Source: Candidatus Pelagibacter communis
GTDB taxonomy: Bacteria; Pseudomonadota; Alphaproteobacteria; Pelagibacterales; Pelagibacteraceae
Length of the DNA stretch: 45,810 nt
Assembly (NCBI RefSeq): GCF_001179965.1
Contig: NZ_CVSH01000053.1
Location: 1-45,810 of the forward strand
Reading direction: 5' to 3'
Below the pieces are notes generated by a model. That model had not been told where the DNA came from, did no database searches, and saw only the letters and a program-made list of their open reading frames with translations. Below are positions 1 through 45,810 of the stretch, one piece after another; position 1 is the first letter of the stretch; every line of letters starts with the position of its first letter. The position numbers and the translations under genes were made by a program.

Positions 1-582
1 AGTGGTGGGTGCCATAGAGCAGCAACAGGTAACATAGCAATTTTTGTTGGTGGAGAAAGAAAAGCTTTTGAAAAAATTTTACCCGCTCTTTCATCAATGG
101 GGAGAAAAATACTTCACACAGGGGAATTAGGAAGTGCTTCAATACTTAAAGTAATAACAAATTATCTTGCATCTACGCATTTAGCTGCGTTGGGAGAGGC
201 ATGGGCGGTTGCAAAAAAATCAAAATTAGATCTTACCAAAACCTTCAAAGGTATAGCAGTATCCTCAGGAAATTCTTTTGTACATGAAACAGAAAGCCAA
301 GTTATTTTAAATGGATCATATAATATAAACTTTACAATGGATTTGGTTGAAAAGGATGTTGGTTTGTTTAATCAATTGGCAAAAAAATTGGAGACAAATT
401 TAGAAATTTCACCTTTAGTACTGGATATTTTTAAAGATGCAAAAAAAAAATATGGTTCTAGAGCTTGGTCTTCTATGGTTGTTAAAAGATTTGAGGATAA
501 ATTAGGTATTAATTTTAGAGCATCAAATTTTCCTGAAGAACTAATTGATAATGAAAAAGAAGAAAAAGGTTACGAAATATAA
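1..582 (+). CDS. beta-hydroxyacid (3-hydroxyisobutyrate-type) dehydrogenase, 5' end outside window
   Basis: The open frame runs in from the window edge, so the first ATG seen (97) is internal; 193 C-terminal residues are visible. The start of the visible part (SGG, then ATGN and IFVGG) matches the junction after the Rossmann domain of the 3-hydroxyisobutyrate/6-phosphogluconate dehydrogenase family. The motif GSASILKVITN, near visible residue 50, carries the conserved catalytic lysine. The remainder is the all-helical C-terminal domain. Family members oxidise beta-hydroxyacids with NAD(P)+. The substrate cannot be read from this half. It lies 8 bp before an aldehyde dehydrogenase on the same strand, so the two probably act in one pathway. 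Confidence 0.85.
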   Translation, partial: SGGCHRAATGNIAIFVGGERKAFEKILPALSSMGRKILHTGELGSASILKVITNYLASTHLAALGEAWAVAKKSKLDLTKTFKGIAVSSGNSFVHETESQVILNGSYNINFTMDLVEKDVGLFNQLAKKLETNLEISPLVLDIFKDAKKKYGSRAWSSMVVKRFEDKLGINFRASNFPEELIDNEKEEKGYEI

Positions 583-590
583 TTGCTAAC

Positions 591-2021
591 ATGTTGGACA
601 GAAAAAAATTTTATATTGATGGCAAATGGGTAGATCCAAATAAAGATAATGATTTTGATGTTATCAACCCATCAAATGAGGAATGTTTTGCAAAAATTTC
701 TCTAGGATCAAAAGAAGATGTTGATAAAGCAGTTATAGCTGCAAAAAATGCGTTCGAAAGTTGGAGAGATGTACCAAAAGATAAAAAGATTAATTTGCTT
801 GAGACGCTACTAGCAATTTATAAAAAAAAATTTGATATTATGTCTGAGGCTATATCAACTGAAATGGGTGCTCCAATTGATTGGGCAAAAGAAGTTCAAA
901 CTGCATCTGGTCAAGCACATCTTGAAGACTTTATTTTAAGATTAAAAAATTTTAATTTTGATAAGCAATTTGATAAAAAATCTAATAACCATATCTGTTA
1001 TGAGCCAATAGGTGTTTGTGGATTAATAACTCCTTGGAACTGGCCAATAAACCAAATTGCACTCAAAGTAATTCCAGCTCTTGCAACAGGTTGCACAATG
1101 ATACTTAAGCCCTCTGAAATATCTCCTTTATCGGCAATGGTCTTTGCAGAAATGATTGACGAAGCTAAATTTCCAAAAGGTGTATTTAATTTAATTAATG
1201 GAGATGGTGCTGGAGTAGGAACTCAATTATCTGGTCATCCTGATATAGATATGATTTCATTTACTGGTTCTACAAGAGCTGGGAGACTTATTTCAAAGAA
1301 TGCAGCTGATACTATTAAAAAAGTTTGTTTAGAGCTTGGTGGAAAGGGAGGCAATATAGTTTTTGCAGATGCATATCCAAACGCTGTGCGGGATGGAATT
1401 AGAAATGTAATGAGTAACTCTGGTCAATCATGTGATGCCCCTACAAGAATGTTAGTAGAAAAATCTATTTATAAAAAAGCTGTTGATGAAGCAATTGATG
1501 AAGCAAATAAAATCAAAGTAGATTTAGCTTCAAAAAAGGGAGATCACATAGGACCTGTAGTATCTAAAATTCAATACGATAAAATTATTAAGTTAATTAA
1601 AAGTGGCATTGAGGAAGGTGCAACACTTTCAGCAGGTGGGCCAGAATTACCCAATGGGTTAAATAAAGGCTACTTTATAAAACCAACTATATTCACTAAT
1701 GTTACAAATGAAATGACAATTGCAAAAGAAGAAATTTTTGGTCCAGTGTTATCAATTATTCCATTTAACACTGAAGATGAGGCTATTAAAATTGTAAATG
1801 ATACCTCTTATGGTTTAGGAAACTACTTACAAACTGAAGACAAAGAAAAAGCAAAAAGAGTTGCAAAAAAATTAAGATCTGGCTGTGTATATATAAACGG
1901 TAAAAGCGCTGATGCTGGTACACCTTTTGGTGGATACAAACAATCCGGAAATGGTCGAGAGGGGGGCGTTTGGGGTCTTGAGGAGTTTTTAGAAGTAAAA
2001 ACAGTTACTGGTTGGAATTAG
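591..2021 (+). CDS. NAD(P)+-dependent aldehyde dehydrogenase
   Basis: A 476-aa soluble enzyme of the ALDH superfamily, full length for the family. Visible motifs in order are PWNW (catalytic Asn150), FTGSTRAG (cofactor binding), LELGGK with general base Glu248, and the nucleophile Cys281 in SGQSCDAPTR. It oxidises an aldehyde to an acid. The neighbours (gamma-butyrobetaine-hydroxylase-like oxygenase, ProV) make a trimethylaminobutyraldehyde- or betaine-aldehyde-like substrate attractive, but that is inference from context. No Shine-Dalgarno is seen before the ATG, so translation may be coupled to the upstream gene. Its 3' end overlaps the convergent oxygenase gene by 17 bp. Confidence 0.9.
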   Translation: MLDRKKFYIDGKWVDPNKDNDFDVINPSNEECFAKISLGSKEDVDKAVIAAKNAFESWRDVPKDKKINLLETLLAIYKKKFDIMSEAISTEMGAPIDWAKEVQTASGQAHLEDFILRLKNFNFDKQFDKKSNNHICYEPIGVCGLITPWNWPINQIALKVIPALATGCTMILKPSEISPLSAMVFAEMIDEAKFPKGVFNLINGDGAGVGTQLSGHPDIDMISFTGSTRAGRLISKNAADTIKKVCLELGGKGGNIVFADAYPNAVRDGIRNVMSNSGQSCDAPTRMLVEKSIYKKAVDEAIDEANKIKVDLASKKGDHIGPVVSKIQYDKIIKLIKSGIEEGATLSAGGPELPNGLNKGYFIKPTIFTNVTNEMTIAKEEIFGPVLSIIPFNTEDEAIKIVNDTSYGLGNYLQTEDKEKAKRVAKKLRSGCVYINGKSADAGTPFGGYKQSGNGREGGVWGLEEFLEVKTVTGWN

Positions 2022-3153
2022 GTTTATTTTTTAAATATTTTAATCTTCCTATAATTTCATCTCTATCCATATAATATCCCTGCAAATGTCGATGACCAGA
2101 ATTTGGATCATATTCAGTTCTTCCATGTAATAATCGTCTATTATTAAAAGAAAAAATATCTCCTGGTTCTAACCTAAACTTTATTTGAAACTTATCATCG
2201 TGCAAAAGATTACCAAATCTATGATGTGCTTTATAAACTTTATCCATCAAATCTGGATGGCAATCTAATGCATCCATTGTTGCAACACTAAATCTAATAT
2301 CATGATAATCCTTATCTTTAGTAAGCGATACAGCAGGAGCATAATAACTTCTAACTGACTCTTGTGTATAATCCATATCTCTAAACTTTAGATGAACATT
2401 TATTAAAGTATCAAATATATCTTGCTCATTTTTTCTGAGATAATCAGCAACTGCGAAACCATCAACCGCTGATGACTCTCCACCTTCTGCTGAATTTATT
2501 AAACAATGTAAGAACTGGTAACCCGGGGGGGTTTCAAACCATGGTAAATCCATATGGTTTCTCAAAGCATGAGCTGTATAAGCAGAGTTGTTTGGTTTTG
2601 GAATATTAATCACCTCAAATGGTGTTTTGAAAAAAGTTTCACGTGTGTGGCTTATCCTATTTAATACTTTAAAACCTGATTTTTTTTCAACAGGTGCATT
2701 TTTAACGATTGCGATACCTGTATGATGAAGGAGTTCTAACCATTTTACTAAGCCAGCCTCAGAATTCATTATTTCTTCATGCTCAATTTCAATCGATTTA
2801 AGATTTTGTTGAAGAGAGTTATCCCAGAGTTTGTATGGTGAAATATACTGAGAATTATTTTTAATAGTATAGCAATTTTCTCTCAGCCAGTTTTGATCAT
2901 AATAACTTGTGTGATTTCCCTCACTCCACTCAATTTCTAATTTACCCGCACTATTTATAGAATATTTCTTTGGATTAATTTGGTTTGATACCTTTAGGAT
3001 ATTAAACATTCTATGTCGTGAATCTTTATCATGAGCTGTGGGGCAATTATCTCTTAACCACATGTAATTAAATTTACTTTTTTTTCCATCGTCCCAAAGA
3101 ACTTCAAGGCAATTTGAGTTCTTTGTTATATTTTTAATAGTAAAATTTTGCAT
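2005..3153 (-). CDS. gamma-butyrobetaine hydroxylase-like Fe(II)/2-oxoglutarate dioxygenase
   Basis: 382 aa. It has an N-terminal DUF971-like domain (about residues 5-110, with WLRDNCP) followed by a TauD/BBOX double-stranded beta-helix. The iron facial triad is His200, Asp202 and distal His343 (HGRTEYD). The stretch NNSAYTAHAL just before the triad and PPGYQFLHC after it closely follow eukaryotic gamma-butyrobetaine dioxygenase, including the tyrosine that helps cage the trimethylammonium group in that family. The expected reaction is hydroxylation of gamma-butyrobetaine (to carnitine) or of a related quaternary amine. Only part of the N-terminal zinc-site cysteines of the human enzyme is present. 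It starts inside the stop of the class II aldolase gene (TAATG), so the two are translationally coupled. Confidence 0.85.
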   Translation of the reverse strand: MQNFTIKNITKNSNCLEVLWDDGKKSKFNYMWLRDNCPTAHDKDSRHRMFNILKVSNQINPKKYSINSAGKLEIEWSEGNHTSYYDQNWLRENCYTIKNNSQYISPYKLWDNSLQQNLKSIEIEHEEIMNSEAGLVKWLELLHHTGIAIVKNAPVEKKSGFKVLNRISHTRETFFKTPFEVINIPKPNNSAYTAHALRNHMDLPWFETPPGYQFLHCLINSAEGGESSAVDGFAVADYLRKNEQDIFDTLINVHLKFRDMDYTQESVRSYYAPAVSLTKDKDYHDIRFSVATMDALDCHPDLMDKVYKAHHRFGNLLHDDKFQIKFRLEPGDIFSFNNRRLLHGRTEYDPNSGHRHLQGYYMDRDEIIGRLKYLKNKPNSNQ

Positions 3154-3884
3154 TAAGTTTTATAATTTGATTTCTCTCTATCTAGTTTTCTTAAAAGTGC
3201 AGCCCATTCTGTTTTGCCATCATAATTATAATCATCAGATTTGTCCATATTCTCCCAAAAGAAGGCTGCCTTTTGCTTGTCGATTTCGTGAACTTTTAAT
3301 CCCATAGATAAATTTTTTACCTGAACTGTGCATGCTTGTTCTAAATAATATGCCCTAAAAAAAGCTTCAGATGCGGTTTTGCCAACAGTATAATATCCAT
3401 GGTTCCTTGTAATTAATATATCGTGTTGCTTTATTAAAGACATAAATTTATTTCCGTAGTCTTTATCCTCAACAAATTCATAGTCCACGTATCCAATTAA
3501 ATGATTAAGATAGACTGCAGCTTGCGATAAATACATTAATCCTTCTTTAGTTCCACCAACTGCCATTACATCGTTTGCATGTCCATGGACATAAAAATTT
3601 ACATCTTGCCTTGCATTGAATATCCATTTTGCAAGATTATTACATCCATCGTTAAGCCAGGGATTATCATTTTCAATTGCTTTGCCTTCTTTATTAATTT
3701 TAACAAGTGATGACGCTGTTATTTCCTCATAAAACATTCCATAAGGATGAACAAAAGAGTTATCTTTATTTTCAATTGAACGAGCACCGGCACATTGATT
3801 AGCAAGATCTGTCATGCCATACATGTGAAGAATTCTGTAAAGAGCAGCTAATTCACATCTAACATTAAAATCTTTATCACTCAT
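3153..3884 (-). CDS. class II aldolase/adducin family protein
   Basis: 243 aa, the usual length for this family of zinc-dependent aldolases and decarboxylases. Metal ligands are visible as His100 and His102 (VHGHAND) and His162 (TRNHG), the standard HxH plus H pattern. Members cleave hydroxyacid or sugar-phosphate C-C bonds, and some act on small hydroxy acids. The substrate is not identifiable. The gene is the first of a two-gene minus-strand unit with the gamma-butyrobetaine-hydroxylase-like gene and overlaps it by one base, so it may cleave a product of that hydroxylation. A PLP-dependent aldolase does this job in carnitine biosynthesis, so the pairing would be unusual. Confidence 0.8.
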   Translation of the reverse strand: MSDKDFNVRCELAALYRILHMYGMTDLANQCAGARSIENKDNSFVHPYGMFYEEITASSLVKINKEGKAIENDNPWLNDGCNNLAKWIFNARQDVNFYVHGHANDVMAVGGTKEGLMYLSQAAVYLNHLIGYVDYEFVEDKDYGNKFMSLIKQHDILITRNHGYYTVGKTASEAFFRAYYLEQACTVQVKNLSMGLKVHEIDKQKAAFFWENMDKSDDYNYDGKTEWAALLRKLDREKSNYKT

Positions 3885-4000
3885 GTTTGTAAAATTATTA
3901 TATTTTTAACTAAAATAAATTGAAAAAATTATATTTCAATTAAAAGTTGTATTTATTTATTTTGTATCACTCTCCTCAAGCTGTTAAATATTGTGTGAAA

Positions 4001-5029
4001 ATGTCGAAGATTGAAATTAATAATGTTTATAAAATTTTTGGTAGCAATCCAAAGTCAGTTCTACCAATGGTTAAAGAAGGATCATCAAAAGAGGAAATTT
4101 TAGAAAAAACTGGCCATACAGTTGGCTTGGATAATGTTTCCATGAAGATTGAAGAAGGCGAAATATTTGTTTGTATGGGTTTATCTGGCTCTGGTAAATC
4201 TACTCTGATCAGACATTTAAATAGATTAATTGATCCAACTGAGGGTGAAATTTTAGTTGAAGGTACTGATGTAATGACTTTAAGCCAACAAAAACTAATT
4301 GATTTTAGAAGGCATAAAATGAGCATGGTTTTTCAAAGATTTGGTTTATTTCCTCATAAAACTGTAATTCAAAATGTCGGGTATGGTCTAGAGATACAAG
4401 GTATTTCTGACGAGGAAAGAAAAAAAATTTGTATGAACAAAATTGAGGCTGTTGGGCTTAGTGGATTTGAGAATCAATATCCTAATCAATTATCTGGTGG
4501 AATGCAGCAAAGAGTTGGATTAGCAAGAGCTTTAGCAACTGATACTGATATTATGTTAATGGATGAAGCATTTTCTGCTTTAGACCCATTAATAAGAAGT
4601 GATATGCAGAAACAATTATTAGATTTACAAGAACAGTTAAAAAAAACTATTGTCTTTATTACTCATGATTTAGACGAGTCACTTAGATTAGGTGATCATA
4701 TTGGAATACTTAATGCTGGAAAACTTGTTCAGGTTGGTAGTCCGGTTGATATAATAATGAATCCTGCAGATGAATATGTTGCTGCATTTGTCAAAGATGT
4801 GAATAGAGCCAAAGTTATAAAAGCTAAGGTTATCATGACTCCAAAAGAAAAAGTTAATGGTATTGATAAATCTAACCTTTTAAAAGTTCAAGAAGATCAA
4901 TTTATTGAAGAATTTTTACCACAAGTTGTTTGCACTAATGCAAATTGTGAAGTCGTGGATAAGAAAGGTAACATTAAAGGCTATATTACAAACAAGGAAT
5001 TAAAAGACTCTCTAACAAAAGGTAAGTAA
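4001..5029 (+). CDS. proV: glycine betaine/proline ABC transporter ATP-binding protein (ProV/OpuAA type)
   Basis: I choose the ATG at 4001 (342 aa). An in-frame ATG at 3947 would add 18 residues with no family similarity. Walker A GLSGSGKST lies at residues 60-68, the ABC signature LSGGMQ at 164-169 and Walker B DIMLMDEA at 183-190. A C-terminal extension carries a degenerate CBS-like region. The N-terminal stretch before Walker A is typical of the ProV subfamily. It energises uptake of quaternary amines together with a ProW permease and ProX binding protein. No permease or binding protein is adjacent; ProX and ProW are encoded about 18 kb away in this window and lack an ATPase of their own, so this is the probable partner. 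Confidence 0.9.
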   Translation: MSKIEINNVYKIFGSNPKSVLPMVKEGSSKEEILEKTGHTVGLDNVSMKIEEGEIFVCMGLSGSGKSTLIRHLNRLIDPTEGEILVEGTDVMTLSQQKLIDFRRHKMSMVFQRFGLFPHKTVIQNVGYGLEIQGISDEERKKICMNKIEAVGLSGFENQYPNQLSGGMQQRVGLARALATDTDIMLMDEAFSALDPLIRSDMQKQLLDLQEQLKKTIVFITHDLDESLRLGDHIGILNAGKLVQVGSPVDIIMNPADEYVAAFVKDVNRAKVIKAKVIMTPKEKVNGIDKSNLLKVQEDQFIEEFLPQVVCTNANCEVVDKKGNIKGYITNKELKDSLTKGK

Positions 5030-5033
5030 AAAT

Positions 5034-5444
5034 TTATACTTTTAATTTCTTATCTTCTATATCCATAAAAGGGAAATGAGAATTTTCATAAAAAATATTA
5101 ATTGCTTTTTTTAAAATAGTAATATCATCGAGCAATCCAGCATATAAATAATATTTATTCCATTTTTCTACATAAGTGAGTACAGGAGCAGCACACTTTT
5201 TACAAAAATGTTTTTTTATTTTTTTTTCACTTCCGCCATTATGCTCATAAATCGATAATTTGCTCATCTCTATATCAATAGCATTCTCTCGTAATTCAAT
5301 AATTGAAATCATCCCACCTATTTTTTTTCTACAATCTTGGCAGTGGCAGTTAAAAACTCTTGGTATTTCATCAAGTTTAACTGTGAAATTAATTGCTCCA
5401 CAAATACAACTCCCTTTTTTATTTACAAATATTTTTTCTGCCAT
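5034..5444 (-). CDS. GFA (CENP-V/GFA) family zinc protein
   Basis: 136 aa with the conserved zinc-binding cysteines of the GFA fold: Cys13/Cys15 (GSCICG), Cys33/Cys35/Cys38 (FNCHCQDC) and Cys81/Cys84 (FCKKC). The founding member was described as a glutathione-dependent formaldehyde-activating enzyme, although this activity has been doubted and most members are uncharacterised. It is a small cytosolic protein with no signal peptide. It ends 4 bp from the proV stop on the opposite strand. A second, divergent GFA gene lies at 9832-10179. The local wealth of demethylases that can release formaldehyde makes a link plausible but unproven. Confidence 0.8.
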   Translation of the reverse strand: MAEKIFVNKKGSCICGAINFTVKLDEIPRVFNCHCQDCRKKIGGMISIIELRENAIDIEMSKLSIYEHNGGSEKKIKKHFCKKCAAPVLTYVEKWNKYYLYAGLLDDITILKKAINIFYENSHFPFMDIEDKKLKV

Positions 5445-5502
5445 TGATATATAGTCTCATATAATTTTATTTTTTAAAATAAAAAAAGTGGTAATTTAAA
5501 TA

Positions 5503-6459
5503 ATGAGCGCTCAAAATAATAATCCAAGAGGTATAGTACTTGTCATTATTGCAATGTCTTTATTTGCTATGCAAGACGCACTTATCAAGTTTGTTTTTGA
5601 AAAATCAGCTTTATATGAAATATTTTTTGGTAGATATGTTGTTGCATCCTTTTTATTATTTTGTTTTGTGGTAATTGCCAAAAAAAAGGTTTCTCTTAAA
5701 ACTCAATATCCTTTTTTAACAATTTTAAGAGTTGTTCTGCACTTTCTAGCTTTTTCTGCATTTTTTATATCTTTAACTTTTATGCCTCTTGCAACTGCAA
5801 ACGCATTATTTTTTTCAAGCCCTTTCTTTGTTTCAATATTTGCAAAATTTTTTTTAAAGGAATTTATAGGTATAAGAAGATGGTCAGCAATTGTATTTGG
5901 ATTTATTGGTGTATACGTGGTTCTAAATCCAAACTTTTCAGAATTTGAATATAAAAATTTACTTCCGGTTTTGAGCGCATTTTTATATGCATCTTCTATG
6001 GTTATAACAAAATACACATCAGTAAAAGATGATGTATATACTCAATTATTTTATTTTTATTTAATCTCTATATCAATTTTAATAGTTATATTTTTAATAA
6101 TGGGACAAGGGCAATTTAATAATTCGAGTTATGATCCAACAATGCAATTTATATTCAGAGATTGGTTTTCAAACTTTGATTATACATGGAAATTTATTTT
6201 ATTTTTTGGTGTTGCTGCTTCTGTTGCGTTTATATGTATTTTTTCAGCATATATAGTTGCATCTCCATCAGTCGTTTCTTTATTTGAATATTCACTGATA
6301 ATTATGTCAATGATACCTGGTTACTTGTTATTCAATGAAATACCATCAGTAAGAACTTTTATTGGTGTAGCTTGTATTATAAGCGCTGGTGTTTATATTT
6401 ATTTCAGAGAAAAAGTTAGAGATCAGTATATTGCTACTGAAACTCCAGTAAGAAGATGA
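5503..6459 (+). CDS. DMT-superfamily EamA transporter
   Basis: 318 aa of almost continuous hydrophobic helices, in keeping with the ten-segment EamA architecture of two repeated five-helix halves. The N-terminal half carries the typical short cytosolic start, DALIKF near helix 1 and the RYVVASFLLF segment. The C-terminal half has the FEYSLIIMSMIPGYLLF segment, matching the second EamA repeat. Such proteins export or import small metabolites in the inner membrane; the cargo cannot be predicted. Its stop overlaps the start of the next oxygenase gene by four bases (ATGA), so the two are likely co-expressed. Confidence 0.85.
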   Translation: MSAQNNNPRGIVLVIIAMSLFAMQDALIKFVFEKSALYEIFFGRYVVASFLLFCFVVIAKKKVSLKTQYPFLTILRVVLHFLAFSAFFISLTFMPLATANALFFSSPFFVSIFAKFFLKEFIGIRRWSAIVFGFIGVYVVLNPNFSEFEYKNLLPVLSAFLYASSMVITKYTSVKDDVYTQLFYFYLISISILIVIFLIMGQGQFNNSSYDPTMQFIFRDWFSNFDYTWKFILFFGVAASVAFICIFSAYIVASPSVVSLFEYSLIIMSMIPGYLLFNEIPSVRTFIGVACIISAGVYIYFREKVRDQYIATETPVRR

Positions 6460-7424
6460 AAAAAAATTATATACCCACAATTAATATTTCAGCTTTATTG
6501 AGTGGAAATTTTAAAAATAAAAAAGAGATGAAAATTTTGAAAGAAATTGAAAAAGCATCCATTAATGTTGGTTTTTTTCAAATAGTTGGACATGGAATAA
6601 GTAAGAAAAGTATTAAAAATATTACTGCAGTTGGGAAAAATTTTTTTGCTTCAACTAAAATAAATAAAATGAAATTAGCTCCTAAGAAATGGAATAAATC
6701 TAATAAAAATTTATATAGGGGATACTTTCCAAACGATGTTAATGGTAAAGAAGGTTTGGATATTGGAGATCTGAAAGTTTCAAAAAAATATGCCTCAAAA
6801 ATTAATAATCAATATATTGAGTACCTAAATTTAAATAAATCTTTAAGTAAAAGCTCAATTAATGTTTTGAAAGACTATTATGATGATATATTTAATCTAG
6901 GCGAAACATTATTCAAAAGTATTATTAAAATTTATAATCTTGATATTAGAAATTCAAAAGTTGCTTTTAAGAGACAAAAAACACTTAGTACTTTAAGATT
7001 TAATTATTACCCAAATCAATCTAAGCCTGTTGAAATATCTAAGCAAGATGGTGTAGCGCTTGGATGTGAAACCCATGTTGATAGTGGAATTTTTACAATT
7101 CTCTATCAAGATAAGAAAGGTGGTCTTCAGGTTCAGAATAGACGAAATAAAAAATGGTATGATGTACCATTCAATAAAAATGCATTAATAGTAAACACTG
7201 GTCTTGCATTGGAATATTTAAGTAAAGGAAAATTTAAAGCCACTAATCACCGAGTATTATGGAATAAAACGAAAAGACTTTCTATTCCATTTTTCTTTGA
7301 GCCTTCATATGACTTTAAAATGAATAAATCTTTTTTCACTAAAAAACCAAATAACACAACTGGAATTATATTTGAAAAATTTTTAAATAAATCCTTAAAA
7401 AAATTTGTTGAATATCAAAGATAA
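6456..7424 (+). CDS. isopenicillin-N-synthase-like Fe(II)/2-oxoglutarate oxygenase
   Basis: 322 aa. The N-terminal DIOX_N-type region (GFFQIVGHGI, residues 39-48) precedes the core, where the iron ligands are His207, Asp209 (THVDSG) and His265 (TNHRVLW). Arg274 and Ser276 (RLSIPFF) form the RxS motif that binds 2-oxoglutarate in most members. This is the non-heme oxygenase fold of IPNS, ACC oxidase and the plant dioxygenases. Bacterial members oxidise varied small molecules and the substrate here is unknown. It is translationally coupled to the DMT transporter upstream, suggesting modification and transport of the same compound. It ends 3 bp from the convergent reductase gene. Confidence 0.85.
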   Translation: MKKNYIPTINISALLSGNFKNKKEMKILKEIEKASINVGFFQIVGHGISKKSIKNITAVGKNFFASTKINKMKLAPKKWNKSNKNLYRGYFPNDVNGKEGLDIGDLKVSKKYASKINNQYIEYLNLNKSLSKSSINVLKDYYDDIFNLGETLFKSIIKIYNLDIRNSKVAFKRQKTLSTLRFNYYPNQSKPVEISKQDGVALGCETHVDSGIFTILYQDKKGGLQVQNRRNKKWYDVPFNKNALIVNTGLALEYLSKGKFKATNHRVLWNKTKRLSIPFFFEPSYDFKMNKSFFTKKPNNTTGIIFEKFLNKSLKKFVEYQR

Positions 7425-7427
7425 TTA

Positions 7428-7997
7428 TCAAATCTTATTAGCTGTATCAGTTACGACCTGTAATAATTTTTTTCTTTTCTCATCAGAAACAAATGGTACT
7501 GAAAAAAATCTTTTATAAGTAATATCGGAAATACCACATAAATTAAAAACACCTCTTTTCAATCGTTTAGTTGGCATATTTAAAAAGAAAGTTCTAATAG
7601 CAAATTGAGGGGAGCCATAAGTACAAAATATAATTGCTTTTTTTCCTTTTAAGTTACCAACTGGATATCCATAGTTGCCAACTAGTTTTTTAAAAGTAAA
7701 AGCCCAAGGTGGTGCAAGAACTTTATCTATCCAACCTTCTGCTATTGCCGGAAGTCTGAAATTCCAGATTGGAGCTATCATTGTAATAATATCACTTTTT
7801 TCAATTCTTTTTCTATGATCTAAAACAACTTTGTCTGGTTTTTCTCCAGCAAAAACAGGATCAAATTTTTCCTTATACAAATCTACACAATCTACTTCGT
7901 GGCCTTTTTCTTTAAGACATTTAATAAAAGTATCTCTTATAGCAGCATTAAAAGATTGATCGTTATAATGACTGTAAACTAAAAATATTTTTTTCAT
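7428..7997 (-). CDS. NAD(P)H-dependent flavodoxin-fold oxidoreductase
   Basis: The ATG at 7997 gives 189 aa and overlaps the msrA stop (ATGA), with GGGGAAA just upstream as ribosome site. A TTG at 8006 is also in frame but less likely. The fold is flavodoxin_2 (NQO/MdaB/AzoR-like): N-terminal KKIFLVYSH, then MIAPIWNFRLPAIAEGWIDKV, which holds the FMN-contacting loop typical of quinone reductases, then the KGKKAIIFCTYGSP strand. It likely reduces quinones or other electrophiles using FMN or FAD. It is the last gene of the long minus-strand run and follows msrA, consistent with a redox-protection pair. Confidence 0.8.
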   Translation of the reverse strand: MKKIFLVYSHYNDQSFNAAIRDTFIKCLKEKGHEVDCVDLYKEKFDPVFAGEKPDKVVLDHRKRIEKSDIITMIAPIWNFRLPAIAEGWIDKVLAPPWAFTFKKLVGNYGYPVGNLKGKKAIIFCTYGSPQFAIRTFFLNMPTKRLKRGVFNLCGISDITYKRFFSVPFVSDEKRKKLLQVVTDTANKI

Positions 7998-8572
7998 TTT
8001 CCCCAAATACTATCTAGCTTTTTTTCTCGTCCACATCCTTTTTTATATAATAAATAATTTACAAAGTTTTCTTGATAATAATTTTGATGACTGTCTTCAC
8101 CTTTATAAAATTTATCATATTTTCTAACATACGTTACCACTTTTTTATCAAAATCCTTTTCAATCTTTTTAAGACTTTCAATTATTTGTTTTTTTTGTAA
8201 ATCATTCTTATAGAAAGCAACCGATCTGTAGCTATATCCTTTATCACAAAACTGTCCTTGCGAGTCAAAAGGATCAACATTTATCCAAAAAATTTTTAAT
8301 AACTCTTCAAAATTAGTTAATGATTTATCATAAATAATTTCAACAGTTTCAAAGTGACCAGTATCCCCATAGGTTACCTCTTTATAAGTTGGGTTTGTTG
8401 TGGTTCCCCCTGAGTACCCAGATATAACTTCAATTACACCATCTACTTTTTCAAATGATTCTTCCATACACCAAAAACAACCTCCACCAAAATACGCTTT
8501 ATCAATCTCTTTGCTAGTTGAATTTGTACTAATTAAAATTGCAAATAAAAAAATTAAAATCTTCCTAAGCAT
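7994..8572 (-). CDS. msrA: peptide-methionine (S)-S-oxide reductase, exported
   Basis: 192 aa. Residues 1-19 form a hydrophobic signal-like segment, so the enzyme is probably periplasmic, unlike the common cytosolic MsrA. The family motif GCFWCMEE carries the catalytic Cys32. GYSGGTTTNPTYKEV and GHFETVEI (substrate pocket) follow, and a C-terminal cysteine in KKGCGRE probably resolves the sulfenic acid. It repairs methionine S-sulfoxide in proteins. The ATG at 8572 is well placed, and the following flavodoxin-like gene starts inside its stop codon. Confidence 0.92.
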   Translation of the reverse strand: MLRKILIFLFAILISTNSTSKEIDKAYFGGGCFWCMEESFEKVDGVIEVISGYSGGTTTNPTYKEVTYGDTGHFETVEIIYDKSLTNFEELLKIFWINVDPFDSQGQFCDKGYSYRSVAFYKNDLQKKQIIESLKKIEKDFDKKVVTYVRKYDKFYKGEDSHQNYYQENFVNYLLYKKGCGREKKLDSIWGK

Positions 8573-8582
8573 TTTATTACAA

Positions 8583-9044
8583 TTATTTTTTAAGAACTGG
8601 AAAAACTGGGTTCATTTTTTCAAAAATTTTTTGATACTCCTGTTTAATGCATAAATTTTCAAAATAGTTCATATTATTTTCAGATGCAATTTTTTTTGCT
8701 TCCCTGTGCTGTATCCCGTATTGTAACCAGAGTGTTTTTGCACCTATTTGAGCTGCTTGTTTTGCAATTTCGGGAGACTCGTTTGATGGACGGAAAACAT
8801 CGACAATATCAACCTCAATTTTTATATCTTTTAAATCTCCGACAACTTTTTCTCCATGAATAATCTCATCTTTTGCAAAAGGGTTTACTGGAATTACTTT
8901 GTATCCAAAATCTTGCATATATTTCATAACTATGGTTGATGGCTTTCTTTTTAGATTTTTTGGATCTTCTTTTTTTTTTAAAGAACTAACACCGATCATT
9001 GCGATTGTTTTAGAATTTTTTAAAACTGTCTCAATATTTTCCAT
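8583..9044 (-). CDS. CoA-binding (YccU-type) protein
   Basis: I take the ATG at 9044 (153 aa), just after the stop of the upstream enoyl-CoA hydratase gene; a longer frame to 9107 overlaps that gene and lacks similarity. The sequence TIAMIGVSSLKKK is the CoA_binding_2 Rossmann start. GYKVIPVNPFA, VDIVDVFRPS and KTLWLQYGIQ are the conserved blocks of the family. These small cytosolic proteins resemble the CoA-binding domain of succinyl-CoA synthetase alpha but have no known reaction. The neighbouring CoA-ester enzyme fits with CoA metabolism. Confidence 0.85.
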   Translation of the reverse strand: MENIETVLKNSKTIAMIGVSSLKKKEDPKNLKRKPSTIVMKYMQDFGYKVIPVNPFAKDEIIHGEKVVGDLKDIKIEVDIVDVFRPSNESPEIAKQAAQIGAKTLWLQYGIQHREAKKIASENNMNYFENLCIKQEYQKIFEKMNPVFPVLKK

Positions 9045-9045
9045 T

Positions 9046-9831
9046 TTATTTATTTTTCCAATTTGGTTTTCTTTTTTCAATAAATGCTGAAATTCCTTCT
9101 TTGGCATCTCTTGCCATCATGTTAAGTGTCATCATCTTGCTAGTGAATGAATATGCTTTGCTCAGTGGCATCTCTAATTGTTTATAAAATGCTCTTTTAC
9201 CAATTTTAATTGTTAAATTTGACTTTGAGGCAATTTTTTTTGCAATTTTTAAAATTTCTTGATTAAGTTTATTTTTAGGAAAACAATCATTTATTAATCC
9301 AATTTCTTTTGCATAATTTGCTTTTATTGGGTCACCAGTTAAAAGCATTTTCATCATTACTTTTCTATTTACTTTACGACTTACAGCAACCATTGGAGTA
9401 CTGCAAAATAATCCAATATTTACACCCGGTGTTGCAAAAATTGCATCTTTTGTACTAAATGCTAAATCACAACTTGCTACTAATTGACAACCTGCTGCAA
9501 AAGCCGCTCCATGAACTTTCGCGATAACTGGTTTTCTTCCTTCAACTATTTGAACCATTAATTTTGAACAAAGATTAAATAATTTTAAATATTTATCTCT
9601 TTTTTTTAAACCTCTTACCTCTTTTAAATTATGACCAGCACTAAAACCTTTTCCTAAACCTTCAAGAATAATAACTTTCGTTGAATTATCTTTATCCAAC
9701 ATTTTAAAAACTGCTAATAAGGAATTAAGAGTATAAAATGATAAAGAATTGTATGTCTTAGGATCGTTAATAGATACCAAACTGATACCACTTTGAATTT
9801 TTTTTAATTTAACTGTTGTAAATTTTTTCAT
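9046..9831 (-). CDS. enoyl-CoA hydratase/isomerase (crotonase) family protein
   Basis: 261 aa, normal crotonase length. Oxyanion-hole regions are visible as GKGFSAGHNLKEV and KVHGAAFAAGCQLVASCDLAF. The block FATPGVNIGLFCSTP corresponds to the loop that often carries the second catalytic glutamate; that Glu is absent here, as in ECHDC3-like members. It may therefore not be a standard beta-oxidation hydratase. It is adjacent (no gap) to a GFA gene upstream and is followed directly by a CoA-binding protein. CoA-ester chemistry is likely; the substrate is unknown. Confidence 0.85.
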   Translation of the reverse strand: MKKFTTVKLKKIQSGISLVSINDPKTYNSLSFYTLNSLLAVFKMLDKDNSTKVIILEGLGKGFSAGHNLKEVRGLKKRDKYLKLFNLCSKLMVQIVEGRKPVIAKVHGAAFAAGCQLVASCDLAFSTKDAIFATPGVNIGLFCSTPMVAVSRKVNRKVMMKMLLTGDPIKANYAKEIGLINDCFPKNKLNQEILKIAKKIASKSNLTIKIGKRAFYKQLEMPLSKAYSFTSKMMTLNMMARDAKEGISAFIEKRKPNWKNK

Positions 9832-10179
9832 TTAAATTTTTTTACCATCAAAAATTGGAATTGTTTTCAATTTAAAACAATCAACCTTATCAATACATCC
9901 TAAGTTAATACAATATTTATTAGGACTAGTAAAAGATCTATGGTGTGTATAAATCCCACAGCTTGAACAAAAATAATGTTTTGCTTGATTTTTACCGAAT
10001 TTATAGAGCGATAAATTATTTTCGCCACTAAGAATTTTTAAATTCTCAATTAAAATTACACCCATTACTGCCCCTCTTTTAATACAAAATGAGCAATCAC
10101 ATCTAGTATAGTCTTCTAGAACGTCTTTGGTATTTATTTGAATTTTAACTTTTTTGCAGTGGCACTCTAAAATATACAT
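9832..10179 (-). CDS. second GFA (CENP-V/GFA) family zinc protein
   Basis: 115 aa. Cysteines follow the GFA pattern: CHC at residues 6-8, Cys27, Cys29 and Cys32 (RCDCSFC), and FCSSCG near residue 70 followed by YTHH. It is shorter than and clearly different from the other GFA protein in the window. No signal peptide is seen, so it is cytosolic. It sits flush against the enoyl-CoA hydratase gene and 3 bp after the small nucleotidyltransferase gene. Formaldehyde or other thiol-adduct chemistry is possible but not demonstrated for this subfamily. Confidence 0.8.
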   Translation of the reverse strand: MYILECHCKKVKIQINTKDVLEDYTRCDCSFCIKRGAVMGVILIENLKILSGENNLSLYKFGKNQAKHYFCSSCGIYTHHRSFTSPNKYCINLGCIDKVDCFKLKTIPIFDGKKI

Positions 10180-10182
10180 ATT

Positions 10183-10557
10183 TTATTTTAAATCACCATC
10201 TTCCCTCATCTTAGCTCTTATTTTTGTTGCTGAAATTTTTTGGATTTCCTCAGGTAGAACTATTTCCTCAATTTTATAACCAACTCCTCTTCCATAACAA
10301 ATATTTGTTATATTAGGAACTAACATCACTTTAAATCTACCCTCAAATTCAGGATTTAGTCTTTCCTCTATTTTTTTTTTAACAGTGTCAAAGTCAAAAG
10401 GATTATCATCTACACCCTGAACATCTCTTATTTGAATACAAACCTGGCCAGTCTTTTTAATGATTTCTTTAAACAGTGCGTAGTGACCATCATGAAATGG
10501 TTGCCAACGTCCTAACATTTGTGCAGTTGGTTTTTTATTGTCCCATTTGTAACCCAT
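10183..10557 (-). CDS. small cytidylyltransferase/NMNAT-like nucleotidyltransferase
   Basis: 124 aa. GRWQPFHDGH (residues 16-25) carries the HxGH nucleotide-binding motif, and KISATKIR (107-114) is the ISSTxxR motif of the nucleotidyl-transferase alpha/beta-phosphodiesterase superfamily. It is short, close to a minimal catalytic domain, so it joins a nucleotide to a small phosphate compound rather than being a full NadD. AAAGGAG lies 9 bp before the ATG. Together with the APS-kinase-like gene at 14758 it brackets two autotransporter genes, all on the same strand, which suggests a role in decorating surface structures. That is inference. Confidence 0.75.
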   Translation of the reverse strand: MGYKWDNKKPTAQMLGRWQPFHDGHYALFKEIIKKTGQVCIQIRDVQGVDDNPFDFDTVKKKIEERLNPEFEGRFKVMLVPNITNICYGRGVGYKIEEIVLPEEIQKISATKIRAKMREDGDLK

Positions 10558-10566
10558 AAATAGATA

Positions 10567-10573
10567 CTCCTTT
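10567..10573 (-). promoter_or_regulatory. Shine-Dalgarno of the nucleotidyltransferase gene
   Basis: AAAGGAG on the minus strand, 9 bp before the ATG at 10557. Strong ribosome sites are rare in this window, so it supports independent translation after the 43-bp gap to the autotransporter. Confidence 0.7.
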
Positions 10574-10600
10574 AAATTATCTTATTCTTAATTACTTAAA

Positions 10601-12898
10601 TTAAAAGACTTTATTTAGTTCAATATAAGCTTCTCTAGCATCACCAAATCGAGTTAAATCATCATTTAAATTAAAAATTAAATCAAAGCCATTAATATCT
10701 TTTTTAATTTCAAATTCTGACATTAAGTTTTCAGATCCATTTATAGTAAATGCAATTTCAGTATCTTTATGAGGTAAATACCCTAAAGCCACATATAGGT
10801 TATCAGTATGTCCTGTTTCAAACGCTTGGTTTCTCTCGTAAATTATAAAAATACTATAGTGCTCTGGAAAGATTATATCTACACCAACTTCAGCATTTAA
10901 ATTATGTAATGCTCCTGTGTGTAATGTATCGTTAAATTTTACACTTTTATCTTCAACATAAGTATATTTAAAGTTTGATGAGCGATCTAATTCAGCTTTA
11001 TACTCTATTTTTCCATGCCTTTTAAAAGAATAGTTTTTTTTAGATAAATCTTCTACTGCTGCAATAGCTGCTCTAAAATTTCTTGTTCTAACGTGTTGAT
11101 CATTAACTATTATAGCTGCATTGCCAGACTCTTGATAACCTTTTAAAATTGTATGCGCAAAATCGAACTGACCGGAAGGAATAAGAGTTAATTTACCTTT
11201 TATAAATTCATCCTTTAGTTTTACTGTTCCATAAATTTGATTTCCCGTTCTATCAGCGGTTATTCTTGATCCATCTACAATAGTAAGTAAATTAGATCTA
11301 ATTTTTCCAATTCCAAAAATTTTATCAATCATCTTTGTATCATCTTGAACTGGTGATGTGCTGTAATATGTAATGTTATAAGTATTAGAATCTAACCTAC
11401 TTCCAGAATTTCCAACATCAACATTGTCATCTCCAAATCTAAAAGCAAATCCTTTAAGACTATAATCATCTGTAAATTTATCAAAACCAAATGTTAAGGC
11501 TTCTGTTTTTGCTTTTTTTATTGATGAAAGACTTGTTTCTCCAACTCTTCCAAGAGAAATACTTCCCTCACTCCAGTAGAAATAATTTTTATTATTATTA
11601 TTACTGTTTTCTGATGATGATATTTTTTTAAAAGATGAAATTGGTAATTCTTTTAAAGATGAGAGTAAATTATTTGAAAAATTTAATTTAATATTTTGAT
11701 TTGATAAATTTTGTTTATCTTTATTTCTTCTAATCCATTTCAGTCTGTTCAATGCTGAGTTTGTTGATAGTTTCACTGTTCTATTCGCAAGCTCTATTTG
11801 GGCCTCTGCCATTCCCATTCTATCGTTATCTTCTGCTATCGAAGCACATGTTCCTCCAAAAAGATTAAAAGGACACGCTAAATTAAACTCATAGATTGCT
11901 TCTGTTATTGAAGCATCTCCGTTGTGATCATCGGATACAAACATTTTAAAACCTTTAGCACTAAATGCAATTGCTCTTCCTTGTGTGAGAGATTTATCTG
12001 AGACTAAATCATTTACATTTAGTGCTCCATCTAAGTTAAAGTCAGTCGTATCATATGGTGATGACAATGAATATTGTTCAACTATTGCATCACTACCATT
12101 TGTTCCATGATAAACTATAAATATTCTTTTTCCATCTGCACTTAAAGAAAGAGCATCAGGATTCGAGGAAGGCGTAGAATTTGGAAGAAGAATTCCTGCG
12201 CTATCAACATGGGTAAGAGTGCTTATATCATAAGGTGTTGAAAGACTATATTCTCTGATACCACTTTTGCCGCTTGCAGCTCCAGAACCGGTACCGTTAA
12301 AGCTTATAAATATTTTTGTTCCATCAGGGCTAATAGCTACACCTTGTGCATGATGTCTTTTAGAATTAGTATCAATGGATCCAGATCTCCAACCATTAAT
12401 CTCTACTCCAGTTTGATCAGGATCTATTTCTTGAGCCAATGTACAAGTTGAAACATCATAAGGTTCAGTTAAATCGTATCTGTACAAAGCATCGTCATTG
12501 GCACCGTTAGTACCTCTATTAATAACAAATATCTGCATACCATTGCTACTGAAAGACATATCCCCTGCATTTTTTGGTATCTGATGCGATCCAGAATCAT
12601 AACCATTAGCTAAATTACATCGCTCACTATCACCTCTATAAGTGTGTGTAGAAATATCAAACGGTGTTGAAAGATCGTACTCATTTATAAAGTCAATTTG
12701 GTTATCATTGCCAGAAGCAACCGAATAAATTGTGAACATTTTTGTTCCATTAGAATTAAATTCTATACCAGTTAAAAAATTAGAACCAGAACCCCCATCT
12801 CGAAAAGTTTGGTCATCAATATGAGTGACGTTTGCAAGAACGTTCGAAATTGGAAATAAAAATATTAAAATTATTAAAGCTTTACTGAATAATTTCAT
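10601..12898 (-). CDS. autotransporter with beta-propeller-like passenger
   Basis: 765 aa. A signal peptide (residues 1-22, cleaved near ANA) is followed by five copies of a repeat pairing a strand such as GTKMF or GTKIF with a tail such as YDLSTPFDIST. They lie near residues 51-84, 120-151, 193-227, 256-284 and 316-345, spaced about 60-72 residues apart. This looks like blades of a beta-propeller. Residues 286-297 form a calcium-loop-like insert (DFNLDGALNVND). From about residue 440 to the C-terminal Phe lies an autotransporter-type beta-barrel. The protein is probably anchored in the outer membrane with the propeller outside. The ligand is unknown; adhesion or binding is a guess. Confidence 0.8.
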   Translation of the reverse strand: MKLFSKALIILIFLFPISNVLANVTHIDDQTFRDGGSGSNFLTGIEFNSNGTKMFTIYSVASGNDNQIDFINEYDLSTPFDISTHTYRGDSERCNLANGYDSGSHQIPKNAGDMSFSSNGMQIFVINRGTNGANDDALYRYDLTEPYDVSTCTLAQEIDPDQTGVEINGWRSGSIDTNSKRHHAQGVAISPDGTKIFISFNGTGSGAASGKSGIREYSLSTPYDISTLTHVDSAGILLPNSTPSSNPDALSLSADGKRIFIVYHGTNGSDAIVEQYSLSSPYDTTDFNLDGALNVNDLVSDKSLTQGRAIAFSAKGFKMFVSDDHNGDASITEAIYEFNLACPFNLFGGTCASIAEDNDRMGMAEAQIELANRTVKLSTNSALNRLKWIRRNKDKQNLSNQNIKLNFSNNLLSSLKELPISSFKKISSSENSNNNNKNYFYWSEGSISLGRVGETSLSSIKKAKTEALTFGFDKFTDDYSLKGFAFRFGDDNVDVGNSGSRLDSNTYNITYYSTSPVQDDTKMIDKIFGIGKIRSNLLTIVDGSRITADRTGNQIYGTVKLKDEFIKGKLTLIPSGQFDFAHTILKGYQESGNAAIIVNDQHVRTRNFRAAIAAVEDLSKKNYSFKRHGKIEYKAELDRSSNFKYTYVEDKSVKFNDTLHTGALHNLNAEVGVDIIFPEHYSIFIIYERNQAFETGHTDNLYVALGYLPHKDTEIAFTINGSENLMSEFEIKKDINGFDLIFNLNDDLTRFGDAREAYIELNKVF

Positions 12899-12930
12899 AA
12901 GCGCCTTTTATATCCAAAATTTAATGCGGA

Positions 12931-14721
12931 TTAAAAGGTAAATTTATAAGAAAAATTACCTGAAAAGCTTGTTAATTCTTGTGTACTGGTTGTGCTATCT
13001 AAATTAAATTTTAAAAAATGTTGGTCTGATATTTTTTTTTCATATCCTATATTGGTCGCTAAGGTTACTTCCTCAGTTAAATCATCATCTTGTTTATATG
13101 TAGCGCCTGTATTGTTTACTTCAAAGTCTTGATCTTTTGCGGTAACCATTTTTCTAAGATCCAAAATCCAACCTAAGTTTATACTATTATTGCTGCCAAA
13201 ATTAAATTTATAATCATCGTCAAAGTAAAAAGATAAATTTCCAATATTTTTTGCATCCCATTCATAAAAATTACTTTCTGAGTGAGCGGGGGTATGTGAA
13301 AAACCAAATGTTAATCCTAAATTTGGTATAAAATAATTATTATTAATCTTTGTCCCAGCAATTAATTCATACGTTTCGTAATTGTCTTTAATATCAAGCC
13401 TACCTGAGGCCGTTGTGTTAGTTAATATTTGTCTATCACTATTGTGTAAAGTTAATCCAGCTAATAAAAAACTTTCATTACCAATATTATTAAATAAAGA
13501 TCTATTTGGAAAATAAAAACCTGAGCTTATTGAATAACGATTAATTGTATGATCTTTTGTAAAATTTTGCTTACTTGTTTCAATTGATAAAATAAAATCT
13601 TTATCTTTACTATATGGATTGATTAAATTTATGCCTACACCAGCATAGTTAAAACCTAAAGATAAACTTTGATTATTTTGTTTTCTATTAAATGAAGCAA
13701 AATTAATTTCTCCCCAACCCTTTTTACTTTTAGATTCGTTTGTTGTACTTTTATATTTTGTTAATGATTTACGGATATTTAATGACTTGTAACCTAAGAG
13801 CTCATCAAGAATTTCATTTCCTCCCTGGCCCACTGAACCTGCTGAACCTTGAACAATTGGATTGCCATCTAAATCTTGCAAAGTTTCAAAATCTGTTCCA
13901 GTAGTTTCGTAATAATAACCTTGTCCAGCTCCGTGTTGTATCTTTAAAGTGTTTCTATTTTTATTATTTTTTATTTTACCAATAATAATACCACCATTTT
14001 TTAATACAACAGTACTGTCTGCTCCATCAACGGTAATTGCTACCTTATCAATTTTTTTATTCTCTATTTTTCCACTGTTTGTTAAAGTTGTAGTCTTACC
14101 AATAGTAATAGTTGCAGCAGTACTTTCATTATATATGTGACCGCCTGCATTGTTAGTAACAGTACTATTTGTAGAGTTCGAATGAAGTAATATAGTATTT
14201 GTGCTTGCGTTAGTTGAATAGATTGTTCCTGAATTTGTAATATTAATATTGTCAGGTGTAGTTCCACTTTTAGAAACAGAAATTGTATTCGTCTTTGCTC
14301 GGATTGTACCGCCGCTATTATTTGTAATTGTAGCATTAATCGAATCTAATAAATTTATACCTTTTGAATTATTAGCTCGGATTGTTCCTGAATTTGTAAC
14401 TGTTAACCCATCAGTATCATCTCCTGCAACAGCATTAGCAGTTCCAAGTATAGATGCACCAGACTCAACAATTACAGTAGATCTTGCCTTTTCATTAATA
14501 TGTGCTGGTTTTGTCATTGATAAAGTACCTAGTGTCTCGTTTTCTGATATTGTCAAAGTTAAATCAGTATCATTAAATTTTTGCTGCACGTTGCCAGCTG
14601 CATTTTCAGAATCAAATGTTTTATCTGAAGTAAATGTCTCTGCTTTTGAATGAATAATTAAAGAGAAATAAACTAATAACAAAATTAGCGTATAACTTGG
14701 TTTACTCACAATAGAATTCAT
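12931..14721 (-). CDS. autotransporter with beta-helix passenger
   Basis: 596 aa. Residues 1-27 are a signal peptide ending SKA. The passenger (about 30-290) is Ser/Thr/Asn-rich with repeated TNSGTI, NNSGGTI and NNAGGHI motifs, the pattern of right-handed beta-helix autotransporters. Residues from about 320 to the final FTF form the beta-barrel (typical aromatic end YKFTF). It should be displayed on the outer membrane. It lies 32 bp upstream of the second autotransporter gene on the same strand, so the two are probably coexpressed. No protease or other catalytic motif is visible in the passenger. Confidence 0.82.
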   Translation of the reverse strand: MNSIVSKPSYTLILLLVYFSLIIHSKAETFTSDKTFDSENAAGNVQQKFNDTDLTLTISENETLGTLSMTKPAHINEKARSTVIVESGASILGTANAVAGDDTDGLTVTNSGTIRANNSKGINLLDSINATITNNSGGTIRAKTNTISVSKSGTTPDNINITNSGTIYSTNASTNTILLHSNSTNSTVTNNAGGHIYNESTAATITIGKTTTLTNSGKIENKKIDKVAITVDGADSTVVLKNGGIIIGKIKNNKNRNTLKIQHGAGQGYYYETTGTDFETLQDLDGNPIVQGSAGSVGQGGNEILDELLGYKSLNIRKSLTKYKSTTNESKSKKGWGEINFASFNRKQNNQSLSLGFNYAGVGINLINPYSKDKDFILSIETSKQNFTKDHTINRYSISSGFYFPNRSLFNNIGNESFLLAGLTLHNSDRQILTNTTASGRLDIKDNYETYELIAGTKINNNYFIPNLGLTFGFSHTPAHSESNFYEWDAKNIGNLSFYFDDDYKFNFGSNNSINLGWILDLRKMVTAKDQDFEVNNTGATYKQDDDLTEEVTLATNIGYEKKISDQHFLKFNLDSTTSTQELTSFSGNFSYKFTF

Positions 14722-14757
14722 TTTAAAACTTATTAATTTTTTTATGATCTTTTTAGT

Positions 14758-15168
14758 TTATTTTTTCAAATCTTTAAATATTTTTGGTGCCCAATTTTTG
14801 GCATCCTGAGAGGTTACATGGAAGTCGAATTTATCAGGTTTAACAAACATTTTATTAGTATCATCGAATCTTCCCTCTTTTATTGTATCAACCCACACTA
14901 CGTAATCAGCTGGAAATAAGCTTCTTGCCTCTGGTGTTGGACAGATAAAATCAGCAACGACATAATTTCCCTCTTCTTTAAGTTTGATAGCAAAATCTGC
15001 CATTCTCTTTGCTTGTCTTTTTCTTCCCTCCTCAGAAAAATCCCAGTCGTCAGCTGCCTTCCTAACTTCGTCAGCATTTAATCGTTTTGCATTAATCATT
15101 GGAGCAAGTTCATTTGCTAATGTTGTTTTGCCAGCACCAGGCAAGCCCATTATTAAAATAATTTTCAT
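14758..15168 (-). CDS. APS-kinase-like P-loop kinase
   Basis: 136 aa. The P-loop GLPGAGKT is at residues 8-15. Then NADEVR, FSEEGRKRQAKRMA and a VVADFICPTPEAR block follow the order of adenylylsulfate kinase (CysC). It is shorter than typical CysC (about 180-200 aa). SAR11 bacteria are known to lack assimilatory sulfate reduction and no sulfate pathway gene is nearby, so it probably phosphorylates something else. It starts within the stop of the DddP-like gene (TAATG) and precedes two autotransporters. The small nucleotidyltransferase on the far side of these may be its partner. Confidence 0.75.
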   Translation of the reverse strand: MKIILIMGLPGAGKTTLANELAPMINAKRLNADEVRKAADDWDFSEEGRKRQAKRMADFAIKLKEEGNYVVADFICPTPEARSLFPADYVVWVDTIKEGRFDDTNKMFVKPDKFDFHVTSQDAKNWAPKIFKDLKK

Positions 15169-16403
15169 TAGATTTTTTCTAAAGGATGATGTGACATCAG
15201 CTCTAAACCATTTTGGCCGACTAGATATTGTTGTTCGAGTTTAACACCTTCTTTGCCACCAACTTTTCCAATATAACTTTCAAGGGTAATTGTCATATTT
15301 TTTTCAAAAGATCCACCTTGTTCGCCTCCATCAGTTGGATATTTTATTTGTGGCCACTCATCACATAAACCAATTCCATGAACCATACATGAATATCTAT
15401 TTCCATAATACTCTTCTGGAAGCACCCACGATTTTTTTACAAATTCTTTAAATGTCATTCCAGATTTAATTAATCGAAAATTATGATCTATTTGATCCAT
15501 AGCCATTGAATAAAGTTTTTTTTGTTCATCATTAAATTTATGTCCAACAACAAAAGCTCTCGATATATCTGCACAATATCCATAGGGACCAACCATGTCG
15601 GTATCAAAAGATACAATTTCACCATTTTGAATTACTTTATTACTACTCTCTTGCATCCATGGATTAGTTCTTTCGCCAGATGAAAGAATTCTACATTCAA
15701 TCCATTCTCCCCCATGTTCAATATTTGTTTTATGTAAAATAGACCAAAGCTCATCCTCTGTCATACCAGCTTTCATCTCTTCCCTCATTTTAGCAACTCC
15801 TATTTCTGCAACTTCTAGAGCTGCTTTCATACATTTCAATTCCTCAGCTGATTTTATTACTCTTGCTTGTTCTAAAATAAGTTTAGCATCTACAACTTGT
15901 ATCCCTGAATTATTTAATGCTGTTACTGCTGGTCCATTTAAAACGTCAATGGCAACTTTTTTACTTTTAAAATAATTTTTTGAGAGATCTTCAATTTCAT
16001 TTACCCATTTTTTTAATTGTGCATTTGCTTGATCGCCATTACTAAAATAATCCCAAGTTATTGCAGGTCTAATTTCATCTATTAAATTTAAATGTTTGGA
16101 TAAAATTTCACAGTTAAAATATTCATATAAGATTGTAGGTCCATCAACCGGTACAAAACAATATCTAGTCAGATTATGCATATTATAAACACTCATATTA
16201 ACTGTATCCAATGCATAACGAACATTCACTGGATCAAACAATATGCAAGCTTCTAAATTATTTTTTTCAAGTTCTTTTTTAACTCGATCTAGTCGATACG
16301 ATCTTAATTTACTAAAATTAATTTCATCCTCTCTTAATCTTTTTTTTGTAATAAACTTTGGTGAGGATTTTATTTCTGGAGCAATTTTTCTTTTAAATTT
16401 CAT
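15168..16403 (-). CDS. M24-family metalloenzyme resembling DMSP lyase DddP
   Basis: 411 aa with the pita-bread fold. The six ligands expected for DddP are present: Asp267, Asp269, Asp279, His342, Glu375 and Glu390, with nearly the same spacing as in DddP (2, 10, about 63, about 33, 15). Blocks such as FDPVNVRYALDTVNM, GGEWIECRI, RTNPWMQE, FDTDMVGPYGYCADISR and HGIGLCDEWP resemble DddP as I remember it more than prolidase, creatinase or ectoine hydrolase. DddP cleaves dimethylsulfoniopropionate to DMS and acrylate. The neighbours concern nitrogenous methylated compounds, so a C-N bond substrate remains possible. It ends where the APS-kinase-like gene starts and begins 1 bp after the Rieske gene. 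Confidence 0.7.
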   Translation of the reverse strand: MKFKRKIAPEIKSSPKFITKKRLREDEINFSKLRSYRLDRVKKELEKNNLEACILFDPVNVRYALDTVNMSVYNMHNLTRYCFVPVDGPTILYEYFNCEILSKHLNLIDEIRPAITWDYFSNGDQANAQLKKWVNEIEDLSKNYFKSKKVAIDVLNGPAVTALNNSGIQVVDAKLILEQARVIKSAEELKCMKAALEVAEIGVAKMREEMKAGMTEDELWSILHKTNIEHGGEWIECRILSSGERTNPWMQESSNKVIQNGEIVSFDTDMVGPYGYCADISRAFVVGHKFNDEQKKLYSMAMDQIDHNFRLIKSGMTFKEFVKKSWVLPEEYYGNRYSCMVHGIGLCDEWPQIKYPTDGGEQGGSFEKNMTITLESYIGKVGGKEGVKLEQQYLVGQNGLELMSHHPLEKI

Positions 16404-16404
16404 T

Positions 16405-17580
16405 TTAAATTAAATTTTGTGCTACCCATTTATGAAAATGATGAGTTGGATTATCCATAACTGGAGAAAAATTACCACCATTATAAACTGGCGAATTTCT
16501 TCCAATTTGCATACCTTGTATAATATCAACATCTTCCTTTTGAATATCTTCCCATTGTTTATGGTTTTGTTTTCTTAATGACTCGAATTTTTTTGAATTA
16601 GCTGCTTCTTCTCCAACATAATACAATTCCATATGTTCAAGTGTGAATTCATGATTAATTGGTTCTAACCAATAAGCGTAATAATGATCTTTATGAATAC
16701 CTAGCATTACGTTTGGAAATAAAGCTACATACTCTGCAATGTTTTCTTTATTTTTTGGCCAATTAGGAAAACACGGAAATTTTTCTTTTCCCTCAAATCT
16801 TGGATTATAAACAACTGTTCCTTGTCCCGCAAAACGATTTGGCAACCCTTGAATATGATAATGATCTTCTATTTTAGAATATGAATTTAAGCCTGGATGT
16901 ACCCATGGCAAATGATAGCTTTCACAATAATTTTCAATTGCAAACTTCCAATTACAATTTGCATTTAATTTAAAATATCCAAAGTCATTTGAGTGGTTAA
17001 TGAGCTCTCTATCTTTGATTGGCCAAAATTCCTCCCATCGATCACTGAGAGGTTTGATATATTCTTCAAAAGACATTTCATTATTATTTATATTAATCAT
17101 TATTAAATCTAGCCAAATATATGATCGTATTTCTTTAAGATTACTTTTAGATCTTTCAAAATCTTTTGTTTGGTGGATATTCATGCCACCAATATGTGGT
17201 GTTGCAACTAATTCACCATCAAAATTATAAGACCAAGAATGATAAGGACATCTAATAACGTTTTTAATATTTCCTGGTTTGGTTACTAATTTAAGTCCTC
17301 TATGGCTACAAACATTATGGAAGACTCTTATTTTTTTATCTTTACCTCTAACAAGAAGTATTGGCATACCTAGAATATCTACTGGTTTTGCGTCTCCAAC
17401 ATTTGGTAAAGAGCTTGCAACCCCTATTACCATCCATTTATCTTCAAATAACTTTTTTCTCTCAATTAAAGTATATTCTTTACTAGTGTAACACTCATTT
17501 GGAAGTCCGTGAGCGTCTTTAATAGGCTTACTTACAATATCAAGTTTTTCTTTATTTATAATATTATAAATATCAGACAT
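16405..17580 (-). CDS. Rieske non-heme iron oxygenase, quaternary-amine demethylase type
   Basis: 391 aa. The Rieske [2Fe-2S] cluster ligands are Cys91/His93 (CSHRG) and Cys111/His114 (CPYHSW). The mononuclear iron site is His223 and His228 (ENYCESYHLPWVHP), with an Asp in the EDVDIIQGMQ block as third ligand. The residue bridging the two sites is Glu220 rather than the Asp of aromatic dioxygenases, as known for carnitine monooxygenase CntA and related quaternary-amine oxygenases. This points to glycine betaine (GbcA-like), carnitine or stachydrine-type substrates, releasing formaldehyde or an aldehyde. No reductase partner lies in the window. Beside BHMT and DMGDH genes it may give a second route from betaine to dimethylglycine. 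Confidence 0.8.
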   Translation of the reverse strand: MSDIYNIINKEKLDIVSKPIKDAHGLPNECYTSKEYTLIERKKLFEDKWMVIGVASSLPNVGDAKPVDILGMPILLVRGKDKKIRVFHNVCSHRGLKLVTKPGNIKNVIRCPYHSWSYNFDGELVATPHIGGMNIHQTKDFERSKSNLKEIRSYIWLDLIMININNNEMSFEEYIKPLSDRWEEFWPIKDRELINHSNDFGYFKLNANCNWKFAIENYCESYHLPWVHPGLNSYSKIEDHYHIQGLPNRFAGQGTVVYNPRFEGKEKFPCFPNWPKNKENIAEYVALFPNVMLGIHKDHYYAYWLEPINHEFTLEHMELYYVGEEAANSKKFESLRKQNHKQWEDIQKEDVDIIQGMQIGRNSPVYNGGNFSPVMDNPTHHFHKWVAQNLI

Positions 17581-17583
17581 GAC

Positions 17584-18213
17584 TTATTTTATCACTTCAT
17601 ACAACCCAAGCCAAGCGTTTACGTCCTTACTGGCAATATAATCTGATTTGAAAAATTCAATCTCTTTCCATTTATTATCTTTGTTTAGTTGATCAATTTT
17701 TTTATCAAAACCATATTCTTCGTGAATTCCCTCATTTATCGTGAAACAAATTAACCCTTTATCTTTTGTAATTCTTATAAATTCATCTAAAGCAGGCGGT
17801 TTAACGTGACCGAAAGTGAAAGTACCCACACACATTACGGCATCAAAAGAATTGTCTCTTTCATTAATGGGCTTATTTAAATCAACTTTATCTAATTTGT
17901 GATAAAGACCTTTTGGTACTAAGTCTAAAAGTTTTTGTGATAAATCTGCTCCATAAAAATTAGAAAAACCATGCTTTTTCAGTTCAACACCTACTAAACC
18001 TGTGCCGCATCCAGCATCATAAATTTTTGAATTTTTATTTTTCTCGTACTTTATATAAACTTCGGTTGTTTCTTTTGGACCAGTATAATTCCAATCAACC
18101 ATATCTTTGTCATATTTATTTCCTTCTCCCCATTCATCGTAATATTTCATAACTTCATCTGTTTTTTTTAATTTATATATGGGTACTTTGTTACCGACAT
18201 CTTTTTGAGACAT
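17584..18213 (-). CDS. class I SAM-dependent methyltransferase
   Basis: 209 aa. Motif I is IYDAGCGTG (residues 64-72) followed by the acidic GADLSQKLL at the end of strand 2 and FDAVMCVGTFTFGHV for motif IV-like strand. The Rossmann-fold methyltransferase is full length; the acceptor is unknown. It lies between the ureohydrolase (2-bp gap) and the Rieske gene (3-bp gap), so the three are surely co-transcribed. A methyltransferase within a demethylation operon is odd. It could methylate a breakdown product or take part in methyl salvage. Confidence 0.8.
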   Translation of the reverse strand: MSQKDVGNKVPIYKLKKTDEVMKYYDEWGEGNKYDKDMVDWNYTGPKETTEVYIKYEKNKNSKIYDAGCGTGLVGVELKKHGFSNFYGADLSQKLLDLVPKGLYHKLDKVDLNKPINERDNSFDAVMCVGTFTFGHVKPPALDEFIRITKDKGLICFTINEGIHEEYGFDKKIDQLNKDNKWKEIEFFKSDYIASKDVNAWLGLYEVIK

Positions 18214-18215
18214 AG

Positions 18216-19205
18216 TTATTTTTTTCCTAAATTAATTGAGATTAAACAAATTATTTCAAACATTACTGAAGCAGCAACCATTGCTGTAATTTGATTTGGA
18301 CTATCTTTTGTCGGCATTAAGCAAACTACATCCCCACCTATTACATTTTTACCTTTTAAACTTTGTAAAAGTTTTCTAACTTCATCCATATTAAAACCAT
18401 TGTAAGCTGGCTCTATATTGGCAACACCTGGGGCGACACTAGGATCCAAACAGTCTAAATCAAAAGTAATATAAATTGGATTATCACCAAATTTATCTAT
18501 TATCATTTCAGAACATTTTTTTTGTCCAAGAGATCTAAATTCATCCATTGTAATCACTTGATATCCAACATCGTAACTTGCCTGAAGCCAATCTAAAGTC
18601 CTTGGATTTCCCCTAATGCCAATTTGAGTACTTGTATGGGGATCAACGTTACCTTGTTTGACTAAATATGAAGCCCAGTGAGCTGCTGATTTTTTTGCTC
18701 CTAAAAAATGATCTAGTTTCTCAAAACAATCAGTGTGAGCATCAAAATGCACTAAAGTAATTTTTTTTCCTTTGGTTAGCTTTGAATTTTTTTTTGCTAA
18801 GCTTTGAATTATTCCTCCAGTAATTGAGTGATCTCCTCCAATAGAAACAACTGGTTTTTCTGCCTGCTCAATAAAGTCATAAAATTTAGAAATTCTTTCT
18901 ATACATTTCTCATTATCATTTGCCTCCGGTAATGGAACATCTCCAAGATCGTTAATTTTATTTGTTTTCCAAGGATCAATTTTATAATCAAAATGTGATC
19001 GTCTTAACATTGCAGATATATTTCTTACTGCTCTTGGACCTAAATGTTGGTCTCTTTCTGTTGTTCCGTTTCCAGTGCTATGGGGAATGCCTACTAATGC
19101 AATATCACAATTTTTTGGATCTGGATCATTTTTGCATCTAAATAAAGTTGGAATACCCCACCAATAAAGGGTTTCCATCATTATTTTATCTTCATCAGAA
19201 ATCAT
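18216..19205 (-). CDS. arginase/agmatinase-family ureohydrolase
   Basis: 329 aa. The binuclear manganese (or nickel) ligands are all visible: His126 (GGDHS), Asp155/His157/Asp159 (DAHTD) and Asp249/Asp251 (FDLDCLDPSVAPG). Members hydrolyse guanidino compounds to an amine plus urea: agmatine, guanidinobutyrate, guanidinopropionate, arginine or guanidine itself. The sequence alone does not tell which. It is directly adjacent (no gap) to the GcvT half of dimethylglycine dehydrogenase and to a methyltransferase, so its substrate may be a methylated guanidino compound. That is inference. Confidence 0.85.
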   Translation of the reverse strand: MISDEDKIMMETLYWWGIPTLFRCKNDPDPKNCDIALVGIPHSTGNGTTERDQHLGPRAVRNISAMLRRSHFDYKIDPWKTNKINDLGDVPLPEANDNEKCIERISKFYDFIEQAEKPVVSIGGDHSITGGIIQSLAKKNSKLTKGKKITLVHFDAHTDCFEKLDHFLGAKKSAAHWASYLVKQGNVDPHTSTQIGIRGNPRTLDWLQASYDVGYQVITMDEFRSLGQKKCSEMIIDKFGDNPIYITFDLDCLDPSVAPGVANIEPAYNGFNMDEVRKLLQSLKGKNVIGGDVVCLMPTKDSPNQITAMVAASVMFEIICLISINLGKK

Positions 19206-20384
19206 TTAACTTCTCATTTTTGATCCGCTTGGATCATAAAGTGGTTCTTTAATTAAATTGCAATTAAATAAGTCTCCGTTAATTTCTACTTGAATTCCTT
19301 TTCCTGAATTTAATTTATTTGTATCTAAATAACTGAACGCAACACTTTTATTTACAAAATGGGCAAAACCCCCTGAAGTTACATATCCTATCGCCTTATC
19401 ATCTTTTAATACAGCTTCATTATAAGTTACATCGATTTCGTTTGTCTCAACTACCATAGGTGTAAGTTTGTTTGAGCTTTTATCTTCTTTGGCATATTTT
19501 TTACCAATAAACTCTTTATCCCAATTAATAAAAGCGTCTAATCCTGTTTCTTTAGCTGTAAAATCGGGCCTGTAGTCTAATGTCCATGCACCCCAATTTT
19601 TTTCTAATCTCATCGACATTAAAGCTCTTAATCCAAATGGTTTAATATTAAATTCTTTTCCAGCCTCAGTTAATTCTTCATACAATTTTATTTGATAGTG
19701 AGGAGCAACATATATTTCGTAACCCAGTTCTCCCGTAAAGGAAATTCTATTGACTATAGCTGGCACTCCCGCAACATACATTCTTCTAGAGTCTCTAAAT
19801 TTAAATTTTTCATTAGATACATTATCTCTTACAACTTTTTGCAGTACTTCCCTAGATTTTGGACCTGAAATAGCTAGTCCATGAAAATCATCAGATCTAT
19901 TTTTATATTCTAGATTAAACTTACCTATATGGCTTTCAAACCATCTTCTATGCATCTCTTGAGCTGCACCAGATCCAAATATCATAAATTCATTATCATC
20001 CATGCAAGCAACTGTTAAATCACCATATAATTTTCCTTTCCTAGTTAGCATTGGGCTTAGGGAAATTCTTCCAGGTTTTGGCAGTTTTCCTGCCATAACG
20101 TAATCAAGAAATTTTTTGGCATCTGGCCCTTTAAATTCGTGTTTTGAAAAATTCGCAAGTTCCATCACCCCAACATTTTCTCTAACATTTATTACTTCCT
20201 TGGATACATAATTATGTGATCTTGATCTTTTTATTGTTGGTTCCTCGTATGCATCTTTTTTATCATTAGCAAACCACAAAACACTTTCTAAACCAAAACC
20301 GTCTCCCATTACTGCACCTTGATTAACAAAACGATCGTATAGAGCTGTGGTTTTTTTGTTTTCTACCTTTTGGTAAAGTTTCAT
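19206..20384 (-). CDS. GcvT-like folate domain of dimethylglycine dehydrogenase (C-terminal half)
   Basis: 392 aa from the ATG at 20384, with no Shine-Dalgarno before it. It carries the aminomethyltransferase fold that binds tetrahydrofolate: TTALYDRFVNQGAVMGDGFGLESVLWF near the start, then VRENVGVMELANFSKHEFKGPDA, and the SFTGELGYEIYVAP block. In typical dimethylglycine/sarcosine dehydrogenases this domain is fused behind the FAD domain. Here the two frames overlap by 62 bp and join smoothly if one A is dropped from a seven-A run (plus-strand T7 at 20351-20357). The joined protein would have about 801 aa, the family length. It would pass the N-methyl group to THF as methylene-THF. Confidence 0.85.
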   Translation of the reverse strand: MKLYQKVENKKTTALYDRFVNQGAVMGDGFGLESVLWFANDKKDAYEEPTIKRSRSHNYVSKEVINVRENVGVMELANFSKHEFKGPDAKKFLDYVMAGKLPKPGRISLSPMLTRKGKLYGDLTVACMDDNEFMIFGSGAAQEMHRRWFESHIGKFNLEYKNRSDDFHGLAISGPKSREVLQKVVRDNVSNEKFKFRDSRRMYVAGVPAIVNRISFTGELGYEIYVAPHYQIKLYEELTEAGKEFNIKPFGLRALMSMRLEKNWGAWTLDYRPDFTAKETGLDAFINWDKEFIGKKYAKEDKSSNKLTPMVVETNEIDVTYNEAVLKDDKAIGYVTSGGFAHFVNKSVAFSYLDTNKLNSGKGIQVEINGDLFNCNLIKEPLYDPSGSKMRS

Positions 20385-21612
20385 TGGGAAAGGTCATAAT
20401 AAATCTTCTCTCATAATTTTCAGAAGATTTTATTGTTCCATATTGAGGTGTTGCATATTCTCCAAATCTTGCAACATCCATAGCCCATACATCAATTGAT
20501 GGTTCGCCATCTATAATCCACTCTGCTATACATTTGCCAACTCCACCACCTTGGCAAAATCCTGCCATAACTCCAACCGCTACCCAATAATTTTTCATAC
20601 CAGGAACTGGTCCAATTAATGGGCTACCATCTGGCCCAAAAGTAAAAGGTCCATTTACAATATTTTTAATACCAGCTCTTTCTAAAGCAGGCATTCTTTT
20701 AAAACCAATTGCTAATCTATCTTGAATGTTTTCTAATTTTGGCTCTAAAAGTTCATGGCCAAAATTCATTGGAGTGCCCTCCACTTTCCATGGTGTTGAT
20801 TTAGGTTCATAAGTTCCCAACAACATTCCTTTTGCTTCTTGTCGAAAATAAATATTTCCTTCAAAATCTGTTCCAATAGGTAATCTTTGATCACCCATTG
20901 CCTCTATTTCTGGAATTGTCTCAGTAATTAAATAGTGATGCTCCATTGGCTGAACAGGAAGATCTACACCTGATAGATGCCCAACTTCTCTAGCCCATAA
21001 TCCTCCAGCATTAATAACGATTTCTGCATTGATATTTCCTTTGTCTGTAAATACATCCCACGAACCATCTGGCTTTTGCTTCGTATCCTTCACCACTGTA
21101 TGAGTATAATATTTGCCACCATGAACTTTTGCAGCTTTTGCAAAAGCATACGTAACACCAGATGGATCTACCTCTCCATCAATTGGATCCCATAATGCTA
21201 ATAAATACTTTTTTGGATCAATTAAGGGATGTTTTTTTTTAACTTCTTCTAGAGATATAAATTCTTGATCTAAACCCATATATCTTGCTTTAGATCTTTC
21301 TCTTTTTAAATATTCAGCCCACACATCATTTGAAGCTAAATAAAAACCACCGCTAGGTTTAAAACCAACTGAATGCCCAGATTCTTTCTCAATCTCTTTA
21401 TAAAGACCTATAGTATATGCCATCATTCTTGAGATATTTGGATCAGAGGAAATAACGTGGACATTTCCAGCTGCATGCCAAGATGATCCTGAAGTTAATT
21501 CATTTCTCTCAAGTAAAATACAATCTTTTAATCCAAATTTAGATAAATGATAAAGAATTGAGCATCCAACTACTCCGCCACCGATAATTACTACTTTGGC
21601 GTTTTTTTCCAT
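20323..21612 (-). CDS. dimethylglycine dehydrogenase FAD domain (N-terminal half, frameshifted)
   Basis: 429 aa. GGGVVG at residues 11-16 is the dinucleotide-binding motif, and GSSWHAAG with His46 is the site that binds FAD covalently in dimethylglycine and sarcosine dehydrogenases. FGPDGSPLIGPVPG and MAGFCQGGGVGK complete the DAO fold. The frame runs as in fused homologues up to about PKGRKQK (residue 420), then nine unrelated residues end at a stop. Correct reading would continue into the GcvT half in the +1 frame. It oxidises dimethylglycine to sarcosine in the betaine pathway and follows the BHMT gene with a TAATG overlap. Confidence 0.88.
   Translation of the reverse strand: MEKNAKVVIIGGGVVGCSILYHLSKFGLKDCILLERNELTSGSSWHAAGNVHVISSDPNISRMMAYTIGLYKEIEKESGHSVGFKPSGGFYLASNDVWAEYLKRERSKARYMGLDQEFISLEEVKKKHPLIDPKKYLLALWDPIDGEVDPSGVTYAFAKAAKVHGGKYYTHTVVKDTKQKPDGSWDVFTDKGNINAEIVINAGGLWAREVGHLSGVDLPVQPMEHHYLITETIPEIEAMGDQRLPIGTDFEGNIYFRQEAKGMLLGTYEPKSTPWKVEGTPMNFGHELLEPKLENIQDRLAIGFKRMPALERAGIKNIVNGPFTFGPDGSPLIGPVPGMKNYWVAVGVMAGFCQGGGVGKCIAEWIIDGEPSIDVWAMDVARFGEYATPQYGTIKSSENYERRFIMTFPNETLPKGRKQKNHSSIRSFC
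20351..20357 (-). other. A7 run at the dimethylglycine dehydrogenase frame break
   Basis: Seven T on the plus strand (A7 in the mRNA) sit where the FAD-domain frame and GcvT-domain frame overlap. Removing one base gives the continuous reading GRKQKTTALYD, matching the usual fused enzyme. The cause may be an assembly error, a real mutation, or a site of polymerase slippage. Confidence 0.7.
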
Positions 21613-22658
21613 TAATATTTATCTTTCATTTTAGTATTAAGCTCTAAAAATGATTTATCCTTTCCATGAAGCCAGTGTCTACTCATGTCAGGATAATATT
21701 TGTAAGCAATTGGTTTTCTGCCAAGAGCTACAGACATTTCTCTAACATGATGAGGTTCTGCACCACAGCAAATTCCAATTAGATTTATATTTTGTTTCAG
21801 ACAATCTTTAGCAAATTCAGCCATTTCAAATCTATTGCAGTACAAATTATCTAAAGCTACAGGAAAAGCATTCCCACCTGGTATACAATCACATCCTGGA
21901 TCTTTTTGATTTAAAAAACCAGGTTGTTCTTCAGTGGTTCTGTATGGAACTGGTAATGCAGCAACGTGACAAGAAACTTTTTTTCTAATTTCTGGCAGAA
22001 GTTTCATTGTCATTGCAGGTCCTCTATAACAATTAAGACCAACAACATCTGCGCCCAAATCTTCCATAATTTTACATGCATCGCCTGGGGTATGACCTTC
22101 TCTTGTTTTGTCACCTTTTTTAATTGAGAAGTTTGTCACAGCTATCATGCCTGCATCTTTTATTGCCTTTAAAGCAATTTTCATTTCTTCAGTCCAATTA
22201 ATTGTTTCAGCTACTATAAAATCAACGCCTGCTTCTTTTGCCCAGCCAACTTGCTCTTCGTACATTTTTTGACACTCAATATGACTTTTTTTGTCATCTG
22301 GATTGTAAATATTAGTATTTGCAACATCACCGCAAACTAATAGATCCAAATCTTTAAACTCATCTCTTGCGTCTTTTGCAATTTGAAGAGCATTTTTTTG
22401 AAGTGGTTCCAGCAAATCTTCTTTACCAATCAGTCTAAGCTTTTCTCTGTGACCATAATAAGTAAAAGCTTGAACAATATCAGTGCCTGCTCTAATAAAT
22501 TCTCTATGTAATTGAGAAACTACTTCAGGATGCTCCAATACCACTTCAGGTACAAATGCACCTGCCGATAAATATCCTCTTCTTTCCATTGCAAATAAAT
22601 ATCCCTCTGCAAAAAGAACAGGTCCTTCATTTAATCTTGTTATTAAATCTTTTGTCAT
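21612..22658 (-). CDS. bhmT: betaine-homocysteine S-methyltransferase
   Basis: 348 aa of the homocysteine methyltransferase barrel. The zinc ligands are Cys210 (GLNCYRG) and Cys297/Cys298 (GICCGAEP), matching the C, CC triad of BHMT. RREFIRAGTDI-like and AFTYYGHREKL blocks also fit. It moves a methyl from glycine betaine to homocysteine, giving dimethylglycine and methionine. The next gene downstream, in a TAATG overlap, encodes the dimethylglycine dehydrogenase FAD domain, which fits that substrate order. A strong Shine-Dalgarno lies before the ATG. SAR11 bhmT genes are known to be controlled by SAM riboswitches; I could not confirm one here. Confidence 0.88.
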   Translation of the reverse strand: MTKDLITRLNEGPVLFAEGYLFAMERRGYLSAGAFVPEVVLEHPEVVSQLHREFIRAGTDIVQAFTYYGHREKLRLIGKEDLLEPLQKNALQIAKDARDEFKDLDLLVCGDVANTNIYNPDDKKSHIECQKMYEEQVGWAKEAGVDFIVAETINWTEEMKIALKAIKDAGMIAVTNFSIKKGDKTREGHTPGDACKIMEDLGADVVGLNCYRGPAMTMKLLPEIRKKVSCHVAALPVPYRTTEEQPGFLNQKDPGCDCIPGGNAFPVALDNLYCNRFEMAEFAKDCLKQNINLIGICCGAEPHHVREMSVALGRKPIAYKYYPDMSRHWLHGKDKSFLELNTKMKDKY

Positions 22659-22660
22659 TA

Positions 22661-22669
22661 ATCCTCCTT
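22661..22669 (-). promoter_or_regulatory. strong Shine-Dalgarno of bhmT
   Basis: AAGGAGGAT on the minus strand, two bases before the ATG-proximal TTA spacer, is one of the best ribosome sites in the window. It fits the high expression expected for the first gene of the demethylation operon. Confidence 0.8.
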
Positions 22670-22671
22670 AA

Positions 22672-22706
22672 TAATTTTATTATTTAAATTAAATTTAATA
22701 AAATTA
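22672..22706 (-). repeat. AT-only inverted repeat before the bhmT ribosome site
   Basis: TAATTTTATT (22672-22681) and AATAAAATTA (22697-22706) are perfect 10-bp complements separated by 15 bases. In the bhmT mRNA leader the stem would end just upstream of AAGGAGG. All pairs are A-U, so stability is low, and chance is possible in AT-rich DNA. Confidence 0.45.
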
Positions 22707-22942
22707 ATGACTCTGAAAATAATTTGAATGTAATCTGAAATAAAATCTATTTAGGTATAGATCATCAAAAGAAAAATACCCTAGAACTCTAAATTTTTTA
22801 AGACAGTCACATTTTTCCTTAGACATAAATTAAGACTACATCTAGAAATTATGCTTTGCAAAACAATTTATCTACAACTCGAAGTTGAGTTAAATTTGCT
22901 TTTTATTTTTCTATATGTTCTCATTAAGCACTTTAATTAATT

Positions 22943-22949
22943 AAGGGGA
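22943..22949 (+). promoter_or_regulatory. Shine-Dalgarno of proX
   Basis: AAGGGGA lies 6 bp before the ATG at 22956, fixing the start of the binding protein. Confidence 0.75.
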
Positions 22950-22955
22950 AATATA

Positions 22956-23975
22956 ATGAAAATAAAAAACATACTTGTTTCCGCACTTGTAATATTGGGT
23001 TTCACTTCTTTTAGTGGGATTGCAAATGCATCATGTGGAAAATTAGTTATTGCTGAACAGAACTGGGCTTCTGCTGAGTTAATGGCTAACGTAGATAAAA
23101 TTATCCTTGAAAAAGGTTACGGTTGCGAGGTTGAGCTTATACCTGGTGCAACTATGCCAACTTTTACTTCAATGGATGAAAAAGGTGAGCCAGACATGAA
23201 CCCAGAACAATGGGCAAATGCTGTTTACACACCATTAAAAAAAGCAGTTTCAGAGAAAAGATTAATCATTGCTAACCAAGCTCCAATTACTGGTCTTGGT
23301 GAAGGTTGGTGGATTACTCCAGGAACTGTTGAAAAACATCCAGAGATTAAAGGGATGACAGCAATGGAAATTTTAGAGCACCCAGAGTGGTTTCCATCAA
23401 AAGAAGATCCTTCAAAAGGAGCTTTTGTTGGTTGTCCAGCAGGTTGGGGATGTCAATTAGCTAATGCAAACCTTTTCAGAGCATTTGAAATGGAGAAAAA
23501 AGGTTGGGTATTAATCGATCCAGGTTCAGCTGCTGGTTTAGATGGAACAATATCTAAAGCTGCTGACTCAGGTAGCCCATGGTTTGGTTACTATTGGAAC
23601 CCAACATCAATGGTTGGAAAATATGGTTTGATATCAGTCGACTTTGGTGTGAAGTTTCACAGCAGAGATAACTGGGATAACTGTATTACTTTAGCTGAAC
23701 AAGATTGTGCAGATCCAAAACCAACTGCTTGGACTAAATCAGAGGTAAACTCTATCGTTACTGCAAACTTTGCAAAAACTGGAGGAAAAGACGCTTTGAA
23801 ATATGTTAAAAAGCGAACTTATCCAGGTGACGTTATGAACTCTATGTTAGTTTATATGGCTGATAACCAAGCTAAAGGTTCGGATGCTGCAGTTGAGTTT
23901 TTAAAGCAGCATGAAGGTGTTTGGGGTAAATGGGTATCTTCAGCAGCTAAGAAAAAAATCAAAGCTGGTCTGTAA
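22956..23975 (+). CDS. proX: glycine betaine-type ABC transporter substrate-binding protein
   Basis: 339 aa. Residues 1-25 form a signal peptide (hydrophobic core, cleavage near IANA/S), giving a periplasmic protein. The mature part has the OpuAC fold: KLVIAEQNWASAELMANVDK, GATMPTFTSM, MNPEQWAN and GEGWWITPGTV, followed by FVGCPAGWGCQLANANLF. Several tryptophans are in positions suited to an aromatic cage for trimethylammonium groups. In SAR11 this type of protein is known to bind glycine betaine with broad specificity for related osmolytes. It is followed by a strong hairpin and then proW. The ATPase gene is elsewhere (4001-5029). Confidence 0.92.
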   Translation: MKIKNILVSALVILGFTSFSGIANASCGKLVIAEQNWASAELMANVDKIILEKGYGCEVELIPGATMPTFTSMDEKGEPDMNPEQWANAVYTPLKKAVSEKRLIIANQAPITGLGEGWWITPGTVEKHPEIKGMTAMEILEHPEWFPSKEDPSKGAFVGCPAGWGCQLANANLFRAFEMEKKGWVLIDPGSAAGLDGTISKAADSGSPWFGYYWNPTSMVGKYGLISVDFGVKFHSRDNWDNCITLAEQDCADPKPTAWTKSEVNSIVTANFAKTGGKDALKYVKKRTYPGDVMNSMLVYMADNQAKGSDAAVEFLKQHEGVWGKWVSSAAKKKIKAGL

Positions 23976-23987
23976 TTTATAAATTTA

Positions 23988-24019
23988 TTAACGAGCCTAT
24001 TTAATTATAGGCTCGTTAA
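23988..24019 (+). terminator. 13-bp hairpin between proX and proW
   Basis: TTAACGAGCCTAT (23988-24000) and its exact complement ATAGGCTCGTTAA (24007-24019) enclose a 6-base loop. The stem has a GC-rich core unusual for this DNA. No long T run follows, so it is probably a partial attenuator or a 3'-end-stabilising element. Either would give more proX than proW mRNA, as is common for binding proteins. Confidence 0.8.
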
Positions 24020-24033
24020 TCTTTAAGTTTGAT

Positions 24034-24918
24034 ATGGATTTTTTAACGAAATTTCCTGTTATGGAACGATCTTCTCTCATGGAGTTGAGAAAAGGAATTG
24101 ATTTCGCTTTTAGGGATTTTTCAAGATCATATGGTGACTCCATCGAAGCGTTTTTCGATCCATTGTTATTTTTTTTAATTAAATTAGAAAAGTTATTATT
24201 AGCAACACCTTGGCCAATAATCTTATTAGTTCTTGGTGCTTTAGCATGGTTGGGTTCAAGAAGCTGGAAACTAGTTATAGGAAGTGTTGTTGCATTTATG
24301 TTAATCGGCTACTTCGGCATGTGGAAAGATTGCATGGCAACAGTAGCTATAATTACAGTTTGTACAATTATGTGTATAGCGGTTGGTATTCCAATTGGGG
24401 TTCTGATGGCAAGATCAGATAGAGTTGAAAGAGCAATGCTTCCAGTTTTAGACATGATGCAAACAATACCAAGCTTTGTATATTTGATACCGATATTAAT
24501 GTTATTAGGTATTGGGAAAATTCCAGGTTTAATTGCAGTATGTATTTATGCAATCCCACCCGTGATAAGACTTACTAACTTAGGAATTAGAGAGGTGGAT
24601 AAAGAAACAATTGAAGCTAGTGAAGCTTTTGGTGCAACAAAATTACAAAAATTAAGAACAGTGCAAATACCTCTTGCATTGCCTACAGTGTTTGCTGGAG
24701 TTAACCAAACTATAATGATGGCATTAGCTATGGTTGTAATAGCCTCTATGATCGGGGTAAAAGGACTTGGGGTTCCAATTTTAAGAGCTATATCTAACCA
24801 ATATTTAGCATTAGGTTTATTTAATGGACTTGCAATCGTGGCTTTGGCGATAATTTTTGATAGAATTACTCAAGAATACGGCCGAAGAATTCAAAAACAC
24901 CGAGGCACAAAAAGATAG
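24034..24918 (+). CDS. proW: glycine betaine-type ABC transporter permease
   Basis: 294 aa with an N-terminal soluble part (about 50 residues) and about six hydrophobic helices. The EAA loop typical of ABC permeases is seen at ETIEASEAFGATKLQKLRTVQIPLALP, where the EAFGA core contacts the ATPase. MMQTIPSFVYLIPILMLLGIGKIPG is highly typical of ProW/OpuAB. It forms the inner-membrane channel for quaternary amines with ProX and, by inference, the distant ProV. It lies 15 bp after the intergenic hairpin and is followed by the MetF-like gene. Confidence 0.92.
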   Translation: MDFLTKFPVMERSSLMELRKGIDFAFRDFSRSYGDSIEAFFDPLLFFLIKLEKLLLATPWPIILLVLGALAWLGSRSWKLVIGSVVAFMLIGYFGMWKDCMATVAIITVCTIMCIAVGIPIGVLMARSDRVERAMLPVLDMMQTIPSFVYLIPILMLLGIGKIPGLIAVCIYAIPPVIRLTNLGIREVDKETIEASEAFGATKLQKLRTVQIPLALPTVFAGVNQTIMMALAMVVIASMIGVKGLGVPILRAISNQYLALGLFNGLAIVALAIIFDRITQEYGRRIQKHRGTKR

Positions 24919-24982
24919 TTTTCTTATCCCATATCAAGCGATTTTTATAGACAGAAATTTCAAAATAAATAAATATCCAGTT

Positions 24983-25711
24983 ATGAAATTTTCTGTTGAA
25001 ATTGGTCCCAAAACAGACCTAGAAACCTTACCTAATCTTAAAGATGTTTATATTACAATGCTACCTGGAGGAGACTATAAAGAGACAGCCCAGCAAGCAA
25101 TAAATCTTGTTAAAAAAGGGTATAATCCAATCCCTCACTTTCCAGCAAGATCAATTGAAAATAATAATCAACTTAAAGAATATGTGTCCATGTGCAAGGA
25201 CGGGGGCGTAAAGCAAGTTTTAGTTATAGGTGGGGGTCGTGAGCCAGCAGGAAAATTTGATAGCTCGTTTCAACTTTTAGAGACTGGTTATTTTGAGAAG
25301 ATGAAGATAGGAATTGCTGGACATCCTGAGGGGAGTCCTGATATATCCGATTCAGATTTAGAAAAAGCTATGATAGATAAAAAGCCTTATGCTGATTATA
25401 TCGTAACCCAGTGGTTATTAGATCCTCAGCCAATCGTAGATTTTATTTCTAAACAAAGCGTGCCAGTGCATGTTGGAATTACTGGACCTCTAAAAATATC
25501 AAGCTTAATTAAATTTGCGAATATTGTTGGAGCAAAAAATTCCTTAAATTTTCTTAAATCTAATTTTAGTAAGGCGTTAGATTTATTAAAACCTAAAGAC
25601 CCAAATGAATTAATTGAGAAATTAAAAATGCACACCGATTTTTTTCACATTTATACATTCGGCGGCTTGAAGGAAACTAACAAGTGGTTGAAGGAGAATA
25701 AATATGTCTAA
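24983..25711 (+). CDS. short methylenetetrahydrofolate-reductase-like protein (MetF family)
   Basis: The frame is open from 24857 inside proW, but similarity begins at the ATG at 24983 (242 aa), which I prefer. KFSVEIGPKTD matches the FEFFPPKTD start of MetF with its conserved Glu. YITMLPGGDYKETAQQA, YNPIPHFPARSI and VLVIGGGREPAG follow the strand order of the MTHFR barrel, and IGIAGHPEGSPD corresponds to the conserved GYPEGHP block. It is shorter than MetF (about 290 aa). It probably converts methyl-THF to methylene-THF or binds folate. It overlaps the next gene by eight bases and likely serves that GcvT/DmdA-like enzyme. Confidence 0.75.
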   Translation: MKFSVEIGPKTDLETLPNLKDVYITMLPGGDYKETAQQAINLVKKGYNPIPHFPARSIENNNQLKEYVSMCKDGGVKQVLVIGGGREPAGKFDSSFQLLETGYFEKMKIGIAGHPEGSPDISDSDLEKAMIDKKPYADYIVTQWLLDPQPIVDFISKQSVPVHVGITGPLKISSLIKFANIVGAKNSLNFLKSNFSKALDLLKPKDPNELIEKLKMHTDFFHIYTFGGLKETNKWLKENKYV

Positions 25712-27059
25712 AGAGTTTGATTATTCAAGACTAAAGCATGAAACATCTGTAAATCAATCAGATCGACATGTTCCATATAATTTAAGACAAAGCGGTCCAA
25801 CAAAAGTTGAATTATTAATATCGACAAGAGTGAGAAAATCACCCTACTGGCATTTATCAATGAGAGCAGGATGTTGGAGAGCAACAGTTTATAATCGTAT
25901 TTACCATCCAAGAGGATATGTAAAAGGCAAAAATGGAGCAATGGTAGAATATAAATCAATTAAAAATGATGTAACAATGTGGAATGTTGCTGTTGAGAGA
26001 CAAATTAGAGTTAAAGGTAGAGATGCTGAAAAATTTGTTAACTATGTAATTACTAGAGACGCAACAAAAATTTCTCCAATGAGAGCAAGGTATGTAATTC
26101 TTTGTAACTATAAAGGTGGAGTTTTGAACGATCCTATTTTGTTAAGAGTAGCAAAAGATGAATTTTGGTTTAGTTTGTCTGATAGTGATATTGGATTATA
26201 CCTCCAAGGAGTTAATGCTAACAAAAAGTTTAAGTGCGAAATAGATGAAATAGATGCATGTCCGGTTCAAATACAAGGGCCTAAATCTAAAGCTTTAATG
26301 AAAGATTTAATAGGAAGACAAGTGGATTTAGATAACATGCCATATTATGGATTAGCAAAAGCCAGAGTTGGTGGAAGAGAATGCATTATTTCTCAATCAG
26401 GTTTTTCTGGAGAAGCTGGTTATGAAATATATTTAAAGAATGCAACTAAATACGCTGATGATATGTGGAATGCTGTTCTGAAAGCTGGAAAAAAACATAA
26501 ATTAAGAGTGATCGCTCCAGCACACCACAGAAGAATTCAAGCAGGAATTTTATCTTGGGGTCAAGATCTAGATCATGAGCACAATCCTTTTCAGTGTAAT
26601 CTTGGTTATCAGGTTTCACTTTCAGGAAAAGGTGAGTGGAAAAAGAAAGCTAATTATATTGGTAAAGCTGCATTAGAAAAAATGAAATCTCAACTTAAGT
26701 CTGGTAAGAAACCTTATAAACTTCAGTTGGTTGGTTTAGAACTTGGTGGTAAACCGATAACTGAATATGCTCCAGATTTTTGGTTAATTTCAAAAGCCAG
26801 TGGAGGTAAGCCTGTTGGTTTTGTAACATCTCCTTGGTATCATCCTGAAAAGGGAACAAATATAGCAATGGGATATGTTCCATACGATGGCACAAAAAAT
26901 CCCAATGGTTTTCCAAAAGGTAGAGTTGGAACCAGGTATAAAGTGCATTTGCCAAGAAAATACTCATTAAAACCGGGTAAGCCAGTAGATGCTGTGGTTG
27001 TAGATATACCTTTTACTGAATCTTACCATGCTAATACAAGAGAAGTTGTAAAAGGCTAA
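25704..27059 (+). CDS. GcvT-family THF-dependent demethylase, DmdA-like
   Basis: 451 aa. The core matches the DMSP demethylase DmdA block by block: WNVAVERQIRVKGRDAEKFV, GGVLNDPILLRVAKDEFWFSL, CPVQIQGPKSKALM, SGFSGEAGYEIY and GILSWGQDLDHEHNPFQCNLG. It differs by a longer N-terminus (about 35 residues more) and a long insertion before the C-terminal barrel, so it is probably not DmdA itself. Relatives such as LigM also work beside a MetF. I infer transfer of a methyl group from an osmolyte to THF, in the cytosol. The substrate should be one imported by ProXW; glycine betaine, DMSP and TMAO-like compounds are candidates. Confidence 0.72.
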   Translation: MSKEFDYSRLKHETSVNQSDRHVPYNLRQSGPTKVELLISTRVRKSPYWHLSMRAGCWRATVYNRIYHPRGYVKGKNGAMVEYKSIKNDVTMWNVAVERQIRVKGRDAEKFVNYVITRDATKISPMRARYVILCNYKGGVLNDPILLRVAKDEFWFSLSDSDIGLYLQGVNANKKFKCEIDEIDACPVQIQGPKSKALMKDLIGRQVDLDNMPYYGLAKARVGGRECIISQSGFSGEAGYEIYLKNATKYADDMWNAVLKAGKKHKLRVIAPAHHRRIQAGILSWGQDLDHEHNPFQCNLGYQVSLSGKGEWKKKANYIGKAALEKMKSQLKSGKKPYKLQLVGLELGGKPITEYAPDFWLISKASGGKPVGFVTSPWYHPEKGTNIAMGYVPYDGTKNPNGFPKGRVGTRYKVHLPRKYSLKPGKPVDAVVVDIPFTESYHANTREVVKG

Positions 27060-27068
27060 ATAATTTTT

Positions 27069-27087
27069 GGGGGGATTTTATCCCCCC
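27069..27087 (+). terminator. G6/C6 hairpin after the DmdA-like gene
   Basis: GGGGGGA and TCCCCCC form a 7-bp stem with a 5-base loop, ten bases after the stop. In this AT-rich DNA it is conspicuous. No U tract follows, so it may mark an mRNA 3' end rather than a classical terminator. Confidence 0.65.
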
Positions 27088-27093
27088 ATAAGA

Positions 27094-27201
27094 ATGACCA
27101 AATTATTTTTAATTGGTGTTTGCATAATCATAACAATTGTTTTAATACTTTTTCCACTTTTGGTGTCTTACAAGGCACAAAAAAAACGAAATAAAAAATA
27201 A
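27094..27201 (+). CDS. 35-aa single-pass membrane peptide
   Basis: The frame from ATG 27094 to TAA 27201 reads a short start MTKLF, a hydrophobic stretch of about 20 residues (IGVCIIITIVLILFPLLV) and a basic tail ending KAQKKRNKK. The shape is that of a small inner-membrane protein with the tail in the cytosol. It ends 1 bp before the Yip1-like gene. No clear ribosome site is visible. No function can be assigned; it may be a real micro-protein or chance. Confidence 0.45.
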   Translation: MTKLFLIGVCIIITIVLILFPLLVSYKAQKKRNKK

Positions 27202-27202
27202 T

Positions 27203-27748
27203 ATGTTTGCTTTTTTTTTAGATATAATTTTTAAATCAATTAAATTAGATAAATCTTTATATACTAACAGCAGGTATTTTGGTGAGGCTGGAATTTATTT
27301 TGCTGGTTTGATTATGATATTAGATGGAGTTGCTGGTGCAATTGCCGCAAATACAGTAATCAAAACATCAATAGGAGTTTCGGGAATAACAGCAATCTTC
27401 GCTTGGTTCTTTTGGTCAATTTTAATTTACGTCATTGGTGTCAAACTATTTCCTGATAAAAACACTAAAGCTTCATTCAAAAATATTCTAGTTGGAGTGG
27501 GATACGCGCATGCACCTGGCTTGCTCAGGTTTTTTGCTGTAGTTCCTGAAATGGTATTTCCTATAATTTTTTTAACGCAATTTTGGATATTTGCATCTTT
27601 AATTATCTCTATGAAACAGGTGCTTAACCTGAAATCAAATTTTAAATCGTTTGGTATAATATTTTTATCCTTTTTAATTATTGCTTTTTTATCAGTCTCT
27701 TTTGTAATGAGTAAAATGAATGTACTTCCAGCTGGGAATATTACTTAA
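27203..27748 (+). CDS. Yip1-family membrane protein
   Basis: 181 aa with about five hydrophobic segments. The arrangement (FKNILVGVGYAHAPGLLRFFAVVPE between segments) is that of the Yip1 domain, whose bacterial members are small inner-membrane proteins of unknown role. It begins just after the 35-aa membrane peptide and its stop overlaps the stop of a convergent 56-aa gene by four bases. It is probably unrelated to the C1 genes upstream. Confidence 0.72.
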   Translation: MFAFFLDIIFKSIKLDKSLYTNSRYFGEAGIYFAGLIMILDGVAGAIAANTVIKTSIGVSGITAIFAWFFWSILIYVIGVKLFPDKNTKASFKNILVGVGYAHAPGLLRFFAVVPEMVFPIIFLTQFWIFASLIISMKQVLNLKSNFKSFGIIFLSFLIIAFLSVSFVMSKMNVLPAGNIT

Positions 27749-27915
27749 ATTGGAAATATAGTTTTTGAAGTTCTGCAGGACTTACATAATTTAAAACCTG
27801 TTAGAATTAAATTTTGCCTTACACTTTCGTCTTCTTTTTTACATTCCTCACAAACATTGTTTAATTCCTCAATTGGATCATTTTTATCAGGTTTTATAAA
27901 AGATTTTTTAATCAT
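27745..27915 (-). CDS. 56-aa protein with two CxxC motifs (zinc-ribbon-like)
   Basis: ATG at 27915 lies inside the end of the DUF3726 gene (8-bp overlap) and the frame ends at 27745. The protein has CEEC at residues 22-25 and CKSC at 44-47, a spacing that suits one zinc ion, between charged segments. Such small four-cysteine proteins bind zinc, nucleic acid or partner proteins. Coupling to DUF3726 points to a shared role. I do not recognise a family. Its end overlaps the Yip1-like gene by four bases on the other strand. Confidence 0.6.
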   Translation of the reverse strand: MIKKSFIKPDKNDPIEELNNVCEECKKEDESVRQNLILTGFKLCKSCRTSKTIFPI

Positions 27916-28516
27916 TATCCGTTAATCCAGCTCCTGCTGCACTTTTTTTAAGCTCATCTGTTTCCTCAACAAAGGTGTTTGTAGATAACTTATATAAATT
28001 ATCCCATTCATTTTGATCAAATGTATTTGAATTTTTGATAAAAGAAATTTGAATTAAATCTGCATGTTTTAATATTTCATTAGCAAAATAATTTGAATAT
28101 ATATTTTGATTAAAATTTAATAAAAAAATTTTTTCATCAATTTTAAGCGATATTTTTTTTCCAACTATTTCTGAAGCTCTACTTAAAAAGGGTAAAAATA
28201 AAATTGGATAAGACATATTTTCAATTTTAATATTAACCAAATCTTTAAGCTCATCGATTTGATCTAGAAAACTTGTACCAGCTATAATTGGACAATAAGG
28301 TATTTTAGACTGATTTTCAGTTGATATGTGAGTAAGGTGTTGAAATTTTTTTGATTTTAATGAGTTAAAATAATCATTTAAGTTTTTTAAACCAGATAAA
28401 CCATAAGTTTCTAATAGTTTAATATTTTTTCCAACTTCTTCTGCAATTCCCCAGCTATAACCGACACCCTTGCTAGCTCTTTTAACAATTGTATCTATTT
28501 CACTTAAACTTCTCAT
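27908..28516 (-). CDS. DUF3726 family protein
   Basis: The ATG at 28516 (202 aa) lies in a TGATG overlap with the upstream stop; a TTG three bases earlier is less likely. N-terminal SLSEIDTIVKRASKGVGYSWGIAEEVGK and the C-terminal GAGLTDND end are the conserved ends of DUF3726, a family without known function. No membrane segment or catalytic motif is evident. It is the third gene of a coupled unit after an M19-like protein and a 553-aa unknown, so all may act together. Confidence 0.78.
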   Translation of the reverse strand: MRSLSEIDTIVKRASKGVGYSWGIAEEVGKNIKLLETYGLSGLKNLNDYFNSLKSKKFQHLTHISTENQSKIPYCPIIAGTSFLDQIDELKDLVNIKIENMSYPILFLPFLSRASEIVGKKISLKIDEKIFLLNFNQNIYSNYFANEILKHADLIQISFIKNSNTFDQNEWDNLYKLSTNTFVEETDELKKSAAGAGLTDND

Positions 28517-30177
28517 CAATTTAAAGAATTATAAACCCAATGATCATTAAAAGAATTTAAATCCTCTGGGAGAGGAGCGCCTTGAAACATGGAAATTCTC
28601 AACCATTTATCAGATCGTGGATCAAATTTAACTGCGCCAAAAAAAGACAATTTCAGTCTTAACATGTCAATTGCAACTAATTCTGATCCAATTGTGTTAT
28701 CCTGAATCTCTGCGTAAGGAAATTTTTCAATTATAAATGCTCTTCTTACTACATGTCTAAGATCATTATTTTCTAAAAGGAATTTACCAACCTTTAAACT
28801 ATTTTTCACATTAGAAATCCTTGAATATAATTCATTAATATCTCTGGCTATTGCTAAGGGCTGTTCTAATTCAGAACCATTATCATGAAATCTATCAGCA
28901 AGCCTTGGCTCCTCTTTATTTTTAGATATGAACCAAAAATTTTGATTGCTCTCTTTTTTTGAGAAGTCAATTTTAAGTATATCGGAATATTTTTCTTCTA
29001 AAATTCTTCTTAAATCATGAATAGTACGACTTGCTGGTATTGTAAAAAACTTATCTTCTTCAGAGCTCATTTTATAAACATATGGCTCAACAATTTCATC
29101 AAAAGGTTCCATCATCATCGAAACAATATATTCGATACACTCATCTTTGAGGTTTTTCTCGCTCCATAAGTAAATCTCATTGAAAGGATATTGATTTTGA
29201 AATAAAGAATTCTCGTCTAAAAATTTTGTAAATTTTATTAAATCCTCATTTAAACTTAAAATTTTTTTCTTTTGAAACTCACTGTCAGTTGTCCATGAAG
29301 ATATATTTTTCAAAGATTTTTTGAGACAATTTTTAAAGATATCCTCACTTTTTTTTTCAACTACTTTGATCTCTCTAATTTTTTTTAGTACGTTTTCTCT
29401 TGCTGCTATCCAATTATTTAATAGCGTTGGATGATTTACAATAAAAGGTGCCATACCTAAACCTGTTGAGTTTCCAATTCCTAAATTTCTACAAATATCA
29501 TTATCTAACTTTATAGCTTTTTTTGGATTTTTATATTTTGCAATATGATTAACTTGGTCAAATGTAAATTGTCTTACTAGGTAAACTAACATCATTTCCA
29601 ATCTAAATGGACCAAAAATTTCATTTCTATTTTTAATTCTAAAGCGATCAGCTAAACCAAATTTTCCTGAGCCATAAACAGCTGTTGTTCTATATAAATA
29701 ACCAACTTCTGAAATTTTGGACTTATCTGGTTGTCTTCCATTCGAAAGACTATCAACCACGTGGTCAAAAATTCTTACTGATTTGTTTGCTCTTGATAAA
29801 GTTAGTTCTTTGTAAGACATTCTACCAACTTCTTGTTTAGGAACATTTTCACTTAAGCGATCTAAATCATTTTTACTAGGAATACCATCGTGTAAAGTAA
29901 ATGCTGCGTCCCATTTCGTTGCGATAACTCTATCAGATCTTTCTTTGTCATCTATTTTATTAGCAAAACATATTAATGAATAAATTCTTTTGTTTTTGCT
30001 AAATGAATAAACTGCTCTTCCAAATCCATTTTCGTCCAAATCAAATAAATCTCTATTATATTTCCAGGTTTTAAATTCTTTTAAAAATGAACGTAGGAAA
30101 GATAATTTGGATTGATGAAAACATCCAAGTTTTGATAATTTCATTATTTTCTTTGGATCTCTAAGATTAATTTTCAT
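28516..30177 (-). CDS. conserved 553-aa protein of unknown function
   Basis: I do not recognise a named family. ATG at 30177 is in a TGATG overlap with the M19-like gene; an in-frame TTG sits just before. The sequence is soluble, basic and without signal peptide. Notable blocks are GFGRAVYSF, ATKWDAAFTLHDG near residues 90-100, GYLYRTTAVYGSGKFGLADR, GPFRLEMMLVYLVRQFTFDQVNHIA and GIGNSTGLGMAPFIVNHP, the sort of Gly- and charge-rich segments that form active sites. It lies between the M19-like and DUF3726 genes, and its function is likely tied to theirs. Confidence 0.75.
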   Translation of the reverse strand: MKINLRDPKKIMKLSKLGCFHQSKLSFLRSFLKEFKTWKYNRDLFDLDENGFGRAVYSFSKNKRIYSLICFANKIDDKERSDRVIATKWDAAFTLHDGIPSKNDLDRLSENVPKQEVGRMSYKELTLSRANKSVRIFDHVVDSLSNGRQPDKSKISEVGYLYRTTAVYGSGKFGLADRFRIKNRNEIFGPFRLEMMLVYLVRQFTFDQVNHIAKYKNPKKAIKLDNDICRNLGIGNSTGLGMAPFIVNHPTLLNNWIAARENVLKKIREIKVVEKKSEDIFKNCLKKSLKNISSWTTDSEFQKKKILSLNEDLIKFTKFLDENSLFQNQYPFNEIYLWSEKNLKDECIEYIVSMMMEPFDEIVEPYVYKMSSEEDKFFTIPASRTIHDLRRILEEKYSDILKIDFSKKESNQNFWFISKNKEEPRLADRFHDNGSELEQPLAIARDINELYSRISNVKNSLKVGKFLLENNDLRHVVRRAFIIEKFPYAEIQDNTIGSELVAIDMLRLKLSFFGAVKFDPRSDKWLRISMFQGAPLPEDLNSFNDHWVYNSLN

Positions 30178-31145
30178 CAATTAATACCTTTATAAAAATT
30201 ATACCAATTATTACCTAAAATTTTATTTGTATCCTCGTTGTTAAAACCTATATTTTTTAATCCTGTTTCTAAATTTTTAAAACCTCTGGCATCCAAAAAC
30301 CAATCTGGTTGTTGAGGAAATCCAGGTTTATTTTTTGAACCCTCTCCGAAATTTTTTGTTTTTGTCCATGTTCCATTTCTCATCCATTCAACAACAGAAT
30401 CAGGTTGATTTAAACAAAGGTCTGAGCCTATACCTACATTGTTTATTCCCATTATATCAACTGTTCTTGCAGCCATTTCACAAAAACTTTCTAGTTTACA
30501 GTTTGTACTATCTTTAAGATGGTGAGCATACAATGATAAACCTAACATTCCATTGCTACTTGCCAGTGCTTTTAAAAGATCATCTGATTTGTTTCTTAAA
30601 GCTTTATGCCAAAAATTTGGATTAGCATGGGTTATGGCAATTGGTTTTTTGCTTAAATCAATTGCATCGAAAGTACTTTTTTCAGCTGAGTGAGACATGT
30701 CAACTACAATACCTAATCTATTCATTTCTTTTATAGCTTCTTTTCCAAAATTTGTAACACCGCTATCAGTTTTTTCATAACATCCTGTAGCTAGTAATGA
30801 TTGATTGTTGTAAGTAAGTTGCATGAATCTACATCCTTTTTCATGAACTTTTTCAATTAAACCAATGTCATCCTCAATTGGGGAGCAATTTTGAAAACCA
30901 AAGAAAATAGCGGTCTTATTTTCCTTTCTTGCTCTTTCAATATCCTTAAAGTTTTTTCCAAGAAAAATTAAATCTGAATTTTCTTTAAAATGATTATCCC
31001 ACTCTTTTACTCTATCTAAAAACTCATCATAATCTTCATGATAAACAACTGTTACATGAACTGCATCAAGTTCTGCTTCTCTATTTATTTGAAATACCTC
31101 TCTTGACCAATTACAGTATTGAAGATTATCAATTTTATAATTCAT
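30177..31145 (-). CDS. M19 (membrane dipeptidase)-like protein lacking the HxD pair
   Basis: 322 aa, TIM-barrel amidohydrolase. The C-terminal zinc ligands of renal-dipeptidase enzymes are kept: Glu91 (CSPIEDD), His152 (DMSHSAEKS) and His173 (ITHANP), the last two 21 residues apart as in human dipeptidase. GIGSDL carries the active-site Asp. The N-terminal HxD that binds the other zinc in ordinary members is missing; the stretch at residues 8-17 reads LQYCNWSREV. It is therefore a diverged subfamily and may hold one metal or a different chemistry. It leads the unit with the 553-aa unknown and DUF3726. Confidence 0.78.
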   Translation of the reverse strand: MNYKIDNLQYCNWSREVFQINREAELDAVHVTVVYHEDYDEFLDRVKEWDNHFKENSDLIFLGKNFKDIERARKENKTAIFFGFQNCSPIEDDIGLIEKVHEKGCRFMQLTYNNQSLLATGCYEKTDSGVTNFGKEAIKEMNRLGIVVDMSHSAEKSTFDAIDLSKKPIAITHANPNFWHKALRNKSDDLLKALASSNGMLGLSLYAHHLKDSTNCKLESFCEMAARTVDIMGINNVGIGSDLCLNQPDSVVEWMRNGTWTKTKNFGEGSKNKPGFPQQPDWFLDARGFKNLETGLKNIGFNNEDTNKILGNNWYNFYKGIN

Positions 31146-31188
31146 ATAAATACATATATAATAGTGTTAAAATTTTTGATATTAAAAC

Positions 31189-31686
31189 ATGCGGATGATT
31201 AAGAATAAAAACCATAAAGTCGCAATTGTGATGGGTAGTCAATCTGATTATTCAACTATGAAATATGCTGTGAACGTACTCAAATTACTTAAAATTAAAC
31301 ATGAGATTAAGATAGTCTCAGCCCACAGAACTCCAAAAAGAATGTTTGATTTTGCAAAAAGTGCTGAGAAAAATAATTTTTCCGTAATTATTGCTGGTGC
31401 TGGTGGATCGGCTCACTTGCCGGGTATGATTGCTTCTTTAACAAGTTTACCAGTATTAGGAGTACCAATAGAAAGTAAAAAACTGAAAGGTCTTGATAGT
31501 TTATTATCAATTGTTCAGATGCCAAAAGGAGTTCCTGTAGGTACGGTGGCTATAGGAGTTGATGGGGCAATTAATGCTGCTCTTTTATCTGCATCTATAA
31601 TTTCCCTTTCTGATAAAAAACTAAAAAAACGTCTTAATAATTGGAAGACAAAACAAACTAAATCTGTAAAAAAAAAGCCTAAATAG
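31189..31686 (+). CDS. purE: N5-carboxyaminoimidazole ribonucleotide mutase
   Basis: 165 aa. MGSQSDYSTM near the N-terminus, SAHRTPKRM and AGAGGSAHLPGM are the class I PurE motifs, with the catalytic His in AHRTP and Ser in GSQSD. It converts N5-CAIR to CAIR in purine synthesis, using the product of PurK. The start at 31189 could also be the ATG at 31195. It is flush with purK (no gap) and divergent from the M19-like gene. Confidence 0.95.
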   Translation: MRMIKNKNHKVAIVMGSQSDYSTMKYAVNVLKLLKIKHEIKIVSAHRTPKRMFDFAKSAEKNNFSVIIAGAGGSAHLPGMIASLTSLPVLGVPIESKKLKGLDSLLSIVQMPKGVPVGTVAIGVDGAINAALLSASIISLSDKKLKKRLNNWKTKQTKSVKKKPK

Positions 31687-32733
31687 ATGACCAAAGTTAA
31701 TCTTGGAATATTAGGCGGAGGTCAATTAGGTAGTTTATTAGCAATAGCTGCCAAAAAGCTAGAGATTAAAACTATAATTTTTTGTAACGATAAAGATGCT
31801 CCAGCAAAACATTATTGTGATGATTTTATCTTTGGAGATTATAAAGATTTAAAATGTATTGAAGAATTTGTAAATAAAGTTGATTTAGTTACTTTTGAGT
31901 TTGAAAATATTCCTTTTGAAACGCTAGATCAAATAAATAAACAAAAAAAAGTTTATCCTAAACCTGAGATTAATAAAGTAATTCAAAATAGATTATTAGA
32001 GAAAAATTTTATTAATAATTTAAATATCAAAACAACCAGCTACAAATCTATAAAAAGTAAGATTGAAATAGAAAGTAATAAAAATCTAATTCCTGGTCTT
32101 TTGAAGACTTGTACTTTGGGGTACGATGGAAAAGGCCAATTCAAAATTGACTCGATAAATGATTTAAAAGATTTAAAATTAGAAACCAATAATGAATTTA
32201 TTTTAGAGAAATTTATTGATTTAAAAAAAGAAATTTCAATTATTTTAACAAGATTTAAAAAAAACAGTTATGAAATTTATGAGCCTATTGAAAATGTACA
32301 CAAAGACCAGATATTAAAAACTTCAAAGATACCCGCTGAAATAAATGATAAACTTAAAACGTTATCTAAGGAATGGGCAGTTTCTATTTCGGAGTCCTTG
32401 GATTACATAGGAACTTTATGTGTTGAATTTTTTATTGATAAAAAAGATAATCTTTATGTAAATGAGATTGCTCCAAGAGTCCATAATTCAGGACATCTTA
32501 CCATTAACTCTCATAATGTTAGCCAATTTGAAAACCATTTAAGAGCAGTTTGTCAATTTGAAAAAATAAACACTGAAAAAATGTTTAATGCGGAAATGAT
32601 AAATTTAATTGGTGATGATATTTTAGAATACAGAGATAAAAAACTTAAAGATAATGAATTTTTCTTTGATTATAAAAAAAAATCAATAAAGCCAAAAAGA
32701 AAAATGGGTCATCTTACAAGAATAATTAAATAG
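31687..32733 (+). CDS. purK: N5-carboxyaminoimidazole ribonucleotide synthase
   Basis: 348 aa ATP-grasp enzyme. LGILGGGQLGSLLAIAAKKL is the pre-ATP-grasp start, followed by FEFENIP and KTCTLGYDGKGQ (ATP-binding loop), and EIAPRVHNSGHLTINS at the metal site. It carboxylates AIR with bicarbonate and ATP to N5-CAIR for PurE. The start abuts the purE stop, a usual arrangement for this pair. Confidence 0.95.
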   Translation: MTKVNLGILGGGQLGSLLAIAAKKLEIKTIIFCNDKDAPAKHYCDDFIFGDYKDLKCIEEFVNKVDLVTFEFENIPFETLDQINKQKKVYPKPEINKVIQNRLLEKNFINNLNIKTTSYKSIKSKIEIESNKNLIPGLLKTCTLGYDGKGQFKIDSINDLKDLKLETNNEFILEKFIDLKKEISIILTRFKKNSYEIYEPIENVHKDQILKTSKIPAEINDKLKTLSKEWAVSISESLDYIGTLCVEFFIDKKDNLYVNEIAPRVHNSGHLTINSHNVSQFENHLRAVCQFEKINTEKMFNAEMINLIGDDILEYRDKKLKDNEFFFDYKKKSIKPKRKMGHLTRIIK

Positions 32734-32737
32734 CATA

Positions 32738-33787
32738 ATGAAAATTAATTTAATAATTTTTATTGTGCTAATTTGTGCTATTAACATTCAAGGAATTACA
32801 ATGGAAAATAAACTCTATCATCATTTACCAGATGGAAAATTTAGAAATCCAGAGGGGTCTCCTGAGCGTAAAGAAAATGTAAATTGGTCTTTTAGGACGT
32901 TTAATAAAGAAAAGAAAAAACTAGATATGTCATTACCCAGTGACCATTCAATAAAAAAAGAGGTGGTTCTAAAAAATCTGATAAAAAATCAAAATAATGA
33001 TTTTATCGGGTGGATTGGTCATGCAACATTTTTAATAAAATTGGGTGACACAACAATAATTACAGATCCAGTTTTTTCAAGAAATGCTGGTCCATTATTT
33101 TTTGGACCCAAAAGATATGTTGACCCAGCTTTAAATTTAAATGAATTACCAAAAATTGATTTATTTTTACTTACGCATAATCATTACGATCACTTAGACA
33201 TAAAAACTATAAGAAAATTTCCGTTTAAAGATGCAAAAGTTTTGACAGCTTTAAAATTAGGAAAATATTTTACCAATAATAGGTTTAAAAACGTAAAAGA
33301 GTTAGATTGGTACGATGAAGTAAAAATAAATGATTTAAAAATAACATTTTTGCCTGCCGTGCATTGGTCTAAAAGAAGCCTAACAGACACTAATAAGACT
33401 CTTTGGGGTAATTTTTTAATTGAGTATAAAGGAAAAAAAATATTTTTTGCATGTGATACTGGATATGGAGAAGTTTATAAAAAATTGGGTAAAGACTACG
33501 GGCCAATTGATTTGACAATGATTAATATTGGTGCGTATGATTTTAGACCTATGTTTGAAAAATCCATTTATCATACTACGCCAGAGGAAGCACTAGAAGT
33601 CGCAAAAGACCTAAAAAGCAAAAGGGTTTTAGGCACTCATTGGGGTACGTTTGTACTATCGTTAGAGCCTATATTAGAACCTCCAAAAAGATTTAAAAGA
33701 AATGCCAAGAGTTTTGGGTTTAATGAAGATGATGCTTTAATATTCAAAATTGGTCAAATTGAAAATTTAAATGATATTTTAAAATAA
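32738..33787 (+). CDS. NAPE-PLD/UlaG-like metallo-beta-lactamase-fold hydrolase
   Basis: 349 aa. The N-terminal hydrophobic segment (about residues 3-20) suggests export or membrane anchoring. GHATFLIKLGDTTIITDPVFS and the zinc motif THNHYDHLD (HxHxDH at 147-152) are characteristic of the NAPE-hydrolysing phospholipase D branch, with AVHWSKRS, CDTGYG and GTHWGTF as later metal-site blocks. Substrates may be N-acylated phosphatidylethanolamine or other phosphodiesters. It is 4 bp after purK and ends beside a convergent acetyltransferase gene. Confidence 0.85.
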   Translation: MKINLIIFIVLICAINIQGITMENKLYHHLPDGKFRNPEGSPERKENVNWSFRTFNKEKKKLDMSLPSDHSIKKEVVLKNLIKNQNNDFIGWIGHATFLIKLGDTTIITDPVFSRNAGPLFFGPKRYVDPALNLNELPKIDLFLLTHNHYDHLDIKTIRKFPFKDAKVLTALKLGKYFTNNRFKNVKELDWYDEVKINDLKITFLPAVHWSKRSLTDTNKTLWGNFLIEYKGKKIFFACDTGYGEVYKKLGKDYGPIDLTMINIGAYDFRPMFEKSIYHTTPEEALEVAKDLKSKRVLGTHWGTFVLSLEPILEPPKRFKRNAKSFGFNEDDALIFKIGQIENLNDILK

Positions 33788-34243
33788 TTAAATTTCTAAA
33801 CTCATATAACAAGAGTTTGGATCTTTTTTGTAATGTGCAAATGGATCACATTCAACAAAACCAAGTTTTTTAAATAAAGCTCTAGCAGGAATAAAAAAGT
33901 CACCGGAGCCTGTTTCAAGACTTAGTTTTTTGATTTTAAGTTTTTTTGCCTCTGTTATTAGGTGTTCTAAAATTTTAATACCATAACCTTTTTTTCTAAA
34001 CTCATCCACAACCCTTATGGATTTAAATTCACCATGGTTCTCTTCTAAAAATTTCAAAGCACCACAACCAATAAGCTTGTTCTCCTCCCAAAGACTCCAG
34101 AATTTTATACTTTCAACTTTTAAACCTGGAATATCAAGGACATGAGCACTACCTTCGGGTGAAACAGATCTTAGTTCTTTAAAGTGTTTCTCAAGAAGAG
34201 TATTTACCTCAGGATTTTCAAAATTACCTTCAATTGAATTCAT
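33788..34243 (-). CDS. GNAT family N-acetyltransferase
   Basis: 151 aa, single GNAT domain. GCGALKFLEENHGEFKSIRV gives the core strands, and FRKKGYGIKILEHLI is the acetyl-CoA pyrophosphate loop (R/QxxGxG/A). FFIPARALFKKLGF is the typical C-terminal motif. It resembles the small putative acetyltransferases with amino-acid or amine acceptors; the acceptor is unknown. It abuts the end of the hydrolase gene on the other strand. Confidence 0.85.
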   Translation of the reverse strand: MNSIEGNFENPEVNTLLEKHFKELRSVSPEGSAHVLDIPGLKVESIKFWSLWEENKLIGCGALKFLEENHGEFKSIRVVDEFRKKGYGIKILEHLITEAKKLKIKKLSLETGSGDFFIPARALFKKLGFVECDPFAHYKKDPNSCYMSLEI

Positions 34244-34304
34244 AAATTACCTGTAGGTATATTATAAAATTTTTATAAGCTAAATGATTTTATGAATTAA
34301 ATTA

Positions 34305-34649
34305 TCAATCGATAAAATATTCAGGGATTTTTTCAATATTTGACTTTACTGAAGTAAAAAACTCGACTGAGCTAATTTTGATATTATTTGTTCTTCTATT
34401 TGAGTAATTTTTCAATTTATTTTTACCTTGTTGATGATAGTTTTTAGTGTTTTCTAATAACAACTTAGCATGATCAATAGTCGATTTGCCTGTTGTTCTT
34501 TGTAATGTTTCATTAAGACCATAACTTAATCCTGCTTGGTAGATGTTTCCAGATGAACCAATAGTGTAGGCAGGTCCAATAAGTGAGGCTGTAGACTGGA
34601 GACACCCTGTCAGAAATAATAGTGCAAAAATTTTAATATATTTTCCCAT
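34305..34649 (-). CDS. small lipoprotein of unknown function
   Basis: 114 aa. A short signal with lipobox LTGC (Cys16) indicates lipid attachment. The first part of the mature protein is small-residue rich (SLIGPAYTIGSSGNIYQAGLSYGLNETL), followed by a lysine/asparagine-rich tail. It is likely an outer-membrane lipoprotein; no domain is recognised. It sits between the GNAT and SoxG genes with gaps of 61 and 89 bp, so it may have its own promoter. Confidence 0.7.
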   Translation of the reverse strand: MGKYIKIFALLFLTGCLQSTASLIGPAYTIGSSGNIYQAGLSYGLNETLQRTTGKSTIDHAKLLLENTKNYHQQGKNKLKNYSNRRTNNIKISSVEFFTSVKSNIEKIPEYFID

Positions 34650-34738
34650 GATTCAAATAAAATCTGTGGGTACTGATATTTAGAATTTTTACAAGGTGCT
34701 AGAAAATAGTTATCCACATATGTTCATAATGAGATCGA

Positions 34739-35320
34739 TCAAATTGCTTTATAACCATACTCGAGACAAGCATCTGTGACAGAATGGTAGAGCGACTCAC
34801 CAAAACTTCTTAAAGATATAATTCTTATTTGATTTGTACTATCTTCGATATTGTCAATTGTAATGGTGATTCCATTATAGACTGTATTAGTACAATTATT
34901 TTTTTTTAAGCTCTCAATATCAAATGGTGATCCTTTTTTAATTACCTCTAGTACATCTGAGCCTTGAAGCTCAATTATAGATCTTGAATGAGAAATATCT
35001 GTAACTGCAAATTCAGTAGTGGAAAACTTTTCATTGAGTTCATTTAAAAGATTATTTGAGGAAATAACTAACCAGTTCTCTGGTCCCATCCATAAGATTC
35101 GTGTTTGATCATTTGAGTTTACTTTAAGTACTTCAGGAAAATTGAGATTATCAACTATTATCTCAGTGTTATTTTTTTTTGAATTTTTAAATTTTACAAC
35201 TTGATATATAAAAATATTTTTAATTTCTTTTATTTTTATTAATTGATTTTCATCTTTATTTTCAAAATTGCCATATTGACCTAAGTGATGGACTTTATTT
35301 AATGAAGAAATACTTGTCAT
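34739..35320 (-). CDS. soxG: sarcosine oxidase gamma subunit
   Basis: 193 aa. LWMGPENWLVIS and VTDISHSRSIIELQGSDVLEVIKKGSPFDIES follow the SoxG family, a GcvT-like fold without catalytic role that completes the heterotetramer. The ATG overlaps the soxA stop (ATGA). It is the last gene of soxBDAG. Confidence 0.88.
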   Translation of the reverse strand: MTSISSLNKVHHLGQYGNFENKDENQLIKIKEIKNIFIYQVVKFKNSKKNNTEIIVDNLNFPEVLKVNSNDQTRILWMGPENWLVISSNNLLNELNEKFSTTEFAVTDISHSRSIIELQGSDVLEVIKKGSPFDIESLKKNNCTNTVYNGITITIDNIEDSTNQIRIISLRSFGESLYHSVTDACLEYGYKAI

Positions 35321-38313
35321 GACCTAACTCTTTCTCCTTTTGGATCTACATAATGAGAAGAAACAATTTCAACAGGAATTGATTTATTTTTCAGTGGTGA
35401 TAGTGCAAATAGTTTTTGACCTATCATGTTTTTTCCATCTTTAATTATTGCAAGAGAAAAAGGATTATTATATTCAACGCTCCAACAAGATGCTGAAACA
35501 TGACCTAGCTTTGGATTGGGTAATTTCGCATTTGCATCTCTAACAATGTATGACCCCTCTGGAATACTTGTTTTTTTATCTAGAGGTACAACACCAACTA
35601 TTTTTTCTCTATCAGGTGAAATAAATGCCTCTTTTTGCAAAGATCTCTTTCCAATAAAATCTTTCTTTTTGCTTAACAAACCTTCTAGAGAGTTATCAAA
35701 TGGAGTAGTTCTACCATCAAGTTCTGAGCCAGCTACATGCCCCATCTCAATTCTTAAAGTTGATAAAGCCTCAGTGCCATAAGGTTGTATCTTAAATTCT
35801 TCTCCTAATTCAATTATTTTTTCCCACATAAAATTTCCATTATCTGACTCAACATTTACCTCGTATGCAAGTTCTCCTGAAAAGGAAATTCTAAAAATTC
35901 TAGCGTAAACACCAAATAATTTCGTTTCGATAAATCCCATGAAAGGTAAACCTTCATTTGAGCAATCTGTTTCAGGAAAAAGTTTTTGAAGAAGATCTCT
36001 TGATTTAGGTCCAGCAATTGCAGCTCCAGCCCATTGCTCTGTTGTTGATACTACATTTACATTTAATTCGGGCCAAACTATTTGAAGATAATATTCTAAA
36101 TGAGATAGAACATTTGCAGCTTGAGCAGTTGTTGTTGTCATATGGTAATGATTTTCTGATACTCTTGTTGTAGTTCCATCATCCATTACTATTCCATCCT
36201 CTCTTAACATTACTCCGTATCTTGCTTTACCAACAGGAAGTTTTAACCATGCATTAGTATAAACTCTGTTTAAAAACTCTGCAGCATCTGGACCCTTCAC
36301 GTCAATTTTCCCTAGGGTAGTCACATCACATACCCCAACATTTTTTCTAACATTTTCTGCTTCTCTTTTTGAAGCATCAAATAATGTTTCATTTCCTTTT
36401 TTGTAATATCTTGGCCTCAACCAAAGTCCTGCATCAACAAATACAGCATTATTTTTTTCATGCCATGAGTGCATTGGAGATTTTCTAGTTGGTTTAGAGT
36501 GTTTGCCAACCTCTCGACCTACAATCGCACCAATAGATACTGGGGTGTAAGGTGGTCTAAAAGTTGTATGACCAACCTCAGGTACTACTTTGTTTTCAAT
36601 GTTTGAAACCAATTGTAAACCATTTAAATTACTAGTTTTACCTTGATCAGTAGCCATCCCTAATGTTGTATATCTTTTTACATGCTCAATTGATCTGTAA
36701 CCTTCTCTTAATGCTAATTCTATATCTGAAACCGCTACATCATTTTGAAAATCTAAAAATCTTTTATACTTTTTACCTTTTGGTAACGGGACACACCAAA
36801 ATTTATCATGTTTTGAATTTTTTTTCTCAACAACTGCGGGCACAGATAATTTATTTTCTTTGCTAGTAATTTTTTTTGATAGTTCGTATCCTGCTTCAAA
36901 AGAATTTTTTAGTGTATCATTCAAATTAAATATCCCATTTGCAGATCCAACTGTTGTTTCATTCTGTTTAGATTGACTTGGAATAAATGCATCAATATCT
37001 TTATTGAATTTTGTCTTACCTCCTGATTGAGATGCTAAATGAATTGTAGGTGTCCAAAATCCTGATACACATATACAATCACAAGCAATATTCTCAATTT
37101 TTCCAAGATTAGTTTTATCTTCAGAGATCTTAGCAATATCTGCAGATTTAACTTTTCTATAACCATTTGCATTTACTACTACATGTTCAAATTTAATATC
37201 TATACCCAAATTCTTTGCCTCAGTTATTAAATCAGAATTTAACTCTTTTCTAGAATCAAGAACTATCGGATTAATTCCATTTTTTTTAAACTCTATCGCT
37301 GTCTCATAGGCGCTGTCATTATTTGTAAAGATTAAAGGTTTTTTACCAACCAAGACTCCATATACTTTCATATATTCCTTTGCAGCTGATGAAAGAAGAA
37401 TACCTGGGGTATCATTATTTCCAAAAACTATAGGTCTCTCAATCGAGCCTGAGGATATTACTACTTCTTTTGCTCTTATGTACCATAACTTCTGCTTTGG
37501 CATAAATTTTTCAGTTTTTGGCATGTGCTCAGAAATTCTTTCAGACATGACAAGCATATTGTGATCGTAATAACCAAACACTTGTGCTCTATTTTTTACT
37601 ACAACATTTGGCATCTCTTTAAGCTCAGTTACTATTTTGTCTGCCCATTCTTTTCCTGTTTGATTTCCAATTGTAACTTCACTAGTTAAAAGGCTTCCAC
37701 CAAATCTCGGTTTATCTTCGGCTAGAATTACTTTAGCGCCATTTTTAGCTGCTGAATAAGCGCTTGCTAAACCTGATGGACCTGATCCTGTAACCAACAA
37801 ATCACAATACTCATATTTATGTTCATATCTTTCTTTATCGTGCTCATGAGTTACAACTCCAAAGCCAGCTGCCTTTCTAATAAATGGCTCATATATTCTA
37901 TACCAGAAACTTTTTGGCCACATAAACGTTTTGTAATAAAAACCGGCAGGTAAAAAAATTCTTAAAAAATTATTAATTCCACCTATGTCAAAATTAACAT
38001 TTGGCCAACAATTCACACTCTTAGCCTCAAGCCCTTCAAATAATTCTTGCTCTGTTGCTTTAATATTTGGAATGGTCTCATTATTTCTTATTAGCTGAAC
38101 AAGAGCATAAGGGTCGTCAACTCCAGCACCATAAAAGCCTCTTGGCCTATGATATTTAAAACTTCTACCAACTAGATGAACGCCATTTGCTATAAGAGCG
38201 GACGCTAAGGTATCTCCCTCATATCCAAAATATTTTTTTCCATTAAATTTAAATGAAATTTTTTTGGATCTATCAATTAATCCCTCATCTTTTAATCTAA
38301 ATTCTTGTGTCAT
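35317..38313 (-). CDS. soxA: sarcosine oxidase alpha subunit
   Basis: The ATG at 38313 (998 aa) lies just after the soxD stop; the TTG two codons earlier is less likely. Domains in order are the ferredoxin-like SoxA N-terminal domain (about residues 15-100), a two-dinucleotide-binding NAD/FAD region (LLVTGSGPSGLASAY, about 173-440), and a C-terminal GcvT-type folate domain (about 640-985, with SFSGELAYEVNVES). It binds NAD and THF, and accepts the methyl carbon of sarcosine as methylene-THF, with H2O2 made by SoxB. Soluble, cytosolic. The order B-D-A-G is standard. Confidence 0.93.
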   Translation of the reverse strand: MTQEFRLKDEGLIDRSKKISFKFNGKKYFGYEGDTLASALIANGVHLVGRSFKYHRPRGFYGAGVDDPYALVQLIRNNETIPNIKATEQELFEGLEAKSVNCWPNVNFDIGGINNFLRIFLPAGFYYKTFMWPKSFWYRIYEPFIRKAAGFGVVTHEHDKERYEHKYEYCDLLVTGSGPSGLASAYSAAKNGAKVILAEDKPRFGGSLLTSEVTIGNQTGKEWADKIVTELKEMPNVVVKNRAQVFGYYDHNMLVMSERISEHMPKTEKFMPKQKLWYIRAKEVVISSGSIERPIVFGNNDTPGILLSSAAKEYMKVYGVLVGKKPLIFTNNDSAYETAIEFKKNGINPIVLDSRKELNSDLITEAKNLGIDIKFEHVVVNANGYRKVKSADIAKISEDKTNLGKIENIACDCICVSGFWTPTIHLASQSGGKTKFNKDIDAFIPSQSKQNETTVGSANGIFNLNDTLKNSFEAGYELSKKITSKENKLSVPAVVEKKNSKHDKFWCVPLPKGKKYKRFLDFQNDVAVSDIELALREGYRSIEHVKRYTTLGMATDQGKTSNLNGLQLVSNIENKVVPEVGHTTFRPPYTPVSIGAIVGREVGKHSKPTRKSPMHSWHEKNNAVFVDAGLWLRPRYYKKGNETLFDASKREAENVRKNVGVCDVTTLGKIDVKGPDAAEFLNRVYTNAWLKLPVGKARYGVMLREDGIVMDDGTTTRVSENHYHMTTTTAQAANVLSHLEYYLQIVWPELNVNVVSTTEQWAGAAIAGPKSRDLLQKLFPETDCSNEGLPFMGFIETKLFGVYARIFRISFSGELAYEVNVESDNGNFMWEKIIELGEEFKIQPYGTEALSTLRIEMGHVAGSELDGRTTPFDNSLEGLLSKKKDFIGKRSLQKEAFISPDREKIVGVVPLDKKTSIPEGSYIVRDANAKLPNPKLGHVSASCWSVEYNNPFSLAIIKDGKNMIGQKLFALSPLKNKSIPVEIVSSHYVDPKGERVRS

Positions 38314-38315
38314 TA

Positions 38316-38582
38316 TCAAAGCTCTTCGTGAGGTTTTAAAGTTTTAAATATTTCATGAGTAGCTGTATCTCTATGAACTTTAAACCATTGTCTACAACCT
38401 GAGATGTGATGCCAAAACTCTAAATGTTTTCCTCTGGGACTTTTTCTATTGTAAACAAAATCATCCCATTCTTTATCAGAAATTTCCTTGTTAAGTTCTG
38501 GTCTTTTTACTGTGGCATCACCACCATAAGCAAATTCATTTTGAGATCTTATTCCACAATATGGGCATTTTATAAATAGCAT
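38316..38582 (-). CDS. soxD: sarcosine oxidase delta subunit
   Basis: 88 aa. The zinc ligands are Cys6/Cys9 (CPYCG), His59 and Cys63 (HHISGCRQWF), the pattern of SoxD. It is a structural subunit of the heterotetramer. It abuts soxB and the soxA ATG follows right after its stop. Confidence 0.92.
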   Translation of the reverse strand: MLFIKCPYCGIRSQNEFAYGGDATVKRPELNKEISDKEWDDFVYNRKSPRGKHLEFWHHISGCRQWFKVHRDTATHEIFKTLKPHEEL

Positions 38583-39839
38583 TTAAGATATCCAAGTTTT
38601 TGTTCCAAGACCTTTCTCGTCTAATAAATATCCCTTGCTAAATCTATTTAAACTATAATCTGCATTTAATTTATGTACTTTGTCTTGTGCAATAGTGTGT
38701 GCAAACGTCCAACCAGATGCGGGAGTTGATTTAAAACCACCATAACACCAACCACAGTTTAAATATAATCCTTCAATATGTGTTTTATCAATTATAGGTG
38801 AGCCATCCATTGACATATCCATTATACCACCCCATGTCCTCAACATTTTTAATTTACTTAAAAATGGGAACATTGCTATTCCTTCAGTTAATACATGTTG
38901 TAAAGTTGGTAAGTTTCCTCTTTGAGCATAACTATTATAACCGTCAAGGTCACCTCCCATAACCATTTCGCCTTTGTCTGACTGACTGCAATAAAAATGT
39001 CCTGCACCAAATGTAACTACATGATCCAATAGAGGTTTAATAGGCTCAGATACACATGCTTGTAAAAGATGTGTCTCAATTGGAAGTGTCATATTTAATT
39101 TTTCAGCGAGAATTGATGTGCTGCCAGCAACACATAGTCCTATTTTGTTTGCCTTAATATCACCTTTTGAAGTTCTTACTCCTTTTATTTTTCCACCAAC
39201 CACATCAAAACCAATTACTTCGCAATTTTGAATTATATCAACACCCATTGAATCTGCTTGTCTTGCATAACCCCAAGCAACTGCGTCGTGCCTTGCTGTT
39301 CCAGCGCTGGGCTGCATCAATCCCCCAAATATTGGAAATCTTACATCTTCAGAAAAATCTGCCATAGGAATTAGTTTTTTTACTTGTTCCCTATTTAATA
39401 AAACTGCATCGATACCGTTTAATCTCATTGAGTTTCCTCTTCTTGCGTAAGCATTCATTTGAGCATCAGAATGTGCAAGGTTAATAATTCCTCTTGGAGA
39501 GAACATTACATTGAAGTTCAGTTCCTGACTCATGTTTCTCCATAGATCCATAGAGAATTCGTTAAATCTTCCATTGGCATCGTGCATAAAATTGGATCTT
39601 ATAATTGTAGTATTTCTTCCAACATTACCTCCCCCTATCCAACCTTTTTCTATGATAGCAACATTTGTAATATTATGTTCTTTAGCTAGATAATATGCGG
39701 TAGCGAGCCCATGTCCTCCACCTCCAATTATAATTACATCATAACTTTTTTTTGGAGTTGGGTCTTTCCAGGCAACTTCCCAATTTTCATGACTAGAGAA
39801 GGCGTTCTTTATGAGGTTAAATACTGAATACTTTTGCAT
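38583..39839 (-). CDS. soxB: sarcosine oxidase beta subunit
   Basis: I take the ATG at 39839 (418 aa). The frame extends to 39989 but that part runs into the start of fhs on the other strand and has no similarity. SYDVIIIGGGGHGLATAYYLA is the FAD-binding start; NVGRNTTIIRSNFMHD and CYGGFKSTPASGW match SoxB. It oxidises sarcosine to glycine and holds FAD and covalent FMN in the known enzyme. First gene of soxBDAG, divergent from fhs with about 90 bp between. Confidence 0.93.
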   Translation of the reverse strand: MQKYSVFNLIKNAFSSHENWEVAWKDPTPKKSYDVIIIGGGGHGLATAYYLAKEHNITNVAIIEKGWIGGGNVGRNTTIIRSNFMHDANGRFNEFSMDLWRNMSQELNFNVMFSPRGIINLAHSDAQMNAYARRGNSMRLNGIDAVLLNREQVKKLIPMADFSEDVRFPIFGGLMQPSAGTARHDAVAWGYARQADSMGVDIIQNCEVIGFDVVGGKIKGVRTSKGDIKANKIGLCVAGSTSILAEKLNMTLPIETHLLQACVSEPIKPLLDHVVTFGAGHFYCSQSDKGEMVMGGDLDGYNSYAQRGNLPTLQHVLTEGIAMFPFLSKLKMLRTWGGIMDMSMDGSPIIDKTHIEGLYLNCGWCYGGFKSTPASGWTFAHTIAQDKVHKLNADYSLNRFSKGYLLDEKGLGTKTWIS

Positions 39840-39917
39840 AATTAATAATACACTTAATTTATTTCTTTCAAAATTAAATAATAAAGTATAGAAATCTCGA
39901 GCATAATATAAAGTTCT

Positions 39918-39924
39918 AAAGGAG
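39918..39924 (+). promoter_or_regulatory. Shine-Dalgarno of fhs
   Basis: AAAGGAG lies 5 bp before the ATG at 39930 and fixes the start. The 90-bp space to soxB must also hold divergent promoters, which I cannot place. Confidence 0.8.
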
Positions 39925-39929
39925 ACAAA

Positions 39930-41615
39930 ATGGGCGCAGTCAAGTCTGACATTGAGATAGCAAGAAGTGCCAAAATGCAGCCTATACAAGATATTTTAGC
40001 AAAAATTAACGTTCCAAATAAAATTGAGGCTTTCAGTCCAATGGGTCCTCATATAGCAAAAATCAACCTGGAGTATCTAGATAGTATTAAAGATAATAAA
40101 AATAGTAAGCTAGTATTAGTAACTGCAATTACTCCTACTCCAGCAGGAGAAGGTAAGACTACAACATCAGTTGGACTTAATGATGGACTAAATAAAATTG
40201 GAAAAAAATCTATTGTATGTTTAAGAGAACCCAGTCTAGGACCGTCATTTGGAATGAAAGGTGGGGCTGCAGGTGGTGGTTATGCTCAAGTTGTGCCAAT
40301 GGAACAAATCAATTTACATTTCACGGGAGATTTTCATGCAATAACATCTGCTCACAATTTATTGTCAGCATTAATTGATAATCACATTTATTGGGGAAAT
40401 AAATTAAACATAGATGTTAGAAGAGTTGTTTGGAAAAGAGTTATAGATATGAATGATAGATCCCTTAGATCAATAAATATTAATCTTGGAGGTGTCGCTA
40501 ATGGTTATCCAAGACAAGATGGTTTTGATATTACTGTAGCTTCAGAGATAATGGCAATCTTTTGCTTGGCAAACAATCTTGAAGATTTAGAAAAAAGAAT
40601 TGGTAATATAACTATTGCGTATACAAGAGAAAAGAAACCTATTTACGCAAAAGACCTAAATGCACAAGGTCCTATGACAGTTTTATTAAAAGATGCAATC
40701 AAACCAAATATTACACAAACTTTAGAAAATAATCCTGCAATTATTCATGGTGGACCATTTGCAAATATTGCTCATGGATGTAACTCCGTAATAGCCACAA
40801 AGGCAGGTCTTAAATTAGCAGATTATGTTGTGACTGAAGCAGGTTTTGGTGCAGATCTAGGTGCTGAAAAGTTTTTGGATATTAAATGTAGAAAATCAGG
40901 ATTAAAACCTGATTGTGTTGTCATAGTTGCAACTATTAGGGCTTTGAAAATGCATGGAGGTGTAGAGAAAGCAGATTTGAAAAAAGAAAATGTCGATGCA
41001 GTTAAAAAAGGTTTAGTAAATTTAGAAAGACACATAAATAATGTAAGGAAATTTGGATTACCAGTAACTGTTGCTATAAATAAATTTATTTTAGATACAG
41101 AAAATGAGTCAAAAGCATTATTAGATTTTTGCAAAAAGTTGGATGTAAAAGCCTCGATGTGTACTCATTGGGCAGATGGAGGAAATGGTACAAAAGAACT
41201 TGCGCAAACTGTTGTGAATATATGTGAAAATGAAAAAAATAATTTTAATTATTTATATGAGGATAAATTAACTTTATTTAAAAAAATTGAAAAAATAGCA
41301 GTTGAAATTTATCGTGCAAGTGAAGTAGTTGCAGATACTAAAATCAGACAACAATTAAAAGATTTTGAAGAAAAAGGATTTGGTAATTTACCTGTTTGTA
41401 TTGCAAAAACACAATATAGTTTTTCAACTGATCCTAGCCTTAAAGGTGCTCCTTCAGATCATGTGCTTCCTGTTAGAGAAGTAAGACTATCCTCTGGGGC
41501 TGAATTTGTAGTCATTGTATGTGGAGAAATAATGACAATGCCTGGACTTCCAAAAGTTCCAGCTGCAGATTCTATAAAGCTAAATAAAAAAGGTGAGATA
41601 GAAGGTTTATTTTAA
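39930..41615 (+). CDS. fhs: formate-tetrahydrofolate ligase
   Basis: 561 aa, full family length. [17 protein letters not shown] is the ATP-binding P-loop region, and [20 protein letters not shown] and [12 protein letters not shown] are strong Fhs signatures. The enzyme interconverts formate, THF and ATP with 10-formyl-THF. In bacteria oxidising methyl groups it can run towards formate and make ATP. Its position opposite soxBDAG fits the removal of the C1 unit from sarcosine. The last nine bases overlap the convergent gshB end. Confidence 0.96.
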
Positions 41616-42536
41616 TTTTTCTACCTCTTTCCAAAAGAATTGGGCGAGATTTATATTAGTTAGATTTCTATATTGGGGCAAACCAGTTGGAGATGTTACG
41701 TTTATGTCTCCGATTAAGTAACCACCTACTAAGTCTATACCTGCAAAAAAAATATTTTCCTTTTTTAAACTTTTGGCAACCAATTTTGATATCTTAAGCT
41801 CTCTTAAATTTAATTTAGTTTTAATAGCAACACCCCCTTGTGAGATATTCGATAAAATTGAGCCTTTCTTAGGTAATCTTCTTATCGCTCCTTTTACTTT
41901 GCCATTAATGATAAAAACTCTTTTGTCTCCATCCTTTACTTTTTCTAAATATCTTTGAACCATAACATGATCAAATTTTTTGATATATTTTTTTAAATAA
42001 TCAACTTTAACTTTTTTTTCAAAAAATAAGATATTTTTACCCGCATAACCATGAATAGGCTTTATAACTATTTTTTTATGTTTTTTTTTAAAAGAAATAA
42101 TTTGTTTAATATTTTTAGTAATAATTGTTTCTGGCATATATTTTAAAAATCGAGTGGAAAAGAATTTTTCAGAAACATTTCTAACAGCTGTTGGGTCGTT
42201 TATAATTCGCGTAGATTTAAGATTATTTAAAAAATGAGTTGAGTTTATGTAGTCCATATTAAAGGGAGGGTTTTGTCTTATAAGTACAAATTTCGCTTCG
42301 TCTAAATTAAATTTAACAAAACTTAAGATTTTATAGAAATTTTTTTTTCTATCAAAAAACCTAACCTTAATTCCATTAATATATATTTTGGAATTAATGA
42401 GATTAAGATCTTTTGTTTCATACCAAATAATTTGATATCCTTTTTTTTGAGCCTCTAAAGCTAGCAAAAAAGTAGTGTCAGTCTCTATATTTATCTCATT
42501 TAATTTATTTGATTGAATGGCTATTATTTTTTTCAT
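41607..42536 (-). CDS. gshB: glutathione synthetase
   Basis: 309 aa ATP-grasp enzyme. [11 protein letters not shown] and [15 protein letters not shown] (substrate side), [13 protein letters not shown] (ATP), [19 protein letters not shown] and [21 protein letters not shown] (metal/ATP end) are standard for GshB. It joins gamma-glutamylcysteine and glycine. It overlaps gshA by four bases (ATGA). Confidence 0.92.
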
Positions 42537-43774
42537 TTCTGTAGATCTGCAAGCACTTGCTCAGCTTTTGTAAGATTTTTTGACAAAATATTTTCTATAT
42601 TTTTTAAATATATTCTTTCGTCATTATTTTTTGTGGTAACAAATGATCTATTTTCGAGTCCTCTTTTAGATATATTTAACAATTCTTTTGACCAAAATAA
42701 TAAATCTTTATTGTTAATAATTGTTTTTAATCCATCTTTATAAGATGTGGTGTAAGCCTTCAATATATCTTCTTTATTCCAATTTTTAATAATCTCAAAA
42801 GTCTCATTCAAATTTCCGTATAATAATCCTATAAAAAATGCTGGACCAGCACAATGACAATCCCATTCACAAGCATCAATCGATCTTAACTCAATGTATT
42901 TTTTTAATCTTACTTCAGTAAAAATTGTCGATAAATGAAGCTGGAAATTTTCATAATTTGCTTTTCCTTCTTCCATCAAATCTCTGAAAGATTTTCCAAT
43001 TGGCGAAATATATTCATTATTATCGTGTAAAAATAATAATTTAAAATCTAAACTAAAATCAGCATACTTTTCAAAATCCATATTTTCTAAAAAAACTTTT
43101 GGTAAACCTCCTCTTGAAGTATTTTGCCAAACCTTTGATCTATATGATAAGAAGCCTGTGGGTTTTGATTTTTTAATTGCTGAGTTAGAAAATAAAGCTA
43201 TTGTTAATGGTGTTAAATAAGAAATTACTTTAAATTTTTTTATAAAGTCTTGCTCCGAAGTATAATCCAAATTAATTTGTGTTCCGCAAGTCTGATACAT
43301 CATTTCTAAACTTAATTCCCCATTTTTCGGCATTTCTCTTGTCATAACTTTATATCTTTTTTTTGGATTATTGGGGACGTCAGCAATATCCGTTGTTGGA
43401 TCATAACCAATTGATAAAGTTTTCAAATTAAATTTTTTACAAGCCTCGTCCAATTGTTTTTGAAAATTGTAAGATTCAGAACAAACCTCGTGTATATTAT
43501 TACATAATGCTCCAGCTAATTCGATTTGATTTCCAGGTTCAAGAGTTATTGATTGGCCATCTTTATTTAATCCGATAATATTTTTGTCTTCAAGAATTTC
43601 TTCCCATCCAAATTTCTTTAAGTAGTTTAAGATATTTTTAATTTGTTCATAATTTGCTCGTTTGCTTGTATCTTTTTCAAGCAAAAATTTTTCATTTTCA
43701 ACACCTATCAATAAGCTTTTTTTGTAACCGCTTTGAAAATAATTTATAATATCCTCTTTAGTGTTAATTTTCAT
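42533..43774 (-). CDS. gshA: glutamate-cysteine ligase
   Basis: 413 aa. IGVENEKFLL near the N-terminus (metal-binding glutamates), EPGNQIELAG, MMYQTCGTQINLDY and RSKVWQNTSRGGLP match the plant/alphaproteobacterial class of gamma-glutamylcysteine synthetases. It makes gamma-glutamylcysteine, the first step of glutathione synthesis. It overlaps the upstream amidotransferase-like gene by 11 bp. Confidence 0.9.
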   Translation of the reverse strand: MKINTKEDIINYFQSGYKKSLLIGVENEKFLLEKDTSKRANYEQIKNILNYLKKFGWEEILEDKNIIGLNKDGQSITLEPGNQIELAGALCNNIHEVCSESYNFQKQLDEACKKFNLKTLSIGYDPTTDIADVPNNPKKRYKVMTREMPKNGELSLEMMYQTCGTQINLDYTSEQDFIKKFKVISYLTPLTIALFSNSAIKKSKPTGFLSYRSKVWQNTSRGGLPKVFLENMDFEKYADFSLDFKLLFLHDNNEYISPIGKSFRDLMEEGKANYENFQLHLSTIFTEVRLKKYIELRSIDACEWDCHCAGPAFFIGLLYGNLNETFEIIKNWNKEDILKAYTTSYKDGLKTIINNKDLLFWSKELLNISKRGLENRSFVTTKNNDERIYLKNIENILSKNLTKAEQVLADLQK

Positions 43775-44561
43775 TTATATGATGAAGCCAGTTTTCAAGC
43801 TCTTGCATTCTTGATCGTTCACTAGTTTTTTTCTTTTCAATTTCGATATTTTTAATATGGGAGTCAATATCATTTTCATTTTTAAAAACTTTTCTAAAAT
43901 TAATTAATCTGTCTCGTCTAAAGTTTATTAAATTTATCATTTTTTCATAAGTTATCTCTGGGTGATATTGTATCCCCCAGATATTACTAACACCTATTTG
44001 AAATTCTAATCCTTGAACCTTGTTTATTGGATTTGAAGCAAGTAATTTTGCTCCATCTGGTGGAGTTACAACCTCATCAAAGTTAAAGGCAGGAGTATTA
44101 AAAATTGGATCTTTATTTTTATAAATTGGGTGTTTTAATCCATAAGAATTAATATTGATATTTTTTGCTATTCCAATGTGTGCCCCTTTTTTAGATTTTT
44201 TAACAACTCCTCCAGCTGCAGTTACTGCGACTTGCATACCCCAGCAAATAGCTAAAATATTTCTAACTTTATGGAAACATTCTTTCATAAAAAAAATTTG
44301 TTTTCTTATTTCAGGCGTATCATTATAAATATTTAAACTACTGCCACCCCAGACAATTCCGTCATAATTTTCTAATTTGTTAATAACATTATTAAAGTTT
44401 TCTGTTGATGATGGATTTAAGACTTCATAGCTTACTTCTGTGTGGTAGTTGGCAATACTATCTTTTAAACTTTCGGTATGAGTTTGTATTCCTGCTTTTT
44501 TAAAATTTATATTTTCACTTTGTAAGTTTCCTTCTACAATTAATATTTTTAGATTTTTCAT
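43764..44561 (-). CDS. class I glutamine amidotransferase-like protein
   Basis: 265 aa. The catalytic triad is Cys106 (AICWGMQ), His200 and Glu202 (QYHPEITYE), complete. It resembles stand-alone GMP-synthase-like amidotransferase proteins, not the GuaA synthetase. Because it overlaps gshA and precedes gshB, it may hydrolyse a gamma-glutamyl bond, for example in a glutathione adduct or a related thiol. An amide donor role for an unseen synthase is the alternative. It starts in the stop of the alcohol dehydrogenase (TAATG). Confidence 0.82.
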   Translation of the reverse strand: MKNLKILIVEGNLQSENINFKKAGIQTHTESLKDSIANYHTEVSYEVLNPSSTENFNNVINKLENYDGIVWGGSSLNIYNDTPEIRKQIFFMKECFHKVRNILAICWGMQVAVTAAGGVVKKSKKGAHIGIAKNININSYGLKHPIYKNKDPIFNTPAFNFDEVVTPPDGAKLLASNPINKVQGLEFQIGVSNIWGIQYHPEITYEKMINLINFRRDRLINFRKVFKNENDIDSHIKNIEIEKKKTSERSRMQELENWLHHINEN

Positions 44562-45718
44562 TAGAACAATTTACCTTCAAGACTATGTTCATATAATTTT
44601 TTGAAATCTTCTTTTGATAATATAGATGGATTTGTTGCTGTTGATGGATCCTCTAGGGCCATTTGTGATAACTCTTCAATTTCTTCATCTTTAATTTGTA
44701 TCACGTCTGATAAGGTGTGTGGAATATTTAGCTTATTTCTTAAATCTAATATCCAATTTAAAAAACTTTCAAAATTATCTTTCAATCCTATAAAGCTACT
44801 TAGAGAAGAAATTTTTTTTTCAATATGTTTTTTATTAAATGTGAGAACGTATGGCATAAAAATTGCATTGGATAGTCCATGATGTACATTATATCTTGCA
44901 TTAATTGGATGACTTAAAGAATGTATCGCACCTAGCCCTTTTTGGAATGCTGTTGATCCCATTGAAGATGCCGCTAATAAATTTTGTCTTGCTTCTAAAT
45001 TTGTACCATCTTCAAAAGCGGTTACTAATGAGTCTTTTATTAATCTAATTCCCTCAAGCGCGATGCCATCAGCCATTGGATGAAACCCAGGTGCACAAAT
45101 GGCTTCTAGGTTATGTGCTAATGCATCCATTCCAGTTGCTGCTGTTAATCTTGGAGGCAGCTCCAAGGTTAAAAGTGGATCTAATATTACAATTGTAGGT
45201 AAAAATTTCGGGTGAAAAATTATTTTTTTTACTCCTGTTTTTTTATTTATAATTGCTGATGCTCTTCCTGTCTCCGATCCAGTTCCTGCAGTTGTAGGAA
45301 CTCCTATTATTGGAGCAATATTTTTATCATTTGCTCTTTTCCAATAGTCTCCAATATCCTCAAAATCCCAGATTAGTCTTGTTTGGCATGACATGAAGGC
45401 AATTGCCTTTCCTACATCTAGTGCACTCCCGCCACCTATTGCGATTACTCCATCACAATTATTATTTTTGAATTCTTTGACACCTTGATCAACATTTTCA
45501 CCAACGGGGTTTCCTGTAAAATCGCAAAAGATACTGACTTGTTTAATATTTTTTTTTAACTCTTGTAAAACATTTTTAATAACTTGAAGCTCAATAAGAT
45601 CCTTATCTGTAACAAACAAAGGTTTTTTTATATTTAAATTTTCGCATGCAATTGATAAATCGTTAATTCTATTTTTTCCAACCCAGATTGTTGTTGGATA
45701 ATTCCAATTAGATTTCAT
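44561..45718 (-). CDS. iron-containing (group III) alcohol dehydrogenase
   Basis: 385 aa. GGGSALDVGKA (residues 96-106) binds NAD(P), and PTTAGTGSETG and the metal ligands Asp198/His202 (GMDALAHN), His266 (AIHSLSH) and His280 (VHHGLSNA) mark the family. Such enzymes oxidise alcohols or reduce aldehydes; methanol, other short alcohols or phosphonopyruvate-derived alcohols are possible. It is the head of a coupled unit with the amidotransferase and the glutathione genes, which suggests aldehyde handling. Nothing in the sequence fixes the substrate. Confidence 0.9.
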   Translation of the reverse strand: MKSNWNYPTTIWVGKNRINDLSIACENLNIKKPLFVTDKDLIELQVIKNVLQELKKNIKQVSIFCDFTGNPVGENVDQGVKEFKNNNCDGVIAIGGGSALDVGKAIAFMSCQTRLIWDFEDIGDYWKRANDKNIAPIIGVPTTAGTGSETGRASAIINKKTGVKKIIFHPKFLPTIVILDPLLTLELPPRLTAATGMDALAHNLEAICAPGFHPMADGIALEGIRLIKDSLVTAFEDGTNLEARQNLLAASSMGSTAFQKGLGAIHSLSHPINARYNVHHGLSNAIFMPYVLTFNKKHIEKKISSLSSFIGLKDNFESFLNWILDLRNKLNIPHTLSDVIQIKDEEIEELSQMALEDPSTATNPSILSKEDFKKLYEHSLEGKLF

Positions 45719-45785
45719 ATTTTAATTGTATCAATTTATATTAATTTTTTTATTTTTTAATATTGCATTAATAAAATTGATCATT

Positions 45786-45792
45786 AAAGGAG
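45786..45792 (+). promoter_or_regulatory. probable Shine-Dalgarno of a gene beyond the window
   Basis: AAAGGAG occurs at the window end on the plus strand, divergent from the alcohol dehydrogenase. No start codon follows before the edge (position 45810). The space 45719-45785 must hold the divergent promoters; no other feature is seen. Confidence 0.4.
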
Positions 45793-45810
45793 TTTTCTTT
45801 TTATTTATTT

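Follow-up and report, generated by a model that had tools for sequence, protein, structure and literature searches.

A DmdA-related protein paired with MetF in SAR11 is a predicted cobalamin-free glycine betaine:THF methyltransferase

Genes and features of the locus

The window analysed here is a 45,810-nucleotide stretch of DNA from Candidatus Pelagibacter communis (contig NZ_CVSH01000053.1). It contains four rightwards-transcribed genes encoding a binding protein, a permease, a short MetF and a 451-residue protein that we refer to as A1265, together with the following features.

3947..5029, + strand: ProV-type ATPase, candidate ProXW partner on the same contig (TIGR01186, 357 bits; cut-off 326.6)
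19206..21612, - strand: DMGDH-like gene (801 aa in relatives), present here as two overlapping ORFs
21612..22658, - strand: BHMT, 348 aa, divergent neighbour, homocysteine-dependent betaine route (S-methyl_trans, 148 bits)
22956..23975, + strand: ProX-type periplasmic binding protein, DmpX-like, 339 aa (Pfam OpuAC, 156 bits)
23987..24020, + strand: 14-bp inverted repeat with a T-rich tail in the ProX-ProW gap, terminator- or attenuator-like (pattern scan only)
24034..24918, + strand: ProW-type permease, 294 aa (Pfam BPD_transp_1, 102 bits)
24983..25711, + strand: short MetF, 242 aa, predicted to oxidise 5-methyl-THF to 5,10-methylene-THF
25704..27059, + strand: A1265, 451 aa, predicted glycine betaine:THF methyltransferase (GCV_T, GCV_T_C)
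26403..26405, + strand: F234 codon of A1265, replacing the DMSP-specific Trp of DmdA
34305..39989, - strand: heterotetrameric sarcosine-oxidase-type region (SoxB, SoxA, SoxG-like and a small ORF at the SoxD position)
34739-35320, - strand: SoxG-like (soxG model, 73 bits, under cut-off)
35317-38319, - strand: SoxA (soxA model, 1306 bits, over cut-off)
38583-39989, - strand: SoxB (soxB model, 666.5 bits, over cut-off)
39930..41615, + strand: formate-THF ligase Fhs, end of THF-linked C1 oxidation (916.5 bits; cut-off 652)

The ProX, ProW, short MetF and GcvT/DmdA-family reading frames lie at the positions and on the strand given for them in an earlier, sequence-only reading of this DNA. ProX and ProW are separated by 58 nt and ProW and MetF by 64 nt, and the end of MetF shares 8 nt with the start of A1265; a TTG start for MetF at 24857 was rejected as it would run back into ProW, and the true start is the ATG at 24983. 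The inverted repeat between ProX and ProW is a weak candidate, because two such repeat/T-tail sites were found in the region and 2.6 are expected in shuffled sequences, and an Rfam search of the window for riboswitches gave zero matches at the gathering threshold. The DMGDH-like gene shows one gap relative to L035 and L036 across 2407 nt, and it is this one-base indel that splits it into two overlapping ORFs; in L062, where the gene is intact, the best match is mitochondrial DMGDH (5L46; 589 bits). The BHMT scores 107 bits with the betaine-homocysteine methyltransferase model, below the cut-off of 338, and the small ORF at the SoxD position had no match in the model search.

A1265 forms its own clade beside DmdA

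A1265 has Pfam matches to GCV_T (139 bits) and GCV_T_C (28.6 bits) and its best PDB match is DmdA (3TFH; E = 9e-44). With the NCBIfam DmdA equivalog model it scores 232 bits, short of the cut-off of 410, compared with 566 bits for the DmdA-type protein L145. The resemblance to DmdA proposed from the sequence alone is thus real, and so are the longer N-terminus and the insertion: the genome's own DmdA-type protein (L150, the counterpart of L145) aligns from residue 34 of A1265, and within that alignment A1265 is longer by about 38 residues. Assignment as GcvT was rejected (131.9 of 235.85 and 154.7 of 300 bits with the GcvT models, and N-D-P instead of D-D-L at what we take to be the catalytic Asp position of GcvT), as was assignment as a LigM/DesA O-demethylase (29 of 580 and 41.8 of 800 bits; NCBIfam). 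Phylogenetically, A1265 is a separate clade with 100/100 support that is not monophyletic with 3TFH, and L150 groups with 3TFH. This clade is distinct from GcvT and from DmdA alike; either grouping would have refuted the earlier, sequence-only reading, which thus survives the tree. Nor is the gene a chance occurrence: A1265 is present at 76% identity or more in 52 genomes out of 61, a count that includes the window's own.

The folate residues are conserved in all 28 A1265 rows, E204 and Y206 in 3TFH corresponding to E241 and Y243, and the N142-D143-P144 motif is the same as in DmdA. Position 234 is Phe in 28/28 A1265 rows and Trp at the matching site in 17/17 DmdA and DmdA-like rows; the text available for DmdA describes this Trp, numbered W171, as interacting with DMSP (PMC7487153), and we infer an offset of 26 that equates it with W197 of the 3TFH chain. 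At position 231 the Arg of DmdA is replaced by Gln in A1265, and four Trp residues (W49, W58, W285 and W378) are invariant and clade-specific. The protein of G076 (L132), although above the score threshold, does not have this residue signature (it has R231, W234 and Y285) and was set aside. An AlphaFold prediction built with 25 SAR11 sequences is poor (pLDDT 55), and the Trp pocket is unplaceable in it.

The NDP motif, the folate residues and the adjoining DmpX-like ProX (see below) would suit a second DMSP demethylase feeding a general THF C1-oxidation cluster. We consider this highly improbable: the DMSP-specific Trp is gone from every A1265 row, the score is far under the DmdA cut-off, and the genome already holds the 3TFH-grouping L150. 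It also leaves unexplained the DMGDH-family matches (E = 1e-150 or better) in all 19 A1265 genomes of the class.

A1265 is an apparent orthologue of SAR11_1265, judged by gene order, description and 84% identity to the HTCC9565 protein; the SAR11_1264/SAR11_1265 pair of HTCC1062 was matched by gene order and description. The sequence-only reading had called the substrate of this paralogue undescribed. The pair itself was published in 2011, and in the text available its role, removal of the second methyl of DMSP, is a guess (PMC3160333). In open-licence full text, A1265 has until now been known only as a DmdA relative with no assigned substrate.

MetF, and not the transporter, is the constant neighbour in SAR11

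MetF lies immediately 5' of A1265 in 80/80 SAR11 loci with MetF on the contig, the window included, and MetF-A1265 is the conserved pair. The gene 5' of MetF, visible in 74 loci, varies: ProW in 35, EgtB-like in 17, Rieske in 13 and others in nine. The short MetF falls slightly below the Pfam MTHFR gathering score (22.6 bits; threshold 24) and has the MTHFR 7XG9 as its best PDB match (E = 1.4e-31), presumably the LigM-linked enzyme of Sphingobium SYK-6, which makes it a likely S6MTHFR homologue. This MetF type does not discriminate, because it is present in 6/7 genomes picked for MTTB without A1265 as well as in 14/18 A1265 genomes.

The best PDB match of ProX is 7YLE (E = 3e-52), described as the RnDmpX/DMSP complex (PMC10030565). 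Seven of the eight DmpX pocket residues (W35, T64, W84, E113, W152, A153, Y200 and W202) are identical in ProX, the sole change being A153 to Gly, and by sequence ProX looks like a DmpX-like, DMSP-type binding protein. ProW scores 271.6 bits with the choXWV permease model, below its cut-off of 363. No ATPase (V) gene lies between ProW and MetF, so that a complete ProXWV or DmpXWV operon is not present here; a second ProV-type gene over the TIGR01186 cut-off is on contig C34. Because the ProX pocket is DMSP-type and ProW is found in only 35/74 loci, the transporter cannot name the substrate of A1265, and we rejected a deduction from it, ProXW being one of several neighbours of the pair. The earlier argument from a transporter-demethylase layout therefore falls.

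The chances are about even that ProX and ProW stand beside MetF-A1265 by accident, in a SAR11 locus of variable content, and that the transporter serves a different pathway (DMSP), a possibility compatible with the enzyme assignment below. The changing gene 5' of MetF and the DMSP-like pocket speak for it; against it, BHMT is visible in 30 and a DMGDH-like gene in 29 of the 35 ProW loci, and for this reason the ProW block fits betaine supply.

Dimethylglycine and sarcosine genes accompany A1265 outside SAR11

Outside SAR11, A1265 occurs in other Alphaproteobacteria, one gammaproteobacterial family and haloarchaea, often near a dimethylglycine enzyme, sarcosine oxidase, MetF and Fhs. Its neighbours are DMGDH and ETF/ETF-QO genes in L153; SoxB, SoxA, a DMGO-type gene and MetF in L154, L155 and L157; DMGDH, SoxB and SoxA in L162-164; and DMGDH in L165. 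In L166 an A1265-MetF-Fhs-DMGDH group is divergent from SoxBA. The gammaproteobacterial L191 has a DAO-GCV_T protein (32% identity to the DMGO type of L154/L155/L157), a serine dehydratase, an AraC/DJ-1 regulator, Fhs, MetF and A1265. The type of dimethylglycine enzyme varies by lineage, being either DMGDH-type (658 bits) or DMGO-type (732, and 568 and 572 bits). Such a gene lies within 10 kb of A1265 in 13/18 alphaproteobacterial and 3/3 gammaproteobacterial genomes; the fetched stretches of the other five of the 18 (G088, G426, G372, G180 and G361) have no DMGDH-type gene. Read in the same way, none of 11 DmdA-like loci has DMGDH/DMGO, Sox, MetF or Fhs nearby (DMGDH/DMGO proximity, Fisher p = 7e-5, in a comparison where L206 is a stretch of only 3.3 kb; this and the Fisher values below overstate, because the genomes are related). 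Since the THF C1 pool is fed by MetF, Fhs, DMGDH and Sox alike, these genes could cluster with any THF methyltransferase.

In haloarchaea, MetF is within 10 kb of A1265 in 7/7 signature-bearing loci opened and DMGO-like oxidases are found in 6/7. The copies L198 and L203 have lost W58, W285 and W378, and no MetF or DMGO gene lies within 10 kb of them.

These neighbourhoods bear on the guess of Sun et al. (2011) that SAR11_1265 demethylates methylmercaptopropionate to mercaptopropionate. An enoyl-CoA hydratase and a CoA-binding protein occupy the opposite flank of MetF-A1265 in many SAR11 loci and would suit that role, as would the DMSP-type pocket of the window's ProX, DmdA as the nearest solved structure, and the reported closeness of SAR11_1265 to dmdA in the published tree at similar abundance (PMC3160333). 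Against it stand the dimethylglycine and sarcosine enzymes that recur beside A1265 in other lineages, the presence of the clade in haloarchaea and the near-exclusion of the corrinoid betaine system among DMGDH genomes (see below). A thioether is moreover a poor methyl donor and poorly suited to direct transfer, and we regard this activity as very doubtful.

A1265 and the corrinoid system are nearly exclusive among DMGDH genomes

Among 69 alphaproteobacterial genomes with a close DMGDH, MTTB (the corrinoid MtgB family) is present in 1/15 with A1265 and in 51/54 without it (p = 6e-11, or 8e-10 after G076 is moved out); the threshold of 53% identity, partial matches included, was picked by eye among the matches listed, in a list that scored two places per genome. 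At a wider threshold (129 genomes) the exclusion is weaker but kept (2/19 versus 78/110; p = 8e-7), and over all 385 genomes, unconditioned on DMGDH, there is no association (p = 0.39). A1265 occurs together with MTTB-family genes in G307 and in G361, the latter also having a near-cut-off GbcA (635.6 of 670 bits). No GbcA match rises above the equivalog cut-off in the 25 genomes tested, with weaker Rieske matches (up to 146 bits) in most A1265 genomes. BHMT matches occur in 10/21 A1265 genomes, G000 included. In the SAR11 genomes G267 and G357, which are 99% complete and have A1265 and DMGDH, BHMT, MtgB-family proteins and over-cut-off GbcA were all undetected; G221, G180, G424, G135, G346 and G318, and the gammaproteobacterial G502, G562 and G595, likewise have no MTTB or BHMT match and no GbcA over cut-off.

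DMGDH genomes in which MtgB, GbcA and BHMT are undetected require betaine demethylation, and glycine betaine is the quaternary compound that yields the substrate of DMGDH and DMGO, both of which track A1265. These points make it unlikely that the substrate is a different quaternary ammonium osmolyte, such as carnitine, proline betaine, trimethylammoniopropionate or a choline-derived compound, with the DMGDH/Sox adjacency of A1265 reflecting organisms that use several methylated amines. The residue changes do suit a trimethylammonium pocket without pointing to glycine betaine in particular, and MTTB paralogues are likewise reported to use several betaines (PMC12478193).

Predicted function and implications

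We propose that A1265 is a cobalamin-free glycine betaine:THF methyltransferase whose partner MetF oxidises methyl-THF, and put the probability of this at roughly 0.78. The trimethylammonium group of glycine betaine would be held in a tryptophan-rich pocket, and one methyl would pass directly to N5 of THF to give dimethylglycine and 5-methyl-THF, a redox-neutral onium-to-folate transfer as with DmdA on DMSP. MetF, in the oxidising direction, would convert 5-methyl-THF to 5,10-methylene-THF, with FolD and Fhs downstream yielding formate and ATP, and dimethylglycine would become glycine via dimethylglycine dehydrogenase or oxidase and sarcosine oxidase. In SAR11 this route would be catabolic, alongside the methionine-making BHMT route. 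The direct THF-dependent demethylation parallel to BHMT that was suggested from the sequence alone, with a MetF partner, here nearest 7XG9, thus gains support and is sharpened to glycine betaine as the predicted substrate. Probably A1265 also founds a new class of betaine demethylase independent of cobalamin, oxygen and homocysteine, an unrelated replacement for MtgBCD in SAR11, other Alphaproteobacteria, one gammaproteobacterial family and haloarchaea.

Glycine betaine is an osmolyte found throughout the ocean, and its turnover by BHMT is limited by the amount of homocysteine. If the role proposed for A1265 is true, SAR11, the most abundant marine heterotroph, could burn betaine methyls for energy beyond the methionine recycling of BHMT, genomes with DMGDH and no detected betaine demethylase would be accounted for, surface-ocean betaine demethylation would be less bound to vitamin B12 than believed, and haloarchaea would have a module for betaine catabolism on plasmids. 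It would also contradict a 2025 study in which, in the text available, MtgBCD closes the gap for other marine bacteria and only SAR11 is proposed to rely on BHMT (PMC12478193).

Comparison with known systems

DmdA is described as transferring a methyl directly and redox-neutrally from an onium compound to THF (PMC5395565). DmdA (3TFH, SAR11_0246 type) and A1265 share the GCV_T family, the folate residues and the NDP motif; unlike DmdA, A1265 has its own 100/100 clade, is about 80 residues longer, has the Trp-to-Phe and Arg-to-Gln changes and four clade-specific Trp, and has dimethylglycine genes in its neighbourhood. LigM of SYK-6, a demethylase derived from GcvT, is paired with an MTHFR that oxidises methyl-THF (PMC12585457), and LigM plus S6MTHFR resembles A1265-MetF in joining a GcvT-type demethylase to a MetF partner, although LigM acts on aryl methyl ethers and A1265 barely registers on its model. 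BHMT and A1265 have the same predicted first product, dimethylglycine, but the methyl acceptor of BHMT is homocysteine; bhmT of P. ubique is reported to lie downstream of a SAM-V riboswitch and to be upregulated under sulfur limitation (PMC5069961). GbcAB (glycine betaine monooxygenase) catalyses the same pathway step but is an O2-dependent Rieske enzyme. MtgBCD, reported to be a corrinoid glycine betaine methyltransferase that passes the methyl to THF with a MetF partner (PMC12478193), would share its overall reaction with A1265, but MtgB (MTTB/PF06253) belongs to another protein family and requires cobalamin.

The four-gene locus and its transporter

The 451-aa GCV_T/DmdA-family protein A1265 is predicted to be a glycine betaine:THF methyltransferase. 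The four open reading frames recognized in the sequence-only reading are real and lie on the same strand; the genome is an 801 kb assembly, 68% complete, of which the window is contig 53.

Genes of the locus and a separate ATPase gene
22956-23975 (+): ProX, an ordinary OpuAC subunit
24034-24918 (+): ProW, an ordinary permease subunit
24983-25711 (+): short MetF
25704-27059 (+): A1265
3947-5029 (+): ProV-type gene

ProX and ProW are separated by 58 nt and ProW and MetF by 64 nt, and MetF (242 aa from its proper start, the ATG at 24983) overlaps A1265 by 8 nt. The ProX/ProW gap contains a perfect 14-bp inverted repeat with a T-rich tail (23987-24020), which possibly reduces expression of the permease relative to the binding protein. 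Pfam scores MetF only weakly as an MTHFR (22.6 bits against a cut-off of 24), and the 288-aa MTHFR 7XG9 in the PDB is a clear match (E 1.4e-31). The nearest solved relative of A1265 is DmdA 3TFH (E 9e-44), and it falls below the model cut-offs for DmdA, GcvT and LigM alike.

The closest PDB structure to ProX is 7YLE (E 3e-52), given in passages of PMC10030565 as the complex of the Roseovarius DMSP-binding protein DmpX with DMSP, and the window ProX agrees with it at seven of the eight pocket residues listed, with A replaced by G at the eighth. A Kd of 100 nM for DMSP is reported for a SAR11 DmpX, and ProX may bind DMSP, betaine or both. No ATPase gene follows ProXW. With a DmpX-like pocket and no adjoining ATPase, the transporter therefore does not name the substrate of A1265; the proposal that the transporter-demethylase layout indicates the substrate is not supported, given the DMSP-type pocket and ProXW being only one of several neighbours.

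Phylogeny and residue signature

In a 51-row tree, in which long branches are flagged, A1265 forms a 100/100 clade of 28 rows; its sister group comprises DmdA and the DmdA-like proteins, and GcvT and TMAO demethylase stand apart. The 451-aa protein thus groups with neither GcvT nor DmdA, in line with the sequence-only reading. Haloarchaeal rows fall inside the clade (by SH-aLRT only), and the copy from genome G076 is placed just outside it.

A1265 and DmdA share an N-D-P motif where GcvT has D-D-L, and the folate residues E241 and Y243 of A1265 correspond to E204 and Y206 of 3TFH. Passages of PMC7487153 name W171, E178 and Y180 of DmdA; since all three residues match, we infer that adding 26 converts that numbering to the 3TFH chain. 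The position of this tryptophan (W171) is Phe (F234) in 28/28 A1265 rows and Trp in 17/17 DmdA/DmdA-like rows, and R231 is replaced by Gln in A1265. Four further tryptophans (W49, W58, W285 and W378) are present in all 28 A1265 rows and absent from the 17 others except for W285 in one; they would suit the predicted quaternary ammonium pocket.

The MetF-A1265 pair in SAR11

A1265 is present at 76% identity or more in 52 of 61 genomes, its own included, and one further genome has an 85-residue fragment. A neighbourhood survey of 80 genome contigs plus the window found MetF immediately 5' of A1265 in all 80 loci having that gene on the contig, with overlaps of 8, 11 or 14 nt. The gene 5' of MetF is ProW in 35 loci, EgtB-like in 17, a Rieske oxygenase in 13 and something else in nine, with a contig edge in six. 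This slot is variable, and the conserved unit is therefore MetF-A1265; ProXW is part of an exchangeable block. BHMT is visible in 30 of the 35 ProW-type loci and a DMGDH-like (dimethylglycine dehydrogenase) gene in 29. Fhs (formate-THF ligase) is divergent from MetF-A1265 in a second SAR11 family (L149, L152), and in G267 (L169) the pair is followed by a Rieske operon and then DMGDH and two ETF genes.

The one EgtB-like gene tested matches FGE-sulfatase/DinB_2, and a histidine-methyltransferase-like gene occurs in a neighbouring family. Most of the 17 EgtB-like loci (L066, L096, L100 and 14 others) have an EgtD-like (histidine methyltransferase) gene alongside, which suggests ergothioneine-type synthesis. 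In G039 (L152, 3754-6296) a DmdA-like gene lies directly next to A1265, 62 nt downstream.

By gene order and description the pair corresponds to SAR11_1264/SAR11_1265, entered in passages of Sun et al. 2011 (PMC3160333) as metF and an aminomethyltransferase without an assigned substrate. The earlier view of the substrate as undescribed thus holds as far as that listing goes, and gives way in that the same source had already guessed at the second methyl of DMSP.

Other genes of the window

The apparently separate FAD oxidoreductase and GcvT-like open reading frames are a single DMGDH-like gene with a one-base indel; it is intact in close strains (L035, L036), and the indel may be a sequencing or assembly error or a fresh mutation.

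Further features
19206-21612 (-): DMGDH-like gene, 801 aa
18216-19205 (-): agmatinase/ureohydrolase-family gene (Arginase, 217 bits); the label appears within this block for the window and L036 and is missing for most relatives
16405-17580 (-): Rieske oxygenase adjoining the DddP-like gene, a weak match (118/670 bits) to the O2-dependent betaine monooxygenase GbcA
15168-16403 (-): M24-family protein resembling the DMSP lyase DddP (353 bits, cut-off 600)
8583-10557 and 14758-17580 (-): gene set recurring beside MetF-A1265 in SAR11 (Rieske oxygenase, APS-kinase-like, nucleotidyltransferase-like, enoyl-CoA hydratase, CoA-binding protein)
10601-14721 (-): two big open reading frames of 765 and 596 aa, of which the first has an autotransporter beta-domain; unusual cargo for a streamlined genome

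Neighbours of A1265 outside SAR11

In 385 alphaproteobacterial genomes, searched at E < 1e-120, A1265 was identified in 19, from 13 families, at 52-100% identity; one of these, G076, has a copy without the residue signature. Three more came from 349 genomes of the phylum, all in one gammaproteobacterial family, and plasmids yielded a further 16 haloarchaeal records (48-56% identity).

Gene content of fetched loci
L153: A1265, DMGDH, two ETF genes, ETF-QO
L154, L155, L157: SoxB, SoxA (sarcosine oxidase; L154 SoxA 1120 bits, slightly below the cut-off of 1164), DMGO-type (dimethylglycine oxidase) protein, MetF, A1265
L162-L164: DMGDH, A1265, SoxB, SoxA
L165: DMGDH, A1265
L166: SoxA and SoxB divergent from A1265, MetF, Fhs, DMGDH
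L191 (Gammaproteobacteria): DAO-GCV_T protein (32% identity to the L154 DMGO type), serine dehydratase, AraC/DJ-1 regulator (an architecture we take to be that of GbdR), Fhs, MetF, A1265
L192: DMGO-type, Fhs and MetF, as in L191
L190: no adjacent MetF

Dimethylglycine and sarcosine enzymes are the common theme of these loci. The dehydrogenase belongs to the mitochondrial type, scoring 658 bits against DMGDH 4P9S, and the oxidase to the DMGO type, scoring 732 bits against 1PJ5; they share an architecture, are non-orthologous, and both accompany A1265. Dimethylglycine/sarcosine-type neighbours are absent from the stretches of L158-L161, L167 and L168, and in L156 DMGDH is 9 kb away (seen in L193). 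As a control, 11 DmdA-like genes from the same search (36-40% identity to A1265) were read identically, and none of their stretches, among them L206 (3.3 kb) and L204 (11.8 kb), contains DMGDH/DMGO, Sox, MetF or Fhs. A DMGDH/DMGO-type gene lies within 10 kb of A1265 in 13 of 18 alphaproteobacterial and 3/3 gammaproteobacterial loci (p = 7e-5 versus the control).

Nine of the 16 haloarchaeal records were examined, and seven carry the residue signature, complete except for W49 (F). In each of these seven MetF lies within 10 kb, and DMGO-like oxidases occur in six; those of Haladaptatus score 568 and 572 bits to DMGO, and the others are assigned by similarity. The orthologue of Haloarcula hispanica is HAH_RS18290 on pHH400. 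Serine hydroxymethyltransferase, FolD, Fhs, formate dehydrogenase and threonine ammonia-lyase are spread over the loci, and the Halomicrococcus locus has a BCCT transporter; pooled, they look like a module that takes betaine to pyruvate and formate. The two remaining copies, L198 (9980-11347) and L203, lack W58, W285 and W378 and lie near sulfur genes in stretches without MetF or DMGO, and they probably act on a different substrate.

Phylogenetic profile

Searches for DMGDH and for MTTB, the family containing the corrinoid protein MtgB, were run on the same 385 genomes. A DMGDH-family match is present in 129 genomes, which include every one of the 19 with A1265 (Fisher p = 4e-10, kinship ignored). 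Among 69 genomes with a close DMGDH (at least 53% identity), MTTB is present in 1/15 with A1265 versus 51/54 without (p = 6e-11, or 8e-10 with G076 moved, kinship ignored in both). The one of the 69 with both, G307, has a single MTTB match at 8.6e-78, most matches elsewhere being below 1e-160. At family level, 39 families have DMGDH, 11 A1265, 28 MTTB, two both (f17 and f30, the latter in separate genomes) and two neither. G416, one of the three genomes lacking A1265 and MTTB, has GbcA-like genes (421 bits), one within 5 kb of its DMGDH; GbcA exceeded its cut-off in 0/25 genomes.

BHMT matches occur in 10 of 21 A1265 genomes tested; with the window's BHMT as query (E up to 1e-20) there is none in SAR11 G267 and G357, each a single contig and 99% complete, nor in nine other A1265 genomes. 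G158 and G435, from the same family and a different genus, lack any match to A1265 (1e-60), DMGDH (1e-150) or MTTB (1e-30).

Proposed reaction and comparison with known systems

Direct methyl transfer to THF requires an activated methyl, such as that of a sulfonium or quaternary ammonium; glycine betaine has one, and dimethylglycine and sarcosine do not. A1265 would transfer a glycine betaine methyl to THF, yielding dimethylglycine and 5-methyl-THF. The dimethylglycine would be the substrate of the co-travelling DMGDH or DMGO, and MetF would be the partner because the other product is 5-methyl-THF. In SYK-6, LigM is paired with an MTHFR that oxidises 5-methyl-THF (PMC12585457).

According to Table 1 of PMC5069961, a SAM-V riboswitch precedes P. 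ubique bhmT, whose mRNA rises 33.8-fold under sulfur limitation; that table does not list SAR11_1264/1265 mRNA as changed under sulfur limitation, and gives a fall to 0.10-0.20 in stationary phase and protein values of 1.29-1.46 in sulfur-limited samples. As weak evidence, these data are consistent with BHMT being anabolic and MetF-A1265 having a distinct role.

We found no published assignment of A1265 function in open-licence full text. A 2025 PNAS proposal (PMC12478193) has SAR11 alone relying on one enzyme, BHMT, for the betaine step. What would be new here is that a folate methyltransferase related to DmdA has a substrate not predicted before and fills a new pathway slot.
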